From IMG/VR virus record IMGVR_UViG_3300045996_002890, positions 1-45,107 of that record: a DNA stretch of 45,107 nucleotides; one strand, 5' to 3'. Shown piece after piece: positions 1 to 45,107 of the stretch. Source of the DNA: a virus. The notes under the pieces were generated by a model, which saw only the letters and a program-made list of their open reading frames with translations, was not told where the DNA came from and searched no databases. How positions within the stretch are numbered: position 1 is the stretch's first letter; each line of letters begins with the position of its first letter. The translations under genes were made by a program, and so were the position numbers.

Positions 1-72
1 GAGAGCGGCGCACGCGAACTAGGGTTTTTCAAGTTGCGCGGCCCCGTGCAGGCTTAGCCATGGTTACGGGGG
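1..72. other. Left-end non-coding region
   Basis: No gene is seen before the small terminase start. The stretch contains GCGAACT and AGTTGCGC, a near-inverted pair around the T-rich run near position 25. Its place next to the terminase genes fits a packaging or cohesive-end region, but no end structure can be proved from sequence alone. Confidence 0.4.
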
Positions 73-585
73 GTGACTGAGTTGGGAGCACGCGGCCCGG
101 CCCCTAAGCCCGTTTTCGCCCTGGTTCGTGAGGGCAATCCGGGCCACCAGAAGATCCCTGACGGCGTCACGCTTGCCCCCGAGGACCCCGACGAGCCGGA
201 CTGGTCCGAGGCCTTCCCGACCGTCGCCGACGTTGACGCGCAGAAGGTCAACCGCAGGGCCCGCGAGGTCGCCCGGCGAACCTGGCGCAAGGTGGCGCCG
301 GTGCTGGTCAAGTCCATGGGCCTGGCCGAGGTCGACACGGACCTGGTCCGCGACTATTGCATCTGCATCGCCCGGGTCGACCAGTGTGAGCGCGACATCT
401 CGACCCGCGGCATGCTCATCGAGGGCGAGCGTGGCTGGATGAAGAACGGCTCGACCACCGTCGTGGCGCAGTACCGCACGCAGCTGAAGTCCTACGTCCG
501 CGAGCTGGGTCTGTCGCCCTCGGCCAGGGCGAGCATTCCGCCGCCGGCGAAGGACGACGATGGCGACGCCGACCCCTTCGACTAA
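73..585 (+). CDS. terS: Terminase small subunit
   Basis: Likely the DNA-recognition subunit of the packaging motor: it binds the phage genome end and hands it to the large subunit. The 170-residue protein has an acidic, low-complexity N-terminus, a central helical part (about residues 55-150) and an acidic tail, like P27-type small terminases. The GTG start at 73 follows a purine-rich ACGGGGG ribosome site. Its end overlaps the large-subunit gene by 26 bases, the usual coupled arrangement. The identification rests on the helical pattern, the size and above all the position before an unmistakable large terminase. Confidence 0.85.
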   Translation: MTELGARGPAPKPVFALVREGNPGHQKIPDGVTLAPEDPDEPDWSEAFPTVADVDAQKVNRRAREVARRTWRKVAPVLVKSMGLAEVDTDLVRDYCICIARVDQCERDISTRGMLIEGERGWMKNGSTTVVAQYRTQLKSYVRELGLSPSARASIPPPAKDDDGDADPFD

Positions 586-2323
586 GCGGCCGCTGCCGGT
601 CCCGTACGAAGCGCTGCTCGAGCTCGGCCTGACTCCGGAGCAGATCGAGGACGGACGCAGTCGGGCCCCGATGGTCGTCGCGTTCCAGGCCGACGAGGCC
701 GAGGGCGCCTACTTCGACGTCGAGCGTGTGCGCCGAGCCCTCAAGGGTCTGGCTACGTTCCGACACACGAAGGGCCGCTGGGCCGGCAAGCCGCTGAAGC
801 TCGGCCAGGGCCTCGACCCGTGGCAGGTCGTCTGGTTCATCGCCCCGGTCTTCGGCTGGGTGCGCTTCGACGAGGAAGTCGACCAGGTCGTCCGGGTCAT
901 CCGGACCGTCTGGTTCGAGGTTCCGCGCAAGGCCGGCAAGTCGACGATCGCCTCGGGCGTCGGCAACCTGCTGCTGCTCGCTGACGGCGAGATCGGGGCC
1001 GAGGTGTACGCCGCGGCCGGCGACAAGATGCAGGCGCGCCGGGTCTTCGACGACGCCAAGAAGATGCTCCTCACGTCGCCGTACGCGCGGCGTCGGGTGC
1101 GCGCCCTGGCCGACGTGGTCGCGGACAACAAGCTCGGTGGCGTCTTCAGGGTTCTGTCGAAGATCGCCGAGGCCGCGCACGGCCTGAACGTGTCCGGCGG
1201 CGTGATCGACGAGATCCACGTCCACAAGAGCCGGCACCTGATCGACGCGATCGAGACCGGCACCGGCGCCCGCACGCAGCCGCTGATCGTGTTCCTGACG
1301 ACTGCCGACGAGGCGTCCGAGGGCACGATCTACGACGAGAAGCACTCGTACACCGAGAAGGTCGCCAACCGCGTCGTCCTCGACCCGTCGCACTTCGGTG
1401 TGATCTGGGCCGCCGACGAGAAGGATGACCCGTTCGCCGAGTCGACCTGGCGCAAGGCCAATCCGGGCCTCGGCACGTCGCCGAGCGTCTCGTACCTGCG
1501 CAAAGAGGCCGAGAAGGCGCGCACCACGCCCTCGTACTTCCCGACGTTCTGCCGGTTGCACCTCAACCGGCGGATGCGCTCGAGCGCCCGTGCGATCGAC
1601 CTGAACGCCTGGGACGCCTGCGGCGGCATCGTCGACCTGGAACGGCTCAAGGGCCGCAAAGCGTGGGGCGGCTTCGACCTCTCCGCGGTTTCCGACCTCA
1701 CGTGCTGGTGGCTGGCCGTCGACTCGCCCACCGAGGGCGTCGAAGTCGAGATGTTCTGGCGCTACTTCCTGCCGGAAGACTGCATCGAGGACCTCGAGCG
1801 CCAGCTGCAGGTGCCGCTGTCGCGCTGGGTGGCCGAGGGCTGGATCACCGCGACCGAGGGCAACGTCATCGATTACGCCACCGTGCGGGACAAGGCCGTC
1901 GCCGACGCCAAGGTCGTCAAGTTCCAGCGGATCAGCTACGACCGGATGTTCGCCGGCCAGATGGTCCAGGAGATCGACGAGGAGCTGCGCGGCGGCGTGC
2001 AGGTCGTGCCGGTGGCGCAGACCTACGTCGGCCAGTCCCCGGCGATCAAGGAGCTGTGGCGACTGCTCGGCAAGACCGAGACCGGCCAGGCTGCCGGCCG
2101 GATGCGGCACGGCGGCGACCCGGTCACTCGCTGGATGGCCTCGGTCGTCGAGACCTCGAGCGACGGCCAGGACAACTACCGCCTGGTCAAGCCGCACCGA
2201 GGTAAGTCCCAGGCGCGCATCGACGGTGTTGCCGCAATGACCACCGGCCTCGACGGCTATCTGCGTCGCGGCGGCCAGAAGAAGCAGCTCACAAGGGTGA
2301 CCGGAAAGGTCGCTGGCTACTGA
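560..2323 (+). CDS. terL: Terminase large subunit
   Basis: The ATPase and nuclease that pumps DNA into the prohead and cuts the concatemer. The 587-residue protein has a Walker A-like VPRKAGKST at 121-129, Walker B GGVIDEIH at 213-220 with the Asp-Glu pair, and the coupling motif LIVFLTTAD at 242-250. The C-terminal RNase H-like nuclease begins around 365, with acidic residues in GFDLSAVSD (D373, D379) and a late RIDGVAAM motif. Length and motif order are normal for the phage Terminase_1 type. The ATG lies inside the end of the small-subunit gene, so translation is probably coupled. Confidence 0.97.
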   Translation: MATPTPSTKRPLPVPYEALLELGLTPEQIEDGRSRAPMVVAFQADEAEGAYFDVERVRRALKGLATFRHTKGRWAGKPLKLGQGLDPWQVVWFIAPVFGWVRFDEEVDQVVRVIRTVWFEVPRKAGKSTIASGVGNLLLLADGEIGAEVYAAAGDKMQARRVFDDAKKMLLTSPYARRRVRALADVVADNKLGGVFRVLSKIAEAAHGLNVSGGVIDEIHVHKSRHLIDAIETGTGARTQPLIVFLTTADEASEGTIYDEKHSYTEKVANRVVLDPSHFGVIWAADEKDDPFAESTWRKANPGLGTSPSVSYLRKEAEKARTTPSYFPTFCRLHLNRRMRSSARAIDLNAWDACGGIVDLERLKGRKAWGGFDLSAVSDLTCWWLAVDSPTEGVEVEMFWRYFLPEDCIEDLERQLQVPLSRWVAEGWITATEGNVIDYATVRDKAVADAKVVKFQRISYDRMFAGQMVQEIDEELRGGVQVVPVAQTYVGQSPAIKELWRLLGKTETGQAAGRMRHGGDPVTRWMASVVETSSDGQDNYRLVKPHRGKSQARIDGVAAMTTGLDGYLRRGGQKKQLTRVTGKVAGY

Positions 2324-2532
2324 GCGGAGAGCGCCGGGCGTTCCGTGGTCACCTCACCGTTGATCACGGTCGGGTGCTTCTCGGCAACATGCTGCCCCGC
2401 TTTGCGGCGGATCTCAGCGAGGGTGTCGCCGTTTCCGACTGAGATGTAATCCCAGCATTCGCCGGTCGGGCAGCACATGTCGACGCCTTCCGACGACGTG
2501 ATCCAGAAGGCGTCGAGATCGATCTCATCCAT
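2317..2532 (-). CDS. Small Cys-containing protein on the reverse strand
   Basis: A 71-residue ORF facing the terminase gene and overlapping its last 7 bases. It fills the only gap between terminase and portal. The protein has MCCPTGECWDYISVGNGDTL followed by a helix; the paired cysteines could bind metal. The upstream sequence shows no convincing ribosome site, which lowers confidence. In favour: the gap would otherwise be empty and the composition is protein-like. Function unknown. It could be a moron, an independently transcribed cargo gene. Confidence 0.5.
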   Translation of the reverse strand: MDEIDLDAFWITSSEGVDMCCPTGECWDYISVGNGDTLAEIRRKAGQHVAEKHPTVINGEVTTERPALSAQ

Positions 2533-2561
2533 CCGGCAAGCATCGCAGCAGAGGGGGACCG

Positions 2562-3947
2562 GTGACTCAGCCCGACGTCCCTCTCTCGCCGCTGTGGTGG
2601 GTCAAGCGCCTGCACGACCAGCTCAAGAAGCAGCGCGAGACGTTCGAGCTGTACGACGCCTACTACCAGGGCCGGCCGCCGCGCATGCCGTGGCTGCCCG
2701 AGCAGGCCCAGAACGAGTTCGCGCGGCTGCTGTCGCTGTCGAACTCGAACTACATGGGTCTGGTCGTCGACGCCATGGTCGAGCGGCAGATCGTCGAGGG
2801 CTTCCGCATCGGCGACGAGCTCAAGGGCGACATGCCCACCTGGGAGATCTGGCAGGCCAACAACCTGGATGCCTACTCCGACCAGGTGCTCCTCGAGGCG
2901 GCGATCGGCGGCCGTTCGTTCCTGCTCGTCGCCCCGCCCGCCGAGGGCGCCGCGCAGCCGCAGATCTTCCCCGAGCACCCGACGCAGGCCACCGTGGCGT
3001 ACGAGCCCGGCTCGGGCCGGCGGCGCCGCGCGGCCGGGCTGAAGGTGTGGCTCGACGACTGGACCGGCCGGCAGATGGCCACGCTCTACCTGCCCGACAA
3101 GATCTACAAGTTCGAAGCCCCGAAGCAGACCCAGGGCGTCGTCACCGACATCCGCTGGGAGCAGCGCCGCGTGGCCGGCGAGACCTGGCCGGCGGCGAAC
3201 CCGCTGGGCGAGGTGCCGCTGGTTGAGGTGGCGAACAACCCGCGCATGCTGACCGGCGGCGTGTCCGAGCTGGCCGACGTCGTCTGCGTGCAGGACCGCA
3301 TCAACAAGACGCTGGCCGACCGGCTGATGACCCAGGACTTCGGGGCGTTCCCGCAGAAGTGGGCCGTCGGCTTCCCGGAGACGGACCCGAACGGCAACGC
3401 CAACCGGGTCGACGTCGGCCGCGACCGCATGGTCACCTCCGACGCCGCCGAGACGAAGTTCGGCCAGTTCGACTCGGCGCCGCTCGACCCCTACTCGGCG
3501 GCGAAGCGTGAGGACGTCAAGGACGTCGCCTCCCGCACCCGCACGCCGGCTCAGTACCTGCTCGGCGAGATGTCCAACGTCAACGGCGAGACGCTGAAGG
3601 CGTCGGAGTCCGGCCTGGTCTCGAAGGTGCGCCAGCGCAACCGCTCGGCGGGCGAGGGCTTCGAGGCCACCGTCCGGCTTGCCCGCCGGGCCAAGGGTGT
3701 CGGGTCGCCGTCCGAGCTGATCGAGACCAAGTGGCGTAATCCGGAGTTCCGCACCGAGGGCGAACTGGTCGACGCGCTGACCAAGATGAAGCCGCTGAAC
3801 GTTCCCGACGAGGCGCTGTGGGAGCGCTGGGGCGCGTCCGAGGTCGAGATCGAACGGTGGAAGAAGCAGGCCGAGGAGCAGGCGGCTCGCGACCCGCTGG
3901 TCGCCTCGCTCCAGCAGTCCGGCCCGTCCCCCGTCGTCGAGGAGTAG
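2562..3947 (+). CDS. Portal protein
   Basis: Forms the dodecameric ring at one capsid vertex through which DNA enters and leaves. The 461-residue protein resembles the SPP1 gp6-like portal family: N-terminal helical segment with YYQGRPPRMPW, then SNSNYMGLVVDAMVERQ, a central region with the conserved VQDRINKTLADRL helix, and a C-terminal helical part. The GTG start follows a strong GAGGGGGA ribosome site. It lies directly after the terminases and 3 bases before the MuF-like gene, the standard head-gene order. Confidence 0.93.
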   Translation: MTQPDVPLSPLWWVKRLHDQLKKQRETFELYDAYYQGRPPRMPWLPEQAQNEFARLLSLSNSNYMGLVVDAMVERQIVEGFRIGDELKGDMPTWEIWQANNLDAYSDQVLLEAAIGGRSFLLVAPPAEGAAQPQIFPEHPTQATVAYEPGSGRRRRAAGLKVWLDDWTGRQMATLYLPDKIYKFEAPKQTQGVVTDIRWEQRRVAGETWPAANPLGEVPLVEVANNPRMLTGGVSELADVVCVQDRINKTLADRLMTQDFGAFPQKWAVGFPETDPNGNANRVDVGRDRMVTSDAAETKFGQFDSAPLDPYSAAKREDVKDVASRTRTPAQYLLGEMSNVNGETLKASESGLVSKVRQRNRSAGEGFEATVRLARRAKGVGSPSELIETKWRNPEFRTEGELVDALTKMKPLNVPDEALWERWGASEVEIERWKKQAEEQAARDPLVASLQQSGPSPVVEE

Positions 3948-3950
3948 CCG

Positions 3951-4844
3951 GTGCCGGCCCCCGAGGTCGCCTCCCGCCGCGCTCGTGACCGTGCCAAGCT
4001 CGCCGCCCGCTTACGCAGGGAGGCGCGCCGCGCGTGGGCGCGAGTCGATCCAGCCCGGATCAGCGAATCGTGGGTGGCCGCTCTGCCGCGGCTGCTGCTC
4101 GAGCTGGCAGGTGCTCAGCGCAGAGCGGCGTCGTCGTCGGACGCCTACCTCGCCGCGATCCTTGCGGCCCAGGGCCTCGACGACGAACCCGACTTTCTCA
4201 TCGACCCGGAAGCCTTCGCCGGGATCGCGTCGGACGGCCGCGGCCTGGCCTCGCTGATGGCCCGGCCCGCGATCATCGCCAAGACGGCGATCGGGCAGGG
4301 CTACGACGTGAACCGGGCGATGGCCGCCGGCGGCGCGCTGGCCGAGCTGGCCGCACACACCCAGGTCGCCGACGCCGGCCGGACCGCCGACCAGGCTGCG
4401 CTGGTCGCCCGCCGTGTCGACGGCTACACCCGCATGGTCGTCGGAGCCACATGCTCGCGCTGCATCATCCTGGCGGGCCGCTGGTACCGCTGGAACGCCG
4501 GCTTCAACCGCCATCCGAAGTGCGACTGCATCGGCATCCCCGCGGCCGAGGACAACGGCGACGACCTGCGCACCGACCCCAAGAAGGTCTTCGAGTCGAT
4601 GACCGAGGCCGAGCAGGACAAAGCGTTCGGCAAGACCGGGGCCCAGGCGATCCGCGACGGCGCCGACATGGCCAAGGTCGTCAACGCCCGCCGCGGCATG
4701 CAGACCGCCTCCGACGGCCGGCTCTACACGACCGAGTCCGCCGGCAAGCGCCCGCGTTTGATGCCCGAGGCCATCTACGCCGAGGCGCGTGGCAATCCGG
4801 CCGAGGCCATTCGGCTGCTACGGCTGCACGGGTTTCTGCGCTAG
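3951..4844 (+). CDS. MuF-like minor capsid protein
   Basis: A 297-residue head protein next to the portal, probably a minor capsid protein that sits inside the head or at the portal. The N-terminal 50 residues are basic and helical. The hallmark of the Mu gpF-type domain is at about 165-188: CSRCIILAGRWYRW, then FNRHPKCDCIG, a Cys/His cluster. No separate prohead protease is visible in the head genes; in related actinophages this position can also hold a protease-MuF fusion, but no protease motif is recognised here. GTG start, 3 bases after the portal stop. Confidence 0.8.
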   Translation: MPAPEVASRRARDRAKLAARLRREARRAWARVDPARISESWVAALPRLLLELAGAQRRAASSSDAYLAAILAAQGLDDEPDFLIDPEAFAGIASDGRGLASLMARPAIIAKTAIGQGYDVNRAMAAGGALAELAAHTQVADAGRTADQAALVARRVDGYTRMVVGATCSRCIILAGRWYRWNAGFNRHPKCDCIGIPAAEDNGDDLRTDPKKVFESMTEAEQDKAFGKTGAQAIRDGADMAKVVNARRGMQTASDGRLYTTESAGKRPRLMPEAIYAEARGNPAEAIRLLRLHGFLR

Positions 4845-4894
4845 ACCTCCGGCCCCGAAACGGGCGCCGGCCAATCCCGAAACGGGAGCACCGC

Positions 4895-5398
4895 ATGTCC
4901 GACGAAACAGGCGCTGAGGAGATCGGTACCGAGTCGACCGAAACGGACGACAAGGACTGGAAGGCCGAAGCGGAGAAGTGGCAGGAGCTCGCTCGCAAGA
5001 ACGAGGCCCGCGCCAAGGGCAACGCCCAGGCGGCGAAGGAGCTCGACAGGTTCCGCGCCGCCGCGATGACCGAGACCGAGAAGGCCGTGGCCGAGGCCAA
5101 GGCCTCCGGCGCCACCGAGGCCGCTCGAGCTGCCGCCCCGCGGCTCGTGAAAGCCGAGCTGCGCGCCGCGGCCGCCGACGCAGGTCTGCCGCGGGAGGCC
5201 CTGACCGGCTTCCTCGAGTACGCCGACCTGTCCCGCTTCGTGGGCGAGGACGGCGAGGTCGACGAGAAGGCCATCGGCGCCGCGATCAAGAAGCTCGGCG
5301 GCGGCAAGCCGGCCGACTTCGACGGCGGCACCCGCACTCCGGCCGGCAAGGCCACCGACATGAATTCGCTCATCCGGCAGCACGCCGGCCTGGGCTGA
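4895..5398 (+). CDS. Scaffolding protein
   Basis: Probable internal scaffold guiding capsid assembly. The 167-residue protein is highly charged and helical, with an acidic N-terminus (MSDETGAEEIGTESTETDDK) and a long coiled-coil-like run of Ala, Glu and Lys from about 25 to 85, typical of phage scaffolds. The ATG at 4895 has an ACGGGAGC ribosome site; the frame is open further upstream, but that part is the shadow of the MuF-like gene. It directly precedes the major capsid gene, the expected place. Confidence 0.85.
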   Translation: MSDETGAEEIGTESTETDDKDWKAEAEKWQELARKNEARAKGNAQAAKELDRFRAAAMTETEKAVAEAKASGATEAARAAAPRLVKAELRAAAADAGLPREALTGFLEYADLSRFVGEDGEVDEKAIGAAIKKLGGGKPADFDGGTRTPAGKATDMNSLIRQHAGLG

Positions 5399-5456
5399 AC
5401 GCAGCACCCGGCACGCCGCGGGGACCGCTGCTCCACACCAGAACCTGGAGGTTCAC

Positions 5457-6401
5457 GTGGCGTACAACAACTTGGTGAGCCGCACCGACGCCGGTGCACT
5501 CATCCCCGAAGAGGTCTCGCGGGACATGATCCGCCGTGCGACCGACGAGTCGGCGGTCCTGCGGCTCTTCCGCCGCGTGCCGGTCAGCCGGGCCCAGGTC
5601 CGGTTTCCGGTCCTCTCTGCTCTGCCGGTGGCCTACTTCGTCAACGGTGACACCGGTCTGAAGCAGACGACCGAGGTCAACTGGACGAACAAGTACCTGA
5701 ACATCGAGGAGATCGCGGCCATCGTGCCGGTCCCGGACAACGTCGTCGCCGACGTTGAGCTGAACATCTGGGACGAGATGATGCCGTACCTCGTCGAGGC
5801 GTTCTACCGGTGCTTCGACTCCGCCGTCTTCTTCGGCACCAACGCGCCGGGCACCTGGCCGACGAACGTCGCCGCGGCCGCGACCGCCGCGGGCAATGTC
5901 AATACCGAGGGCAACACGGCCGCTCAGGGCGGGTTCTTCGGTGACTTCGACGAGACGCTGGCGCTGATCGAGACCGACGGCTACGACATGTCCGGCGTCG
6001 TCGCGAACCGCTCGGCCCGCTCGCAGTTCCGTCAGGCGCGCAACTCGCAGGGCGACCGGCTCGACGGTGACCGCGTGGCCGGCGACCTGGCGTCGATCGA
6101 CGGTTCGCCGATCGTCTACCCGATGCGTGGCCTGTGGCCGACTGGCTCGGGCGCCCCGCGCCTGTTCGTCGGCGACTGGTCGAACTTCGTGGTGGGTGTC
6201 CGCCAGGACATCACCATGAAGGTGCTGACCGAGGCCGTCATCCAGGACAACACTGGCCAGATCATCTACAACCTGGCCCAGCAGGACATGACGGCCCTCC
6301 GCCTGACCTTCCGGGTGGGCTGGCAGGTCGCCAACCTCCTGAACTACGACCAGCCGACCGAGGGCTCCCGCTACCCCGTCGCCCGCCTGAACCTCGCCTG
6401 A
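5457..6401 (+). CDS. Major capsid protein, HK97 fold
   Basis: Main shell protein of the head. The 314-residue sequence has family features: a short N-arm with LIPEEVSRDMIRRATDESAV, the RVPVSRAQVRFPVLS segment, TTEVNWTNKYLNIEEIAAIVPVPDNVV for the E-loop and spine region, and a C-terminal P-domain with the acidic-aromatic MTALRLTFRVGWQVAN. The N-arm is too short to contain a long delta domain, agreeing with a separate scaffold gene upstream. The GTG start follows CTGGAGG, a strong ribosome site suited to high expression. Confidence 0.95.
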   Translation: MAYNNLVSRTDAGALIPEEVSRDMIRRATDESAVLRLFRRVPVSRAQVRFPVLSALPVAYFVNGDTGLKQTTEVNWTNKYLNIEEIAAIVPVPDNVVADVELNIWDEMMPYLVEAFYRCFDSAVFFGTNAPGTWPTNVAAAATAAGNVNTEGNTAAQGGFFGDFDETLALIETDGYDMSGVVANRSARSQFRQARNSQGDRLDGDRVAGDLASIDGSPIVYPMRGLWPTGSGAPRLFVGDWSNFVVGVRQDITMKVLTEAVIQDNTGQIIYNLAQQDMTALRLTFRVGWQVANLLNYDQPTEGSRYPVARLNLA

Positions 6402-6416
6402 TCGGAGAGCTGAACA

Positions 6417-6824
6417 ATGACTGCACCTTTCGGCAAGGTCTACCAGAACCCCGTTCAGCCGCAGGCGACCGCGGGCTCGAACCTCAACCAGAACGTGTTC
6501 CGCGTCGACTCGGCCGGCACCGTCTCTGCGGTGACCTACGCCCCGGTCACCGCGATCACCGGCGCGAACACCAACACCCGCTCGGTCTCCCTGATCAACA
6601 AGGGTCAGACCGGCGTGGCCAGCACGGTGGTCGCGACCATCCAGTACAACTCCGGCGTCAACGCGGCCGCGGCCGACGAGAACACGGTCACGCTGTCCGG
6701 CACGCCGGCCAACCTGGTCGTGGCCGCCGGCGACATCCTGCAGTGGAACTCGACCGCCGTGGGTACTGGTATCGCCGACCCGGGCGGCCTGGTCTGCGTG
6801 ACCGTGTCCGCCACGTACGCGTAA
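6417..6824 (+). CDS. Probable capsid decoration or head structural protein
   Basis: A 135-residue protein rich in Thr, Val, Ala and Asn with alternating hydrophobic residues, suggesting an all-beta fold. It follows the capsid gene by 15 bases and has a GGAG ribosome site. Position and composition fit a head-decoration or stabilising protein, but no specific family motif was recognised, so this is inference from context. Confidence 0.65.
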   Translation: MTAPFGKVYQNPVQPQATAGSNLNQNVFRVDSAGTVSAVTYAPVTAITGANTNTRSVSLINKGQTGVASTVVATIQYNSGVNAAAADENTVTLSGTPANLVVAAGDILQWNSTAVGTGIADPGGLVCVTVSATYA

Positions 6825-6834
6825 GGAGAGCGCC

Positions 6835-7128
6835 ATGGCGATCAGCTCCAAGAACGATCACCCGGAGACCACGCCGGCCGGCCAGAAGGCCAGGGCCGAT
6901 GCGATCGCTGCGGACACGTCCGCCGCGGACGTGCAGAAGCAGGTCGACGAGGACGAGGCTCGCGGCTTCCGCGGCATCGAGGTCGACCCGACGCCCAACG
7001 AGAACTACACCATCGCCGGTGTGACCTCGGGCGCCCCGACGCCCGAGACCGACGACGACGCGGCCGAAACCGCTCGCAAGGCGCAGAGCGAGGCGGCCAC
7101 CCGCGCCGCCGGCGTCGCTCAGCGCTGA
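6835..7128 (+). CDS. Hypothetical head-region protein
   Basis: A 97-residue, Ala/Asp/Thr-rich protein that looks partly disordered, with a compact middle (RGFRGIEVDPTPNENYTIAG) and a helical charged tail. The TAAGGAGAGCGCC leader supplies a good ribosome site. Short acidic proteins of this kind are common between capsid and connector genes in actinophages. Function unknown. Confidence 0.7.
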   Translation: MAISSKNDHPETTPAGQKARADAIAADTSAADVQKQVDEDEARGFRGIEVDPTPNENYTIAGVTSGAPTPETDDDAAETARKAQSEAATRAAGVAQR

Positions 7129-7150
7129 CCTACATAGAGAGGCGGGCTCC

Positions 7151-7780
7151 ATGGCCGACATGCTCGTGACGGCCGCGGAGCTCGCCTCCGCCATGCAGGT
7201 CGATTCCGTTGATACGGCCACGGCGACGCTGGCCATCGAGATCGCGACCGGCGCCGTTCAGGCGGCGGCCGAGCAGCGCATTATCGAGGTCGTCGGCGAC
7301 GAGATCACGCTCGACCTCGACGCCCTCGACTGCGGCCCGTACCTGCGCCTGCCGGAGGGCCCGGTCACCGCGGTCACCTCGGCGGCCGTCGGCGCGACCG
7401 CGGTCATGGACTTCACGTCGCAGCTGTCGAGGGGGCGGCTGTGGCGGTCGATGGGCTGGCGGTCGGCGACGCTGCCGTACTGGAACGCCCCGTCCACCGT
7501 GACGGTGGTCTACACCCACGGCTACCCGGTCGGGCACCAGAAGCTCCAGCTCGCCCGCGGCGTCGTGCTCGAGTTGGCGAAGACCGGCTACGGCGCGGCG
7601 GGCGGCTCCGGCCCGGTTGAGTCGGAGCAGATCGACGACTACTCCGTGAAATACGCGCGAGTGTCGGTCGCCATCGAGGCCGCGCTCGACCCGCAGGGCC
7701 CGCTGGCCCGGGCGCTGAAGCGGGCGTACGGCCGGTCGGGCAACGGCTCGGTCCAGCTGGTCGCCGCGTCCCACCGATGA
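7151..7780 (+). CDS. Head-tail adaptor
   Basis: Likely the connector ring bound to the portal, comparable to HK97 gp6 or SPP1 gp15. The 209-residue protein shows the expected pattern: N-terminal helices (LVTAAELASAMQVD and AVQAAAEQRI), a beta region (YLRLPEGPVTAVTSA) and TVVYTHGYPV, then the helix pair that ends such proteins (LQLARGVVLELAKTGYG). Ribosome site AGAGAGGCGGG. It lies between the capsid and head-closure genes. Confidence 0.8.
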   Translation: MADMLVTAAELASAMQVDSVDTATATLAIEIATGAVQAAAEQRIIEVVGDEITLDLDALDCGPYLRLPEGPVTAVTSAAVGATAVMDFTSQLSRGRLWRSMGWRSATLPYWNAPSTVTVVYTHGYPVGHQKLQLARGVVLELAKTGYGAAGGSGPVESEQIDDYSVKYARVSVAIEAALDPQGPLARALKRAYGRSGNGSVQLVAASHR

Positions 7781-7815
7781 CCGCCATGGTCCGCATCGTC
7801 TGATCGGGGGCCGTC

Positions 7816-9051
7816 GTGGCGGAGAACCTGTTCGGCGCCGAGGTCCCGGCCACCGTCAGCCACAACGACAACAGCCCGTACACGCTCGGCACCCGGTTCA
7901 CCCCGGCGGTCAGCGGAACGGTCACGCACATCCGCTGGTACGTGCCGACGAACCCGCCGACCGGGACGACCACGTTCCTGCTGTTCCGCAACAGCGACGA
8001 GGCGCAGATCGGCTCGGCCACGCAGTCGCTGGCCGGCCTGGGCGCGCAGTGGGTGCAGGTGGCGTTCGCGGCCCCGGTCGCGGTGACGGCCGGGCAGAGC
8101 TACACCGCGGCGGTGTTCATCGCCGACCACTACGTCAGCACGACGCCGTACTCCTGGCCGAAGAGCAACGGCGCGAACCTGTCGACGCCGGCGCCCGGTG
8201 GATACTTCAACGGCAACTTCGCCGTCGACTTTCCGGACTCGACGTTCAACAACGGCTGCTATTTCGCCGACGTGGTCTTCGAGCCGGCCAGCTCGGGAGT
8301 CGCGTCGGTCGGCCGCACGACGCTCGCCGCTTCCCCGCGGTCCGCCGCGATCAAGGTGGTCGCGATCGTCGGCCGATGTGTCGCCGCGGTCCGCCCGTCC
8401 GCCGCCGCCCGCAAGGCCGCCCCCTCGTCCGGGCGGGCTGTCGCCGCGATCACCAGCCGGGCAGTCTCGGTTCACCGGGCGCCGGGGCTTGCGCGCACCG
8501 TCGCCGCATCCTCCACCTCTGCCGCGACGAAGCACGCCGCCGTCGCCTCAGCTCGCGCGACGATCGCACCCTCGGCCATCGCAGCCACCGTACGGAAAAC
8601 GCCGGCATCCGCCACGGCAACTGTCGCAGCCACGGTCCTCACGACGGGCGCAGCGAAGCCTGCGGTTGCGCGCTGCTCGTTCGCCGCGACCGCCCGGGCC
8701 TCAGTCTCGCGGATCAACCGGGCGACCGGCTCGACCACCGCCGCGACGACCGCGCGCGCCGCGACAATCCGGCGAACCCCGGTCACCGGACGGACCGCAA
8801 CGCCCTCGGCCGCACGTGCCGTAGGGCTGAAGCGAGTCGCCACCGCGGGCCGCGTTGTTGCGGCCATCGCCGCGACCGCCCAAGGCGAACAGGCCGAAGG
8901 TCCACGTCCTGTCGCCGGTCGCTGCGTTGCCGCCTTCACCAGCTACCGGAGTCTGCGCCGCATCACCCTGCGGCCGAGTCTCGGCGTCACCATCCGGCCG
9001 TCCGACGGCCTCACGCCCCGGCCGTTCGCCGGTATCACGCCCAGGCCCTGA
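7816..9051 (+). CDS. DUF4082-like protein with 20-residue repeat array
   Basis: A 411-residue protein of unusual build inside the connector operon. Residues 1-158 resemble the DUF4082 beta-sandwich domain (YTLGTRFTPAVSGTVTHIRW, GAQWVQVAFAAPVAVTAGQS, then an aromatic segment), a domain associated with extracellular proteins. From about 165 to 386 it turns into a degenerate tandem repeat of about 20 residues with xGRxVAA starts and basic ends, followed by shorter 8-9 residue LxxRP repeats (ITLRPS, VTIRPSDG, LTPRPFAG, ITPRP). It may be a head fibre or surface appendage; that role is inferred. Start GTG after GATCGGGGG. Confidence 0.75.
   Translation: MAENLFGAEVPATVSHNDNSPYTLGTRFTPAVSGTVTHIRWYVPTNPPTGTTTFLLFRNSDEAQIGSATQSLAGLGAQWVQVAFAAPVAVTAGQSYTAAVFIADHYVSTTPYSWPKSNGANLSTPAPGGYFNGNFAVDFPDSTFNNGCYFADVVFEPASSGVASVGRTTLAASPRSAAIKVVAIVGRCVAAVRPSAAARKAAPSSGRAVAAITSRAVSVHRAPGLARTVAASSTSAATKHAAVASARATIAPSAIAATVRKTPASATATVAATVLTTGAAKPAVARCSFAATARASVSRINRATGSTTAATTARAATIRRTPVTGRTATPSAARAVGLKRVATAGRVVAAIAATAQGEQAEGPRPVAGRCVAAFTSYRSLRRITLRPSLGVTIRPSDGLTPRPFAGITPRP
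8308..8973 (+). repeat. Coding tandem repeat, about 11 copies of 60 bp
   Basis: The DUF4082-like gene contains successive units of close to 20 codons. Examples of unit starts are VGRTTLAA, VGRCVAAV, SGRAVAAI, LARTVAAS, SARATIAP, VARCSFAA, TGRTATPS, AGRVVAAI and AGRCVAAF. Units begin with a small residue-Gly/Ala-Arg, carry a VAA-type strand, and end with Arg/Lys-rich residues and often Pro. Copies are diverged at the DNA level, so the array is old or under protein-level selection. Confidence 0.75.
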
Positions 9052-9061
9052 AGGAGTCGCC

Positions 9062-9715
9062 GTGCCGTTCAACGTTCCCGCGCTCAATGTCATGCTGGAC
9101 GCGCTCGACGAGTCCGCCACCCAGATCACGCACGTCGGCGTCGGTAACCTGACCGACCCGGGGACCGGCACCAACTACGCCGGCACCGAGGCGACCGGTG
9201 GTAGCCCGGCGTACGCGCGGCAGGCGGTCACCTGGGGCGCGGCGGCGGCGGCGATCAAGCAGAACACCGGCGCCCTGACGATCGACCTCCCGGCCGGCTC
9301 GTACGGGTTCCTGCTCTACTTCAACGCCAGCACCGGCAACACCGGCAACTACCGCGGCTACTCGCCGATCAACGGCAGCACCGTGCGTGGCTTCGCCTCG
9401 GTGGATACGACGCTGACCAACGACCAGTTCCTGAGCCCGGGTCACGGCCTGGTCAACAACGACCGGGTGCAGCTGTTCAACGTGCTCGCCACGACGCTGG
9501 CGACCGGCCTGACTGAGGGCACGCTGTATCACGTGGTCAACGCGACCTCGGACAGCTTCAAGGTCAGCACGACCTCGGGCGGTGCGGCGGTCGACGTGAC
9601 CGGCCTCGGCGGCGGGGAGCTGTACTTCGAGAAGGTCATCCCCGAGGTGTTCGCCTCGCAGGGCCAGCTGACCATCGCGATCGGCGCGCTGACCCTCGAC
9701 GCCACCGGAATCTGA
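9062..9715 (+). CDS. Putative virion structural protein
   Basis: A 217-residue protein rich in Gly, Thr and Asn. It contains a segment of the type LSPGHGLVNNDRVQLFN, then TLYHVVNATSDSFKVSTTSG, a beta motif I recall from phage fibre and tail proteins. The frame is open further upstream, but GTG at 9062 has a GAAGGAGTCGCC ribosome site and follows the previous stop by 10 bases. With the preceding repeat protein it may form a head- or connector-attached fibre; this is inferred from position. Confidence 0.65.
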   Translation: MPFNVPALNVMLDALDESATQITHVGVGNLTDPGTGTNYAGTEATGGSPAYARQAVTWGAAAAAIKQNTGALTIDLPAGSYGFLLYFNASTGNTGNYRGYSPINGSTVRGFASVDTTLTNDQFLSPGHGLVNNDRVQLFNVLATTLATGLTEGTLYHVVNATSDSFKVSTTSGGAAVDVTGLGGGELYFEKVIPEVFASQGQLTIAIGALTLDATGI

Positions 9716-10119
9716 TGTCCCGCGAGAGCGTCCTCGCCCGCGGCCGGCTCGCCGCCGAGCTCGGCATGGTCGATGCCTGCACCATCCGCCGGGCGGACGC
9801 CGGCGGCACCGACCCGGACACCGGCTACCCGACCGGGCAAACCTGGACTGATCTGTACGCCGGTAAGTGCCGCGTCCAGCAGGCCCAGGCCCAGGCGCAG
9901 ACCGAGGACGTCGGCGAGGATCGCCTGCTGCTGCTGCGCCTGGAGGTGCAGCTGCCGGTCGTCGGCACCGAGGGCCTGCAGGTGGGCGACGAGATCACGA
10001 TGACCGCGGCCGCGCACGACGCCGATCTGGTCGGCCGCGTGTTCTTGGTCCACGACCTGGCGCACGCCACCGAGAAGACCAGCCGCCGGGTGCAGTGCCT
10101 GGAGAAGACGGGGTCCTGA
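9715..10119 (+). CDS. Head closure protein
   Basis: Probable head-closure (stopper) protein that seals the connector after packaging. 134 residues. Pattern seen: CTIRRADAGGTDPDTGYPTGQTW, then GKCRVQQAQAQ, a beta barrel-like middle and VFLVHDLAHATEKTSRRVQC at the end, matching a family common at this position in actinophages (recognised as DUF6093-like). Its ATG overlaps the preceding stop by one base (TGATG). Confidence 0.75.
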   Translation: MSRESVLARGRLAAELGMVDACTIRRADAGGTDPDTGYPTGQTWTDLYAGKCRVQQAQAQAQTEDVGEDRLLLLRLEVQLPVVGTEGLQVGDEITMTAAAHDADLVGRVFLVHDLAHATEKTSRRVQCLEKTGS

Positions 10120-10511
10120 TGGCGCAGTCGCTGAAGTTCGACACGTCCGAGGTCGAGGCGTACGCCGACCTGCTGGTCGACTCCGCCGGTGTCGCGCCGA
10201 AAGAAGCGCGCAAGGTCGTGGCCAAAGGCGCGCTGAATGTGAAGACCGATGCCCGTCGGCGCCGGTCCGGCTCGAAGCACTTCCCCCGGCTGCCTACCGC
10301 GATTACGTACGACTCGCACGAAACACCGGGCGGCGGCTGGGCCGAGGTTGGCCCGGACCACGCGAAGCCGCAGGGCGAGCTCGGCCACATCCCCGAGTAC
10401 GGCGCGCTGAAGACGGCGCCGGAGCCGTACATGCGCCCGGCCGCCGAGCGGGAGATGCCCCGGTTCGAGAAGGCCATGGAGGCCTTGGCGGTCAAGGGTC
10501 TCGACCGGTGA
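10119..10511 (+). CDS. HK97 gp10-like tail completion protein
   Basis: A 130-residue protein at the head-tail joining position. It shows the typical gp10 ending, GELGHIPEYGALKTAPEPYM followed by RPAAEREMPRFEKAM, and a basic segment near 40-50 (DARRRRSGSKHFPR). Family knowledge places such proteins at the tail completion interface. The start at 10119 overlaps the preceding stop (TGATG); the open frame upstream is the shadow of the head-closure gene. Confidence 0.85.
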   Translation: MAQSLKFDTSEVEAYADLLVDSAGVAPKEARKVVAKGALNVKTDARRRRSGSKHFPRLPTAITYDSHETPGGGWAEVGPDHAKPQGELGHIPEYGALKTAPEPYMRPAAEREMPRFEKAMEALAVKGLDR

Positions 10512-10963
10512 GTTGGCCGATCAACGACCTGGCTGACGCGTTCTTCACCCTGCTGCGCGCGGCCCCCGGATCGCCCGCCCTCGCCGTCTACGACGGCGAG
10601 GTCCCGGACAGCCCGGCGCCCGCCTTCGCGCTGGTCTACTTCTACATCGAAACGCCCGACGGGCTGATGGCCCCGGATGCCGTGCCGCTAACGCTCGACT
10701 CCGAGGTGATCGACGCGCGGGCGTACGTGCAGTGCGTCGGCAGCTCGGCGAAGACGACGACGGGCGAGGCGGCGAAGTCGGCCCGCGCGGTGGCCGGCCG
10801 GGTCCGGTCGCAGCTGCTCAACAAGACGCTGGTCGTGCCGGACCGCTCGTGCTTCCCGATCCGCTGGCTGGAGGGTACGTCACCGCAGCGCGACGAGGAC
10901 ATCCCTGGCTGGACGGTGTTCAACCAGCGCGACGTCTACGGCTGGCGCTCGGTGCCGGCCTAA
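10508..10963 (+). CDS. Tail terminator protein
   Basis: Probable tail terminator, which caps the tail tube and joins it to the head. 151 residues with an N-terminal helix (INDLADAFFTLLRAAPG), a beta sheet region and the SAKTTTGEAAKSARAVAGRVRSQLL helix. It sits between gp10-like and major tail genes, the canonical place. The GTG start overlaps the preceding TGA. Its stop codon overlaps that of a reverse-strand gene. Confidence 0.8.
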   Translation: MSWPINDLADAFFTLLRAAPGSPALAVYDGEVPDSPAPAFALVYFYIETPDGLMAPDAVPLTLDSEVIDARAYVQCVGSSAKTTTGEAAKSARAVAGRVRSQLLNKTLVVPDRSCFPIRWLEGTSPQRDEDIPGWTVFNQRDVYGWRSVPA

Positions 10964-11178
10964 CTGCGCGGCTTGAAGAAGACGGTCGCGACGACGAACG
11001 CGATGAGGGCGACGGCGATGGTGCCGAACAGGCTGCCCGTCGTCACGAACGCGAGCAGCCCGAGGGCGACCGCCAACATCACGCGATTCCCGGTGTAGCT
11101 CAGCGACCAGCGCGATACCGACTTCGTCTGCATGCCGATCACCGTACGGCCTGCATGCCCTTGATCACTGTCAGCCAT
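10960..11178 (-). CDS. Small two-helix membrane protein, reverse strand
   Basis: A 72-residue protein transcribed against the tail genes. After a polar N-terminus it has two hydrophobic segments, VMLAVALGLLAFVTTG (about 33-49) and FGTIAVALIAFVVATVFF (51-68), ending FKPRS. The ATG at 11178 has an AGGGAGT ribosome site nine bases upstream. Longer upstream frames on this strand are shadows of tail genes and are not supported. The stop overlaps the tail-terminator stop. Membrane location and isolated orientation suggest a cargo gene, perhaps affecting the host membrane; function is unknown. Confidence 0.7.
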   Translation of the reverse strand: MADSDQGHAGRTVIGMQTKSVSRWSLSYTGNRVMLAVALGLLAFVTTGSLFGTIAVALIAFVVATVFFKPRS

Positions 11179-11223
11179 TTGGCGTAACTCCCTGTCCGAA
11201 TTCGCAGAAGGAGGTGCGCCGGG

Positions 11224-11556
11224 ATGGCGCTCCGCACCCCGCAGTCGGTCGTCACGACCGGCACGACTCCCTCGGCCTACACGCCGGCCGCGTCCGACAC
11301 GATTCCCGCTTCGACCGCCGGGCCGAACGGCTGGTTCCTGCGGGTGATCACCACGGGCACTGCGACCAACGTCGCGACCCTCGACCCCGGGTTCAGCGCG
11401 ATCAGCAACCCCGGCACGGTCACGCCCGTCGCGGCACCGGCTACCGGCGTCCGCATGATCCTCATCCCCCGCCAGGCCGCTGACGCGTCCGGCGTCGTGA
11501 CCGTCACCTTCTCCGGCGCGCTGACCGGCGTGACCTGCGAGCTGTACACCGCTTAG
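11224..11556 (+). CDS. Small beta-rich structural protein
   Basis: A 110-residue protein dominated by Thr, Ala, Val and Gly with no charged clusters, ending GALTGVTCELYTA. It has one of the strongest ribosome sites in the window, AAGGAGGTGCGCCGGG, suggesting high production as for a virion component. It lies between tail terminator and major tail genes. No family was recognised with certainty. Confidence 0.65.
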   Translation: MALRTPQSVVTTGTTPSAYTPAASDTIPASTAGPNGWFLRVITTGTATNVATLDPGFSAISNPGTVTPVAAPATGVRMILIPRQAADASGVVTVTFSGALTGVTCELYTA

Positions 11557-11565
11557 GAGATCGCC

Positions 11566-11904
11566 GTGCCCAAGAGCAACTACTGGATCGCTGACACCGA
11601 GGGCGTCTACGCCCTGGTTGAGGGTGCCGATCAGCGCGATGAGTGGACCAAGGTCCGCGGCTGGAGCGAGGCCGCCGAGCCTGGCCCGACCGACCAGGTC
11701 CACGTCGTCAACGAGAACCCGGAGATCCTGCCGGGCCGCCTGCCGTACGCCGCGGTGGAACTCCACTCGGGCCTCGGCTGGAAGGCCGGTCCGCCGCCGG
11801 CACCGTACGACGCCACCAAGGATCCCGTCCTCGTCGACCAGCCGGTCGCCGAGCCGGCCAAGCCGACCACCCAGACCAAGGCGGACTCCGCCCCAACGAA
11901 GTGA
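11566..11904 (+). CDS. Hypothetical tail-region protein
   Basis: A 112-residue protein starting PKSNYWIADTEGVYALVEGA, then a conserved-looking WTKVRGW and DQVHVVNENPEILPGRLPY, and a disordered Pro/Lys/Thr tail. Proteins of this build are recurrent upstream of the major tail gene in actinophages, though their role is not known to me. GTG start with TAGGAGATCGCC as ribosome site. Confidence 0.7.
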   Translation: MPKSNYWIADTEGVYALVEGADQRDEWTKVRGWSEAAEPGPTDQVHVVNENPEILPGRLPYAAVELHSGLGWKAGPPPAPYDATKDPVLVDQPVAEPAKPTTQTKADSAPTK

Positions 11905-11968
11905 CGTAAAGGCCCGGCGGGTGCGCGAACACCCCCGGGCTATGGCCATTCCTTGCTGGAGGAACGAC

Positions 11969-12418
11969 ATGGAGACCTTAACCCGAACCGGCCCTGTCCG
12001 GCCGACCGTAGCGGACCGCTTCTTTACGCACGTGGCCGTGGCGGCCGAGTGGGACGACTGCTGGCTGTGGACCTCCACGGTCAGCGATGGATACGGCCGT
12101 TTCAGGCTCCTCGGTAGAGACGTAACAGCGCATCGCTGGTCCTTCGAGTTCTTCCGTTCCGAGGTGCCTGAAGGGCTCGCACTCGACCACCTCTGCCGTA
12201 ACAGGGCCTGCGTCAATCCCTGGCATCTGGAGCCGGTGACCTGGCGAGAGAACGTCCTGCGTGGCGACGGAATCGCAGCACGCAACTCACGGAAGACCCA
12301 CTGCAAGCAGGGTCACGAATTCACCGATGCAAACACCTACCACCGGCCCGATCGACCCAGGTGTCGTCAGTGCCGGACCTGCCACAAGGCGGCGGTTCGT
12401 CGCAGTTCATCGAGATGA
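11969..12418 (+). CDS. HNH endonuclease inserted among tail genes
   Basis: A 149-residue HNH nuclease. The core is LALDHLCRNRACVNPWHLEPV (given here in parts: DHLC, RNRACVNPWHL) followed by TWRENVLRG, then a second Cys cluster (HCKQGHEFT, CRQCRTCHK) that would bind zinc. This is the free-standing homing-type HNH seen in many phages, not the packaging HNH. It interrupts the usual path to the major tail gene. ATG at 11969 has a CTGGAGGAACGAC ribosome site. Confidence 0.85.
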   Translation: METLTRTGPVRPTVADRFFTHVAVAAEWDDCWLWTSTVSDGYGRFRLLGRDVTAHRWSFEFFRSEVPEGLALDHLCRNRACVNPWHLEPVTWRENVLRGDGIAARNSRKTHCKQGHEFTDANTYHRPDRPRCRQCRTCHKAAVRRSSSR

Positions 12419-12495
12419 AAATGCCGGGACTCTGCCCGGCCTGAACTAGGAGGCTGGTCCAGATTCCGGACATCACAGCGGATGGAAAAACGAGG

Positions 12496-12942
12496 GTGAG
12501 CTGGGTGACCAGCATCGCCAACATCAACGCCCCGACGACGACCGAGCTGAACGCGGGCATCCAACTGCAGGCGACGCTCACCGCCGACGGCCTGACCGGT
12601 CTCCAGCCGGACACCGCCGACGTCGACACCAGCTCGCTCGCATCGACCTTCAACACGATGGTCAACGGCCGGTCGTCGTTCTCGAACACGCGGCTGCGAC
12701 TGAAGAAGCAGTCGGGCACGGACACGATCTTCACCACGCTGGTGCGCGACACCGCGGGCTATCTGGTGATTCGCCGGTCGATCGCCGAGTCCACGGCGTA
12801 CGCGTCGGCGCAGGGGCTGGAGGTCTACCCGGCGCTGTGTGGCGAGGTCGCCCGCATGGACCCGGAGCCCAACTCGGTCGAGCGGTACGAGATCCCGATC
12901 AAGATCACCGCGTCGCCCGCACTGCGCGCCGCCGTCGCGTAA
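12496..12942 (+). CDS. Major tail protein
   Basis: Tail-tube subunit, 148 residues. The pattern ANINAPTTTELNAGIQLQATL then DGLTG, the FSNTRLRLKKQSGTDTIFTTL region and YEIPIKITASPALRA at the end match short tail-tube proteins of actinophages. GTG at 12496 is taken as start, but a GTG at 12505 has better spacing from CGAGG and would remove three residues. A strong terminator follows directly, as expected for a highly expressed structural gene. Confidence 0.85.
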   Translation: MSWVTSIANINAPTTTELNAGIQLQATLTADGLTGLQPDTADVDTSSLASTFNTMVNGRSSFSNTRLRLKKQSGTDTIFTTLVRDTAGYLVIRRSIAESTAYASAQGLEVYPALCGEVARMDPEPNSVERYEIPIKITASPALRAAVA

Positions 12943-12962
12943 CCCAGCACCGACTCACTCTG

Positions 12963-12990
12963 CCGCCGCCGGACACCGGGGCGGTTTTTT
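12963..12990 (+). terminator. Rho-independent terminator after major tail gene
   Basis: Stem CCGCC (12963-12967) with GGCGG (12980-12984), an inner CCGG/CCGG stem around ACA with one bulged G, then six T (12985-12990). It lies 20 bases after the major tail stop and would limit read-through into the chaperone and tape-measure genes. Confidence 0.9.
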
Positions 12991-13057
12991 CGTGCCCGGC
13001 CGCGGACCCCGAACCCGTGGCCGGGCGCTCAGTTCGGGACGTTCGGGTAGGAGAACG

Positions 13058-13267
13058 ATGGCAACACGAGAAGTGGCCGTGCGTCTGGTGGCCGAGAACG
13101 CCGAGGCCTACGCCGCAAAGCTGGCCGCCACCAAGGCTGTGCTCGCCGACCGCGAGCGCGAGCTGCTGGAGCTGAAGGGTCCATGCTCCGGCGCCCAGGG
13201 CCAAGCCTGCCGCCTGCACTACGCCCACAGCGGCCCCTGCGACGCCAGGGCGGAGCGTGACGCATGA
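13058..13267 (+). CDS. Small protein with tape-measure-like N-terminus
   Basis: A 69-residue protein beginning MATREVAVRLVAENAEAYAA. Its first 12 residues follow the same pattern as the tape measure start 1.1 kb downstream (MALRTVGVRLTA). The rest is a short charged helix (LADRERELLELKGPC) and a Cys/His tail, CSGAQGQACRLHYAHSGPC, that could bind zinc. TAGGAGAACG ribosome site; ATGA overlap with the chaperone gene. Function unknown. Confidence 0.7.
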   Translation: MATREVAVRLVAENAEAYAAKLAATKAVLADRERELLELKGPCSGAQGQACRLHYAHSGPCDARAERDA

Positions 13268-13821
13268 GTGGCAAGGGCACCATGAAGAACTTCAAGACGA
13301 TGCTGGCCGAGGCCAAGCTGCCCGAGCGCACCGTCGAGATCTGCCTGCGCGGTGACCTGGTCGCCGAGCACGAGGACGCCGAGCGCGAGCTGGAGCAGGC
13401 CGAGCGCAAGCAGGCCGACAGCCTTGCAGGCGGCGGCACCGGCGAGATCGTCGAGCGCATCGAGGCTCTCGAAGCCCAGATGCGCGAGCACGTCGCCGTG
13501 TTCACCGTGCGCGCCCTGCCCCGCCCGGCCTGGCGGGCGTTGCTCGCTGACCACCCGCCGCGGCGCGACGACCAGAACGAGATCGTCGAGGAAGACCGCG
13601 GCCTGGAGATCGACGTCTCCACGTTCTACGACGACCTGATCCGCCGCTCCGTCGTCGACCCCGAGATGGACGCGGACGACTGGGCAACACTCGCCGACGT
13701 CCTCACCGACCGGCAGTTCGGCGACCTGGCCGGAGCGGCCTGGCTGCTGAACCGCGGCGAGGTGGACGTCCCTTTCTCGCGCGCCGCTTCGAGAGCGAAG
13801 CGGGCTACCGCCGCCGAGTAG
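13264..13821 (+). CDS. Tail assembly chaperone, short form
   Basis: A 185-residue acidic protein (N-terminus MSGKGTMKNFKTMLAEAKLPER) expected to keep the tape measure soluble during tail assembly, like lambda gpG. It has charged helices and a C-terminal half with DLIRRSVVDPEMDADDWATL. A slippery heptamer near its end lets some ribosomes shift into the downstream frame. It starts at an ATGA overlap with the small gene before it and precedes the tape measure, the standard order. Confidence 0.85.
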   Translation: MSGKGTMKNFKTMLAEAKLPERTVEICLRGDLVAEHEDAERELEQAERKQADSLAGGGTGEIVERIEALEAQMREHVAVFTVRALPRPAWRALLADHPPRRDDQNEIVEEDRGLEIDVSTFYDDLIRRSVVDPEMDADDWATLADVLTDRQFGDLAGAAWLLNRGEVDVPFSRAASRAKRATAAE

Positions 13822-14198
13822 AAGTCGCTGAGCGGCTCGGCATCGCGCCGAGCCAGCTCGACGGCCGCGAGCCGGTCGAGGTGACCGAGCACGAGTACGA
13901 CGACGACGGCCGACTCGTCCGCTCGGTGACGGTCCGGGAGCCGCGCTTCACCGAGCTGGACCGTGGCGAGCTGCTCGCCCTGGCGCTCTACCGCGACGGC
14001 TTGTGCCCAAGGTGCGCCCGGCCGATCGACCTGTGCACCTCCGACGAGGCCAAGCCCGGAGCGACGCAGTTTGAGGTGACCTGGCAGACCTGCCGGGCCA
14101 CCCGCGACCTCCTCGAACAGCAGCGCGCTACGTACGGCGATAAGGAACACCCCAACCGCCCGGCCCACCTCTGGGGCACCAAGATCCGGAAGAGGTGA
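13264..14198 (+). CDS. Tail assembly chaperone, -1 frameshift long form
   Basis: Predicted fusion made by a -1 shift at CCCTTTC (13770-13776): zero-frame codons CCT TTC re-pair as CCC TTT and reading continues from 13776 in the -1 frame to 14198, giving about 311 residues. After the shift the protein reads LARRFESEAGYRRRVEVAER, then HEYDDDGRLVRSVTVREP and a Cys-rich segment LCPRCARPIDLC that may bind zinc. The downstream frame lacks its own ribosome site, supporting the fusion. This is the gpG-gpGT arrangement known from lambda and many siphophages. Confidence 0.85.
13770..13776 (+). promoter_or_regulatory. Slippery heptamer CCCTTTC
   Basis: Matches X-XXY-YYZ with X=C, Y=T, Z=C in the right register of the chaperone gene. 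It is followed about 45 bases later by the zero-frame stop at 13819-13821. The -1 frame remains open through 14198. Confidence 0.85.
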
Positions 14199-14202
14199 CC
14201 AG

Positions 14203-17200
14203 GTGGCGCTGCGCACCGTAGGCGTCCGGCTCACCGCCGACGTCTCCTCATACATGGCCAACATGCGCCGGGCTGGTGGCTCGACGCGGGACTTCGTCGG
14301 CGAGATGGACAAGGCCGCCAAGGCCGGCCGCCTCGACTCGGTTGCCGACGGGGTCGGCGCGGTCGGCCTCGGCCTGGTCGGCATGGCTGGCTACGCGGTC
14401 AACGCTGCGCTGAAGTTCGACAAGTCGATGTCCGCGGTCAAGGCCGCCACGCACGGCTCGGCCGCCGAGATGGACCAGCTGCGGAAGGCGGCGCTTCAGG
14501 CCGGCCAGGACACCCAGTACTCGGCCACCGGCGCCGCTGATGCGATCACCGAGCTGTCCAAGGCTGGTGTCGCCACGGCGGACATCCTCAACGGTGGCCT
14601 CAACGGCGCGCTGTCGCTGGCTGCCGCCGGGCAGCTCGAGGTGGGTGAGGCCGCTGAGATCGCGGCCAGCGCCATGACGCAGTTCAAGCTCAAGGGCAAG
14701 GACATCCCGCACGTCGCCGACCTGCTCGCGGCTGCCGCCGGCAAGGCTCAGGGCACGGTCCACGACATGGGGGCGGCCCTCAATCAGGCTGGCCTGATCG
14801 CCGCCCAGACCGGGCTCTCCATCGAGGAGACGACCGGCGGTCTGGCGGCTTTTGCCAGCGCGGGCCTGATGGGCTCCGACGCGGGCACGAGCTTCAAGCA
14901 GATGCTGCTCATGCTCCAGGCGCCTTCCGAAAAGTCGAAGAACTTGATGGAAGAGCTGGGCATCAGTCTCTACGACTCGTCGGGCCAGTTCGTCGGTCTG
15001 ACGGCGTTCGCCGGGCAGCTGCAGACCGCACTGAAGGACCTCACCCCCGAGGCCCGGGCCGCGGCCATGGCGCAGATCTTCGGCGCCGACGCCACGCGCG
15101 CGGCCAGCATCATGTACGAGCAGGGCTCGTCGGGCGTCCAGCAGTGGATCGACAAGGTCAACGACGCGGGCTACGCGCAGGAGACCGCAGCCCTGCTGAC
15201 CGACAACCTGGCCGGCGACATCGAGCGGCTCAAGGGCAGCATCGAGACGATGGCCATCCAGGCCGGCTCGGCCTCGAACGGTGGCCTGCGCCAGCTGGTG
15301 CAGGTGCTCGAAGGCATCGTCGACGGGATCGCCTCGCTGCCCTCGTTCGTGACCAGCTCGGCCACCATCCTGGCCGGCGTCGGCGGCGCCGCGGCACTGC
15401 TGGCCGCAGGCTGGGTTAAGTCGCGCCGCGGCATGGCCGAGTTCCGGTCCGAGCTGGAGTCGACCGGCCCGAGCGGCGAGCGCGCCGCCCGCGGCCTGGA
15501 GAAGGTGACGTCGGCGGCCACCAAGGCGGGGCTGGTGTTCGCCGGGTTGCAGGCCGCGGGCGCGATCGTCAAGCAGTTCCAGGACGATCTGAAGCCGCAG
15601 GTCGAGGCGATGGCGACCGGCCTAGAGAAGTATGCGTCCGGCGGCAAGCTCGCCGGTGAGGCCTCGCGCGTGCTCGGCGACGACCTGAAGGACCTGAAGG
15701 TCGGCTTCGACTTCTTGGCCGACTCCGACAACGGCCGCCGCAAGGCCGTCAAGAACATCCAGGACGGCCTTGAAGGGCTGGTTCCCGGACTCGAAGGCAC
15801 GAACACCTCGCTGACCAAGACCCGCGAGCGCATCACCTCAATGGACGCCGCCCTGGCGCAGATGGCGCAGTCCGGCAACGCGACCGCCGCGAACCAGGTG
15901 TTCCAGAAGCTGGCCGCCGAGCTGGCCACCGGCGGCGTGTCGATGGAGGAGTTCCGCAAGCAGTTCCCGCAGTACGCGGCCGCGCTCGAGGTGGCCGGCA
16001 AGGCGACCGGCGACGCCGCGGCCAAGACCGACGGGCTCGGCAAGTCGCTCGAAGGTGCGGCCGACAAGCAGGAGGAGTTCAAGACCGCCACCGACGCGGC
16101 CGCCGCCGCAGCCGACGGCCAGCGCGAAGCGCTCTCCCAGCTGGCCGACATGATGAAGGCCGAGACGAACCCGGTCTTCGGGCTGATCAACGCGCAGGAG
16201 AAGCTGGCCGAGGCCCAGACCAACGCGTCGAAGGCGACCAAGGAGCACGGCAAGAACAGCAAGGAGGCCAAGGCCGCCAACCGCGACCTGGCCGTGGCCG
16301 CCATCGACCTGCAGGCCGCCGTCGGTGCGCTCGGCAACAGCTTCAACGGCAAGATGACGCCGGCGCTGCGCGACACGCTGAAGGCCGCGGGCCTGACCGA
16401 CGCGAAGATCAAGAACCTCGAAGGCCAGTTCAAGTCGGCGAAGAAGGCCGCTGACGCCTACGACGGGAAGTACGAGGCGAAGTCGTCGGCACCTGGGGCG
16501 AAGCAGGCCAAGGTCGATCTCGACAAGGCGTACACCGCGGCCAACGGCTTTGCCGGCCCGTACGCAGCGAAGGCCTCGGCACCAGGTGCGAAGCAGGCCG
16601 AGGCCCAGCTGAAGGCCGCCTGGGACAAGGCCAAGGGCTTCGACGGCAACTGGACCGCGAACCTGAAGCTTCAGGGCTACGCGGAGGTCAAGAAGCGGCT
16701 GCTCGACGTGATGTCGGCGCAGTACAAGCTGTCGCACCCGAAGGCCAGCGCCAACGACGTCGCCGAGGACCGCCGCGAGAAGGCGCGCTTCATGCACACC
16801 GGCGGCCCGGTCACCGGCCCCGGCACGGCCACCTCCGACTCGATCGCGGCGTACCTGTCGAACGGCGAGCACGTGATGACCGCGGCCGAGGTGGCCGCGC
16901 TCGGCGGCCAGGGTGCCGTGATGGCGATGCGCCGGGCGATCCGCTCGGGCAAGCGGATGCAGTTCAGCGACGAGACGCCCGGCTTCGCCCGCGGCGGTCC
17001 GGTGATGCCGTTCCCGGCCGACGTCTCGCACACCAAGGTCCTGTCGATGCAGGAAGCTCTCGCCCTGATCGTCCCGCAGTTCAGCAAGGACTGGCCGTCC
17101 TCCCCGTCGGCCCAGCGCGGCGACTCTGGCGTCTGGCGCGACGTCGTGAAGCTGATCAAGTCCGGGCCGAAGATGGGCTCGTTCGGCAACGCGTACCGCG

Positions 17201-17700
17201 CAGGCGACCCGAAGTGGCACGGCTCCGGTCGCGCGGTCGACTGGATGGGCTACAACATGGACGCCCTGGCGCAGTTCCTTGCCGCCCAGGGCCCGCTCGA
17301 ACTGATCCATCGCACCAACCGCCGCGACTACGCCTACACCCGCGGCCGCAACAAGGGCTCGTTCAACAGCTCCCTGATGAACGCCCACCGCAACCACATC
17401 CACATCGCCATGCAGAACGGCGGCACCATCCGCGAGCCGGTCTATGGGATCGGCGCGTCCGGCGCCACGTACTCCCTCGGCGAGAACTACCAGCCCGAGC
17501 GGGTCATGCCGAACTGGCAGCCCGCGGGCGGCGGCGGGGGCGGCGGCGGGAACACGACGGTCCTCAACCTGAACCTCCCGTCGACGGCCGGCGTGAACCC
17601 GGTCGAGTACGGCCGCCAGGTCGCCGAGGCACTCAAGCCGTTCCTCGCCGCGGGCGGGAGCATCGTGGTCCGCGGTCAGACCGTGCTGGCCGCATCATGA
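14203..17700 (+). CDS. Tail tape measure protein with C-terminal peptidase-like domain
   Basis: Sets tail length and fills the tube; 1165 residues. The N-terminal third carries the TP901-type core (FDKSMSAVKAATHGSAAEMD, GADAITELSKAG-like segments, QLEVGEAAEIAASAM). A hydrophobic stretch lies near 380-405, followed by long helical regions and about 2.7 copies of a 30-residue repeat at 753-833. Residues about 950-1075 resemble an M15-like or ARB-07466-type zinc peptidase: H1006 and D1013 in HGSGRAVD, then H1062, H1065 and H1067 in HRNHIHIAM. That domain could open the wall during DNA entry. A Gly-rich linker near 1107-1115 precedes the tail. GTG start four bases after the chaperone stop. Confidence 0.95.
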   Translation: MALRTVGVRLTADVSSYMANMRRAGGSTRDFVGEMDKAAKAGRLDSVADGVGAVGLGLVGMAGYAVNAALKFDKSMSAVKAATHGSAAEMDQLRKAALQAGQDTQYSATGAADAITELSKAGVATADILNGGLNGALSLAAAGQLEVGEAAEIAASAMTQFKLKGKDIPHVADLLAAAAGKAQGTVHDMGAALNQAGLIAAQTGLSIEETTGGLAAFASAGLMGSDAGTSFKQMLLMLQAPSEKSKNLMEELGISLYDSSGQFVGLTAFAGQLQTALKDLTPEARAAAMAQIFGADATRAASIMYEQGSSGVQQWIDKVNDAGYAQETAALLTDNLAGDIERLKGSIETMAIQAGSASNGGLRQLVQVLEGIVDGIASLPSFVTSSATILAGVGGAAALLAAGWVKSRRGMAEFRSELESTGPSGERAARGLEKVTSAATKAGLVFAGLQAAGAIVKQFQDDLKPQVEAMATGLEKYASGGKLAGEASRVLGDDLKDLKVGFDFLADSDNGRRKAVKNIQDGLEGLVPGLEGTNTSLTKTRERITSMDAALAQMAQSGNATAANQVFQKLAAELATGGVSMEEFRKQFPQYAAALEVAGKATGDAAAKTDGLGKSLEGAADKQEEFKTATDAAAAAADGQREALSQLADMMKAETNPVFGLINAQEKLAEAQTNASKATKEHGKNSKEAKAANRDLAVAAIDLQAAVGALGNSFNGKMTPALRDTLKAAGLTDAKIKNLEGQFKSAKKAADAYDGKYEAKSSAPGAKQAKVDLDKAYTAANGFAGPYAAKASAPGAKQAEAQLKAAWDKAKGFDGNWTANLKLQGYAEVKKRLLDVMSAQYKLSHPKASANDVAEDRREKARFMHTGGPVTGPGTATSDSIAAYLSNGEHVMTAAEVAALGGQGAVMAMRRAIRSGKRMQFSDETPGFARGGPVMPFPADVSHTKVLSMQEALALIVPQFSKDWPSSPSAQRGDSGVWRDVVKLIKSGPKMGSFGNAYRAGDPKWHGSGRAVDWMGYNMDALAQFLAAQGPLELIHRTNRRDYAYTRGRNKGSFNSSLMNAHRNHIHIAMQNGGTIREPVYGIGASGATYSLGENYQPERVMPNWQPAGGGGGGGGNTTVLNLNLPSTAGVNPVEYGRQVAEALKPFLAAGGSIVVRGQTVLAAS
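16459..16718 (+). repeat. 30-residue repeats in the tape measure
   Basis: Two full copies and one partial copy with the pattern Y/F-x-G-x-Y/W then AKxSAPGAKQA and a helix ending AxG: YDGKYEAKSSAPGAKQA, FAGPYAAKASAPGAKQA, FDGNWTANL. Spacing is exactly 30 residues, 90 bp. Confidence 0.8.
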
Positions 17701-19409
17701 CGCTGCCGACGGTCCGGGTCGAGGTGGGCCTGGCCGGCCCGGACATCGGCGCCGTGTTCGTCATCGGTGACCCGTTGCGCGGCCGGGTCGGTGTCGACGC
17801 CATCGGCGGCGAGGTCTGGACGGACATCACCCCGTACGTGCGGAACTGGTCGGTCCGCCTGGGCGCGAGCGAGGGCAACGCCCCGACCCGCCGCTACGGC
17901 CCCGGCACTGCGACGATCACTCTGAACGACGGCGACCGCCGCTTCGACCCAGACAACCTGGCCGGCCCGTACGTCAGCGCAGGCCTGACGCAGATCCTGC
18001 CGATGGTACGGGTGCGGATCACCGGCGAGTGGGCTGGCGTCGCCTACCCGATCTGGCAGGGCTTCGCCGACGACTGGGTGCCCGAGTACGTCGGCAACGA
18101 CTGGACGTACTGCACGCTCACCGCCACCGACGCGACCAAGGTCTGGGCCACGGAGAAGCGGCCCGGTGCCGCGTCCGGCGGCGGCGGCGAGACGACCGGC
18201 GCCCGCATCACCCGCATCCTCAACAGCGTCAGCTGGCCGATCGAGGACCGGGTGATCGACCCGGGCATCACCACGGTGCAGGTGACCGATCTGTCTGGCC
18301 AGGCACTGGCCGAGCTTCAGCTGACGCAGGACACCGAGCTGGGAGAGTTTTTCGTCGACCAGCTGGGCCGAGCCGTCTTCCAAGATCGCCAGTCGGTGCT
18401 GAACCGCGCCGCGTCGGCCGCCTCGCAGGCCACGTTCGGCGACGCCGGCTACGTGCCGACACCGTCGTACGACTTCGAGGACGGCATCACCGGCTTCACG
18501 ACCACCTCCAACGCGTCGGTCGCCACGACCGCCACAGCCTTCAACGGCACGGGCGCGTTGGAACTGACCGTGGTCGGCTCACCGGTGCAGGCCTACGTCC
18601 GGGCGGCACGCTTCCCGGTGACGCCGGGCCACCGCTACCAGGTGACCATGTGGGTGCGCCGACCTGTTGCCGGCAACGTCGTCTGCGCGATCGACTGGCA
18701 GGACGCCGGCGGCACGTACCTCTCCGGCGGCACGTATCCGGTGACGGCCCTGTCAGCCGGCGTGTGGACGCAGATCACGGATACGGCGACCGCTCCAGCC
18801 GGAGCGGCGACGATGACGTGGGGGCCGACGCTGTCCGGCAGTCCGGCGACGGGCACGCTGCTGCAGCTCGACGACGTCCTGCTCACTGACCTCGACAACG
18901 AGCTGCCGTACGCCGACGTCGCGCGCACCAGCCCCGACGAGACGATGGCCAACCGGGTCAGCATCACCCGCGTCGGCGGAGCGGTGCAGACCGCCGAGGA
19001 CTTGGCGGCGCAGGCCCGGTTCCTGATCAAGGACTTCGACCGCTCCGACCTGACGATGCAAACCGACGCGGTCGCGCTGAACTACGCCAAGCAGGTGCTG
19101 TTCCGCTATAAGGACCCGACCCGGCGCTTCGCCCGGCTCATGTTCCTGACGCCCACTCCGCAGGACGAGGGCGTGATCTGGCCGCAGCGCCTCGGCCGCT
19201 ACTTCGGCGACCGCATCACCGTGGTCCGGCGTCCGGCCGGCGGCGGCGACCCGATCACCGGCGACTGCTTCATCCGCGGCTTCGAGCACGAGTCGAACGG
19301 CGAGTCGTGGACGTCGGCGTTCGTCCTCGAGGCCGCCGACAAGTCGAGCTACTTCACGATCGGCCACCCCACCCGGGGTCGTGTCGGTGTCACCCCGATC
19401 GCTTTCTGA
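17697..19409 (+). CDS. Minor tail (tail-tip) protein with nested jelly-roll domain
   Basis: A 570-residue protein after the tape measure, in the place of the distal tail or baseplate protein. The tail part includes WTDITPYVRNWSVRLGASEG and the typical YGPGTATITLNDGDRRFDP. Residues about 255-399 look like an inserted CBM4/9-type carbohydrate-binding domain: YDFEDGITGFTTTSNASV, GTGALELTVVGSP, a beta middle (HRYQVTMWVRRPV) and LLQLDDVLLTD. The tail sequence then resumes with MANRVSITRVGG. A RGRVGV motif occurs near both ends (IGDPLRGRVGV, IGHPTRGRVGV). Likely involved in host surface binding. ATGA overlap with the tape measure gene. Confidence 0.85.
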   Translation: MTLPTVRVEVGLAGPDIGAVFVIGDPLRGRVGVDAIGGEVWTDITPYVRNWSVRLGASEGNAPTRRYGPGTATITLNDGDRRFDPDNLAGPYVSAGLTQILPMVRVRITGEWAGVAYPIWQGFADDWVPEYVGNDWTYCTLTATDATKVWATEKRPGAASGGGGETTGARITRILNSVSWPIEDRVIDPGITTVQVTDLSGQALAELQLTQDTELGEFFVDQLGRAVFQDRQSVLNRAASAASQATFGDAGYVPTPSYDFEDGITGFTTTSNASVATTATAFNGTGALELTVVGSPVQAYVRAARFPVTPGHRYQVTMWVRRPVAGNVVCAIDWQDAGGTYLSGGTYPVTALSAGVWTQITDTATAPAGAATMTWGPTLSGSPATGTLLQLDDVLLTDLDNELPYADVARTSPDETMANRVSITRVGGAVQTAEDLAAQARFLIKDFDRSDLTMQTDAVALNYAKQVLFRYKDPTRRFARLMFLTPTPQDEGVIWPQRLGRYFGDRITVVRRPAGGGDPITGDCFIRGFEHESNGESWTSAFVLEAADKSSYFTIGHPTRGRVGVTPIAF

Positions 19410-19418
19410 GGAGCGCCG

Positions 19419-19925
19419 ATGGCCAAGCCGGTTTACGCCACCCTCGACGTGCCGCCCGCGACCGATTTCAACTCGTGGCTGGTCAACGTCAACTACGCGA
19501 CGAAGTCGGCCACCGAGTCGGTGCCGTCGTCGACCACGCTGCAGGACGACAACGACCTGACCGTGCCGGTCGAGGCCAACGCGATCTACACGGTTCACGC
19601 CATGATCCTTTATGGCGGCCCCACGGCGGCCGACCTGAAGCTGTTGTTCCGCACGCCGACGTCGGGCTCGTTCACGGGCATGGCTACTGGCCTGGTCGTG
19701 GCCGCGGCGACGGCGGCGGACAACGGGAACATCCCCATGACCGGCAACAGCAGCGAAGTGTTCGGCTGCCTCGGCGCGGGCACCCAGATCATGACCGTGC
19801 TCGGCAAGCTCGTCACCGCCGGCACGGCCGGGAACTTCAAGGTCGAGTGGGCGCAGAACACGTCCAACGTGACGCCGACCCAGGTGTTCGGTAACTCGTT
19901 CCTCGACCTGCGCCGGGTGTCCTGA
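19419..19925 (+). CDS. Putative minor tail protein
   Basis: A 168-residue beta-rich protein (Thr, Ala, Val, Asn; few charges in the second half) following the tail-tip gene by 9 bases with a TGAGGAGCGCC ribosome site. Segments such as AIYTVHAMILYGGPTAADLK and NFKVEWAQNTSNVTPTQV suggest a jelly-roll fold of the kind found on tail tips. Function is inferred from position. Confidence 0.65.
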   Translation: MAKPVYATLDVPPATDFNSWLVNVNYATKSATESVPSSTTLQDDNDLTVPVEANAIYTVHAMILYGGPTAADLKLLFRTPTSGSFTGMATGLVVAAATAADNGNIPMTGNSSEVFGCLGAGTQIMTVLGKLVTAGTAGNFKVEWAQNTSNVTPTQVFGNSFLDLRRVS

Positions 19926-20233
19926 TGGCCGACTTTGCCGGCCGGTGGACGGTCAGCCAGACCGCGGGCTTTCAGCAGCGCGTGCTCATCGCCGCGATGC
20001 AGGTGGCCATCACCTACACCGCCGAGACGGCCGAGACGGTGATCGTCGACCAGAAGCGTCGCGCCCTGGCGGTCGAAGTGTTCGACGATCCGCTCGCGCA
20101 CATGGTCCGCTTCGCGGTTGCCATCGCCGCCCGCGACGTGGGCACCGGCGAGGCCGACGCCGTGCTCGAGCAGAACTGCTACGAGCTCTGGGACAACTGG
20201 GCCGGGATCAACGCCGACGAGTACGCAACCTAG
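19925..20233 (+). CDS. Hypothetical protein upstream of endolysin
   Basis: A 102-residue protein, mostly helical, starting MADFAGRWTVSQTAGFQQRV and ending with an acidic-aromatic ELWDNWAGINADEYAT. The start overlaps the preceding stop by one base. It lies between tail-tip genes and the endolysin and could be structural or lysis-related. No family recognised beyond similarity in style to short actinophage proteins at this position. Confidence 0.65.
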   Translation: MADFAGRWTVSQTAGFQQRVLIAAMQVAITYTAETAETVIVDQKRRALAVEVFDDPLAHMVRFAVAIAARDVGTGEADAVLEQNCYELWDNWAGINADEYAT

Positions 20234-20243
20234 GAGGTAGCCC

Positions 20244-20939
20244 ATGGCGAGCTGGATCCTCGTGCCCTGCCTCGACCGGCTGCGCGACGACTTCAACGAG
20301 GTCGCGCCGGGCCGGGACAGAGCGAGCGACGGCACCATCGCCGACCAGAACCATGAGTCCACGTCGGACCACACGCCCGACGAGATCTCCGACGCGCTGC
20401 GCCGCAAGGACGGCGACAGCCGCAACGAGGTCCACGCCCTGGACGTCGACGCCGACCTGCGCGTGCCCGGCCTGTCGATGGAGATCGTCGTGCAGCACCT
20501 GCTCTCCCGCTGCCGGTCCGGCGCCGAGAAGCGGCTGCGCTACATCATCTTCAACCGACGCATCTGGTCCGCGTCCGACGGTTGGCGGCAGGAGAAGTAC
20601 ACCGGCCCCAACGCGCACGACAAGCACGCCCACTTCAGCTCGAGCTACGACACCGCACGCGAGGCCTCGACGGCTTCCTGGCACCTGGAGGACATCCCCG
20701 TGGCACTGACCGCCGACGACAAGAAGTGGATCTCGGCCGAGATCGCCAAGCAGGTCAAGGCCGCCCAGCCGGACCTGCCGGCCGCCACCGACATTGCTGA
20801 CGCCGTGTTCGCCCGCGCCCGCAACAGCCCGTTCTCGATGCTGTCCGACACCGCAACCAACCTCACCGAGGCCCGGGTCACCGAGGCCGTGCGCGACGGC
20901 AAGGTGATCGAGCGCTTCCCGTTCAACGAGGGCAAGTAG
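20244..20939 (+). CDS. Endolysin, M15-like peptidase
   Basis: Probable wall-degrading lysin, 231 residues. The peptidase-like domain covers about 1-150: RLRDDFNEVAPGRDR at the start, H43 in SDHTPDE, H64-x2-D67-x-D69 in VHALDVDAD, and H125/H128/H130 in NAHDKHAHFS, the likely zinc ligands. RSGAEKRLRYIIFNRRIWSA is a signature I recall from actinophage lysins. The remaining 80 residues are helical and may bind the wall. The CTAGGAGGTAGCCC leader is a near-perfect ribosome site. No signal peptide, so release should depend on a holin. Confidence 0.9.
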   Translation: MASWILVPCLDRLRDDFNEVAPGRDRASDGTIADQNHESTSDHTPDEISDALRRKDGDSRNEVHALDVDADLRVPGLSMEIVVQHLLSRCRSGAEKRLRYIIFNRRIWSASDGWRQEKYTGPNAHDKHAHFSSSYDTAREASTASWHLEDIPVALTADDKKWISAEIAKQVKAAQPDLPAATDIADAVFARARNSPFSMLSDTATNLTEARVTEAVRDGKVIERFPFNEGK

Positions 20940-20944
20940 GTCTC

Positions 20945-21358
20945 GTGCACCTCGGCAAGCGGGGGCGGGTGCTGCTGTTCTTCGGCTTCGTCGACACGGT
21001 GATCGCGGCCAGCCTCGCCTTCCCCGACGCGAGCACCCGCCGCGCCGACCTGTACGTGTGGCTAGCCGCTTTCGCGCCGCTGTGGGTATGGTCGCTGGCC
21101 TGGGCGCTCACCGCGCTGGTGCTGTTCTGGCAGGCATTCTGCCGCCGGGACGCCATCGGCTACGCGTCCGCGATCGGCCTCAAGATCGGGTGGGGCCTGC
21201 TCTGTCTCGGTGGGTGGCTGGCCGGTGAGGCCGATCGCGGATACGTGTTCGCGGGGATCTGGCTGGGGACCGCCGCGCTGGTGGGTACCATCGCAGGCTG
21301 GGCTGAGCCGGAAGGCGAGAGGAGCGCGGCGTGGATACGCCCGTCATCGTCGCCCTGA
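20945..21358 (+). CDS. Four-helix membrane protein, lysis region
   Basis: A 137-residue protein with about four hydrophobic segments (around 8-26, 37-65, 76-94, 98-118), including LYVWLAAFAPLWVWSLAWAL. It starts with GTG five bases after the endolysin stop and overlaps the next gene. Context suggests a holin-type or lysis-regulating protein; the better holin candidate lies at 22655-23008, so the roles are not settled. Confidence 0.7.
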   Translation: MHLGKRGRVLLFFGFVDTVIAASLAFPDASTRRADLYVWLAAFAPLWVWSLAWALTALVLFWQAFCRRDAIGYASAIGLKIGWGLLCLGGWLAGEADRGYVFAGIWLGTAALVGTIAGWAEPEGERSAAWIRPSSSP

Positions 21359-21717
21359 TCGCGGCGGCCGCGTCGGTCGTCACGGCCTTCTACGCGGCCA
21401 GGGCGTCGCGTCGCGTCGCCGCGATCACGGCCGCGGCGGCGCACCGTACCGCAGACGTGAACGAGCAGGCGGCGAACCTGGCCTGGGTCAAAGAGCTGCG
21501 GCAAGACGCGAGCGACGCCCGCGATGAGGTCGAGCAGCTGCGCGGCCAGGTGCGGGAGCTGCGGCGGCAGCTGGACGCGGTGACGCGCGAGGCCGATCAC
21601 TGGATAGCCGAGCACCAGTCCATGCGGCGTCACGCCTGGCGGCCGGGGATGACGATCGAGCGGCTACGTGAGCTGGTCGGCCCGATCGACCCGCCTGCCA
21701 CGGCGAACGGCCGATGA
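21331..21717 (+). CDS. Membrane-anchored coiled-coil protein
   Basis: A 128-residue protein with one N-terminal transmembrane segment (PVIVALIAAAASVVTAFYAA) and a coiled coil at about 45-90 (DEVEQLRGQVRELRRQLDAV). It begins inside the end of the preceding membrane gene with a GAGAGGAGC ribosome site. Build and position recall small lysis accessory proteins; function is inferred. Confidence 0.7.
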   Translation: MDTPVIVALIAAAASVVTAFYAARASRRVAAITAAAAHRTADVNEQAANLAWVKELRQDASDARDEVEQLRGQVRELRRQLDAVTREADHWIAEHQSMRRHAWRPGMTIERLRELVGPIDPPATANGR

Positions 21718-21749
21718 GTTGAAACGTGTCATAACGATCTAAAAGGGAA

Positions 21750-21767
21750 GGGCCGGTCTCCCGGCCC
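21750..21767 (-). terminator. Probable terminator between convergent genes
   Basis: GGGCCGG (21750-21756), loop TCTC, CCGGCCC (21761-21767). Read on the reverse strand it is followed by TTCCCTTTTAG, a modest U-rich tail, so it may end the reverse-strand island at 21776-22616. On the forward strand it is followed by GCCTCCCC and would act only as a hairpin barrier. Confidence 0.6.
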
Positions 21768-21775
21768 CGCCTCCC

Positions 21776-22003
21776 CTACTCCTCGTCGAAGTCGTCCGGC
21801 TCCCAGGTCCGCCCGTCGTTGCGGTCCCGCAGCCGGTCGGCCCGCCGCTCGGCTGCGTAGATCGCCCGGTGCGCCCCCTCCGGCAGCTTCGACCAGATGT
21901 CCGCGTAGGCCTCGGGGTGGAGCCGGCGCAGCTTGCGGGTCAGCAGGAGCATCGTCTCGTCGGTGGCCTCGGCCTCGGTGAAGTGCTGGGTCTTGGTGGT
22001 CAT
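21776..22003 (-). CDS. Hypothetical protein of the reverse-strand island
   Basis: A 75-residue charged, mainly helical protein: TEAEATDETMLLLTRKLRRL, then HPEAYADIWSKLP and a basic-acidic tail ending EPDDFDEE. GAGGGAGACGG ribosome site upstream of ATG. It is the last gene of a three-gene reverse unit with repeated CTAGGGTG sites upstream. Function unknown. Confidence 0.65.
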   Translation of the reverse strand: MTTKTQHFTEAEATDETMLLLTRKLRRLHPEAYADIWSKLPEGAHRAIYAAERRADRLRDRNDGRTWEPDDFDEE

Positions 22004-22036
22004 TTCCGTCTCCCTCGATCGCTTGCCCTTATGAGT

Positions 22037-22082
22037 AATACTCTAGGGTGCTGGAGGAGGAGAGTCAATACTCTAGGGTGCT
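22037..22082. promoter_or_regulatory. Two direct repeats of a putative operator
   Basis: The 16-base sequence AATACTCTAGGGTGCT occurs at 22037-22052 and again at 22067-22082, 30 bases apart, in the gap between the two reverse-strand genes. The core resembles the ACCCTAGGGTGG sites on the other side of the HTH gene. Likely binding sites for that HTH protein; inference. Confidence 0.65.
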
Positions 22083-22344
22083 AGACGTCAAGATTCTTTT
22101 GGCGGGCACGATGCCGGGTGACGGCCTTATTGATCGCCGACTCGGAGACGCCCAGGTCGTACGCCGCCCGCTTGTAGCTGGTCGCCTCGGCCAACTCTGC
22201 CACCGCCTCGTCGCCCACCTGAGAAAGCGTCGTCTTGGCCTGATCGATCAAGCGCCGCGCGCGCAGCGCCCGGTCCTCGGCGGGCAGGCTCGGCAGGGTC
22301 AGCAACAGTCGGGCAAGCTCGGCCACATCGTCAACGGTCGTCAT
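22081..22344 (-). CDS. Small HTH DNA-binding protein
   Basis: An 87-residue protein: an N-terminal helical part (TTVDDVAELARLLLTLPSLP) and a C-terminal helix-turn-helix, SYKRAAYDLGVSESAINKAV, with a basic end (TRHRARQKN). The start at 22344 is chosen because the longer upstream frame reads through the inverted operator repeats. CTAGGGTG-type repeats lie on both sides of this gene, strongly suggesting it regulates itself and its neighbours. Confidence 0.75.
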   Translation of the reverse strand: MTTVDDVAELARLLLTLPSLPAEDRALRARRLIDQAKTTLSQVGDEAVAELAEATSYKRAAYDLGVSESAINKAVTRHRARQKNLDV

Positions 22345-22355
22345 GTTTTGACCGT

Positions 22356-22388
22356 ACCCTAGGGTGGTGCATTGCGCCACCCTAGGGT
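22356..22388. promoter_or_regulatory. Perfect inverted operator repeat upstream of HTH gene
   Basis: ACCCTAGGGTGG (22356-22367), nine-base spacer, CCACCCTAGGGT (22377-22388). The arms are exact reverse complements and each contains the palindrome ACCCTAGGGT. It lies 12 bases upstream of the HTH start codon. Its match to the direct repeats at 22037-22082 suggests one regulator for all four sites. Confidence 0.75.
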
Positions 22389-22400
22389 GCTGGAAAGGGC

Positions 22401-22616
22401 TTACCTCGCCCGCCTCCGGCCGGACCCGTGCACGTGCTCGTCGTCGACGAGCAGCTCGGCCCCGCACCCCTCGGCCCGGCACGGCCACGTCCGCACCATG
22501 TCCCCGCAGCCGGGGCACGGCTCCCAGTTCGGCACCAGCTCGGCGTGCCCGGCAAGGCAGGTGGCCGGCGCATCCTCGCGCCACCCGCCGCGCCCGTCCG
22601 GGATCAACCGCACCAT
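22401..22616 (-). CDS. Small zinc-ribbon protein
   Basis: A 71-residue protein with Cys pairs typical of zinc ribbons: CLAGH near 20, CPGCG at about 34-38 and CRAEGC at 46-51, with a late HVHG. GGAAGAAGGG ribosome site before the ATG. First gene of the reverse-strand island. A role in nucleic-acid binding is possible but not shown. Confidence 0.6.
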   Translation of the reverse strand: MVRLIPDGRGGWREDAPATCLAGHAELVPNWEPCPGCGDMVRTWPCRAEGCGAELLVDDEHVHGSGRRRAR

Positions 22617-22654
22617 CCCTTCTTCCTAACTTCCTCCTCGCTTAGGAGCAAGCC

Positions 22655-23008
22655 ATGCAGCTCAACCTCAGCCGCGACCCGGCCCTCTGGCTCACGCTGT
22701 TCGCCACCGGCGTGCGCCTCGCCGCCGCGTTCATCTTCGAGCTGACCGCCGACCAGCAGGCCTACCTGAACGCAGGCGCCACCGCGGTCGCTTCGCTCAT
22801 CGTCGCGGTCTGGGTCGCACGTGAGGGCCAGGTCCCGGCCATCCTCGGCGTCGCGCAGGCGCTGCTCGCCCTGGCGGTCGGCTTCGGCCTGGACCTGTCG
22901 GCCGAGGCGCAGGCTGTCCTCATGTCGTTCGTCGGTGCCGCTGTGGCCGCCTTCGTTCGAAGCCAGGTAACGGCTTCCGTGGATTCGGCGGGCGTGCGTC
23001 AGCGGTAG
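22655..23008 (+). CDS. Probable holin
   Basis: A 117-residue membrane protein with up to four hydrophobic segments: ALWLTLFATGVRLAAAFIF, a second around 39-57, VPAILGVAQALLALAVGFGL, and VLMSFVGAAVAAFVRSQV. MQLNLSRDPALW and the mid-protein pattern resemble a membrane family found beside actinophage lysins. It would permeabilise the membrane to let the endolysin out. CTTAGGAGCAAGCC ribosome site. It is separated from the endolysin by two membrane genes and a reverse-strand island. Confidence 0.75.
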   Translation: MQLNLSRDPALWLTLFATGVRLAAAFIFELTADQQAYLNAGATAVASLIVAVWVAREGQVPAILGVAQALLALAVGFGLDLSAEAQAVLMSFVGAAVAAFVRSQVTASVDSAGVRQR

Positions 23009-23081
23009 AATTGGGTTGATCGATTGGACCCCGGCGACGGTTGCAGCCGCCCCGGGGCATGGCCGACCGTAGGGGGTCAGC
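23009..23081 (+). other. Structured leader before HNH gene
   Basis: The gap contains a hairpin: CCCCGG (23029-23034) with CCGGGG (23052-23057), plus an inner CGG/CCG stem around TTGCAG. There is no T-run, so it is not a simple terminator. TAGAAT near 23006 could be a -10 element. The hairpin may limit expression of the nuclease from upstream transcripts. Confidence 0.4.
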
Positions 23082-23609
23082 ATGGCAAATGCTAGGTCAC
23101 TGGAAGAGCGCATAGCGCAGATCGATACGTCCGACCCGGATGCGTGTTGGATCTGGCCCGGGCTGCCTGGCAGTAAGGGCTACGGGCGCTGGGGTAAGAG
23201 CGGGCGGATGGCTCACCGCGCCGTCTATGAGTTGAAGGTCGGAGCCATCCCCGCCGACGTGCAGATCGACCATCAGTGCCACAACGAATCGGACTGCCCC
23301 GGCGGCATAGCCTGCCTGCACCGCAGGTGCGTTAACTGGGTCAACCATCTACGCCCCGCTACAGCTCAGGTCAATCTTCTGGCCAGCCCGAACACCTTCA
23401 ACGCGATCAACACAGCCAAGGAGTGTTGCCCTCGCAGTCACCCGTACGACGAGGCGAACACCGCCCACCGGAACGGCCGTCGACACTGCCGTACGTGCGA
23501 CCGCGAACGCGCTCGCGGCTACTACCGCGCCAACCTCGAACTCGTCCGCGAGAAGGCTCGGGAGTATCAGCGAGCACGACGAGCGCAGCATCATCCGGTG
23601 AGGACCTAG
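23082..23609 (+). CDS. HNH endonuclease, second copy
   Basis: A 175-residue homing-type HNH nuclease. It begins with a recognition-like WIWPGLPGSKGYGRW segment and AHRAVYELKVGAIP, then the HNH core IDHQCHNESDCPGG, CLHRRCVNWVNHLRP, and a C-terminal Cys/His unit (CCPRSHPYD, HCRTCDRER) with a basic helix. It ends just before a perfect terminator and sits at a junction between lysis and lysogeny modules, a typical free-standing nuclease location. Confidence 0.85.
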   Translation: MANARSLEERIAQIDTSDPDACWIWPGLPGSKGYGRWGKSGRMAHRAVYELKVGAIPADVQIDHQCHNESDCPGGIACLHRRCVNWVNHLRPATAQVNLLASPNTFNAINTAKECCPRSHPYDEANTAHRNGRRHCRTCDRERARGYYRANLELVREKAREYQRARRAQHHPVRT

Positions 23610-23629
23610 CCTTCACGCACGACCAGATC

Positions 23630-23663
23630 GGCCGCCCCTCCTTCGGGAGGGGCGGCCTTTTTT
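23630..23663 (+). terminator. Strong terminator, 12-bp stem with TTCG loop
   Basis: GGCCGCCCCTCC (23630-23641), TTCG tetraloop, GGAGGGGCGGCC (23646-23657), then six T. Perfect stem and extra-stable loop. It lies between convergent genes and ends the late transcript after the HNH gene; the reverse direction lacks an equally good U-tract. Confidence 0.95.
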
Positions 23664-23668
23664 CGTGC

Positions 23669-23872
23669 CTACCCCTCGGGGTCCTCGGCCAGCTCGGGCC
23701 GGTGGCTCTTGATCCACGCCTCGACGTCGCGTGCGTCCCAGATCGAGCCCATGGCCAGGGTCTGGTACGGCGCGGGGAAGTCGCGGTCGCGGGTGATGGC
23801 GTGCGCCCGCGACCGGCCGACGCCGAGCCGCTGCCCGATCTCCGACGCCCCCATGAAGCGGATCTTGTCCAT
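23669..23872 (-). CDS. AlpA/excisionase-like HTH protein A
   Basis: A 67-residue winged-helix type protein: MGASEIGQRLGVGRSRAHAI, then FPAPYQTLAMGSIWDARDVE and AWIKSHRPELA. This is the AlpA/MerR-like DNA-binding fold used by excisionases and prophage regulators. It has a sequence partner at 24476-24661 with the same layout and a look-alike upstream region. Either could be the directionality factor for the integrase. Confidence 0.8.
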   Translation of the reverse strand: MDKIRFMGASEIGQRLGVGRSRAHAITRDRDFPAPYQTLAMGSIWDARDVEAWIKSHRPELAEDPEG

Positions 23873-24035
23873 GGGCTGACGCTAGGGGTGCGTGCACTGG
23901 CATACCGTCCATAGCCTGATTCCACGGACACGGCTCTGTACGGAGTGTATGAGCGCGAGTACGGTCGGGCTTCGGTGGCGGCGGGTTCCGGCCCCCAGAC
24001 CGGTGCCCGTCGCCGCCCAAATCTGGGGAGGCGAC
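23873..24035. promoter_or_regulatory. Divergent intergenic region A
   Basis: A 163-base gap between divergent genes. It holds CTAGGGGTGCG (from 23882) and CTCTGTACGGA (23934-23944), 52 bases apart, a pair repeated with slight changes in region 24662-24903. Likely contains promoters for both directions and binding sites; no clear -35/-10 pair could be fixed. Confidence 0.5.
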
Positions 24036-24479
24036 ATGGCGGACACCGAACGCACCGACAAGGGCCTGACGCGGGCCGAGCTCGAAGACGACGAGGACCT
24101 GACGCTCGGCCGCAAGATGATGCGAGGACTCACCCCGGCGGCCTGGGGGCCGCAGGCGCCGGAGGCCACCAACCCCCGCGACCCGTACGGCGCGAACCAG
24201 ATGGACGACGAGCAGCTGGCCGAGCTGCGCGCCCGCCTGGTCGCCGAAGCGGTCGAAGCTGGCCGGCGCTGCGAGATTTGCCCGGACCCGCCCGCAGAGA
24301 TCGTCCTGAACTTCGAGGTCGAGCACCTGCTGTGCACCGCGCACGCGGCGAAGGCCCGGAGGCTGCACGCCTACCAGGTCGACTTCTGGGGAGCCGAGCC
24401 CGTCACGAGCCGGATCATCCGCTGGGCACCTGACCGGCACGCCCGGTACGAGCGCCGTCGTCAGCGCCACCTGCGCTAG
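24036..24479 (+). CDS. Hypothetical protein with Cys/His motif
   Basis: A 147-residue protein. The N-terminus is acidic (ERTDKGLTRAELEDDEDLTL), then a Pro-rich part (GLTPAAWGPQAPEATNPRDP), and a second half with CEICPDPPAEIV and LLCTAHAAKARRL, a possible zinc site, ending with a basic tail. The ATG has a GGGGAGGCGAC ribosome site; the frame is open upstream but has no better start. It overlaps the end of the opposing AlpA-like gene by four bases. Confidence 0.7.
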   Translation: MADTERTDKGLTRAELEDDEDLTLGRKMMRGLTPAAWGPQAPEATNPRDPYGANQMDDEQLAELRARLVAEAVEAGRRCEICPDPPAEIVLNFEVEHLLCTAHAAKARRLHAYQVDFWGAEPVTSRIIRWAPDRHARYERRRQRHLR

Positions 24480-24661
24480 GCCCGCTCGGGGAACCGCTCG
24501 GCGATCCACTTCAGCACGTCGGGTGTGGAGTAGACCCAGCCCATCGTGAGCTTGGTGCCGTCCGGCGCGCCCTTCTCGCGGACGAGCGCCTCGGCGTACT
24601 TGCGGGAGACGCCGAGGCGCTGGGCGATCTCGCTGATCCCCATCACGTCCGGCGCGGCCAC
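24476..24661 (-). CDS. AlpA/excisionase-like HTH protein B
   Basis: A 61-residue partner of the protein at 23669-23872: MGISEIAQRLGVSRKYAEAL, then KLTMGWVYSTPDVLKWI. Both share the order HTH, TLAMG/KLTMG strand, D-V helix. The start is the GTG at 24661; an ATG six codons later would keep the whole HTH. Candidate excisionase or regulator. Confidence 0.75.
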   Translation of the reverse strand: MAAPDVMGISEIAQRLGVSRKYAEALVREKGAPDGTKLTMGWVYSTPDVLKWIAERFPERA

Positions 24662-24903
24662 GTGGCGGGACGATAGCCCCGGGTGGTCTCCGTGGGAGAT
24701 CTCCTAGCGGGTGCGCCATATTGCACACAGAGGATCTAGATCACAACGGTGTGTCAAACTCTGTGTACGGAAGGTTGACTGTCAGTTAACCGAACGTGAC
24801 CCCCGAACGTGGCAGATGGTTATTTCCAACCTATTTCGCCGATGTGTCGTCGATCCGACACGGCGAGCATTGGATCTCTTCCATATTGAAGGTGGGGATC
24901 CCA
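24662..24903. promoter_or_regulatory. AT-richer divergent region B, possible attP or operator site
   Basis: This gap is visibly richer in A and T than its surroundings. It contains CTAGCGGGTGCG (from 24704), the palindrome GATCTAGATC (24733-24742), an inverted ACACAGAG / CTCTGTGT pair, and a near-perfect inverted pair GGTTGACT / AGTTAACC. The last 100 bases have an open frame continuous with the next gene but no ribosome site. Such inverted elements near the integrase and AlpA-like genes fit a regulatory or attachment region; no tRNA-like core was found. Confidence 0.45.
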
Positions 24904-25194
24904 TTGACCAGCGCAATTGTCTTCGTACTGACCAAGCATCTCGAGACCGATGCGGGCCTCTGCATCGACTACTGCGCCGCCCGCGGCTACGACCTGGCCG
25001 CCCTCGTCCGTGACGACTGGGCCGCTGCACTCAGTGCTCTCCACATCGGAGTCGCGTCGATCCTCGTGGTCGCCAACGTCGACCATCTGGACGACTCGTG
25101 CACGCCTCGCATGGAGGTGGCGGCCGAGCTGCCCGTCGCCGAAGGACCGAAGGGCCGGCGCATCCGCATGCTCAGGAGAAACGGGGGAGCGTAG
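24904..25194 (+). CDS. Degenerate serine-recombinase N-terminal-like protein
   Basis: A 96-residue protein that follows the resolvase N-terminal pattern: AIVFVLTKHLETDAGLCIDY, CAARGYDLAALVRDDW, then ASILVVANVDHLDDS. In active enzymes the first strand reads Y-x-R-x-S; here it is VFVLTK, so the catalytic serine and first arginine are missing. A TTG at 24904 behind GGTGGGG is taken as start; a GTG at 24796 has no ribosome site. The end overlaps the integrase gene in convergent orientation by 23 bases. It may be a regulator or an inactive relic; function is inferred. Confidence 0.6.
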   Translation: MTSAIVFVLTKHLETDAGLCIDYCAARGYDLAALVRDDWAAALSALHIGVASILVVANVDHLDDSCTPRMEVAAELPVAEGPKGRRIRMLRRNGGA

Positions 25195-26029
25195 CCCTGG
25201 CCGCCCGCTGCTGCTCGTCGGTGGCCTGCGTGTAGATCTGCGTGGAGGTCATCTGCCGGTGGCCGAGCATCGCCATCGTCACGCGAATATCCTTATGCTC
25301 CCGCTGGATCGTCGTCCCGAGCCAATGCCTCAATTGGTGCATTGAGACAGGAAGCTTCAACTTCCGCTTGAAGTGCAGCGACGAGTAGACGGACACGTAG
25401 TGCGGTGTCGCCCGTTCCCCGGACCCCGGAACGCGCGCCACCGGCCCAGGCGGTAGATCCTTCACCGCCGCCCAGACGGCCGCATCGGTGTCGTGGACCC
25501 GAGGCCGGCCACCCTTCCCCTTAGCGAAGAGCTGCTGCTCGGTGATGTCCTGTCGGTCGAGCCGGGAGATCTCGCAGCACCTCAAGCCTTGATAGCTGGC
25601 GAGCAACGCCCACAGCCGGAACGGCTGGGCCGCCTCAGCCAGGATCCTCGCCAGCTGCTCGTCGGTGCACGCCCGCGCCACGCTGTCCGCCGTGCGCACC
25701 GGCGGCATCCCCTCGGTCGGGTTGGCCGAGATCCACGGATCGGCCGCGTCGGCCGCCCAACTGTAGAACGAGCTGAGGCAGCGCCAGTAGGTGGCCTTCG
25801 TGTTCTGCGACCAGCTGTCCCGGTAGAGCCAGCGCGACAGCTCCTCGGTGGAGACCTGGCCCAGGCCGAACGGCATGGCCCGGTCGAGGCGGGTGAGGAT
25901 CCCCCGCCGGTCAGTGATGGTCTGCTCGGGGCTTTCGCCGGCGCGGCGCAGGTGTTCGAGGTATTGCTCCACCATCTCCATGTCCTGACGATCCATCGTC
26001 GGTGCGTTCCTGGGCATCGGCTGGTTCAC
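25172..26029 (-). CDS. int: Tyrosine integrase
   Basis: Site-specific recombinase that inserts and excises the prophage; 285 residues. An N-terminal SAM-like core-binding domain (about 15-105, with WSQNTKATYWRCLSSFYSWA) is followed by the catalytic domain with R150 (GLRCCEISR), the beta-turn Lys region (AKGKGGRPR), H231 and R234 (HQLRHWLG), H257 (LGHRQ) and nucleophile Y266 (STQIYTQ). GTG at 26029 overlaps the repressor stop (GTGA), suggesting coupled translation. An ATG at 25995 with an AGGA site is an alternative start. Short length and no arm-binding domain are consistent with a compact actinophage integrase. Confidence 0.93.
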   Translation of the reverse strand: MNQPMPRNAPTMDRQDMEMVEQYLEHLRRAGESPEQTITDRRGILTRLDRAMPFGLGQVSTEELSRWLYRDSWSQNTKATYWRCLSSFYSWAADAADPWISANPTEGMPPVRTADSVARACTDEQLARILAEAAQPFRLWALLASYQGLRCCEISRLDRQDITEQQLFAKGKGGRPRVHDTDAAVWAAVKDLPPGPVARVPGSGERATPHYVSVYSSLHFKRKLKLPVSMHQLRHWLGTTIQREHKDIRVTMAMLGHRQMTSTQIYTQATDEQQRAARATLPRFS

Positions 26030-26460
26030 CGACGCCTGCGCGCGACGCGTGCCGTCCGGGCGACCGCGTTCGTGGCTGCGGCCCCAGGCTGCCTGGACGG
26101 CCGATTGTCACGCGGGCGATCTATGTGCCCTGCTGACTGTTCGGTTACCGTCGAGTACCCGTGGGTAGTACGCATCTCGCCCGCTTTGCCCGTTAGGCGC
26201 GGTCCGTCCAGCAGCCAGCCGTAGTCGGCGCCGGTCCGGTTCGCGATGAGCCGACACATCTCGGTGTAGCGGCGAGGCATGGCCCCGCTCTCCCAGGTGC
26301 CCCATGAGGCGGCCGGGATGCCGCATTCGCGTGCGGCCTCTTTGATGTTCCACTGCATCCGCTGCCGGACCAGCGCGAGTCTTGCCCCGAAGGTGCTGTC
26401 GTCGACGGTCCAGCCCTGCTCCAGGTTGCTGGGTCTGGGCTCCCCCTGCACGGCTGTCAT
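26026..26460 (-). CDS. Immunity repressor, Xre-type
   Basis: Probable lysogeny repressor, 144 residues from the ATG at 26460. Helix-turn-helix at about 24-60: FGARLALVRQRMQWNIKEAA, then ECGIPAASWGTWESG. A basic, disordered tail ends RVARRRR. A longer frame reaches 26517 but a promoter (TTGCGA, 16 bases, TAAGCT) places the transcript start at the 26460 ATG, so the message would be leaderless. It is divergent from the early operon, with operator-like repeats between, and its stop overlaps the integrase start. Confidence 0.85.
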   Translation of the reverse strand: MTAVQGEPRPSNLEQGWTVDDSTFGARLALVRQRMQWNIKEAARECGIPAASWGTWESGAMPRRYTEMCRLIANRTGADYGWLLDGPRLTGKAGEMRTTHGYSTVTEQSAGHIDRPRDNRPSRQPGAAATNAVARTARVARRRR

Positions 26461-26467
26461 AGGGCAC

Positions 26468-26495
26468 AGCTTACGGCCGTTGGCACAGATCGCAA
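26468..26495 (-). promoter_or_regulatory. Leaderless promoter for repressor and integrase
   Basis: On the reverse strand: -35 TTGCGA (26495-26490), 16-base spacer, -10 TAAGCT (26473-26468), then seven bases to the ATG at 26460. The predicted start point coincides with the start codon. Confidence 0.6.
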
Positions 26496-26528
26496 TGCAT
26501 CGGACATGATCCGTCATCTATGGCATAG

Positions 26529-26586
26529 AACCTGTCCTTGACACAGGTTCCTGCTTTACAGCATGATGCTGTCCATGACACAGGTT
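26529..26586. promoter_or_regulatory. Operator cluster of the genetic switch
   Basis: First site: AACCTGT (26529-26535), seven-base spacer, ACAGGTT (26543-26549). Second site: ATGCTGT (26566-26572), seven-base spacer, ACAGGTT (26580-26586). Both share TGACACAGGTTCC. Between them is the perfect palindrome ACAGCAT-G-ATGCTGT (26558-26572). The sites cover the -35, the -10 and the start codon of the early promoter, as expected for repression by the divergent Xre protein. Confidence 0.75.
26538..26575 (+). promoter_or_regulatory. Early promoter, predicted leaderless
   Basis: -35 TTGACA (26538-26543), 18-base spacer, -10 CATGAT (26562-26567), and the ATG of the first early gene at 26575, eight bases after the -10. 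The consensus -35 lies inside an operator. Confidence 0.65.
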
Positions 26587-26793
26587 CCCCCGCAAGAACC
26601 AGCTTCGCGGCCTGAGCTTCTCACGGCCAAGGAGGCTGGGGACGCCCTGGGCGGGATCAGCGACGAGACGGTCAACCGCTGGGCCCGCGAAGGCAAGCTC
26701 TCCCACATCACGCTCCCGTCGGGCCAGCGGCGTTTCCGCCGCGAGGTCATCGACGCGATCCTGGCCGGCACCCCGGCAACGGCCGTCGCATGA
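26575..26793 (+). CDS. Excisionase/Cro-like HTH protein, first early gene
   Basis: A 72-residue MerR/Xis-type protein: LLTAKEAGDALGGISDETVN, then RWAREGKLSHITLPSGQRRF and RREVIDAILAG. The fold suits excisionase or a Cro-like role. The upstream ATG at 26563 lies within the -10 element, so 26575 is preferred and would be leaderless. Its end overlaps the next gene (ATGA). Confidence 0.8.
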   Translation: MTQVPPQEPASRPELLTAKEAGDALGGISDETVNRWAREGKLSHITLPSGQRRFRREVIDAILAGTPATAVA

Positions 26794-27425
26794 AGACGAC
26801 GCAGTACATCCGCCAGGAGAACGCGATCGCCGCGGCCGACGCCGGCGGCATGCGCGAGCGCTGGATGTGGGGACTTCGCCTCCTCCGCGACGCCGACGCC
26901 TTCGCGCCGGGCAGCTCGCAGCTGAAGCCCGGCCGATCCGACGAACTCGTCGCCTCCGCCAAGGCCGCTGGACGCAAGCTCTCCGAGCGCGAGATCCGCC
27001 GTCGACTCCAGTGCGCCCGGGCCTACCGGACCGAGTCGGAATTCGGCCGGGCGGTGGCCGAATTCTCGTCGTGGTCCGATCTCGCCGACGCGAACTTCCC
27101 GCAGTTTCCCGGCGAGGACGGCGACCTCCCCGCGGACCACCGCACGGACACCGAGCGGAAGCGTGACTTCGCCCGCGCGGTTGCCGACATGGTTGGCGAG
27201 CAGGGGACGCTCTTCCCGCTCGACCGCTACGAGCCGACCGAGGCGACCCTCAAAGACCTTGAGGACTACTACGCCGAGATGTCCGGCCTGACCGAGCGCT
27301 TCGCAAAGCGGGACCGCGAGCGTCGCGAGTACCTCGACCGTCTGGCTGAGGTCGCCGCCGGCGACATGTCGACCACGTGGCAGTCCGCGCACACCCGCGC
27401 CTTCGGCGAGTCGGTCGCGGCATGA
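26790..27425 (+). CDS. Hypothetical early protein
   Basis: A 211-residue, charged, mostly helical protein. Notable parts: RWMWGLRLLRDADAF, GRKLSEREIRRRLQCARAYR (a helix pair that could bind DNA), and a C-terminal coiled region (LTERFAKRDRERREYLDRL). ATGA overlaps on both sides. It is the second gene of the early operon, a position often held by regulatory or DNA-binding proteins; no family assigned. Confidence 0.7.
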   Translation: MKTTQYIRQENAIAAADAGGMRERWMWGLRLLRDADAFAPGSSQLKPGRSDELVASAKAAGRKLSEREIRRRLQCARAYRTESEFGRAVAEFSSWSDLADANFPQFPGEDGDLPADHRTDTERKRDFARAVADMVGEQGTLFPLDRYEPTEATLKDLEDYYAEMSGLTERFAKRDRERREYLDRLAEVAAGDMSTTWQSAHTRAFGESVAA

Positions 27426-27859
27426 GCGACCCCGCTGGCCCGCCGGACACCCGGCCGCCGAACAAGCCGCCCACGACCCCGCCGCCGAAGCCGCCGACGA
27501 GCGACGCCACCTACGCCGATGCCCTGCTCGACGAGGTCGACCGGCTGCTGGCGGACCTCAAGAACCCGGCCCGTCAGGACTTTTCGCTGGCCGCGGTTGG
27601 GCCTGACGGGCCGGCCGAAACCACCCGTCCGACATCGGGTGAGGAGCGGTCGCCCCGCTCGCCCGTCGCACCTGCCACGGCGGCGCGCGAAGGTGCCGGG
27701 TCCCACATCCCCGGCCCAGGCGACAGCTTCAGCACCCCGCAGCCGCTGGGCCCGCCGCGCTTCGGCGAGGGCGAGCGCCGCCTGGTCGGCCGCGTCGGCG
27801 ACCCGGATGAGGTCGAGGCCGAAGTCCTGGCCCGGATCATCCGCGCGCTCCACACCTGA
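27422..27859 (+). CDS. Pro-rich hypothetical protein
   Basis: A 145-residue protein with a Pro-rich N-terminus (NKPPTTPPPKPPTS), a short helix (YADALLDEVDRLLADLK), a disordered middle and an acidic helical end (DPDEVEAEVLARIIRAL). Translationally coupled to its neighbours by ATGA overlap. No function recognised. Confidence 0.65.
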   Translation: MSDPAGPPDTRPPNKPPTTPPPKPPTSDATYADALLDEVDRLLADLKNPARQDFSLAAVGPDGPAETTRPTSGEERSPRSPVAPATAAREGAGSHIPGPGDSFSTPQPLGPPRFGEGERRLVGRVGDPDEVEAEVLARIIRALHT

Positions 27860-27927
27860 GACAGATGCGGGCCAGCCGATGCCCCGGCCAGCCCGCTCAC
27901 CCACCGGACTACCAGAAAGGACCTCCG

Positions 27928-28839
27928 ATGGACACCACCACCGTACCCAGCGGGCCCGTGCCGAACGAGCCGAGCGTGTGGGCCGACATCGCCGCCGAGC
28001 TGCGGAAGATCGCCGACGACTGCCTTGACCTGATCGGACAGCCCGCGCCGGGCTGCTTCGACATCGACATTCACCCGCTGCGCATCTCTCATCCGCCGGT
28101 CCTGAAGGAGCGCGCGGCCACGATCGAGGGGATCGACACGGTGGCCTTCGTCCTACTCGGCAAGAAGGCCGAGACCAGGGAGATGTCGGGCGGCTCGTTC
28201 CATCACACCGCAAAGGGACGCCGCGGGCCGATCACCTTCTCGATCTACAACGCCGTCGCCGACCCGGCCGCCGTCGACCCGGACGAGGAGATCGCCCGGC
28301 TGCGCGCCGAGAACGAGAAGCTGCGCGCCGAGCTGGGCGTCGAGGACCCGACCGGCCTGACGTACGGCCGTGACCCGGAGGCCGACCCGCAGCCCGCCGC
28401 CGGTCGCGTCCCGCCGCACTTCGAGCACGGCCGTGGCGCCCCGTTCGACGAGCCGGTTGGTCCGATCGTCCAGCTCGAAGCGAGCGGCCTGACCAAGGCG
28501 GCCGATCGGTCGCGCGGTCCGCTCGCGGGCACGACGCCGGTCGTCACCTACTTCAGCTTCGGCCATGGCCAGACCGACCCGGGTACCGGCAAGAACCTGC
28601 TCGACCACTACGTGACCGTGGTCGCGCCGACGTACGACGGGTGCCGGGAGGCGATGTTCGCCAGCCGGTTCGGGCGGGCGTGGTCGTTCGACTACCTGGC
28701 CGGGTCGGCGCGGGCCACCGAGTGGATCCCACAGTGGACCGAGCACGAGGTGATCGTCGCGCCGGGCACCGACGTGGGACTGGCCGACCACGCCCTGGCG
28801 GCGGCGGAGCTGGTGCTGCGCGGCGGGTCCGACCTCTGA
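27928..28839 (+). CDS. Hypothetical protein with central coiled coil
   Basis: A 303-residue protein. The first 100 residues form a folded domain (VWADIAAELRKIADDCLDLI). A short coiled coil, DEEIARLRAENEKLRAEL, lies near 114-131, then a Pro/Asp linker, then a C-terminal domain with TPVVTYFSFGHGQTDPGTG and YVTVVAPTYDGCREAMF. ATG at 27928 has an AAAGGACCTCC ribosome site; the open frame before it has none. Function unknown. Confidence 0.7.
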   Translation: MDTTTVPSGPVPNEPSVWADIAAELRKIADDCLDLIGQPAPGCFDIDIHPLRISHPPVLKERAATIEGIDTVAFVLLGKKAETREMSGGSFHHTAKGRRGPITFSIYNAVADPAAVDPDEEIARLRAENEKLRAELGVEDPTGLTYGRDPEADPQPAAGRVPPHFEHGRGAPFDEPVGPIVQLEASGLTKAADRSRGPLAGTTPVVTYFSFGHGQTDPGTGKNLLDHYVTVVAPTYDGCREAMFASRFGRAWSFDYLAGSARATEWIPQWTEHEVIVAPGTDVGLADHALAAAELVLRGGSDL

Positions 28840-28955
28840 TGGCCGCCGAGGAGTGCCCCGCCGCCGCCCCGCTCTGCCCGCTGTCCGGCATTCGCGGCTG
28901 CACCCACCGCCACCCGCCCCGGCCTTCCCGCTGGCGGCGCTGGCTCAAGCGCTGA
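28839..28955 (+). CDS. Tiny Cys/His protein
   Basis: A 38-residue ORF starting at a TGATG overlap with the previous gene. It has four cysteines and HRH (ECP, LCP, GCTHRHPP) and a basic tail RWRRWLKR, like many small metal-binding phage proteins. Short length keeps confidence moderate. It is the last gene before the hairpin array. Confidence 0.5.
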   Translation: MAAEECPAAAPLCPLSGIRGCTHRHPPRPSRWRRWLKR

Positions 28956-28960
28956 TCTCC

Positions 28961-29145
28961 CGTCGCGGCTCCTCTTCCCCGAGGCCGCGACGGACGCCAG
29001 GCAGCGCGCCCCCGCGCGCCTGGCAGGCCCGGACCGCTTACCGCCATGAGCGGTCCGGGCCCTCGAACTCCGAGCGCCGGGAGCTCCCCCCGGGAAGGCC
29101 GCTCGGAACGGCCCGGGGGCTCGGGGAGCGCCGAGCCCCCGGGCC
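28961..29145. ncRNA. Array of five consecutive GC-rich hairpins
   Basis: In the 234-base gap between two early genes. Stem 1: CGTCGCGGC (28961-28969) with 28984-28992. Stem 2: GCCAGGC (28996-29002) with 29018-29024 plus GCGCG/CGCGC and a CCCC loop. Stem 3: 13 bp, 29026-29038 with 29049-29061. Stem 4: CGAGCG (29071-29076) with 29100-29105 and an inner CCGGG/CCCGG. Stem 5: 15 bp, 29110-29124 with 29131-29145. None has a T-run, so they are not ordinary terminators. The array could be a structured RNA or a DNA element; class unknown. Confidence 0.6.
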
Positions 29146-29189
29146 ACCTTCACCGACTTCAGCTGAACCTCCTGAACGGACATATAGCG

Positions 29190-29633
29190 ATGACCAGCCA
29201 GACCCTCTCCAGCCCGCACGACACAGACCCGCGCCTCATCCACGAAGGCGCCACCGTCCGCCTCACGCCGCCCGGACCGCGCCCGTCGCCGCTACCCCGA
29301 GCCGACCTGGCCGACACCCTCGTCGTGCCGCTGCCGAAGCGCGAGGGCTTCTTCCTGCCGGACACCACCCACCCGGACACCATGCCGGTGCCGCCCCGCC
29401 CGCCGCAGAAGTTCCAGCCCGACACGACCGGCTCGCCCCAGCCGTACCCGGCGCCGGTCCCGGCCGGCCCGAAGCCGCGCAACCTGAAGGTGCTGGTGCC
29501 GCTGGAGCGCGAGGAGCCGAAGGGCTACGTCGGCCAGCACCGCGACCCGCAGGGCCGTGAGGGCGGGTCGGGCTACGTCGGCCGCCACGTTCGCCCGTCG
29601 ATGCTGAGCCGCGTGTTCGGCGGCGCTCGATGA
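29190..29633 (+). CDS. Pro-rich hypothetical protein
   Basis: A 147-residue, Pro/Arg-rich protein with little predicted fold, except LKVLVPLEREEPKGYVGQHR and a repeat of GYVG near the end (GYVGQH, GYVGRH). ATG at 29190 is chosen because the in-frame ATG at 29046 lies in a hairpin loop and has no ribosome site. The start region here is also weak. Function unknown. Confidence 0.6.
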   Translation: MTSQTLSSPHDTDPRLIHEGATVRLTPPGPRPSPLPRADLADTLVVPLPKREGFFLPDTTHPDTMPVPPRPPQKFQPDTTGSPQPYPAPVPAGPKPRNLKVLVPLEREEPKGYVGQHRDPQGREGGSGYVGRHVRPSMLSRVFGGAR

Positions 29634-30058
29634 CCACGCCGAACGCCGAGCTGGCGTACAAGGTGCTCGATCAGATCGACCTGCACCCCGAGCTGTGGGA
29701 CCAGGCTTCCTGGTCGAAGGGCTGTGGCACCTCGTACTGCTTCGCCGGGTGGGCGCTCACGCTGGCCGGTCGCACTCTCCGCGACTACGAGGGTGACGAC
29801 GGTATTCGCCGTATGCAGCTGGACGACACCCGCGAGGTGCTCAGCGGCACCGTGAGCCTCGCCGCCAGCCGTGAGCTGGGCCTCACGCATTGGGATGGCG
29901 AGCTGCTCTTCGAGCCGGACAACACCCGCGAGGCACTGGGCGAGCTGGTCGCCGAGTTCTTCGGCCCGCGCCCCGACCCGAAGCCGTCGCTCGACCGCCA
30001 CCCCGTCGAGGCCGCCATCTACGACGACGTCGCGCCGAACGCCGGGAGCGAGTCGTGA
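29630..30058 (+). CDS. Conserved-type hypothetical protein
   Basis: A 142-residue protein with NAELAYKVLDQIDLHPELWD, then a CGTSYCFAGWALTLAG motif and LAASRELGLTHWDGELLFEP. I recall this layout from other actinophage early regions; its function is not known to me. The two cysteines may pair or bind metal. ATGA start overlap. Confidence 0.7.
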   Translation: MTTPNAELAYKVLDQIDLHPELWDQASWSKGCGTSYCFAGWALTLAGRTLRDYEGDDGIRRMQLDDTREVLSGTVSLAASRELGLTHWDGELLFEPDNTREALGELVAEFFGPRPDPKPSLDRHPVEAAIYDDVAPNAGSES

Positions 30059-30261
30059 AGCGCCCGTCGCACGACCTGCTGATGCAGGTCACTGATCTCC
30101 TCGCCAAGGCCCGCGACGTCGAACGCGAGGCGGGCAATCTCGGCACGGCCATGGTCTTCAACGACCTCAACCTCGCCATCTTCAAGGCCGCGCTGGACAC
30201 CGAGTTCGACGCCCGCGCCAACGCCGAGTGCGCCGCGCGCTACCCCGAGGGCGGTGCCTGA
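30055..30261 (+). CDS. Small helical hypothetical protein
   Basis: A 68-residue helical protein (KRPSHDLLMQVTDLLAKARD, then LGTAMVFNDLNLAIFKAAL). The GTG start overlaps the previous stop as GTGA; the longer open frame is a shadow. No function recognised. Confidence 0.6.
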   Translation: MKRPSHDLLMQVTDLLAKARDVEREAGNLGTAMVFNDLNLAIFKAALDTEFDARANAECAARYPEGGA

Positions 30262-30407
30262 TGGCCAAGCCCACCCGCGCCCAGCAGGAACACGCCAACC
30301 GCGACCGCCCCCTGCACGAGGGCGAGCCGCTGAGCGAGGCCGAGCAGCGCCGCATCGAACGCGCCCAGGAGCGCCAGCTCGACGACCAGCGGAGGGCAGG
30401 CCAGTGA
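30261..30407 (+). CDS. Tiny charged protein
   Basis: A 48-residue, highly charged helix (LSEAEQRRIERAQERQLDDQ) with start TGATG and end GTGA overlaps that fit the operon pattern exactly. That spacing is the main support. Function unknown. Confidence 0.5.
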   Translation: MAKPTRAQQEHANRDRPLHEGEPLSEAEQRRIERAQERQLDDQRRAGQ

Positions 30408-30670
30408 ACACGACCGTCATCAAGCAGCCGGGCGTCAAGCACGGCCGGGTCATCGAGCGCCCCGCGAAGGAGCTGACCGACGAGGCCGCCAACCGGGTCA
30501 CCGCCGCGCTCGCCATGCAGGGCATCCTCGTGCGGCCCGTCGTCGACGTCTTCCACACCGTGCACCTGTGGGCCGCCGAGCCGTTCAGCACCGCGCAGGA
30601 GGTGGCCGCCCTGGCCGCGTTCCTCGACGTCACCGACTGCCGCCTGGCCTTCCATCAGGCGGCCCGATGA
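30404..30670 (+). CDS. Hypothetical protein
   Basis: An 88-residue protein: KELTDEAANRVTAALAMQGI, LVRPVVDVFHTVHLWAAEPF, then QEVAALAAFLDVTDCRLAF. Looks like a compact alpha/beta fold. Coupled by GTGA and ATGA overlaps to its neighbours. No family recognised. Confidence 0.6.
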   Translation: MNTTVIKQPGVKHGRVIERPAKELTDEAANRVTAALAMQGILVRPVVDVFHTVHLWAAEPFSTAQEVAALAAFLDVTDCRLAFHQAAR

Positions 30671-30921
30671 GCCGGATCGCCAGCATTCAGGCCCAGGTCT
30701 TCGACGACCTGTTCAACGACGGCATGCGGAAGGTGCGCGAGAAGCGTGGCCTGTCGCGCCGCCAGCTGGGCGAGCGGGTCGGCATGCCCGAGTACACGAT
30801 CGGCCAGATCGAGACCGGCTACGGCAAGCCGCGCCGGCGAAGCGCGACCGTCGGCGAGGCCATCGTGCTGGCCGAGGCGCTCGAAGCGAAGGTCGGCGAC
30901 CTGATCCGGGGTGAGTCGTGA
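30667..30921 (+). CDS. Xre-family HTH protein
   Basis: An 84-residue DNA-binding protein with a classical Cro/CI helix-turn-helix: MRKVREKRGLSRRQLGERVG then MPEYTIGQIETGYGKPRRRS, and the following helix VGEAIVLAEALEAKVGDLI. Possible early regulator. It directly precedes the recombination nuclease gene and may control it. Confidence 0.8.
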   Translation: MSRIASIQAQVFDDLFNDGMRKVREKRGLSRRQLGERVGMPEYTIGQIETGYGKPRRRSATVGEAIVLAEALEAKVGDLIRGES

Positions 30922-31766
30922 CCGCCGTCGAGCTGGCCCCGGGCGTCCATGAACTGCCCGAGGCTGAGTACCACGCCCGACCCGAGCTGTCCTCGACCGG
31001 CGCCCGGAAGCTGCTCGCCCCGTCGTGCCCCGCGCTGTTCCAGTACGAGCGCGAGCATGGCGGGCCGACCAAGCGCGTCTGGGAGATCGGCTCGGCCGCC
31101 CACAAGCTGGTGCTCGGCAGCGGCCCGGACCTCGTCCTCGTCGACAAGGCGCGCTGGGACACCAATGAGATCAAGGCCAAGCTCGCTGACATCCGCGAAG
31201 ACGGCGGCATCCCGCTCAAGCGGCCCGAGTACGACGCCGTGATCGCCATGGCTCAGGCCCTCGGTGAGCACCCGTTCGCGGCCAAGCTCTTCGAGCCCGG
31301 CACCGGCCAGGCCGAGCAGACGCTGATCTGGAAGGACAAGGAGACCGGCGTCATGTGCCGGGCCCTGCTCGACTGGCTGCGCTTCCCGATGCCCGGCTAC
31401 CGCCTCGTCGTGCCGGACTACAAGTCCTGCGCCAGCGCCGAGCCCGGCAAGTTCGCCCGGGCCATGGCCGACCACGGCTACCACATCCAGCTCGCCTGGT
31501 ACCTGGCCGGCATCCGCGCCCTCGACCTCGGCGACGACCAGGCGGTCGGGCTGCTGGTCGCGCAGGAGAAGACCCCGCCCTACCTCGTCACCGTGCTCCA
31601 ACCCGACCAGAGCGCGATGCGGATGGGCGAGATCCGGATGCGCGAGGCGCTGCGCACCTACGCCGAGTGCACCGCCTCGGGCGTCTGGCCGGGCTACGCC
31701 GAAGACGTCGTGCAGGCCGAGCTGCCGCCCTGGGAAACCCGAGAACTGAACGGAGTCATCTGGTGA
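30918..31766 (+). CDS. RecE-like PD-(D/E)XK exonuclease
   Basis: A 282-residue nuclease of the phage RecE/DUF3799 type, expected to resect double-stranded DNA ends for annealing. Visible motifs: H62 in IGSAAHKL, D152 in CRALLDWLR, D167-Y-K169 in VVPDYKSC, and Q191 with Y195 in YHIQLAWYLAG. It lies two genes upstream of a probable annealing protein, the usual exonuclease-annealase pairing. Start GTG overlaps the preceding stop. Confidence 0.88.
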   Translation: MTAVELAPGVHELPEAEYHARPELSSTGARKLLAPSCPALFQYEREHGGPTKRVWEIGSAAHKLVLGSGPDLVLVDKARWDTNEIKAKLADIREDGGIPLKRPEYDAVIAMAQALGEHPFAAKLFEPGTGQAEQTLIWKDKETGVMCRALLDWLRFPMPGYRLVVPDYKSCASAEPGKFARAMADHGYHIQLAWYLAGIRALDLGDDQAVGLLVAQEKTPPYLVTVLQPDQSAMRMGEIRMREALRTYAECTASGVWPGYAEDVVQAELPPWETRELNGVIW

Positions 31767-31963
31767 CTTACTTCAAGGTCAATATCCGGCTCGACGAGAT
31801 GACGCCGCTGGAGCCGAACGCCCAGGGCTACCCGCGCATGGACACCGACACCCTCGCCGACCTGACCCTCACGGGTTCGTCCGAAGAGGACGTGCTGTTC
31901 CAGGCCTCGAAGCACGTCCTGACGCTGCACGACGCCTACGAGAGCAAGAAGGACCCGCGATGA
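31763..31963 (+). CDS. Small protein between nuclease and annealase
   Basis: A 66-residue protein: VTYFKVNIRLDEMTPLEPNA, then DLTLTGSSEEDVLFQASKHV. Short strands and a helix; no Cys. GTGA and ATGA overlaps tie it to the recombination genes. Might assist them; inferred from position only. Confidence 0.6.
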   Translation: MTYFKVNIRLDEMTPLEPNAQGYPRMDTDTLADLTLTGSSEEDVLFQASKHVLTLHDAYESKKDPR

Positions 31964-32898
31964 CCAACGCTATCGACCGGCCCGCGACGGTCGTGCCCAC
32001 CCCGAGCCACGTCGGCCAGGCCACCGCGATCGAGCAGTCCCGCGCTGCCGCCGAGGTCGCCGCTGCCGTGCACGTCGCCCAGGCCAACCCGCGCAACATG
32101 CAGGCCGCCCTCGCCGAGATGCGCGAGAGCTGCCGCCAGATCCGCCTCGCCGAGCGCGCGTTCTTCCGGTACAGCCGGGGCGGAAACAACGTCACCGGCG
32201 CCACCGTCCACCTCGCCCGCGAGCTGGCCCGCTGCTTCGGCAACGTCCAGTACGGCATCGCCGAGCTGCGCCGTGACGACGCCGGCGGCTACTCCGAGAT
32301 GCAGGCCTACGCCTGGGATGTCGAGCGGAACACCCGGTCAGCGCAGATCTTCGTCGTGCCGCACGTCCGCGACACCAAGCAGGGCCAGAAGCAGCTGACC
32401 GACCTGCGCGACATCTACGAGAACAACGCCAACATGGGAGCCCGCCGCCTGCGCGCCGCGATCTGGGCCATCCTGCCGCCCTGGTTCGTCGACGAGGCCG
32501 AGGAGATCTGCAACAGCACGCTGGCCGACGGCGGCGGAGTGCCGCTGCCCAAGCGGATCGCGGACTGGATCGCCGCGTTCGGCCGCCAGGGCGTGTCCGT
32601 GATGCAGCTGGAGCAGAAGCTCGGCCGCGACTCGGGCCGCTGGACGGAACACGACGTCGCCCAGCTCTCGGTGATCGGCAAGTCGGTTGCCCGAGGCGAG
32701 ACGCGCATCGAGGACGAGTTCCCCGCCGAGCGCGTGACCGCATCGGAGCTGACTGCCGCAACGCCGAAGGCCAGGGCCGCCTGCGGGTTCTCGACGCCGG
32801 ACGGCGCGTGCACGCTGCCCGCCGGCCACCCGGTCGGCCCGGACCTCGACGGCTTCGACGGCCATGACGTCGTCCCGGGCGGTGGCACCGATGCGTGA
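31960..32898 (+). CDS. Probable single-strand annealing/recombination protein
   Basis: A 312-residue protein of a type I recall from actinophages next to RecE-like nucleases. Key stretches: IEQSRAAAEVAAAVHVAQAN, PRNMQAALAEMRESCRQIRL, AERAFFRYSRGGNNVTGATV, DLRDIYENNANMGARRLRAA and IWAILPPWFVDEAEEICNS. The C-terminal 50 residues add a Cys/His part (ACGFSTPDGACTLPAGH). A RecT-like role is inferred from partner and pattern; it was not tested against RecT structures. Confidence 0.65.
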   Translation: MTNAIDRPATVVPTPSHVGQATAIEQSRAAAEVAAAVHVAQANPRNMQAALAEMRESCRQIRLAERAFFRYSRGGNNVTGATVHLARELARCFGNVQYGIAELRRDDAGGYSEMQAYAWDVERNTRSAQIFVVPHVRDTKQGQKQLTDLRDIYENNANMGARRLRAAIWAILPPWFVDEAEEICNSTLADGGGVPLPKRIADWIAAFGRQGVSVMQLEQKLGRDSGRWTEHDVAQLSVIGKSVARGETRIEDEFPAERVTASELTAATPKARAACGFSTPDGACTLPAGHPVGPDLDGFDGHDVVPGGGTDA

Positions 32899-33100
32899 GC
32901 TGTCCGCCTGCCGCAAGGCGATCCTCAACCTCCTCCACGCCGGCGAGTCCACCGCCATCCGGCTGGCAGTCATCCTCGGCCGCGAGCACACCAACGTCTC
33001 CCGCGACCTGCGCTTCCTGCGCGACGCCGGTCTGGTCTCGCGCCAGCTCGACGGCAGGCGCTACCTCTACTCACTGACGGCGGCGGGAGCAAAGCGGTGA
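32891..33100 (+). CDS. Winged-helix DNA-binding protein
   Basis: A 69-residue ArsR/MarR-like winged helix: SACRKAILNLLHAGESTAIR, LAVILGREHTNVSRDLRFLR, then a wing DGRRYLYSLTAAG. Starts inside the end of the previous gene. Likely transcription regulator. Confidence 0.75.
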   Translation: MRELSACRKAILNLLHAGESTAIRLAVILGREHTNVSRDLRFLRDAGLVSRQLDGRRYLYSLTAAGAKR

Positions 33101-33276
33101 GCACCGTCAACTGGGCCCGCTTCCGCAAGTGCCCGTCGTGCGCGGCGGCGCTGGGCCAGCCGTGCGTGCTGCTGGCCGGCGCGATCGAGACGAACGGCGT
33201 GGCCGACCCGAACTCGCCCGAGCGCTCCGCCCCGCACCGCAACCGCAAGCTGCGAGCGGGGTACGGCCGTGGCTAG
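33097..33276 (+). CDS. Zinc-ribbon mini-protein
   Basis: A 59-residue protein with NWARFRKCPSCAAALGQPCV and a late PHRNRK. The C-x2-C-x7-C-xn-H pattern is shared by a small actinobacterial zinc-finger family. GTG start overlaps the preceding stop. Function unknown; nucleic-acid or protein binding is possible. Confidence 0.7.
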   Translation: MSTVNWARFRKCPSCAAALGQPCVLLAGAIETNGVADPNSPERSAPHRNRKLRAGYGRG

Positions 33277-33640
33277 CTCACTGGAACCGCTGCACATTCG
33301 CCGCATGCTCGGCCGCTCGAACTGGTCGACGCCGATCCCGTGGGGGCCGGACGGCTGGGCTTACAAGAGCCTCGACGGTGCCGCCTCGGTGATCGTCACC
33401 CTCGGCCTGCACGACGGTGACGAGTGGCTGCACGCCTCGTTCGCCCGGCCCGACTCGATGCCGACGTACGACGACCTGAAGGCGCTGCACGCGGCCGTCT
33501 TCGGCGATGGCTGGGCGTACCAGGTCTTCGCGCCGCCGAGCGACCACGTGAACATCCACAGCTTCGCGCTGCACCTGTTCGGCCGCTTCGATGGCAATCC
33601 CGCCCTGCCCGACTTCACCGAGGGAACGGGGTCGATCTGA
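33269..33640 (+). CDS. Conserved-type hypothetical protein
   Basis: A 123-residue protein with DEWLHASFARPDSMPTYDDL, KALHAAVFGDGWAYQVFAPP, and DHVNIHSFALHLFGRFDGNP. This strongly conserved-looking segment is widespread in phages in my memory, but no activity is known to me. It overlaps both neighbours. Confidence 0.75.
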   Translation: MASSLEPLHIRRMLGRSNWSTPIPWGPDGWAYKSLDGAASVIVTLGLHDGDEWLHASFARPDSMPTYDDLKALHAAVFGDGWAYQVFAPPSDHVNIHSFALHLFGRFDGNPALPDFTEGTGSI

Positions 33641-33921
33641 TGAGCGTCTGGCTTCGCCGCGTCGTCAACCGGATGGTCACGCCAGTGGACCGCCCCGGCG
33701 CCGACGACCTCAGCATCGTCCCCGGCCTGTTCCCGTCGGTGCCCGACGACGCGATCGCCCAGCTCGCCACCGAGCAGGAGATCAGCGACCTCGACGACAA
33801 GATCTGGAAGCGCCACGTCGCGGGCCACACCGCCGACCGGGACCGGCTGCTCGACCAGCGCAACCGGCTGCGGGCAGCCCGGCCGACGCACGTGCCCGTC
33901 ATCCCGGGACGGCCGTCGTGA
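33640..33921 (+). CDS. Helical hypothetical protein
   Basis: A 93-residue protein: VPDDAIAQLATEQEISDLDD and IWKRHVAGHTADRDRLLDQR, a likely helical hairpin, with a Pro-rich end. Overlaps adjacent genes by TGATG and GTGA. No function recognised. Confidence 0.65.
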   Translation: MSVWLRRVVNRMVTPVDRPGADDLSIVPGLFPSVPDDAIAQLATEQEISDLDDKIWKRHVAGHTADRDRLLDQRNRLRAARPTHVPVIPGRPS

Positions 33922-34124
33922 GCTACCACCTCGGCCGGTCCTGGCCCGGCGACACCCACATCGAGGACGTCTGCCCGTGCCCGAAGCAGCCGTGCGGCCT
34001 CGTCGACACCGACAAGACCAGCCCCGACTGCGACCAGCACCACGTTGGCAACGGCCATCACGCCAGGACCACGCGCCAAGGGCATGCCGCCGAGCGCTGC
34101 CCCGGCGCACGGGAGGCGTCGTGA
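33918..34124 (+). CDS. Cys/His-rich mini-protein
   Basis: A 68-residue protein with CPCPKQPCGLVDTDKTSPDC and DQHH, plus a later HH and C. Multiple metal ligands suggest a zinc-bound fold. Similar small proteins recur in actinophage early operons. Function unknown. Confidence 0.65.
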   Translation: MSYHLGRSWPGDTHIEDVCPCPKQPCGLVDTDKTSPDCDQHHVGNGHHARTTRQGHAAERCPGAREAS

Positions 34125-34267
34125 CCCAGGTGATCGCGGGCGTGATCGCGCTGCTGCTGGTGATCGCCGCCGCCGGGGCGATGACCCTGCTCGGCAACCA
34201 GCTCGACCCCCACAACCGCGAGGCCGACGACGAGGCGGCCGAAGAAGACCGGAGGCGACTGCGATGA
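34121..34267 (+). CDS. Small single-pass membrane protein
   Basis: A 48-residue protein: hydrophobic segment VIAGVIALLLVIAAAGAMTL followed by an acidic-basic tail (READDEAAEEDRRRLR). Coupled overlaps on both sides. Unknown role at the membrane. Confidence 0.6.
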   Translation: MTQVIAGVIALLLVIAAAGAMTLLGNQLDPHNREADDEAAEEDRRRLR

Positions 34268-34845
34268 CCGACCCGATCGAGACCGGCCCCGAGGCCGCCG
34301 CCTACATCAAGTCGGTCATCCGCGACGGCGTGGTGATCCGCACCGACGAGCCCAACTGGAACCCGTCCACCTCGGCCCAGCTGCGTGAGACGCAGGCCGC
34401 CCTCGCCGCCTCGCAGGCCGACCTGACCGCGATGGAGCGCGAGCGCGACGAGGCGCGCGAGGACGCGGCCAGCGTTCGTCGCTCGCTCGACCACGCCAAC
34501 GGCCACCGCGAGGCCTTCCTGCGCCAGCGGGACGAGGCGATCGCAGAGCTGGCCAGCGCCCGCACCGAGCTGGAGCAGCTGCGCCGCGAGGTACGGATCC
34601 TCGGCTGGCAGCTCGCCGCGGTCGTGGAGTTCGCCAGCGCCTACCAGCCCAACGCCGAACGCGGCTGGGCCGTCGCCATCGTCCACGACAAGCCGTGCGC
34701 CACCTGCAAGCAGGACATCACCTGCGGCCAGGCGTACGCGCGGCTGCCGGGCGCGAAGGGATCCGTCCACGTCGTCTGCCCGCCGCCCGAAGACCCCCCG
34801 AGCGCGCCCGTGCCGGGGCACCACGAAGGAGCAACAGAGCAGTGA
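34264..34845 (+). CDS. Coiled-coil protein with C-terminal Cys motif
   Basis: A 193-residue protein. Residues about 38-117 form a coiled coil (AMERERDEAREDAASVRRSL, ELASARTELEQLRREVRI). The C-terminus has CATCKQDITCGQAYARLPG and VHVVCPPP, a probable zinc site found in other actinophage proteins. Function unknown. Confidence 0.7.
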   Translation: MTDPIETGPEAAAYIKSVIRDGVVIRTDEPNWNPSTSAQLRETQAALAASQADLTAMERERDEAREDAASVRRSLDHANGHREAFLRQRDEAIAELASARTELEQLRREVRILGWQLAAVVEFASAYQPNAERGWAVAIVHDKPCATCKQDITCGQAYARLPGAKGSVHVVCPPPEDPPSAPVPGHHEGATEQ

Positions 34846-35675
34846 ACCGATACCTGACCGCCGCCCTCGCCGCGGTCGTCCTGGCCCTCGCCATCCCCGG
34901 CACAGCCCAGGCCACCGAGGGCACCGCGATCGACGCCTGCGTGCCCGGCTGGTACGTCAACCCCGACGAGACCGACAACAAGCCGGAAGCCACCGAGGCC
35001 GGGCTGAAGTTCGAGGGCAAAGACCTCGCCCACCACGAGCACCGGCCGCTCGACCTCGCCGACGTCCGCGCCGGCAGCTTCGTGGCCGACGGCGACGCGG
35101 GCAAGCTCTTCATGAAGCTCGAGACGACCGCGCCGTACTCCACGATCGTCGTCACCGGCGAGGGCACGTTCTGGTCCACGGCCATGACCTACGACCAGGA
35201 GGGCGGCCAGGGCAAGCCGGTCGCCAAGGTCTCGGACCTCGTCGGCAAGCCCACCAAGCCGGGCAAGCCCGCGCTGACCGCCGACACCAAGGTCGTCACG
35301 TTCGGCGTCGGCTATGCCACCGAGGCGGGCAGCACCGTCGTGTCGTCGATCCGCTTCCACGGCACCACGTACGACGTCACCTGCAAGCCGGAGCCGACCC
35401 CGACTCCGACTGTCAGCGCCTCGCCGTCGGTGTCGCCTTCGCCGTCCACCTCGGCCAGCGTCTCGCCGTCGGCCACGGCCAGCGTCACGGCCACGCCCAC
35501 CGGCAGCGCCTCGGCCAGCCCGACCACCGTGCCGGGCAACGCAGGCGGAGAGCCGGGGCTGCCGGTCACCGGGCCCGCGCTGAAGGTCGGCGTCGGAGTC
35601 GGCCTGATCCTGCTCGCCACCGGCGCGGTCTTCGTCTTCTTCTCCCGCCGCCGCCGCAACCGATTCGAGGCCTGA
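34842..35675 (+). CDS. Secreted LPxTG wall-anchored protein
   Basis: A 277-residue exported protein. Signal peptide at 1-24 (MNRYLTAALAAVVLALAIPG, then TAQA). Globular part about 30-182 with two cysteines, C33 and C181. Ser/Thr/Pro stalk at 185-230. Sortase signal LPVTG at 240-244, hydrophobic helix 246-267, and a positive tail RRRRNR. Host sortase should attach it to peptidoglycan. Made from an early gene, it could alter the infected or lysogenic cell surface, for example against superinfection; that is inference. GTG start after GAAGGAGCAACAGAGCA. Confidence 0.85.
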   Translation: MNRYLTAALAAVVLALAIPGTAQATEGTAIDACVPGWYVNPDETDNKPEATEAGLKFEGKDLAHHEHRPLDLADVRAGSFVADGDAGKLFMKLETTAPYSTIVVTGEGTFWSTAMTYDQEGGQGKPVAKVSDLVGKPTKPGKPALTADTKVVTFGVGYATEAGSTVVSSIRFHGTTYDVTCKPEPTPTPTVSASPSVSPSPSTSASVSPSATASVTATPTGSASASPTTVPGNAGGEPGLPVTGPALKVGVGVGLILLATGAVFVFFSRRRRNRFEA

Positions 35676-35678
35676 CCC

Positions 35679-35957
35679 ATGCCGAAGTTCCGCAAGAAGC
35701 CCGTCGAGATCGAAGCCATCCAGTGGACCGGTGACAACGCGGCTGAGCTGAACCACTTCGCCGCCAGTCATTTCGACGTGCTCGACGAGCAGGACCGGGC
35801 GAACTGCGACGACCCCGAGGCGACGGCTCAGATCTTCGACGTCCTGCACTCGACGTGGGTGCTGGTCCAGACCAACGACTGGATCATCCGGGGCGTTCAG
35901 GGCGAGTTCTACCCCTGTCGCACCGACGTCTTCGAGGCCACGTACGACCCGGCCTGA
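35679..35957 (+). CDS. Widespread phage hypothetical protein
   Basis: A 92-residue protein starting PKFRKKPVEIEAIQWTGDNA and ending with DWIIRGVQGEFYPCRTDVFE. This start and ending are a recognisable phage family found across many phages; its biochemical role is not known to me. It follows the wall-protein gene by three bases. Confidence 0.8.
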   Translation: MPKFRKKPVEIEAIQWTGDNAAELNHFAASHFDVLDEQDRANCDDPEATAQIFDVLHSTWVLVQTNDWIIRGVQGEFYPCRTDVFEATYDPA

Positions 35958-35967
35958 CCTGACCGCA

Positions 35968-35994
35968 CCGGTGCCCGATGTCAACGGGCACCGG
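35968..35994 (+). other. Intergenic hairpin, 10-bp stem
   Basis: CCGGTGCCCG (35968-35977), loop ATGTCAA, CGGGCACCGG (35985-35994). No T-run follows, so it may slow or process the transcript rather than end it. It separates two coupled gene blocks. Confidence 0.65.
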
Positions 35995-36018
35995 GGCCCC
36001 CTTCGACCAGGAGACCTC

Positions 36019-36165
36019 ATGCCCAAGGAATTCACCCACTCCCGCGTCTATCCGCTGCGGCCCCGCATCTGGCCGTGGCTCGTGTTCGCCCTTGCCCTGG
36101 CCCTCGTGCTCGGCCTCGGCCTGTGGGCGTTCGTCGCAACCACCGGCGGAGAGGGCGGAAACTGA
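36019..36165 (+). CDS. Small single-pass membrane protein
   Basis: A 48-residue protein with one hydrophobic helix (IWPWLVFALALALVLGLGLW, continuing AFVATT). ATG at 36019 has a CCAGGAGACCTC ribosome site and is preferred over an upstream ATG inside the hairpin loop. Followed by another membrane gene. Confidence 0.65.
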   Translation: MPKEFTHSRVYPLRPRIWPWLVFALALALVLGLGLWAFVATTGGEGGN

Positions 36166-36638
36166 TGATCGACCACAACGGAGCATGGCTCCCCAGTGTC
36201 TACCTCTGGCTGCCCGTGCTGGCCGTGGCCACTCTGATCAGCCTGGCCTTCACGGTCGTGGCCATCCTCGCCTCGTCCATCAAGGACGAGCGCGGTCGGC
36301 GCGACCATGAGCACTGGTTCATGGCGTGGCTTGGCCCGACCGCCCTGCTGTGCCTGATCATCGGATCGGCGTTCGGCTACTACCCCTACGACGGCGACTA
36401 CCACAAGCTCCAGCCCGCCAGCGGTGTCGTGCAGGCCGTCGACAGCCGCTTCCTCGCCGCCTCGCAGTACGTCGTGGTCACCTACGACACCGGGCTCACC
36501 GTGCGCTGCGACGACAGCCGGTGCGCCACCGTCCGGCCCGGCGAGATCCTGCGCCTGCTGTGCACCAAGGAGCACCAGTTCGGCTCGCCGCTGGCCGCCG
36601 ACGGCTGGGGCTGCCGATGGGGTGGCACCGATGGCTGA
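36165..36638 (+). CDS. Two-helix membrane protein
   Basis: A 157-residue protein with hydrophobic segments at about 12-34 (LWLPVLAVATLISLAFTVVA) and 53-70 (LGPTALLCLIIGSAFGYYPY), then a soluble domain with YVVVTYDTGLTVRCDDSRC and LCTKEHQFGSP. Membrane-linked, function unknown. TGATG overlap at its start. Confidence 0.65.
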   Translation: MIDHNGAWLPSVYLWLPVLAVATLISLAFTVVAILASSIKDERGRRDHEHWFMAWLGPTALLCLIIGSAFGYYPYDGDYHKLQPASGVVQAVDSRFLAASQYVVVTYDTGLTVRCDDSRCATVRPGEILRLLCTKEHQFGSPLAADGWGCRWGGTDG

Positions 36639-36750
36639 GGCTCCCGGCCTGTTCTGGCTTCAGGCCGCGCTCTACGTCACCCCGTGGTGGGCCTGGGCAG
36701 CCGGCGCGGCCGTGCTCATCCCCGCCTCCATCGCCATCTGGAGGGCCTGA
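36631..36750 (+). CDS. Tiny membrane protein
   Basis: A 39-residue, Trp/Ala-rich hydrophobic protein (FWLQAALYVTPWWAWAAGAA, then VLIPASIAIW). Overlaps both neighbours in the operon style of this region. Short, so moderate confidence. Confidence 0.55.
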   Translation: MAEAPGLFWLQAALYVTPWWAWAAGAAVLIPASIAIWRA

Positions 36751-37103
36751 TGGGCGAGAAGCTGCGATGGAAGATCGCTGACCTCGTCAACCGCGTGTTC
36801 CATCGCCGCCAGTGCTGGGCCGACCTCGTCACGTGGGCCATGCACGACCGCAAGCGAGACCCCGGCGCAGGGCTGGCCTACAACCTGCCGTGGCGTCCGA
36901 TCGAAGAGACCTGCTTCAAGGACGCCGAGCGGGCCGGGCGCTGCTACTGCGGCAAGGTCGGCTCCGACCGTGTGGTGCTCCGCGCCGACGAGAAGGTGTG
37001 CGTTACGCGGATGCCCGGTCGCACAGACGACCGGCTGTGCTCGCGGCCCGACGGCCACGACGGCATGCACCGGTGCGGCGGCGTCGAGTGGGGGCGGGCG
37101 TGA
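36750..37103 (+). CDS. Hypothetical protein with Cys motifs
   Basis: A 117-residue protein: basic N-terminus (GEKLRWKIADLVNRVFHRRQ), then AGRCYCGKVGSDRVV and CVTRMPGRTDDRLCSRPDGH, ending HRCGGVEWGR. Spaced Cys and His suggest zinc binding. No family assigned. Confidence 0.6.
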   Translation: MGEKLRWKIADLVNRVFHRRQCWADLVTWAMHDRKRDPGAGLAYNLPWRPIEETCFKDAERAGRCYCGKVGSDRVVLRADEKVCVTRMPGRTDDRLCSRPDGHDGMHRCGGVEWGRA

Positions 37104-37231
37104 CCGAGGACCGCGACTACCACAACCAGGACTGCCGCAACCTGCTGCCGCTGGCGATCCTGTTCACCCTGTTCTACGCCCTGCCCCGGCTGGCGTGGGA
37201 CTCGTGGCGCGGCCGGCGAGGTGCCCGGTGA
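37100..37231 (+). CDS. Tiny hydrophobic protein
   Basis: A 43-residue protein, NLLPLAILFTLFYALPRLAW in the middle and a basic end RGRRGAR. GTG start and GTGA end overlaps fit the operon. Probably membrane-inserted. Confidence 0.5.
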   Translation: MTEDRDYHNQDCRNLLPLAILFTLFYALPRLAWDSWRGRRGAR

Positions 37232-37977
37232 AGCCGCGGCTGCTCGACCTGTTCTGCTGCGAGGGCGGCGCCGCAGCCGGCTACGTCGAGGCCGGCTTCG
37301 AGGTGCACGGCGTCGATCTGGTGCACATTGACCCGACAGAGCGGAAGAAGCAGACGCGGGCCATGCGCGCTCGCTACCTCGCCGCCGGCGGAACGTCCTT
37401 CACTGTTGCCGATGCCACGACGTTCCCGCTCGACGGCTTCGACGTCGTGCACGCCTCGCCGCCGTGCAAGGACCACACCGAGCTGGCCTCGCTGTCGGGC
37501 GGTGACGGCACGGGCTGGATGCTGCCGCACACCATTGGCCGGATAAGGGAATCCGGGCTTCCGTACGTCATCGAGAACGTGGTCAGCGCGAGCACGAAGC
37601 GGCACATGGATGGCGCCATCATGCTGTGCGGGTCCATGTTCGGCCTCGGGGCGCCTGGCACCGGATTTCGCCGCAACGGCGTAACGACGCACATCCCGCC
37701 GTGGCGGACGCTTCAGCGGCACCGCCTGTTCCTGACCTCGTTCCCCGTGCTGGTGCCGCCTGACCAGTGCTCAGGCAAGCCCGTGGGCGGGGTGTACGGC
37801 ACCGGCGGCGGCGGTCAGATGACGCGCGGCTACAAGTTCAACTCTGCCGAGTCGCGGCTGGCGATGCAGATGCCCTGGGCGTCGCGCAACGGCTGCTCGC
37901 AGGCCATCCCGCCGGCGTACACGCAGTTCCTCGGCGACCTGATGATGGCCGCCTTGAGCAGCGTAGGTGCCCGGTGA
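37228..37977 (+). CDS. DNA cytosine methyltransferase (C5 type)
   Basis: A 249-residue methylase: SAM motif LLDLFCCEGGAAAGYVEAGF, catalytic PPC at 78-80 (ASPPCKDHT), and ENV at 116-118 (LPYVIENVVS). C-terminal RHRLFLTSFPV resembles motif VIII. The short target-recognition region and compact size resemble phage orphan methylases. It likely modifies phage DNA to escape host restriction; no restriction enzyme gene is nearby. Confidence 0.88.
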   Translation: MKPRLLDLFCCEGGAAAGYVEAGFEVHGVDLVHIDPTERKKQTRAMRARYLAAGGTSFTVADATTFPLDGFDVVHASPPCKDHTELASLSGGDGTGWMLPHTIGRIRESGLPYVIENVVSASTKRHMDGAIMLCGSMFGLGAPGTGFRRNGVTTHIPPWRTLQRHRLFLTSFPVLVPPDQCSGKPVGGVYGTGGGGQMTRGYKFNSAESRLAMQMPWASRNGCSQAIPPAYTQFLGDLMMAALSSVGAR

Positions 37978-38213
37978 GCGACTCGATCAAGACCCAGCTG
38001 GACCGGGGTGAGTCGGTCAACGACGACCTGCGCGAGGTGGCCATCGCCCGGGTCAGCCGCGAGGCCATGGCCGACATGCTGCTCGACATGCTCGGCCTGG
38101 GCGAGGTCGAGGCCGTCGACCCGCTGTGCCCGTCGTGCCGCAAGCCGACACCCAGGTCCGGCATCTGCCGCCGCCTGAGCAAGTGCCGCGCCGACCGGGA
38201 GGCAGGCCGATGA
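37974..38213 (+). CDS. Small protein with zinc-ribbon end
   Basis: A 79-residue protein; first part helical (KTQLDRGESVNDDLREVAIA, REAMADMLLDMLG), then CPSCRKPTPRSGICRRLSKC, a likely zinc ribbon. GTGA overlap with the methylase gene. Confidence 0.65.
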   Translation: MSDSIKTQLDRGESVNDDLREVAIARVSREAMADMLLDMLGLGEVEAVDPLCPSCRKPTPRSGICRRLSKCRADREAGR

Positions 38214-38671
38214 TCGAGGTGACGAAAGAGATGGTGCAGGAGGTCTACTCCCGCATCGACTTCGTGAACCACGGCGACGACGGCATTGCCGAGGGCCTGA
38301 CCGCCGTGCTCGCCATCGTCGAGCGGAACTACACCATCACGCCGTACCGCGAGGGCGACTGGGCTGACCGCAAGTGCGACGGATGCGGTCGCTCGGTGGC
38401 GGCGCGGTCGAAGGTAGTGCGAGTGCTCTGCGTGGTCTGCCATCCGGCCGACCTCCCGCTAGGCCCGCACGAGCGTCCGGAAATGCTGTCGGATCGCCTC
38501 GGCTACCCGCCCGAGGTTGGCGATGAGGAATGGCGACGGCACCCGTTGTCCAAGGAGACGTGCTCCGAGACGCTCGAAACGAAGGGCGCGGTGGTCCGCT
38601 GCGGCAAGAAGCCGAACCACCTCGACAACGCCCACCTCGCCCGGCACGACGGCTGGGACGTGATCTGGTGA
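38210..38671 (+). CDS. Hypothetical protein with several Cys pairs
   Basis: A 153-residue protein. Helical start (MIEVTKEMVQEVYSRIDFVN), then KCDGCGRSVAARSKVV with CVVCHPADLP, and a second Cys/His part (CSETLETKGAVVRCGKKPNH, HLARHDG). Two possible metal sites. Function unknown. Confidence 0.65.
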   Translation: MIEVTKEMVQEVYSRIDFVNHGDDGIAEGLTAVLAIVERNYTITPYREGDWADRKCDGCGRSVAARSKVVRVLCVVCHPADLPLGPHERPEMLSDRLGYPPEVGDEEWRRHPLSKETCSETLETKGAVVRCGKKPNHLDNAHLARHDGWDVIW

Positions 38672-38853
38672 CGCCGCCGAAGAGCCGGGTCACCCCGCAC
38701 CTGTTCCGCCGTGACCCGCAGGTGCCGCCCGACATCAACGGCCACGGTGCCTGCGCCGATTGCCACCTGATCGGCCAGCCCGGCGACACCCACCACACCC
38801 TGCCCGAGCCGGTCGGCGACGTCCGCCAGCTGGCCGCCCACGAGGAGGACTGA
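38668..38853 (+). CDS. Small Cys/His protein
   Basis: A 61-residue protein with HGACADCHLIGQPGDTHHTL, a CxxC-His pattern, and an acidic end. GTG start overlaps the previous stop. Function unknown. Confidence 0.6.
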   Translation: MTPPKSRVTPHLFRRDPQVPPDINGHGACADCHLIGQPGDTHHTLPEPVGDVRQLAAHEED

Positions 38854-38856
38854 CCG

Positions 38857-39030
38857 ATGACCCGCTTTATGCACGCCCACGTCCACGCCGTCCTGACCGA
38901 CAACTCCGAGCCGGTGTCGGAGGATTTCTCAACCGAGGTCAGCGAGGAGGAGCCCGAAGAGGCCGCGCTCAAGCTGGCGGGCTGGCTCCGGGATCTCGCC
39001 GCGCAGGTCGAGCAGGGCGTCCGGGACTGA
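38857..39030 (+). CDS. Small acidic protein
   Basis: A 57-residue protein: RFMHAHVHAVLTDNSEPVSE, then an acidic helix EEEPEEAALKLAGWLRDLAA. CGAGGAGGACTGACC gives a good ribosome site. It precedes the adenine methylase gene. No known function. Confidence 0.55.
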   Translation: MTRFMHAHVHAVLTDNSEPVSEDFSTEVSEEEPEEAALKLAGWLRDLAAQVEQGVRD

Positions 39031-39061
39031 TGGTGGCCGGCGACTCGGACGGAGGCGAGCC

Positions 39062-39898
39062 GTGAAGCCGCCTATGCCGTACTTCGGCGGGAAGATCACC
39101 CTGGCGCCCCAAATCGCCGCGCTCTTCCCGGCGCACGGCCACTATGTCGAGCCCTTCGGCGGCAGCCTGGCGGTGCTGCTGGCCAAGCGCCCAGCGCCGC
39201 ACGAGACGGTCAACGACCTCGACGGCGACCTAATGAATTGGTGGCGCGTGCTACGCGACCGCCCGGACGAGCTGGCGCGCGTCTGTGCACTCACTCCGCA
39301 CTCGCGTGGAGAGCAGGTTGCCGCCTATGACCTGGCCGACTGCGACGACGATCTGGAGCGGGCCCGCCGGGTGTGGGTGCAACTAACCCAGGGACGTGCA
39401 GGGCTACGTCGTCAGACCGGCTGGCGGCACTACATCAAACCGTGTCGCGACTCCGGATCCGGGTCTATGCCCCACTACCTCCGGGGATACGTCGACCGAA
39501 TCGCTCCCGCGGCCGAGCGAATCCAGGCGGTCAGCCTGGAGAACCTGCCCGCGCTTGACCTGATCGCCAAGTACGGACGCGACCGCGGCGTGCTGCTGTA
39601 CGTCGACCCGCCGTACCTGTCGGCGGTCCGCGAGAACGGTACCTACCTGCACGAGATGGGCGACGAGCGCGAGCACCGTGAGCTCGCAGCGGCGCTCCAC
39701 GAGTGTGTGTCCACAGTGATCCTTTCCGGTTACGCCTCGGGCCTCTACGACCGCGAGCTCTACGCCGGCTGGGACCGCCACACCATGCGGGCAACTTCGG
39801 GGCACGGCAGCTCGCCGGGGCGCACGGAGGTGCTGTGGTCCAACCGCCCCCTCGGCACTCAACCGTCCTTATTCGACCACGGGAAAGGAGCCGCCTGA
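39062..39898 (+). CDS. DNA adenine methyltransferase, D12 (Dam-like)
   Basis: A 278-residue N6-adenine methylase. Motifs: YFGGK at 7-11, YVEPFGGSLAVL around 28-39, and DPPY at 182-185 (LLYVDPPYLSAVRENG). The order (SAM motif first, DPPY later) is the alpha/D12 class. Probably protects phage DNA or changes host regulation. GTG start with GGAGGCGAGCC. A two-stage hairpin directly follows its stop. Confidence 0.9.
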   Translation: MKPPMPYFGGKITLAPQIAALFPAHGHYVEPFGGSLAVLLAKRPAPHETVNDLDGDLMNWWRVLRDRPDELARVCALTPHSRGEQVAAYDLADCDDDLERARRVWVQLTQGRAGLRRQTGWRHYIKPCRDSGSGSMPHYLRGYVDRIAPAAERIQAVSLENLPALDLIAKYGRDRGVLLYVDPPYLSAVRENGTYLHEMGDEREHRELAAALHECVSTVILSGYASGLYDRELYAGWDRHTMRATSGHGSSPGRTEVLWSNRPLGTQPSLFDHGKGAA

Positions 39899-39903
39899 CA
39901 CCC

Positions 39904-39957
39904 GGCCGAATAGCGATACCGACTGCCCTGGGGAGCGATTCCCGGGGCTATTCGGCC
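39904..39957 (+). ncRNA. Two-stage hairpin with GCGA tetraloop
   Basis: Outer stem GGCCGAATAGC (39904-39914) with GCTATTCGGCC (39947-39957), exact 11 bp. Inside, CCCTGGGGA (39926-39934), loop GCGA, TTCCCGGGG (39939-39947 region) form a second stem of up to nine pairs with two G-U. An 11-base single-stranded stretch lies on the 5' side only. No T-run follows. A GNRA-capped element like this is more RNA-structure-like than a terminator. Confidence 0.55.
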
Positions 39958-40001
39958 ACCCACGTAATGGAACGGAACGCGATTCAGAGCACGAGGCGAC
40001 A

Positions 40002-40229
40002 ATGGCGATCAAGAACACAGCGACAGGCGGCGTGTTGGCGTATCGAACACGTGTCCACCTGGGAGAATGTGGTGCCCGGGAAAGGCGCTGCGAACGCCAG
40101 ATCCCGGGACTAAGGCTCCATTCCGTCATTACCCCGGAAGGAGACCTTGCGGTGACTATCGCATGGCTCAGCCCTCTGTCGCAGCCCCACCACGGCGTGT
40201 CATTTAGCACCATCCGGACCGGTGACTAG
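40002..40229 (+). CDS. Doubtful small protein upstream of initiator
   Basis: A 75-residue frame with a GAGGCGACA ribosome site before ATG and a TAG overlapping the next GTG start by one base (TAGTG), both points in favour. Codon use is less G/C-biased at third positions than neighbouring genes, and the frame contains a second hairpin, points against. No function or family seen. The stretch may instead be a structured non-coding leader. Confidence 0.35.
   Translation: MAIKNTATGGVLAYRTRVHLGECGARERRCERQIPGLRLHSVITPEGDLAVTIAWLSPLSQPHHGVSFSTIRTGD
40075..40108 (+). other. Second structured hairpin upstream of initiator
   Basis: CCCGGGA (40075-40081) with TCCCGGG (40102-40108), and inside it GGCG (40084-40087) with CGCC (40095-40098) around CTGCGAA. 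It lies about 120 bases before the replication gene. Confidence 0.5.
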
Positions 40230-40927
40230 TGGGCGCGACTAATGCACTCGCGGCGATCGAGCGCTTCGGCGGCCGAGTGCCCGCCACGTCTCTCGTGCTG
40301 CTCATCTACATGTCGCTCGTCTCCAAGGACGCCCACGACTGGCCGTACTGCCGACTCGGGCAGCACGCCCTTGCCGAGTTCGCCCTGCGCCGGCCCAACC
40401 CGGACGAGACGGATCTGCGCGCCGTCCAGCGCGCGCTCAAGCCGCTCCTCGACGCCGGGGCCGTGACCGTCGATCGTGCCGGGGCCCAGCGCTCCGACGG
40501 CAACGTGACCGCCCGGTACCGCCTGAACCTCCACGACCGCGCCGACAAGGCCCGCGCCGAATGGGAGGGAACACCCGACGGAAAGCGTCGGGTGTCTGAC
40601 CGCCGCAGAGATCCACAACACCCGACGAAAAGTGGCGGAGACACCCGACGAAAAGTGACGAGACACCCGACGGTTTCTGACGAGACACCCGACGAAAACC
40701 GTCGGCCTAAGGAGACAGGAGGAGACATGAGGAGCGATAAAACCAAGGAAGAAGGATCTTCTCAGACGGCCTCTCACCCTTCGCGCGAGATCGCTCCAAA
40801 CGTCGTCCCCTTCCGTCGCCCGAGCCTTGCCGCCGAGAACCTCGCCGAGGCCGCCGCCCGCGTCGCCAAGCGCAAGGCCGAGCACCGAGCCAGCCAGACC
40901 CCCCAAGCCACCGAGGAGATCTCGTGA
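40229..40927 (+). CDS. Putative replication initiator with internal iterons
   Basis: A 232-residue protein. The N-terminal 110 residues look like a winged helix of replication proteins: PATSLVLLIYMSLVSKDAHD, CRLGQHALAEFALRRPNPDE, LRAVQRALKPLLDAGAVTVD. The middle (about 113-165) is charged and is encoded by repeated DNA (TPDGKRR, HPTKSGGDTRRK, HPTVSDETPDEN). The C-terminus is a basic helix (AEAAARVAKRKAEHRA). The layout resembles lambda O, whose gene also contains the origin. No helicase gene was recognised, so host helicase loading is likely. GTG start. Confidence 0.7.
   Translation: MGATNALAAIERFGGRVPATSLVLLIYMSLVSKDAHDWPYCRLGQHALAEFALRRPNPDETDLRAVQRALKPLLDAGAVTVDRAGAQRSDGNVTARYRLNLHDRADKARAEWEGTPDGKRRVSDRRRDPQHPTKSGGDTRRKVTRHPTVSDETPDENRRPKETGGDMRSDKTKEEGSSQTASHPSREIAPNVVPFRRPSLAAENLAEAAARVAKRKAEHRASQTPQATEEIS
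40571..40694. repeat. Iteron array, probable replication origin
   Basis: Core ACACCCGACG at 40571-40580, 40618-40627, 40641-40650, 40663-40672 and 40685-40694. An inverted copy CGTCGGGTGT at 40586-40595 forms a hairpin with the first. The last four are spaced 23, 22 and 22 bases, about two helical turns; the first is 47 bases before the second. Just downstream the sequence becomes richer in A (GCGATAAAACCAAGGAAGAA near 40734), a possible unwinding region. Confidence 0.8.
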
Positions 40928-41604
40928 AGCCCTACTACGCCGACGAGGCGGTGACGCTCTATCTCGGCGACTGCCGCGAGATCACCGAGTGGCTCGCCGC
41001 CGACGTGCTGGTGACCGATCCGCCGTACGGCCGCAACTGGCGACAGGGTCGCCACTGGGACCCCGCCCACACCGACGACCGTCACCATGGCATCGCCGGA
41101 GACCTCGACACGACCGCCCGGGATGCGGTACTCGCGCTCTGGCACACGCGTCCCGCGCTGGCCTTCGGTGACCCGATGCTGCCTCCGCCTGCAGGCACCA
41201 AGCTGGTCGGCTTCTACCGCAAGCCGCCGAACGCAGGGACGCGCGGTGCGATCGGTGGCTACCGGCGTGACGTCGAGGTGTTCTACCTGCTGGGCCCGTG
41301 GCCATCCGGCCTCGGGGGACGGTCCAGCGTCGTCGCCACGGTCACCGGCTCGCAGGGCAACCCTCACAGCCCGCAGGGCCGGTACGACCACCCACACGCC
41401 AAGCCGGTCGACGTCATGGAGCAGCTGATCGACGCTTGCCCACCCGGCGTGATCGCCGACCCTTTCGCCGGTTCCGGCTCCACGCTGGTCGCCGCCCGCA
41501 ACCTCGGCCGCCGCGCAATCGGCGTGGAGCTTGAGGAGAGCTACTGCGAGACCATCGCCCGCCGCCTCGCGCAGGACGTGCTCCCGCTGGCGGCCCGGCC
41601 GTGA
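40924..41604 (+). CDS. DNA methyltransferase, N4/N6 beta class
   Basis: A 226-residue methylase with DPPY at 32-35 (VLVTDPPYGRNW) before the SAM motif DPFAGSGST at 179-187, then RRAIGVELEESYCE. That order defines the beta class, which methylates adenine N6 or cytosine N4. Overlaps the initiator gene stop (GTGA). Third methylase in the arm; no paired nuclease nearby. Confidence 0.9.
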   Translation: MKPYYADEAVTLYLGDCREITEWLAADVLVTDPPYGRNWRQGRHWDPAHTDDRHHGIAGDLDTTARDAVLALWHTRPALAFGDPMLPPPAGTKLVGFYRKPPNAGTRGAIGGYRRDVEVFYLLGPWPSGLGGRSSVVATVTGSQGNPHSPQGRYDHPHAKPVDVMEQLIDACPPGVIADPFAGSGSTLVAARNLGRRAIGVELEESYCETIARRLAQDVLPLAARP

Positions 41605-41858
41605 CCGCCATCCGCGACCTCGTCGCCGCGCACGCCACCGTGCCCATCACCGACGCCGGCCAGCTCGGCGACGCCATCCGCACCCTGCGCGAACAACGCG
41701 GCCTCACCCAGCGCCAGCTCGCCCGGCTCATCCACGCCGGACCCAACCAGGTCTGCGACTGGGAAACCGGCCTCACCCTGCCCGGCGCCCGGTCACTGCT
41801 CAAGCTCGCCGACGCCCTCGGCTACCAGCTCACCCTCACCCCGAAGGAACGCCCATGA
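41601..41858 (+). CDS. Xre-family HTH protein 1
   Basis: An 85-residue protein: LGDAIRTLREQRGLTQRQLA, RLIHAGPNQVCDWETGLTLP, then LLKLADALGYQLTLTPKE. A clear Cro/CI-type helix-turn-helix. First of three such proteins in about 1 kb. Confidence 0.85.
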   Translation: MTAIRDLVAAHATVPITDAGQLGDAIRTLREQRGLTQRQLARLIHAGPNQVCDWETGLTLPGARSLLKLADALGYQLTLTPKERP

Positions 41859-42184
41859 CCACCCGCGACCCCGCCTTCGTCGCCCGGCTTGACCGCATCC
41901 AGGCCGGCGCCGAAGCCGATCTCGACAAGGTCATCGTCGGCTTCAGGATGCTCCGGGAAGGTGCGACCGAGAATCGTGAGACCGACCTGGCCGTCACGGC
42001 AGACCTGATCGGCCGCAACTGGACCACCTCGCGTGCGGCGTTCGCGTTGATGGCCGCCGTCGACCGGCTCACCCAGGCGCCCGACTTCGGCCCGAACCTC
42101 GTCAACTGCCCGATGTGCGACGGGGCGGCCATGTCGCAGGCGGCGCTGAACAAACACCTGCACGTGCGGCATGGTGCCTCGTGA
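41855..42184 (+). CDS. Protein with C-terminal C2H2 zinc finger
   Basis: A 109-residue protein; helical front (FVARLDRIQAGAEADLDKVI) and a C-terminal finger CPMCDGAAMSQAALNKHLHV-RH, i.e. C-x2-C-x12-H-x4-H, the classical spacing. C2H2 fingers are uncommon in bacteria and phages. Lies between two Xre genes; probably DNA-binding. Confidence 0.75.
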   Translation: MTTRDPAFVARLDRIQAGAEADLDKVIVGFRMLREGATENRETDLAVTADLIGRNWTTSRAAFALMAAVDRLTQAPDFGPNLVNCPMCDGAAMSQAALNKHLHVRHGAS

Positions 42185-42426
42185 TCCGCGTCAGTGACCC
42201 TGGCCGGCTCGGGCCCGCCCTGCGCGACGTCCGCAACCTGCTCGGGATCAACCGCATGGAGCTCGGCCGCCTCGTCGAGGGCATCACCGGACGGCCAGCG
42301 ATCAGCGTCGTGCACCAGGTCCAGCAATGGGACGACGGGACGCACGCGCCGACCGTGAGTTCGCTCGGGCCCGTGCTGGAGGCGCTCGGCTACGACCTGG
42401 CCCTCGTGCCCCGGGAGGAGGCGTGA
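42181..42426 (+). CDS. Xre-like HTH protein 2
   Basis: An 81-residue protein: LGPALRDVRNLLGINRMELG, VVHQVQQWDDGTHAPTVSSL, then VLEALGYDLALVP. The helix-turn-helix has a longer turn than usual (VEGITGRPAIS) but the WDDGTHAP recognition end matches Xre proteins. GTG start overlaps the previous stop. Confidence 0.75.
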   Translation: MIRVSDPGRLGPALRDVRNLLGINRMELGRLVEGITGRPAISVVHQVQQWDDGTHAPTVSSLGPVLEALGYDLALVPREEA

Positions 42427-42650
42427 ACGACCAGCCAACCCCGTACGCCGAGCTGGCCGAGGTCATCGCCCGCCTGCCGATGCTGCTCCGCGAGGCACGC
42501 CGGGCGCGAGGCCTCTCCATGCGGGCCGCCGCCAGGGAGCTGGGCATCTCGTTCTCGACGGTCCACCGGATCGAGGAGGGCCAGGACTGCGCGCTCAGCA
42601 ACGCCGTCGCCGTCCTGCGGTGGCTCGACCAGACCAGGGAGGGCGCGTGA
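42423..42650 (+). CDS. Xre-family HTH protein 3
   Basis: A 75-residue protein: LPMLLREARRARGLSMRAAA, RELGISFSTVHRIEEGQDCA, then AVAVLRWLDQ. Good match to the Cro/CI fold. Overlaps both neighbours by GTGA. Confidence 0.85.
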   Translation: MNDQPTPYAELAEVIARLPMLLREARRARGLSMRAAARELGISFSTVHRIEEGQDCALSNAVAVLRWLDQTREGA

Positions 42651-43537
42651 AGACCGCCGACGTCGGGAGCCACGTTTCGGCCACGTGCATCCTCTGCGGG
42701 CGGCCCGTGCAGGACGCCCTTGTGTGCGCTGCGGACGCCCTGAGCCTGTCTCAGAGCCTCCAGATCGCCTCGGGGCATGCCGAGGACGCGGAAGCCGTTC
42801 TGACGCGCCAGGCGCGATACGGTGCGGGCGGAAGCGGTGGTTCCGGCGACAGGCTGCCCGGCAACCTCAACGCGGCCGAGCGATACGGGGCCATCGAGAA
42901 CACCGTCGGCACCTGGGCGCGTCACGTCGTCGAGGAGCGCGGCATGGAGCTTCCGGCCCGGCTGCCCAAGGTCGGACCCGTCTGCGCCGTCATCGACTGC
43001 GGGCACGGCAGCTGCCTCGGCATCCAGCTGCGCCGGCCACCCCGAGGGCTCGCCCAAGCCGCGAACTGGCTCTCCACGCAGACCGAGTGGCTCCGGCGGC
43101 AGCCCGAGGCTCAGGAGGCTTTCTCCGAGCTGGAGGACGCCTGCAACGACCTGGCACGGCTCGTGGACCGGCCCGCTGACAAGCAGCTGGTGGGCGTCTG
43201 CGACTGCGGGAAGGTGCTCTACGCGGCCGAGGGGCGCGCCAAGATCCAATGCCCGGCACCGACGTGCGAGCTGAAGTGGGACGTCGAGGTCAGCCGGGAC
43301 ATCCTGCGGCAGCACCTCGGCGACAAGCTCGTCACGATCTCCGAGGCCGCGCACCTCATGGCCTACCTCGACGGCGACCGCACCCAGGACAACCTGCGCA
43401 AGCTCATCGCCGCCCGGGTGAAGTCCGGCCAGGTCATCGCGCACGGCGAGGACCGCGAGGGCGAGCCGACCTACCGGTTCGGCGAGGTGGCTGCGATTCT
43501 GGCGGCGATACCCCGGCGCGAGCGGAAGGCGGCGTAA
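42647..43537 (+). CDS. Zinc-ribbon and wHTH DNA-binding-type protein
   Basis: A 296-residue protein of a layout I know from many actinobacterial phages: N-terminal CILCGRPV ribbon, a helical middle (TEWLRRQPEAQEAFSELEDA), a second zinc ribbon (VCDCGKVLYAAEGRAKIQCP, then CELKW), and a C-terminal winged helix-like region (KLVTISEAAHLMAYLDGDRT, IAHGEDREGEPTYRFGEVAA). Probably binds nucleic acid; exact role unknown. Confidence 0.75.
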   Translation: MKTADVGSHVSATCILCGRPVQDALVCAADALSLSQSLQIASGHAEDAEAVLTRQARYGAGGSGGSGDRLPGNLNAAERYGAIENTVGTWARHVVEERGMELPARLPKVGPVCAVIDCGHGSCLGIQLRRPPRGLAQAANWLSTQTEWLRRQPEAQEAFSELEDACNDLARLVDRPADKQLVGVCDCGKVLYAAEGRAKIQCPAPTCELKWDVEVSRDILRQHLGDKLVTISEAAHLMAYLDGDRTQDNLRKLIAARVKSGQVIAHGEDREGEPTYRFGEVAAILAAIPRRERKAA

Positions 43538-43929
43538 TGGAAGACCTGATCGCGTGGCTGCGCGCCCAACTTGACGAGGATGAGCGGCTCGCACGGCAGG
43601 CGTTCGCCGACCACAACGACGCTGGGCCGGACTGGCATGAGCAGTGGTCTGGCGCGCTCAACATCGGCGACGGTGAAGACCTGGTGATCACGAACGACAG
43701 CCAGGTGTCGCGCTTCATGGAGGCGTTCGATCCGGCACGCGTTCTGGCCGAGGTCGAGGCCAAGCGACGCATCCTGGCGCACATCGGGATGGTTGTGATC
43801 TCGCCCGGCCGGGAGGCGCTCCCGGCGGAATACGTAGCGCAGATGGAAATTTTTGCGCGCGAGCTCGCCCAGCCGTACGCCGGGCGGCCCGGATGGCGTG
43901 AGGAGTGGCGTGACGCGCCGCACCGGTAG
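43537..43929 (+). CDS. DUF6221-like protein
   Basis: A 130-residue protein beginning EDLIAWLRAQLDEDERLARQ, then a WHEQW segment and DPARVLAEVEAKRRILAH. The start and the DPARVL-EVEAKRRI helix match a family common in actinobacteria and their phages (recognised as DUF6221). Role unknown. Overlaps the previous stop (TAATG). Confidence 0.75.
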   Translation: MEDLIAWLRAQLDEDERLARQAFADHNDAGPDWHEQWSGALNIGDGEDLVITNDSQVSRFMEAFDPARVLAEVEAKRRILAHIGMVVISPGREALPAEYVAQMEIFARELAQPYAGRPGWREEWRDAPHR

Positions 43930-44078
43930 TTGCCGGAGCTGATCACGCGCCGTACTATTCCGGCCAGTTGGACGGGCTCAGTCTGCCCAACGACCACTTC
44001 GACTCAGGCCCTCGCTTACCGCGGGGGCCTTCGTCGTATCTGGACTCGCACGGCGCGGTGCGGGCTGAGGGGGAAACA
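43930..44078. other. Non-coding gap with hairpin
   Basis: No gene seen. Contains a 10-pair hairpin, AGGCCC-T-CGC (44006-44015) with GCG-G-GGGCCT (44021-44030), loop TTACC. No T-run, so only a weak terminator candidate. It marks the end of the long coupled early operon. Confidence 0.5.
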
Positions 44079-44165
44079 GTGGCCAGGCTGCGTGTGTGTG
44101 CGCAGCCTGGCTGCCCCACCCTTGGAGGTGGCCATGCCACGAAAGCCAGCTACCTCCTGCGCTAA
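44079..44165 (+). pseudogene. Short ORF resembling an HNH N-terminus
   Basis: A 28-residue frame with a very good ribosome site (GAGGGGGAAACA before GTG). It reads MARLRVCAQPGCPTLGGG, which matches the usual start of packaging-type HNH proteins, but stops after 28 codons inside the HNH gene that follows in another frame. It may be a remnant of the original N-terminus after a frameshift or recombination. Confidence 0.45.
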
Positions 44166-44439
44166 CCGCATCTGCTCCAACCTCAGGCCGTGCCCCGACC
44201 ATCCAGTCGTACGGGCCAGCCGACAAGACCGCGGCTATGGCCGACGGCACGAGCGTCTGCGTGAGCGACTGAAGCCCGCGGTCGAGGCAGGCGCCAAGAA
44301 CTGTGCAAGATGCGGCCAGCAGATCCTGCCTGGCCAAGAGTGGGCGCTCGACCACACGGACGACCGGACCGGCTACCTCGGACCGAGCCATGCCACGTGC
44401 AACAACCGAGCGGGCGGCAAGGCCGCACACGGAGGCTGA
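44134..44439 (+). CDS. HNH endonuclease, packaging type
   Basis: A 101-residue HNH nuclease: basic front with C-x4-C (SCANRICSNLRPCPDH), RQDRGYGRRHERLRERLKPA, CARCGQQILPGQEWALDHTD and PSHATCNNRAGG. This compact type usually sits beside the terminase genes and helps cut at cos; in a circular view it lies about 0.75 kb before the small terminase. The ATG has a GGAGGTGGCC ribosome site. The front end may not be original (see the preceding short ORF). Confidence 0.85.
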   Translation: MPRKPATSCANRICSNLRPCPDHPVVRASRQDRGYGRRHERLRERLKPAVEAGAKNCARCGQQILPGQEWALDHTDDRTGYLGPSHATCNNRAGGKAAHGG

Positions 44440-44441
44440 GC

Positions 44442-44660
44442 ATGGATGTCGCAGTGTGGGGCGTCGAGCTCACCCTAGAACGGGCCAAGCAGGTCAAGCA
44501 CTGGCGCACCACTGACGAGGACCTCACCTGGCGCGGTGTCGCCTACGTTGCTGCCGCAGTCTGGGGCTGCCACGACTTCGCGTCCAACCAACTGTTCGGC
44601 AAGGACCTGGTCGAGGCCAGTGCCCGGATGCTGGGCGAGGAAGACGAGGGCTGGGCATGA
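44442..44660 (+). CDS. Hypothetical protein
   Basis: A 72-residue protein: DVAVWGVELTLERAKQVKHW, then TWRGVAYVAAAVWGCHDFAS and an acidic end. Starts two bases after the HNH stop. No family recognised. Confidence 0.6.
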   Translation: MDVAVWGVELTLERAKQVKHWRTTDEDLTWRGVAYVAAAVWGCHDFASNQLFGKDLVEASARMLGEEDEGWA

Positions 44661-44995
44661 GTGAGCAGACCATGACCGCAACTGAGCTGCTCGATGCAGG
44701 CAGCGCGGGACGCACCGCGCACATGGAGACCCGCGTGGTCCGCGGTGAGTACGACCCGCTGATCGGCGACAACATCGTGCGCGGTCCGGACGCCCGGCCA
44801 ATCACCGAGGACGTGCGGGTCGACGACGCCGAGGTCAAGCACAAGGGGCAGTGGCGCAAGGTGCTCGGGGTCTTCACCGACCTCAACGATGACGAGCGTC
44901 CCATCTTCCTCGACCTCGACGGGCCCAAGGAGCGCGTGCTCATCGCGCACAAGGACCGCGTCGACACCGTCGTGGTCCGCGGCCTCAACCCCTGA
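44657..44995 (+). CDS. Hypothetical protein at right end
   Basis: A 112-residue acidic protein with TATELLDAGSAGRTAHMETR, DVRVDDAEVKHKGQWRKVLG and FLDLDGPKERVLIAHKDRVD; beta-rich second half. ATGA overlap with the previous gene. Function unknown. Confidence 0.65.
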   Translation: MSEQTMTATELLDAGSAGRTAHMETRVVRGEYDPLIGDNIVRGPDARPITEDVRVDDAEVKHKGQWRKVLGVFTDLNDDERPIFLDLDGPKERVLIAHKDRVDTVVVRGLNP

Positions 44996-45107
44996 TCCAT
45001 CGCAACAAAGCAACCCCAGCGAGCAACTCAGCCTCCTGTGACTGTGCGTGACTGCCTGCCGGAGGAGGAGGGGTGGGGGGTGAACCCCACGGGCCCCTGA
45101 CCAGGAC
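44996..45107. other. Right-end non-coding region
   Basis: No gene seen. GTGACTG is repeated with TGCG between copies near 45037-45052. A purine run leads into a hairpin GTGGGG (45073-45078), loop GGTGAA, CCCCAC (45085-45090), then GGGCCCC. With the left-end region this could hold the packaging site; ends cannot be proved here. Confidence 0.45.

Follow-up and report, generated by a model that had tools for sequence, protein, structure and literature searches.

The locus studied here raises the question of what a chain of GC-rich hairpins is doing in a gap between the early genes of a phage. The window (the whole stretch of DNA that was analysed) is a 45,107-base virus record, taken to be that of a temperate phage of soil actinobacteria. 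Genes were assigned by profile search unless otherwise stated. The integrase (25172-26029) and repressor (26026-26517) genes are on the minus strand and an excisionase-like gene starts at 26563 on the plus strand. A probable early, pR-like promoter (26538-26567, plus strand; TTGACA, 18 nt, CATGAT) lies where the repressor and the excisionase-like gene diverge, in the gap that separates them. It was the sole sigma70-like match obtained in a consensus scan of positions 25900-36200. Further along the plus strand, an early gene of unassigned function (27865-28839; PHROG 13997, E 1e-7) encodes a protein of 324 aa for which the Pfam search gave no match. Its stop is overlapped by the ATG of a possible small ORF of 38 codons (28839-28955, plus strand; read from the sequence), and the stop of this ORF at 28955 lies 4 nt upstream of hairpin 1. 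The first gene of the downstream block (29190-29633, plus strand, 147 aa) is taken to start at 29190, as supported by a start-site motif common to relatives; its product had no family match in the profiles and no relatives by search. This block contains a RecE-like exonuclease gene (30918-31766, plus strand), and an O-like replication initiator gene is found at 40229-40927 (plus strand). The hairpin cluster is located 2.4 kb downstream of the 26538 promoter. It separates the immediate-early genes from the block that contains the recombination genes, and its last hairpin ends 44 nt before 29190. The gap had been described as free of genes. It does precede the start taken as real, at 29190, but long chance ORFs run across the hairpin region.

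The five adjacent inverted repeats announced in the original prediction were recovered on the plus strand at 28960-29145, the true left edge being 28960, one base to the left of 28961. Hairpin 1 (28960-28993) has a perfect 10-bp stem and a pyrimidine-rich loop of 14. Hairpin 2 (28996-29024) has 12 bp (7 + 5) with one bulged A and a loop of 4. Hairpin 3 (29026-29061) has a perfect 13-bp stem plus two weak loop pairs. Hairpin 4 (29069-29107) is composed of an outer stem of 8 bp and an inner stem of 5 bp separated by an internal loop. Hairpin 5, the last one (29110-29145), has a perfect 15-bp stem with the conserved base GGCCCGGG/CCCGGGCC and forms the covarying core of the family. The spacers measure 2, 1, 7 and 2 nt, within the spacing that defines a hairpin cluster (at least two hairpins less than 15 nt apart). 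Both perfect stems mentioned in the prediction (13 and 15 bp) are present, with that of hairpin 1 as a third, and the stem said to be interrupted by a single bulge is that of hairpin 2. The stated lack of T-runs was confirmed behind all five hairpins on either strand, as was the lack of a repeated unit in the cluster: no direct-repeat family was found inside 28961-29145. The leader that follows (29146-29189, plus strand) is C-rich, G-poor and weakly structured, and carries the start-site motif GGACATATAGCG; the motif GGACATAGAGATG or a near form of it occurs in many relatives.

Folding was compared with that of shuffled sequences, the control suggested with the prediction. The plus strand of 28956-29150 folds at -144.7 kcal/mol versus -104.8 +/- 4.6 for dinucleotide shuffles (z -8.7), and none of the 200 shuffles folded as well. 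For the minus strand of the same segment, z was -5.8, again with 0/200 shuffles as good. Among 473 stretches of 190 nt tiled over the record, the one starting at 28976 had the lowest energy (-127.3; mean -82.0, sd 10.0). Three perfect stems of at least 13 bp were found in the window, two of them in the cluster; about 0.1 was expected per window from 10 order-2 Markov sequences.

Relatives were collected from metagenomic viral contigs, two Actinoplanes genomes and further genomes of the same family, using the C-terminal domain of the 324-aa protein (28504-28770) as a marker. The structure of this domain was predicted with low confidence (pLDDT 65.7). The marker was detected in 7 of 300 genomes of the host family, and in one of the 394 class genomes drawn, which was the starting genome itself. 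None of the isolated phages in the phage collection matched the marker domain or, at the DNA level, positions 27000-31000. A scan with the start-site pattern GGACATANAGATGAMC returned at least 120 stretches; those with at least 60% GC were examined, many of them being chance matches. The table of 25 homologous junctions omits the L012/L018 sequence, which ends inside the junction. The 25 junctions came from metagenomic phages and Micromonosporaceae prophages, including Actinoplanes palleronii NBRC 14916 (L023/L145). The gap is filled with one to five hairpins in 24 of the 25 junctions: three junctions have one hairpin, 11 have two, nine have three, the window has the maximum of five and L136 has a gap with none. 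Two or more hairpins, as in a hairpin cluster, are present in 21/25. In 24/25 junctions the first hairpin begins 2-10 nt past the upstream stop, inside the limit of about 80 nt from a stop codon used for U-less cluster terminators, and the last one ends 29-67 nt short of the next start. The number and the sequence of the hairpins vary among relatives. The junctions that fold least well compared with mononucleotide shuffles are L032 (z -1.8), L186 (-1.9), L184 (-2.3) and L019 (-2.4); most are well beyond these values. The hairpin cluster is a conserved element at a fixed place in the relatives. The Actinoplanes italicus type (L144, L175; outside the 25) has the marker gene but neither a gap nor a cluster of this kind; since the gap of L136 is devoid of hairpins too, the element is considered dispensable. 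In the Streptomyces phage OnionKnight, which has the same RecE-like gene, no such cluster was found in the gap behind the excisionase gene.

Hairpin clusters were then counted with an energy-based finder in 331,730 bases from 34 sources whose GC content was 62% or more; duplicates were removed and phiC31 was excluded. This finder was used as a strict no-bulge hairpin finder does not recover the window's own cluster. Groups of at least two strong hairpins less than 15 nt apart numbered 26, of which 13 are at the junction (the window, L004, L005, L011, L012, L014, L015, L016 and L145-L149). All five groups of at least three strong hairpins are at the junction (the window, L015, L145, L147 and L149); the window group is scored as three (28960-29061) in this count, some of the five being below the threshold. 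In 400 kb of order-2 Markov control sequence, there were eight pairs and no larger group.

Paired changes were analysed in the last hairpin. The other hairpins could not be aligned among relatives, the first-hairpin alignment (A4) being too divergent for use. The base GGCCCGGG/CCCGGGCC of the last hairpin is conserved and mostly followed by ACCC; its upper stem and loop are variable. When 18 sequences were aligned by MAFFT unaided, 76.5% of the cells were paired and the covariation score was 0.133 versus 0.056 +/- 0.016 after shuffling (0/500 as high). With 24 sequences, 87.4% were paired and the score was 0.175 versus 0.073 +/- 0.015 (0/500), a comparison in which kinship among sequences can beat shuffles even without structure; slid controls of the 24 sequences were all at or below 0.063. 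Both sides had changed in 18 cells belonging to six pairs of this alignment. One pair is GC in nine sequences, CG in six, AU in two and GU in two. RNAalifold predicted no consensus structure on the 18-sequence alignment. A covariance model was built from these 18 sequences. The window is one of its rows, with a match at 29105-29192 that contains hairpin 5. The model found the members L005, L184, L185, L186, L188 and L191, all with an identical layout, and gave a weak antisense match in L150. Matches with E<=0.01 were obtained in 37 of the 300 genomes; among the 14 loci inspected, five were accepted by context (L184, L185, L186, L188 and L191) and nine were not, L199-L211 lying outside the inspection. 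The model-fitted alignment (A6) includes antisense palindrome rows and was excluded from the counts. If the plus-strand RNA alone were selected, G-T mismatches in the stems should exceed A-C mismatches. The ratio was 11 to 3 with the symmetric finder (binomial 0.057, related loci counted) and 10 to 6 on the alignment (binomial 0.45). A search for covariation in relatives had been proposed with the prediction, and the one stem that can be aligned is maintained by paired changes. Of the identities first considered, a structured RNA gains from these data: the shuffles and the paired changes support a structured, probably transcribed element.

The leaders between the last hairpin and the start are weakly structured, with 39% C and 20% G. 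None of 18 leaders contained a TANNNT or TTGAC/TTGCC motif, that is, a host-type promoter motif; a phage-specific promoter with another consensus may be present in the leader. Since no host-type promoter motif was seen behind the cluster, the latter may sit inside one transcription unit, and its transcription probably begins at the 26538 promoter. The downstream gene would then, most simply, be read from a transcript that crossed the hairpins. In the 16 junctions tested, zero to two T were counted in the 8 nt after the last hairpin, the sequence being mostly ACC or ACCC. A consensus terminator scan gave no hit at the cluster, and a canonical L-shaped (T-run) terminator was rejected because no T-run directly follows the stems. 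A T-run terminator of the window is located between convergent genes at 23630-23663 and consists of a perfect 12-bp hairpin (23630-23657) and TTTTTT. Hairpins with T-rich tails also exist elsewhere in relatives (L011 271-299, L059 347-378). As a separate observation, CTTCGCA(CC)-type repeats (two to four copies, often about 12 nt apart) were seen in 8 of 24 leaders (L014, L015, L011, L145, L147, L184, L185 and L188), where they lie past the last hairpin and ahead of the ribosome-binding site. L136 has similar CTTCGCA-type repeats upstream of the start, the hairpin being absent.

The reading that we favour, with a probability of about 0.45, is that the cluster is a U-less hairpin-cluster terminator or attenuator placed between the immediate-early and the recombination/replication genes. 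It was preferred because of the position just past a stop codon, the serial hairpins, the parallel with phiC31 and the existence of a published class of hairpin clusters. The five hairpins would act as one junction element within a rightward early operon. Transcription would start at the pR-like promoter at 26538 and cover the immediate-early genes as far as the stop at 28955. The RNA made next would be tiled with tight hairpins (28960-29145), after which come the leader, with its weak structure, and the ribosome-binding site for the block from 29190 (RecE-like exonuclease, later replication genes). Each hairpin of the nascent RNA would pause or release a share of the RNA polymerases. The downstream block would be made little or late unless elongation was rapid or coupled to translation, or a factor of phage or host origin modified it. 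We infer that the cluster is transcribed and that it lowers transcription, and likewise any role in timing. The C-rich tail argues against an attenuator, as it is unlike what a classical intrinsic terminator needs, and so do the T-tailed hairpins found elsewhere in the same phages. The dispute over U-less termination by mycobacterial RNA polymerase, the weak outcome of the mismatch comparison as a sign of an RNA role, and the lack of the element in the Actinoplanes italicus type and in L136 also count against it.

The closest parallel is phiC31. Reportedly, U-less terminators of its early region were described by Ingham in 1995. As in the window, U-less GC-rich hairpins are found in this actinophage early region a few nt past a stop and tens of nt before a start. 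In the phiC31 record, the hairpin is 6 nt after the stop and 35 nt before the start in the gap 24305-24387, and 6 nt after the stop and 48 nt before the start in the gap 31149-31241. The phiC31 gaps mostly have one hairpin, sometimes beside CCTACTCACGTGAGTAGG palindromes, whereas the window site and its relatives have up to five head-to-tail hairpins and the window no repeated palindrome. Early promoters of phiC31 lie between the terminator and the gene, an arrangement with no visible counterpart in the window. The host side offers a second parallel. In PMC8355165, hairpin clusters less than 15 nt apart, at most 80 nt from a stop codon and without a U-run are proposed as intrinsic terminators. 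The I-, U- and V-shaped classes described there have a reported mean stem of 7.4 bp and are proposed for host operon ends. I-shaped terminators have also been described for mycobacteria in PMC12288462, and U-less termination by mycobacterial RNA polymerase has been disputed in print (references 135 and 137 of PMC12288462). The window cluster resembles the class of PMC8355165 in spacing, in distance from the stop and in having no U-run. It differs from it in that a co-directional phage gene starts 29-67 nt past the cluster, three of the five window stems are perfect with 10-15 bp, and conservation with covariation is seen at one and the same site. The initial statement that such a chain is not explained by terminators was too strong, given that U-less clusters past stop codons are proposed as intrinsic terminators in PMC8355165, and I-shaped terminators are described for mycobacteria in PMC12288462.

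A second reading, the main rival of the attenuator though less probable, is that of mRNA punctuation. RNA polymerase would read through the junction. Lying in the untranslated gap, the hairpins would bar the way to 3'-5' exonucleases, prevent Rho from loading and stop ribosomes from carrying over, with the result that the two halves of the early mRNA, upstream and downstream, would be independent of each other in stability and translation. This fits a gap that is tiled from the stop codon on and leaves mainly the leader single-stranded, as well as the narrow range of distances from the last hairpin to the start codon. The tail reads ACCC instead of being T-rich, although hairpins with T-rich tails do occur in these phages, and the downstream gene, with no promoter motif past the cluster, seems to need read-through. 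Intercistronic hairpins in read-through transcripts are known from the RNase III sites of the T7 early region and from REP-type elements, which the cluster resembles in this respect; unlike in them, no conserved cleavage site or repeated unit was seen in it. For punctuation a single strong hairpin would suffice, and a series of two to five is more suggestive of a brake.

It is unlikely that the junction is instead controlled by a factor, with the last hairpin and the C-rich leader RNA as a landing site for a phage or host factor, or Rho, that switches on downstream elongation as at lambda tR1/nutR or HK022 put. The lambda tR1/nutR terminator follows the early rightward promoter and sits between the immediate-early genes and those of replication/recombination. 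The window cluster has a similar place in the early operon, between immediate-early and recombination/replication genes and 2.4 kb from the early promoter. The conserved stem base with its ACCC flank, the C and G contents of the leaders and the CTTCGC repeats of some of them are compatible with such a site. In boxB and put, the sequence of the loop and upper stem is conserved; in the last hairpin, it is not. Rfam covariance models gave no match at the gathering score in the whole window, which speaks against a known riboswitch, sRNA or leader family, and a lambda nut or HK022 put RNA was rejected on both grounds. The cluster also differs from tR1/nutR in having several strong hairpins, with no boxA/boxB or N-like protein recognised. 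No antiterminator gene was recognised among 20 different proteins scanned.

An element acting as DNA, such as a palindromic operator, an unusual promoter or a recombination or replication site, is improbable. Perfect palindromes can serve as protein sites and the last stem base GGCCCGGG is conserved, but the sequence of the upper stems is not conserved and changes in it are compensated, the hairpins differ in number and sequence among relatives, and no -10-like motif was found in 18 leaders. The replication site put forward in the original prediction was not supported: the O-like initiator gene (40229-40927) and origin-like iterons of the ACACCCGACG type lie at 40.2-40.9 kb, 11 kb away, and the cluster has no direct repeats. 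A replication origin at the cluster was rejected on the same basis. Within the O-like gene, ACACCCGACG(GAAAG) units in direct and inverted orientation occur at 40570-40705 and likely mark a lambda-type replication origin. Mobile palindromic repeats were also rejected, the cluster having no match in the record other than itself and its palindromes. Weak short matches to the cluster were obtained in 214 of 354 host-family genomes (best E 5.7e-6); three of nine inspected loci were plainly a conserved ABC-type coding gene, and we read these matches as probably due to composition or coding rather than as copies. Finally, strong folding is normal in GC-rich DNA and L032 and L186 only mildly beat their shuffles, but a chance product of 70% GC sequence is practically out of the question given the shuffle z-score of the window, the cluster counts, the conserved place in the 25-junction comparison and the covariation.

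U-less hairpin clusters as proposed terminators are already known in kind. What is new is that temperate phages and prophages of the Micromonosporaceae have a junction array that is conserved yet changes fast, comprises as many as five hairpins and has a last stem that covaries. In the literature listings and abstract openings, no description was found of this array or of the separation of early from later genes in Micromonosporaceae temperate phages. It is doubtful, if conceivable, that the array represents a new class of early-operon switch in these phages. In such a switch, a fast-changing series of one to five long GC hairpins, the last flanked by ACCC and kept by compensatory change, would control elongation into the recombination/replication genes, through attenuation relieved by some factor, or shield the junction from Rho or nucleases. 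Whether actinobacterial RNA polymerase stops at U-less hairpins is argued both ways (references in PMC12288462), and the junction offers a natural test set. The same phages hold T-tailed hairpins as well as U-less hairpins at a fixed place in 24/25 junctions. Read-through across such a set would reveal how the temperate phages of the Micromonosporaceae keep early and later genes apart.

Other features were noted during the analysis. The upstream gene is otherwise variable among relatives, and C-(L/V)-W-H-(S/A) can often be read by eye in the small ORF that stops at the cluster (L015, L016, L145, L146, L148, L149 and L184). Just past the junction of L004, a gene for an alanine-rich repeat protein contains a 12-base repeat of the GCTGGGGCCGCC type in about 25 copies (3785-4100). 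In the window, repeated CTAGGGTGCTGGA-like sites are present at 22035-22085 and 22356-22395, with one inverted repeat ACCCTAGGGTGG...CCACCCTAGGGT, and are operator- or stoperator-like. A single 10-bp hairpin at 35968-35994, soon after a stop and before AGGAG and the next ORF start, reproduces the layout of the cluster in miniature.

Follow-up and report, generated by a model that had tools for sequence, protein, structure and literature searches.

The window analyzed here is the whole 45-kb stretch of DNA, which is a virus record. Its portal gene shows 73% DNA identity to Arthrobacter phages, and it encodes an integrase, an excisionase, exonuclease VIII, an HNH endonuclease and methyltransferases. 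On the best reading, the source is a temperate actinobacterial siphovirus, the hosts of which are high-GC soil-type bacteria. The locus under study is a gene for an O-like protein, within which a repeat array and a purine-skewed tract are located. The features are as follows (strand is given where one was assigned).

40229..40927, plus strand: O-like initiator gene, 232 amino acids with a GTG start, assigned from the ORF, a PHROG 391 match and relatives.
40229..40543, plus strand: predicted N-terminal winged-helix domain, residues 1-105 (AlphaFold2, block pLDDT mostly 73-91, one block 63).
40571..40595: iteron 1, a perfect dyad ACACCCGACG-GAAAG-CGTCGGGTGT made of a direct and an inverted core, at an equal offset in the relatives L062, L063 and L064.
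40598..40822, plus strand: linker of residues 124-198, predicted to be disordered (pLDDT under 50 for almost all of them).
40609..40619: conserved element AGATCCACAAC between iterons 1 and 2, also present in L063, L064 and L065.
40618..40640: iteron 2, ACACCCGACGAAAAGTGGCGGAG.
40641..40662: iteron 3, ACACCCGACGAAAAGTGACGAG.
40663..40684: iteron 4, ACACCCGACGGTTTCTGACGAG, with its centre in the opposite orientation.
40685..40705: iteron 5, ACACCCGACG-AAAAC-CGTCGG, a dyad.
40707..40756, plus strand: purine-skewed low-stability tract, a putative unwinding element by composition and duplex stability, conserved as DNA.
40823..40897, plus strand: C-terminal helix, residues 199-223, as seen in the modelled secondary structure (blocks at pLDDT 53-74), a candidate contact with the host replisome.

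Three DNA-methyltransferase-like genes (37228, 39062 and 40924) lie around the O-like gene and span 37228-41604; in the related contig L065, a methyltransferase-like ORF is also present upstream. Relatives of the neighbouring methyltransferases were inspected and set aside: no recognisable O-like gene was found upstream of the methyltransferase. Directly after a methyltransferase stop codon, in the gap of ~330 bp before the O-like gene, a perfect 11-bp inverted repeat (GGCCGAATAGC...GCTATTCGGCC, 39904-39957) with extra inner complementarity and no T-run is present; it is a possible terminator or regulatory hairpin. Farther upstream, at 30918-32898, an exonuclease VIII-like gene precedes a phrog_3657 gene, which may encode a RecT-type partner; the two perhaps form a recombination pair.

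The original prediction had described the gene as coding for a winged-helix, initiator-like protein. This assignment held: AlphaFold2 predicts a winged helix in a model built from a seven-sequence alignment, and the PHROG 391 profile "replication initiation O-like" matches the window protein at 1.4e-5. The same profile matches the proteins of L062 (6.4e-7) and L066 (4.5e-5); L065 and L067 give weak matches and L063 gives none. The match is partial, covering profile positions ~49-181 of 298, which correspond to the winged helix and the linker. Most of the DNA that codes for linker residues 124-198 consists of iterons 2-5 and the purine tract. In a scan of seven members, none matched Pfam Phage_rep_O, even with E values up to 1, or NCBIfam; for the window ORF, all Pfam and NCBIfam families stayed below the cut-off. 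A sequence search of solved structures with the initiator gave no match, and a Foldseek search of the PDB gave nothing below 0.1, only weak MarR/ArsR-like matches. The best viral structural match is an uncharacterised protein of Microbacterium phage Megan (BFVD A0A649VM01, E=1e-5).

Six exact ACACCCGACG cores lie in the gene, at 40571(+), 40586(-), 40618(+), 40641(+), 40663(+) and 40685(+). Thus, the five direct cores and one inverted core predicted between 40571 and 40694 are all present at their positions, and the spacing of 22-23 bases proposed for the last four is measured as steps of 23, 22 and 22 bp. Elsewhere in the 45-kb window, the core occurs exactly only once more, as an isolated copy at 24517(-), and ACACCCGACG is the sole 10-mer in the window with at least five non-overlapping copies in 130 bp. 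In 20,000 synonymous redraws of codons 114-160, weighted by the gene's own codon usage, at most three cores arose by chance, as compared with the six observed. The perfect palindrome at 40571-40595 is formed by copies 1 and 2 together; the last copy, CCGACG-AAAAC-CGTCGG, is a dyad in part. Therefore, the repeat unit is an inverted repeat of ~19-25 bp; in the window, its middle copies retain mainly one half. In the window alone the excess of dyads is not significant (3 versus 0.94, reached in 8% of shuffles). When the family is pooled, dyads with a 5-bp centre form a peak, with 37 as against 4-18 for spacers without that centre.

Used as a single query, the window protein found no relatives in phages, plasmids, viral contigs, genome contigs or 395 actinomycete genomes. 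Matches to an exact triple-core pattern were rejected, being unrelated coding or low-complexity repeats only. The pattern CCCGACGAAAA-N6-14-CCCGACG led to the first true relative, L043, which encodes a 42%-identical protein and carries its own array (L043 and L066 are one contig). Alignment-based searches of viral contigs yielded L062 (76%), L063, L064, L065, L066, L067, L074, L075, L076, L082 and L083, and actinomycete genomes yielded L069, L070, L071 and L072. With the near-identical pair L063 and L064 counted once, the relatives comprise ten further viral contigs and four actinomycete genomes. In every relative, repeats lie behind the winged-helix domain, mostly as dyads with a 5-bp centre, and in most members the last copies are typically 22-25 bp apart. 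L072 has just three recognisable copies, and the array of L075 was partly caught by the scan. The family is rare: two actinomycete orders, searched in 246 and 250 genomes, yielded one genome each, and sequence-level relatives were absent among 50,697 phage records.

The array is followed by the A-richer stretch that had been pointed out in the original prediction. Purines make up 82% and A+T 52% of this tract (40707-40756); the genome has ~69% GC. When 60-bp stretches of the window are ranked by duplex stability, the tract lies within the second least stable one. The 66-bp neighbourhood of the tract is unique in the window in joining such A+T content with such strand asymmetry. In L065 the tract is the same DNA, read in a different frame. 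The least stable stretch of the whole locus lies behind the array in L062, L063, L065, L082, L083 and L070, and in other relatives the stretch behind the array is close to the least stable; the exceptions are L067, L069 and L072, which have no outstanding tract. GC skew along the contig showed no clear turn and gave no usable signal. Separately, a strong Shine-Dalgarno-like sequence, AGGAGGAGAC, with an in-frame ATG (codon 167) behind it, is found at 40714-40729. Translation might start there internally and give a C-terminal product of 66 aa; the ATG is retained in L062 and absent in L063 and L065.

Between iterons 1 and 2, the sequence AGATCCACA (40609-40617) matches the DnaA box TTATCCACA at 7/9 positions, which makes it a weak box; it is spelled with the A/T-ending codons GAT CCA CAA. 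Convincing DnaA boxes were not found in the window. A sequence scan detected perfect boxes on the minus strand at the arrays of L074 (two, 2869-2889), L076 (2815-2823), L083 (2854-2862) and L069 (just behind the array), and none in ~124 kb of control DNA. The boxes at the arrays of four relatives suggest that DnaA may help in part of the family; the window itself has only the 7/9 box. DnaB_C and IstB (DnaC-type loader) domains were found neither in the window nor in the records of L062, L064, L067 and L074, which are possibly incomplete.

A winged-helix protein that binds repeats in its own gene could also be a regulator, and the array could be a set of operators through which transcription is repressed or tuned, with no role in replication. 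Winged-helix folds are frequent in regulators, and the matches in the PDB fold search, weak as they are, are MarR/ArsR-like. However, the array lies 340-480 bp into the gene, or behind the gene in L070 and L069, and so is not located at a promoter. Moreover, a destabilised tract with strand asymmetry accompanies the array in most members, the PHROGs matched by the protein are those of replication initiators, and perfect DnaA boxes stand at the array in four relatives. We consider operators unlikely.

The repeats had been predicted to force a repeated protein segment, HPT/TPDE. The repeats do lie within the gene, but a single repeated peptide is not what they encode: in the window, L062-L064 and L066, all three frames are used for the core, which in the window gives the unrelated peptides TPDG/TPDEN, HPTK/HPTV and DTRRK. 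The offsets of the iterons are identical in the window, L062, L063 and L064. In the window, GC3 is 0.90 before the array, 0.53 in the array, 0.50 in the next 66 nt and 0.86 thereafter; the drop in the array was seen in all seven sequences tested, and that in the tract in most of them. Silent changes are suppressed as well. When the window is compared with L062, the fraction of identical codons among those for the same residue is 0.63 for the N-terminal part, as against 0.90 for the iterons and 0.94 for the tract (Fisher 1.8e-4, iterons and tract taken together). Between the window and L066 it is 42% in the N-terminal part, 82% in the array and 100% in the tract (p 2.9e-4). The suppression is not significant for the pairs window-L063 (p=0.12) and window-L065 (p=0.25), and L062-L065 shows none.

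The outer letters of the half-sites vary between phages (ACACC, ACGTA, ACGCC, GCACC, GTGCA, GGGGG and others) and largely agree inside each phage, as is expected if one binding protein reads all copies. Half-sites ending in GACG occur in 8 of 8 members that have an Arg in the predicted recognition helix and in 1 of 6 that do not (p=0.003; the pattern was spotted post hoc and the statistic ignores shared descent). This association would fit self-recognition by the initiator. In L070 the gene stops within the first copy, so that nearly the whole array stands behind the stop codon, and in L069 it stops within the array, most of which stands behind the stop codon. Thus, most of the array is non-coding in these two genomes. 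They give the strongest support to the earlier claim that the DNA role dominates the coding one. The three-frame reading of the core, the fall in GC3, the suppressed silent changes, the agreement of half-sites within each phage and the arrays behind stop codons argue that selection acts on the DNA. At the level of sequence comparison, they support the view that evolution preserves the DNA sites and not the peptide spelled there.

These observations bear on the possibility that the array is a protein-level tandem repeat, that is, a flexible linker grown by slippage, of which the DNA regularity is a by-product. The stretch is predicted to be disordered and is repetitive, and where triple-core patterns occur at other places in genomes, most of them are coding repeats of this sort. 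However, three frames are used and the spacings, which are not multiples of three, are exactly conserved. With the collapse of GC3, the suppressed silent changes and the mostly non-coding arrays of L070 and L069 also against it, this explanation is very improbable. Equally improbable is that the array serves as a centromere-like element or in packaging or recombination: such sites, too, can consist of short repeats next to a gene for a DNA-binding protein, but an integrase and an excisionase are encoded, no gene for partition stood out among those scanned, the structural genes are distant, and the low-stability tract and the initiator match favour an origin. Finally, the dyads could act as mRNA hairpins (an attenuator or processing signals), and dyad 1 does fold at -20 kcal/mol (z=-5.1); since the middle copies in the window are half-dyads, the helical spacing is conserved, many copies conserve one half-site and not the pairing, no T-run follows, and an Rfam search gave no match, this reading is also very improbable.

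The locus is very probably a lambda-type replication origin inside its own initiator gene, with a probability of about 0.87 as judged from sequence. The lambda-O layout put forward in the original prediction is supported by the protein family, the predicted fold, the helical phasing, the conservation, the frame independence, the GC3, the silent changes and the duplex stability. The array, its DNA-level conservation, the unstable tract, the linker and the family match are established by the sequence. By analogy with lambda, we infer that the initiator binds the array and that the tract opens; helicase recruitment and the actual start site we infer as well. In the proposed mechanism, the winged-helix initiator, probably a dimer, would bind the five dyad iterons, which are about two helical turns apart. 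The bound initiator would wrap or strain the DNA, and the adjacent tract at ~40707-40756 would open. The host replicative helicase would then be loaded on the open tract, with the C-terminal helix of the initiator as the likely contact. Since the sites have to remain within the gene, the iteron stretch would encode a disordered linker, the residues of which hardly matter. The protein would thus work like O, and common descent with O is not implied, given the absent Pfam Phage_rep_O match.

It is possible, at odds somewhat below even, that the family represents a distinct class of actinophage origin. This would be a self-contained, lambda-like initiator-plus-origin cassette without need for a phage loader. 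Its initiator, aided in part of the family by host DnaA at the boxes of the array, might recruit host DnaB directly; half-site and recognition helix might co-evolve in each phage, and the array might slip past the stop codon.

The origins of actinobacterial phages are poorly known. The combination of a winged-helix gene, dyad iterons and a purine tract offers a sequence rule that predicts an origin in a lineage for which the 50,697 phage records gave no sequence-level relatives. The locus may serve as a clean case in which a DNA signal overrides the protein sequence, and the family provides ready initiator/site pairs for studying the co-evolution of recognition. It also raises the question of how the host helicase is loaded by phages that themselves have no recognisable loader. 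Relative to the lambda kind, the new elements are that no loader of the IstB/DnaC type was found and that the border between gene and array is flexible.

Lambda O possesses a DNA-binding N-terminal domain and a separate C-terminal part, which are joined across an iteron-coded stretch. The modelled window protein appears to be built in the same way, with an N-terminal domain of DNA-binding type and a C-terminal part on either side of an iteron-coded linker. In lambda, O dimers bind iterons that are inverted repeats and lie in mid-gene, and the adjoining A+T-rich tract has nearly all its purines on one strand (PMC5043065, PMC7466680). The window shares with ori-lambda and the lambdoid origins of Stx phages the mid-gene inverted-repeat iterons and, next to them, a tract of low stability whose purines lie on one strand. 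Unlike lambda, the window has no Pfam Phage_rep_O match and no DnaB or IstB/DnaC-type partner was found in it; its period is 22-23 bp, its dyads have a 5-bp centre, and its tract is ~50% A+T in a 69% GC genome. Some of its relatives further differ from lambda in having DnaA boxes or most of the array behind the gene. The locus also resembles the iteron origins of the plasmids P1, RK2 and R6K in its phased putative initiator sites, its putative A+T-rich unwinding element and, in some relatives, the DnaA boxes beside the array (PMC5043065). The closest precedent among actinophages is the group of mycobacterial RepA prophages (Miko, Rachaly and others), for which a lambda-like origin upstream of or within repA has been suggested by the authors, and no repeat motifs were reported in the regions examined there (PMC7157519). 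These prophages, like the window, are actinobacterial and have an HTH initiator (PMC7157519); they are maintained as plasmids, whereas the phage of the window encodes Int and Xis.
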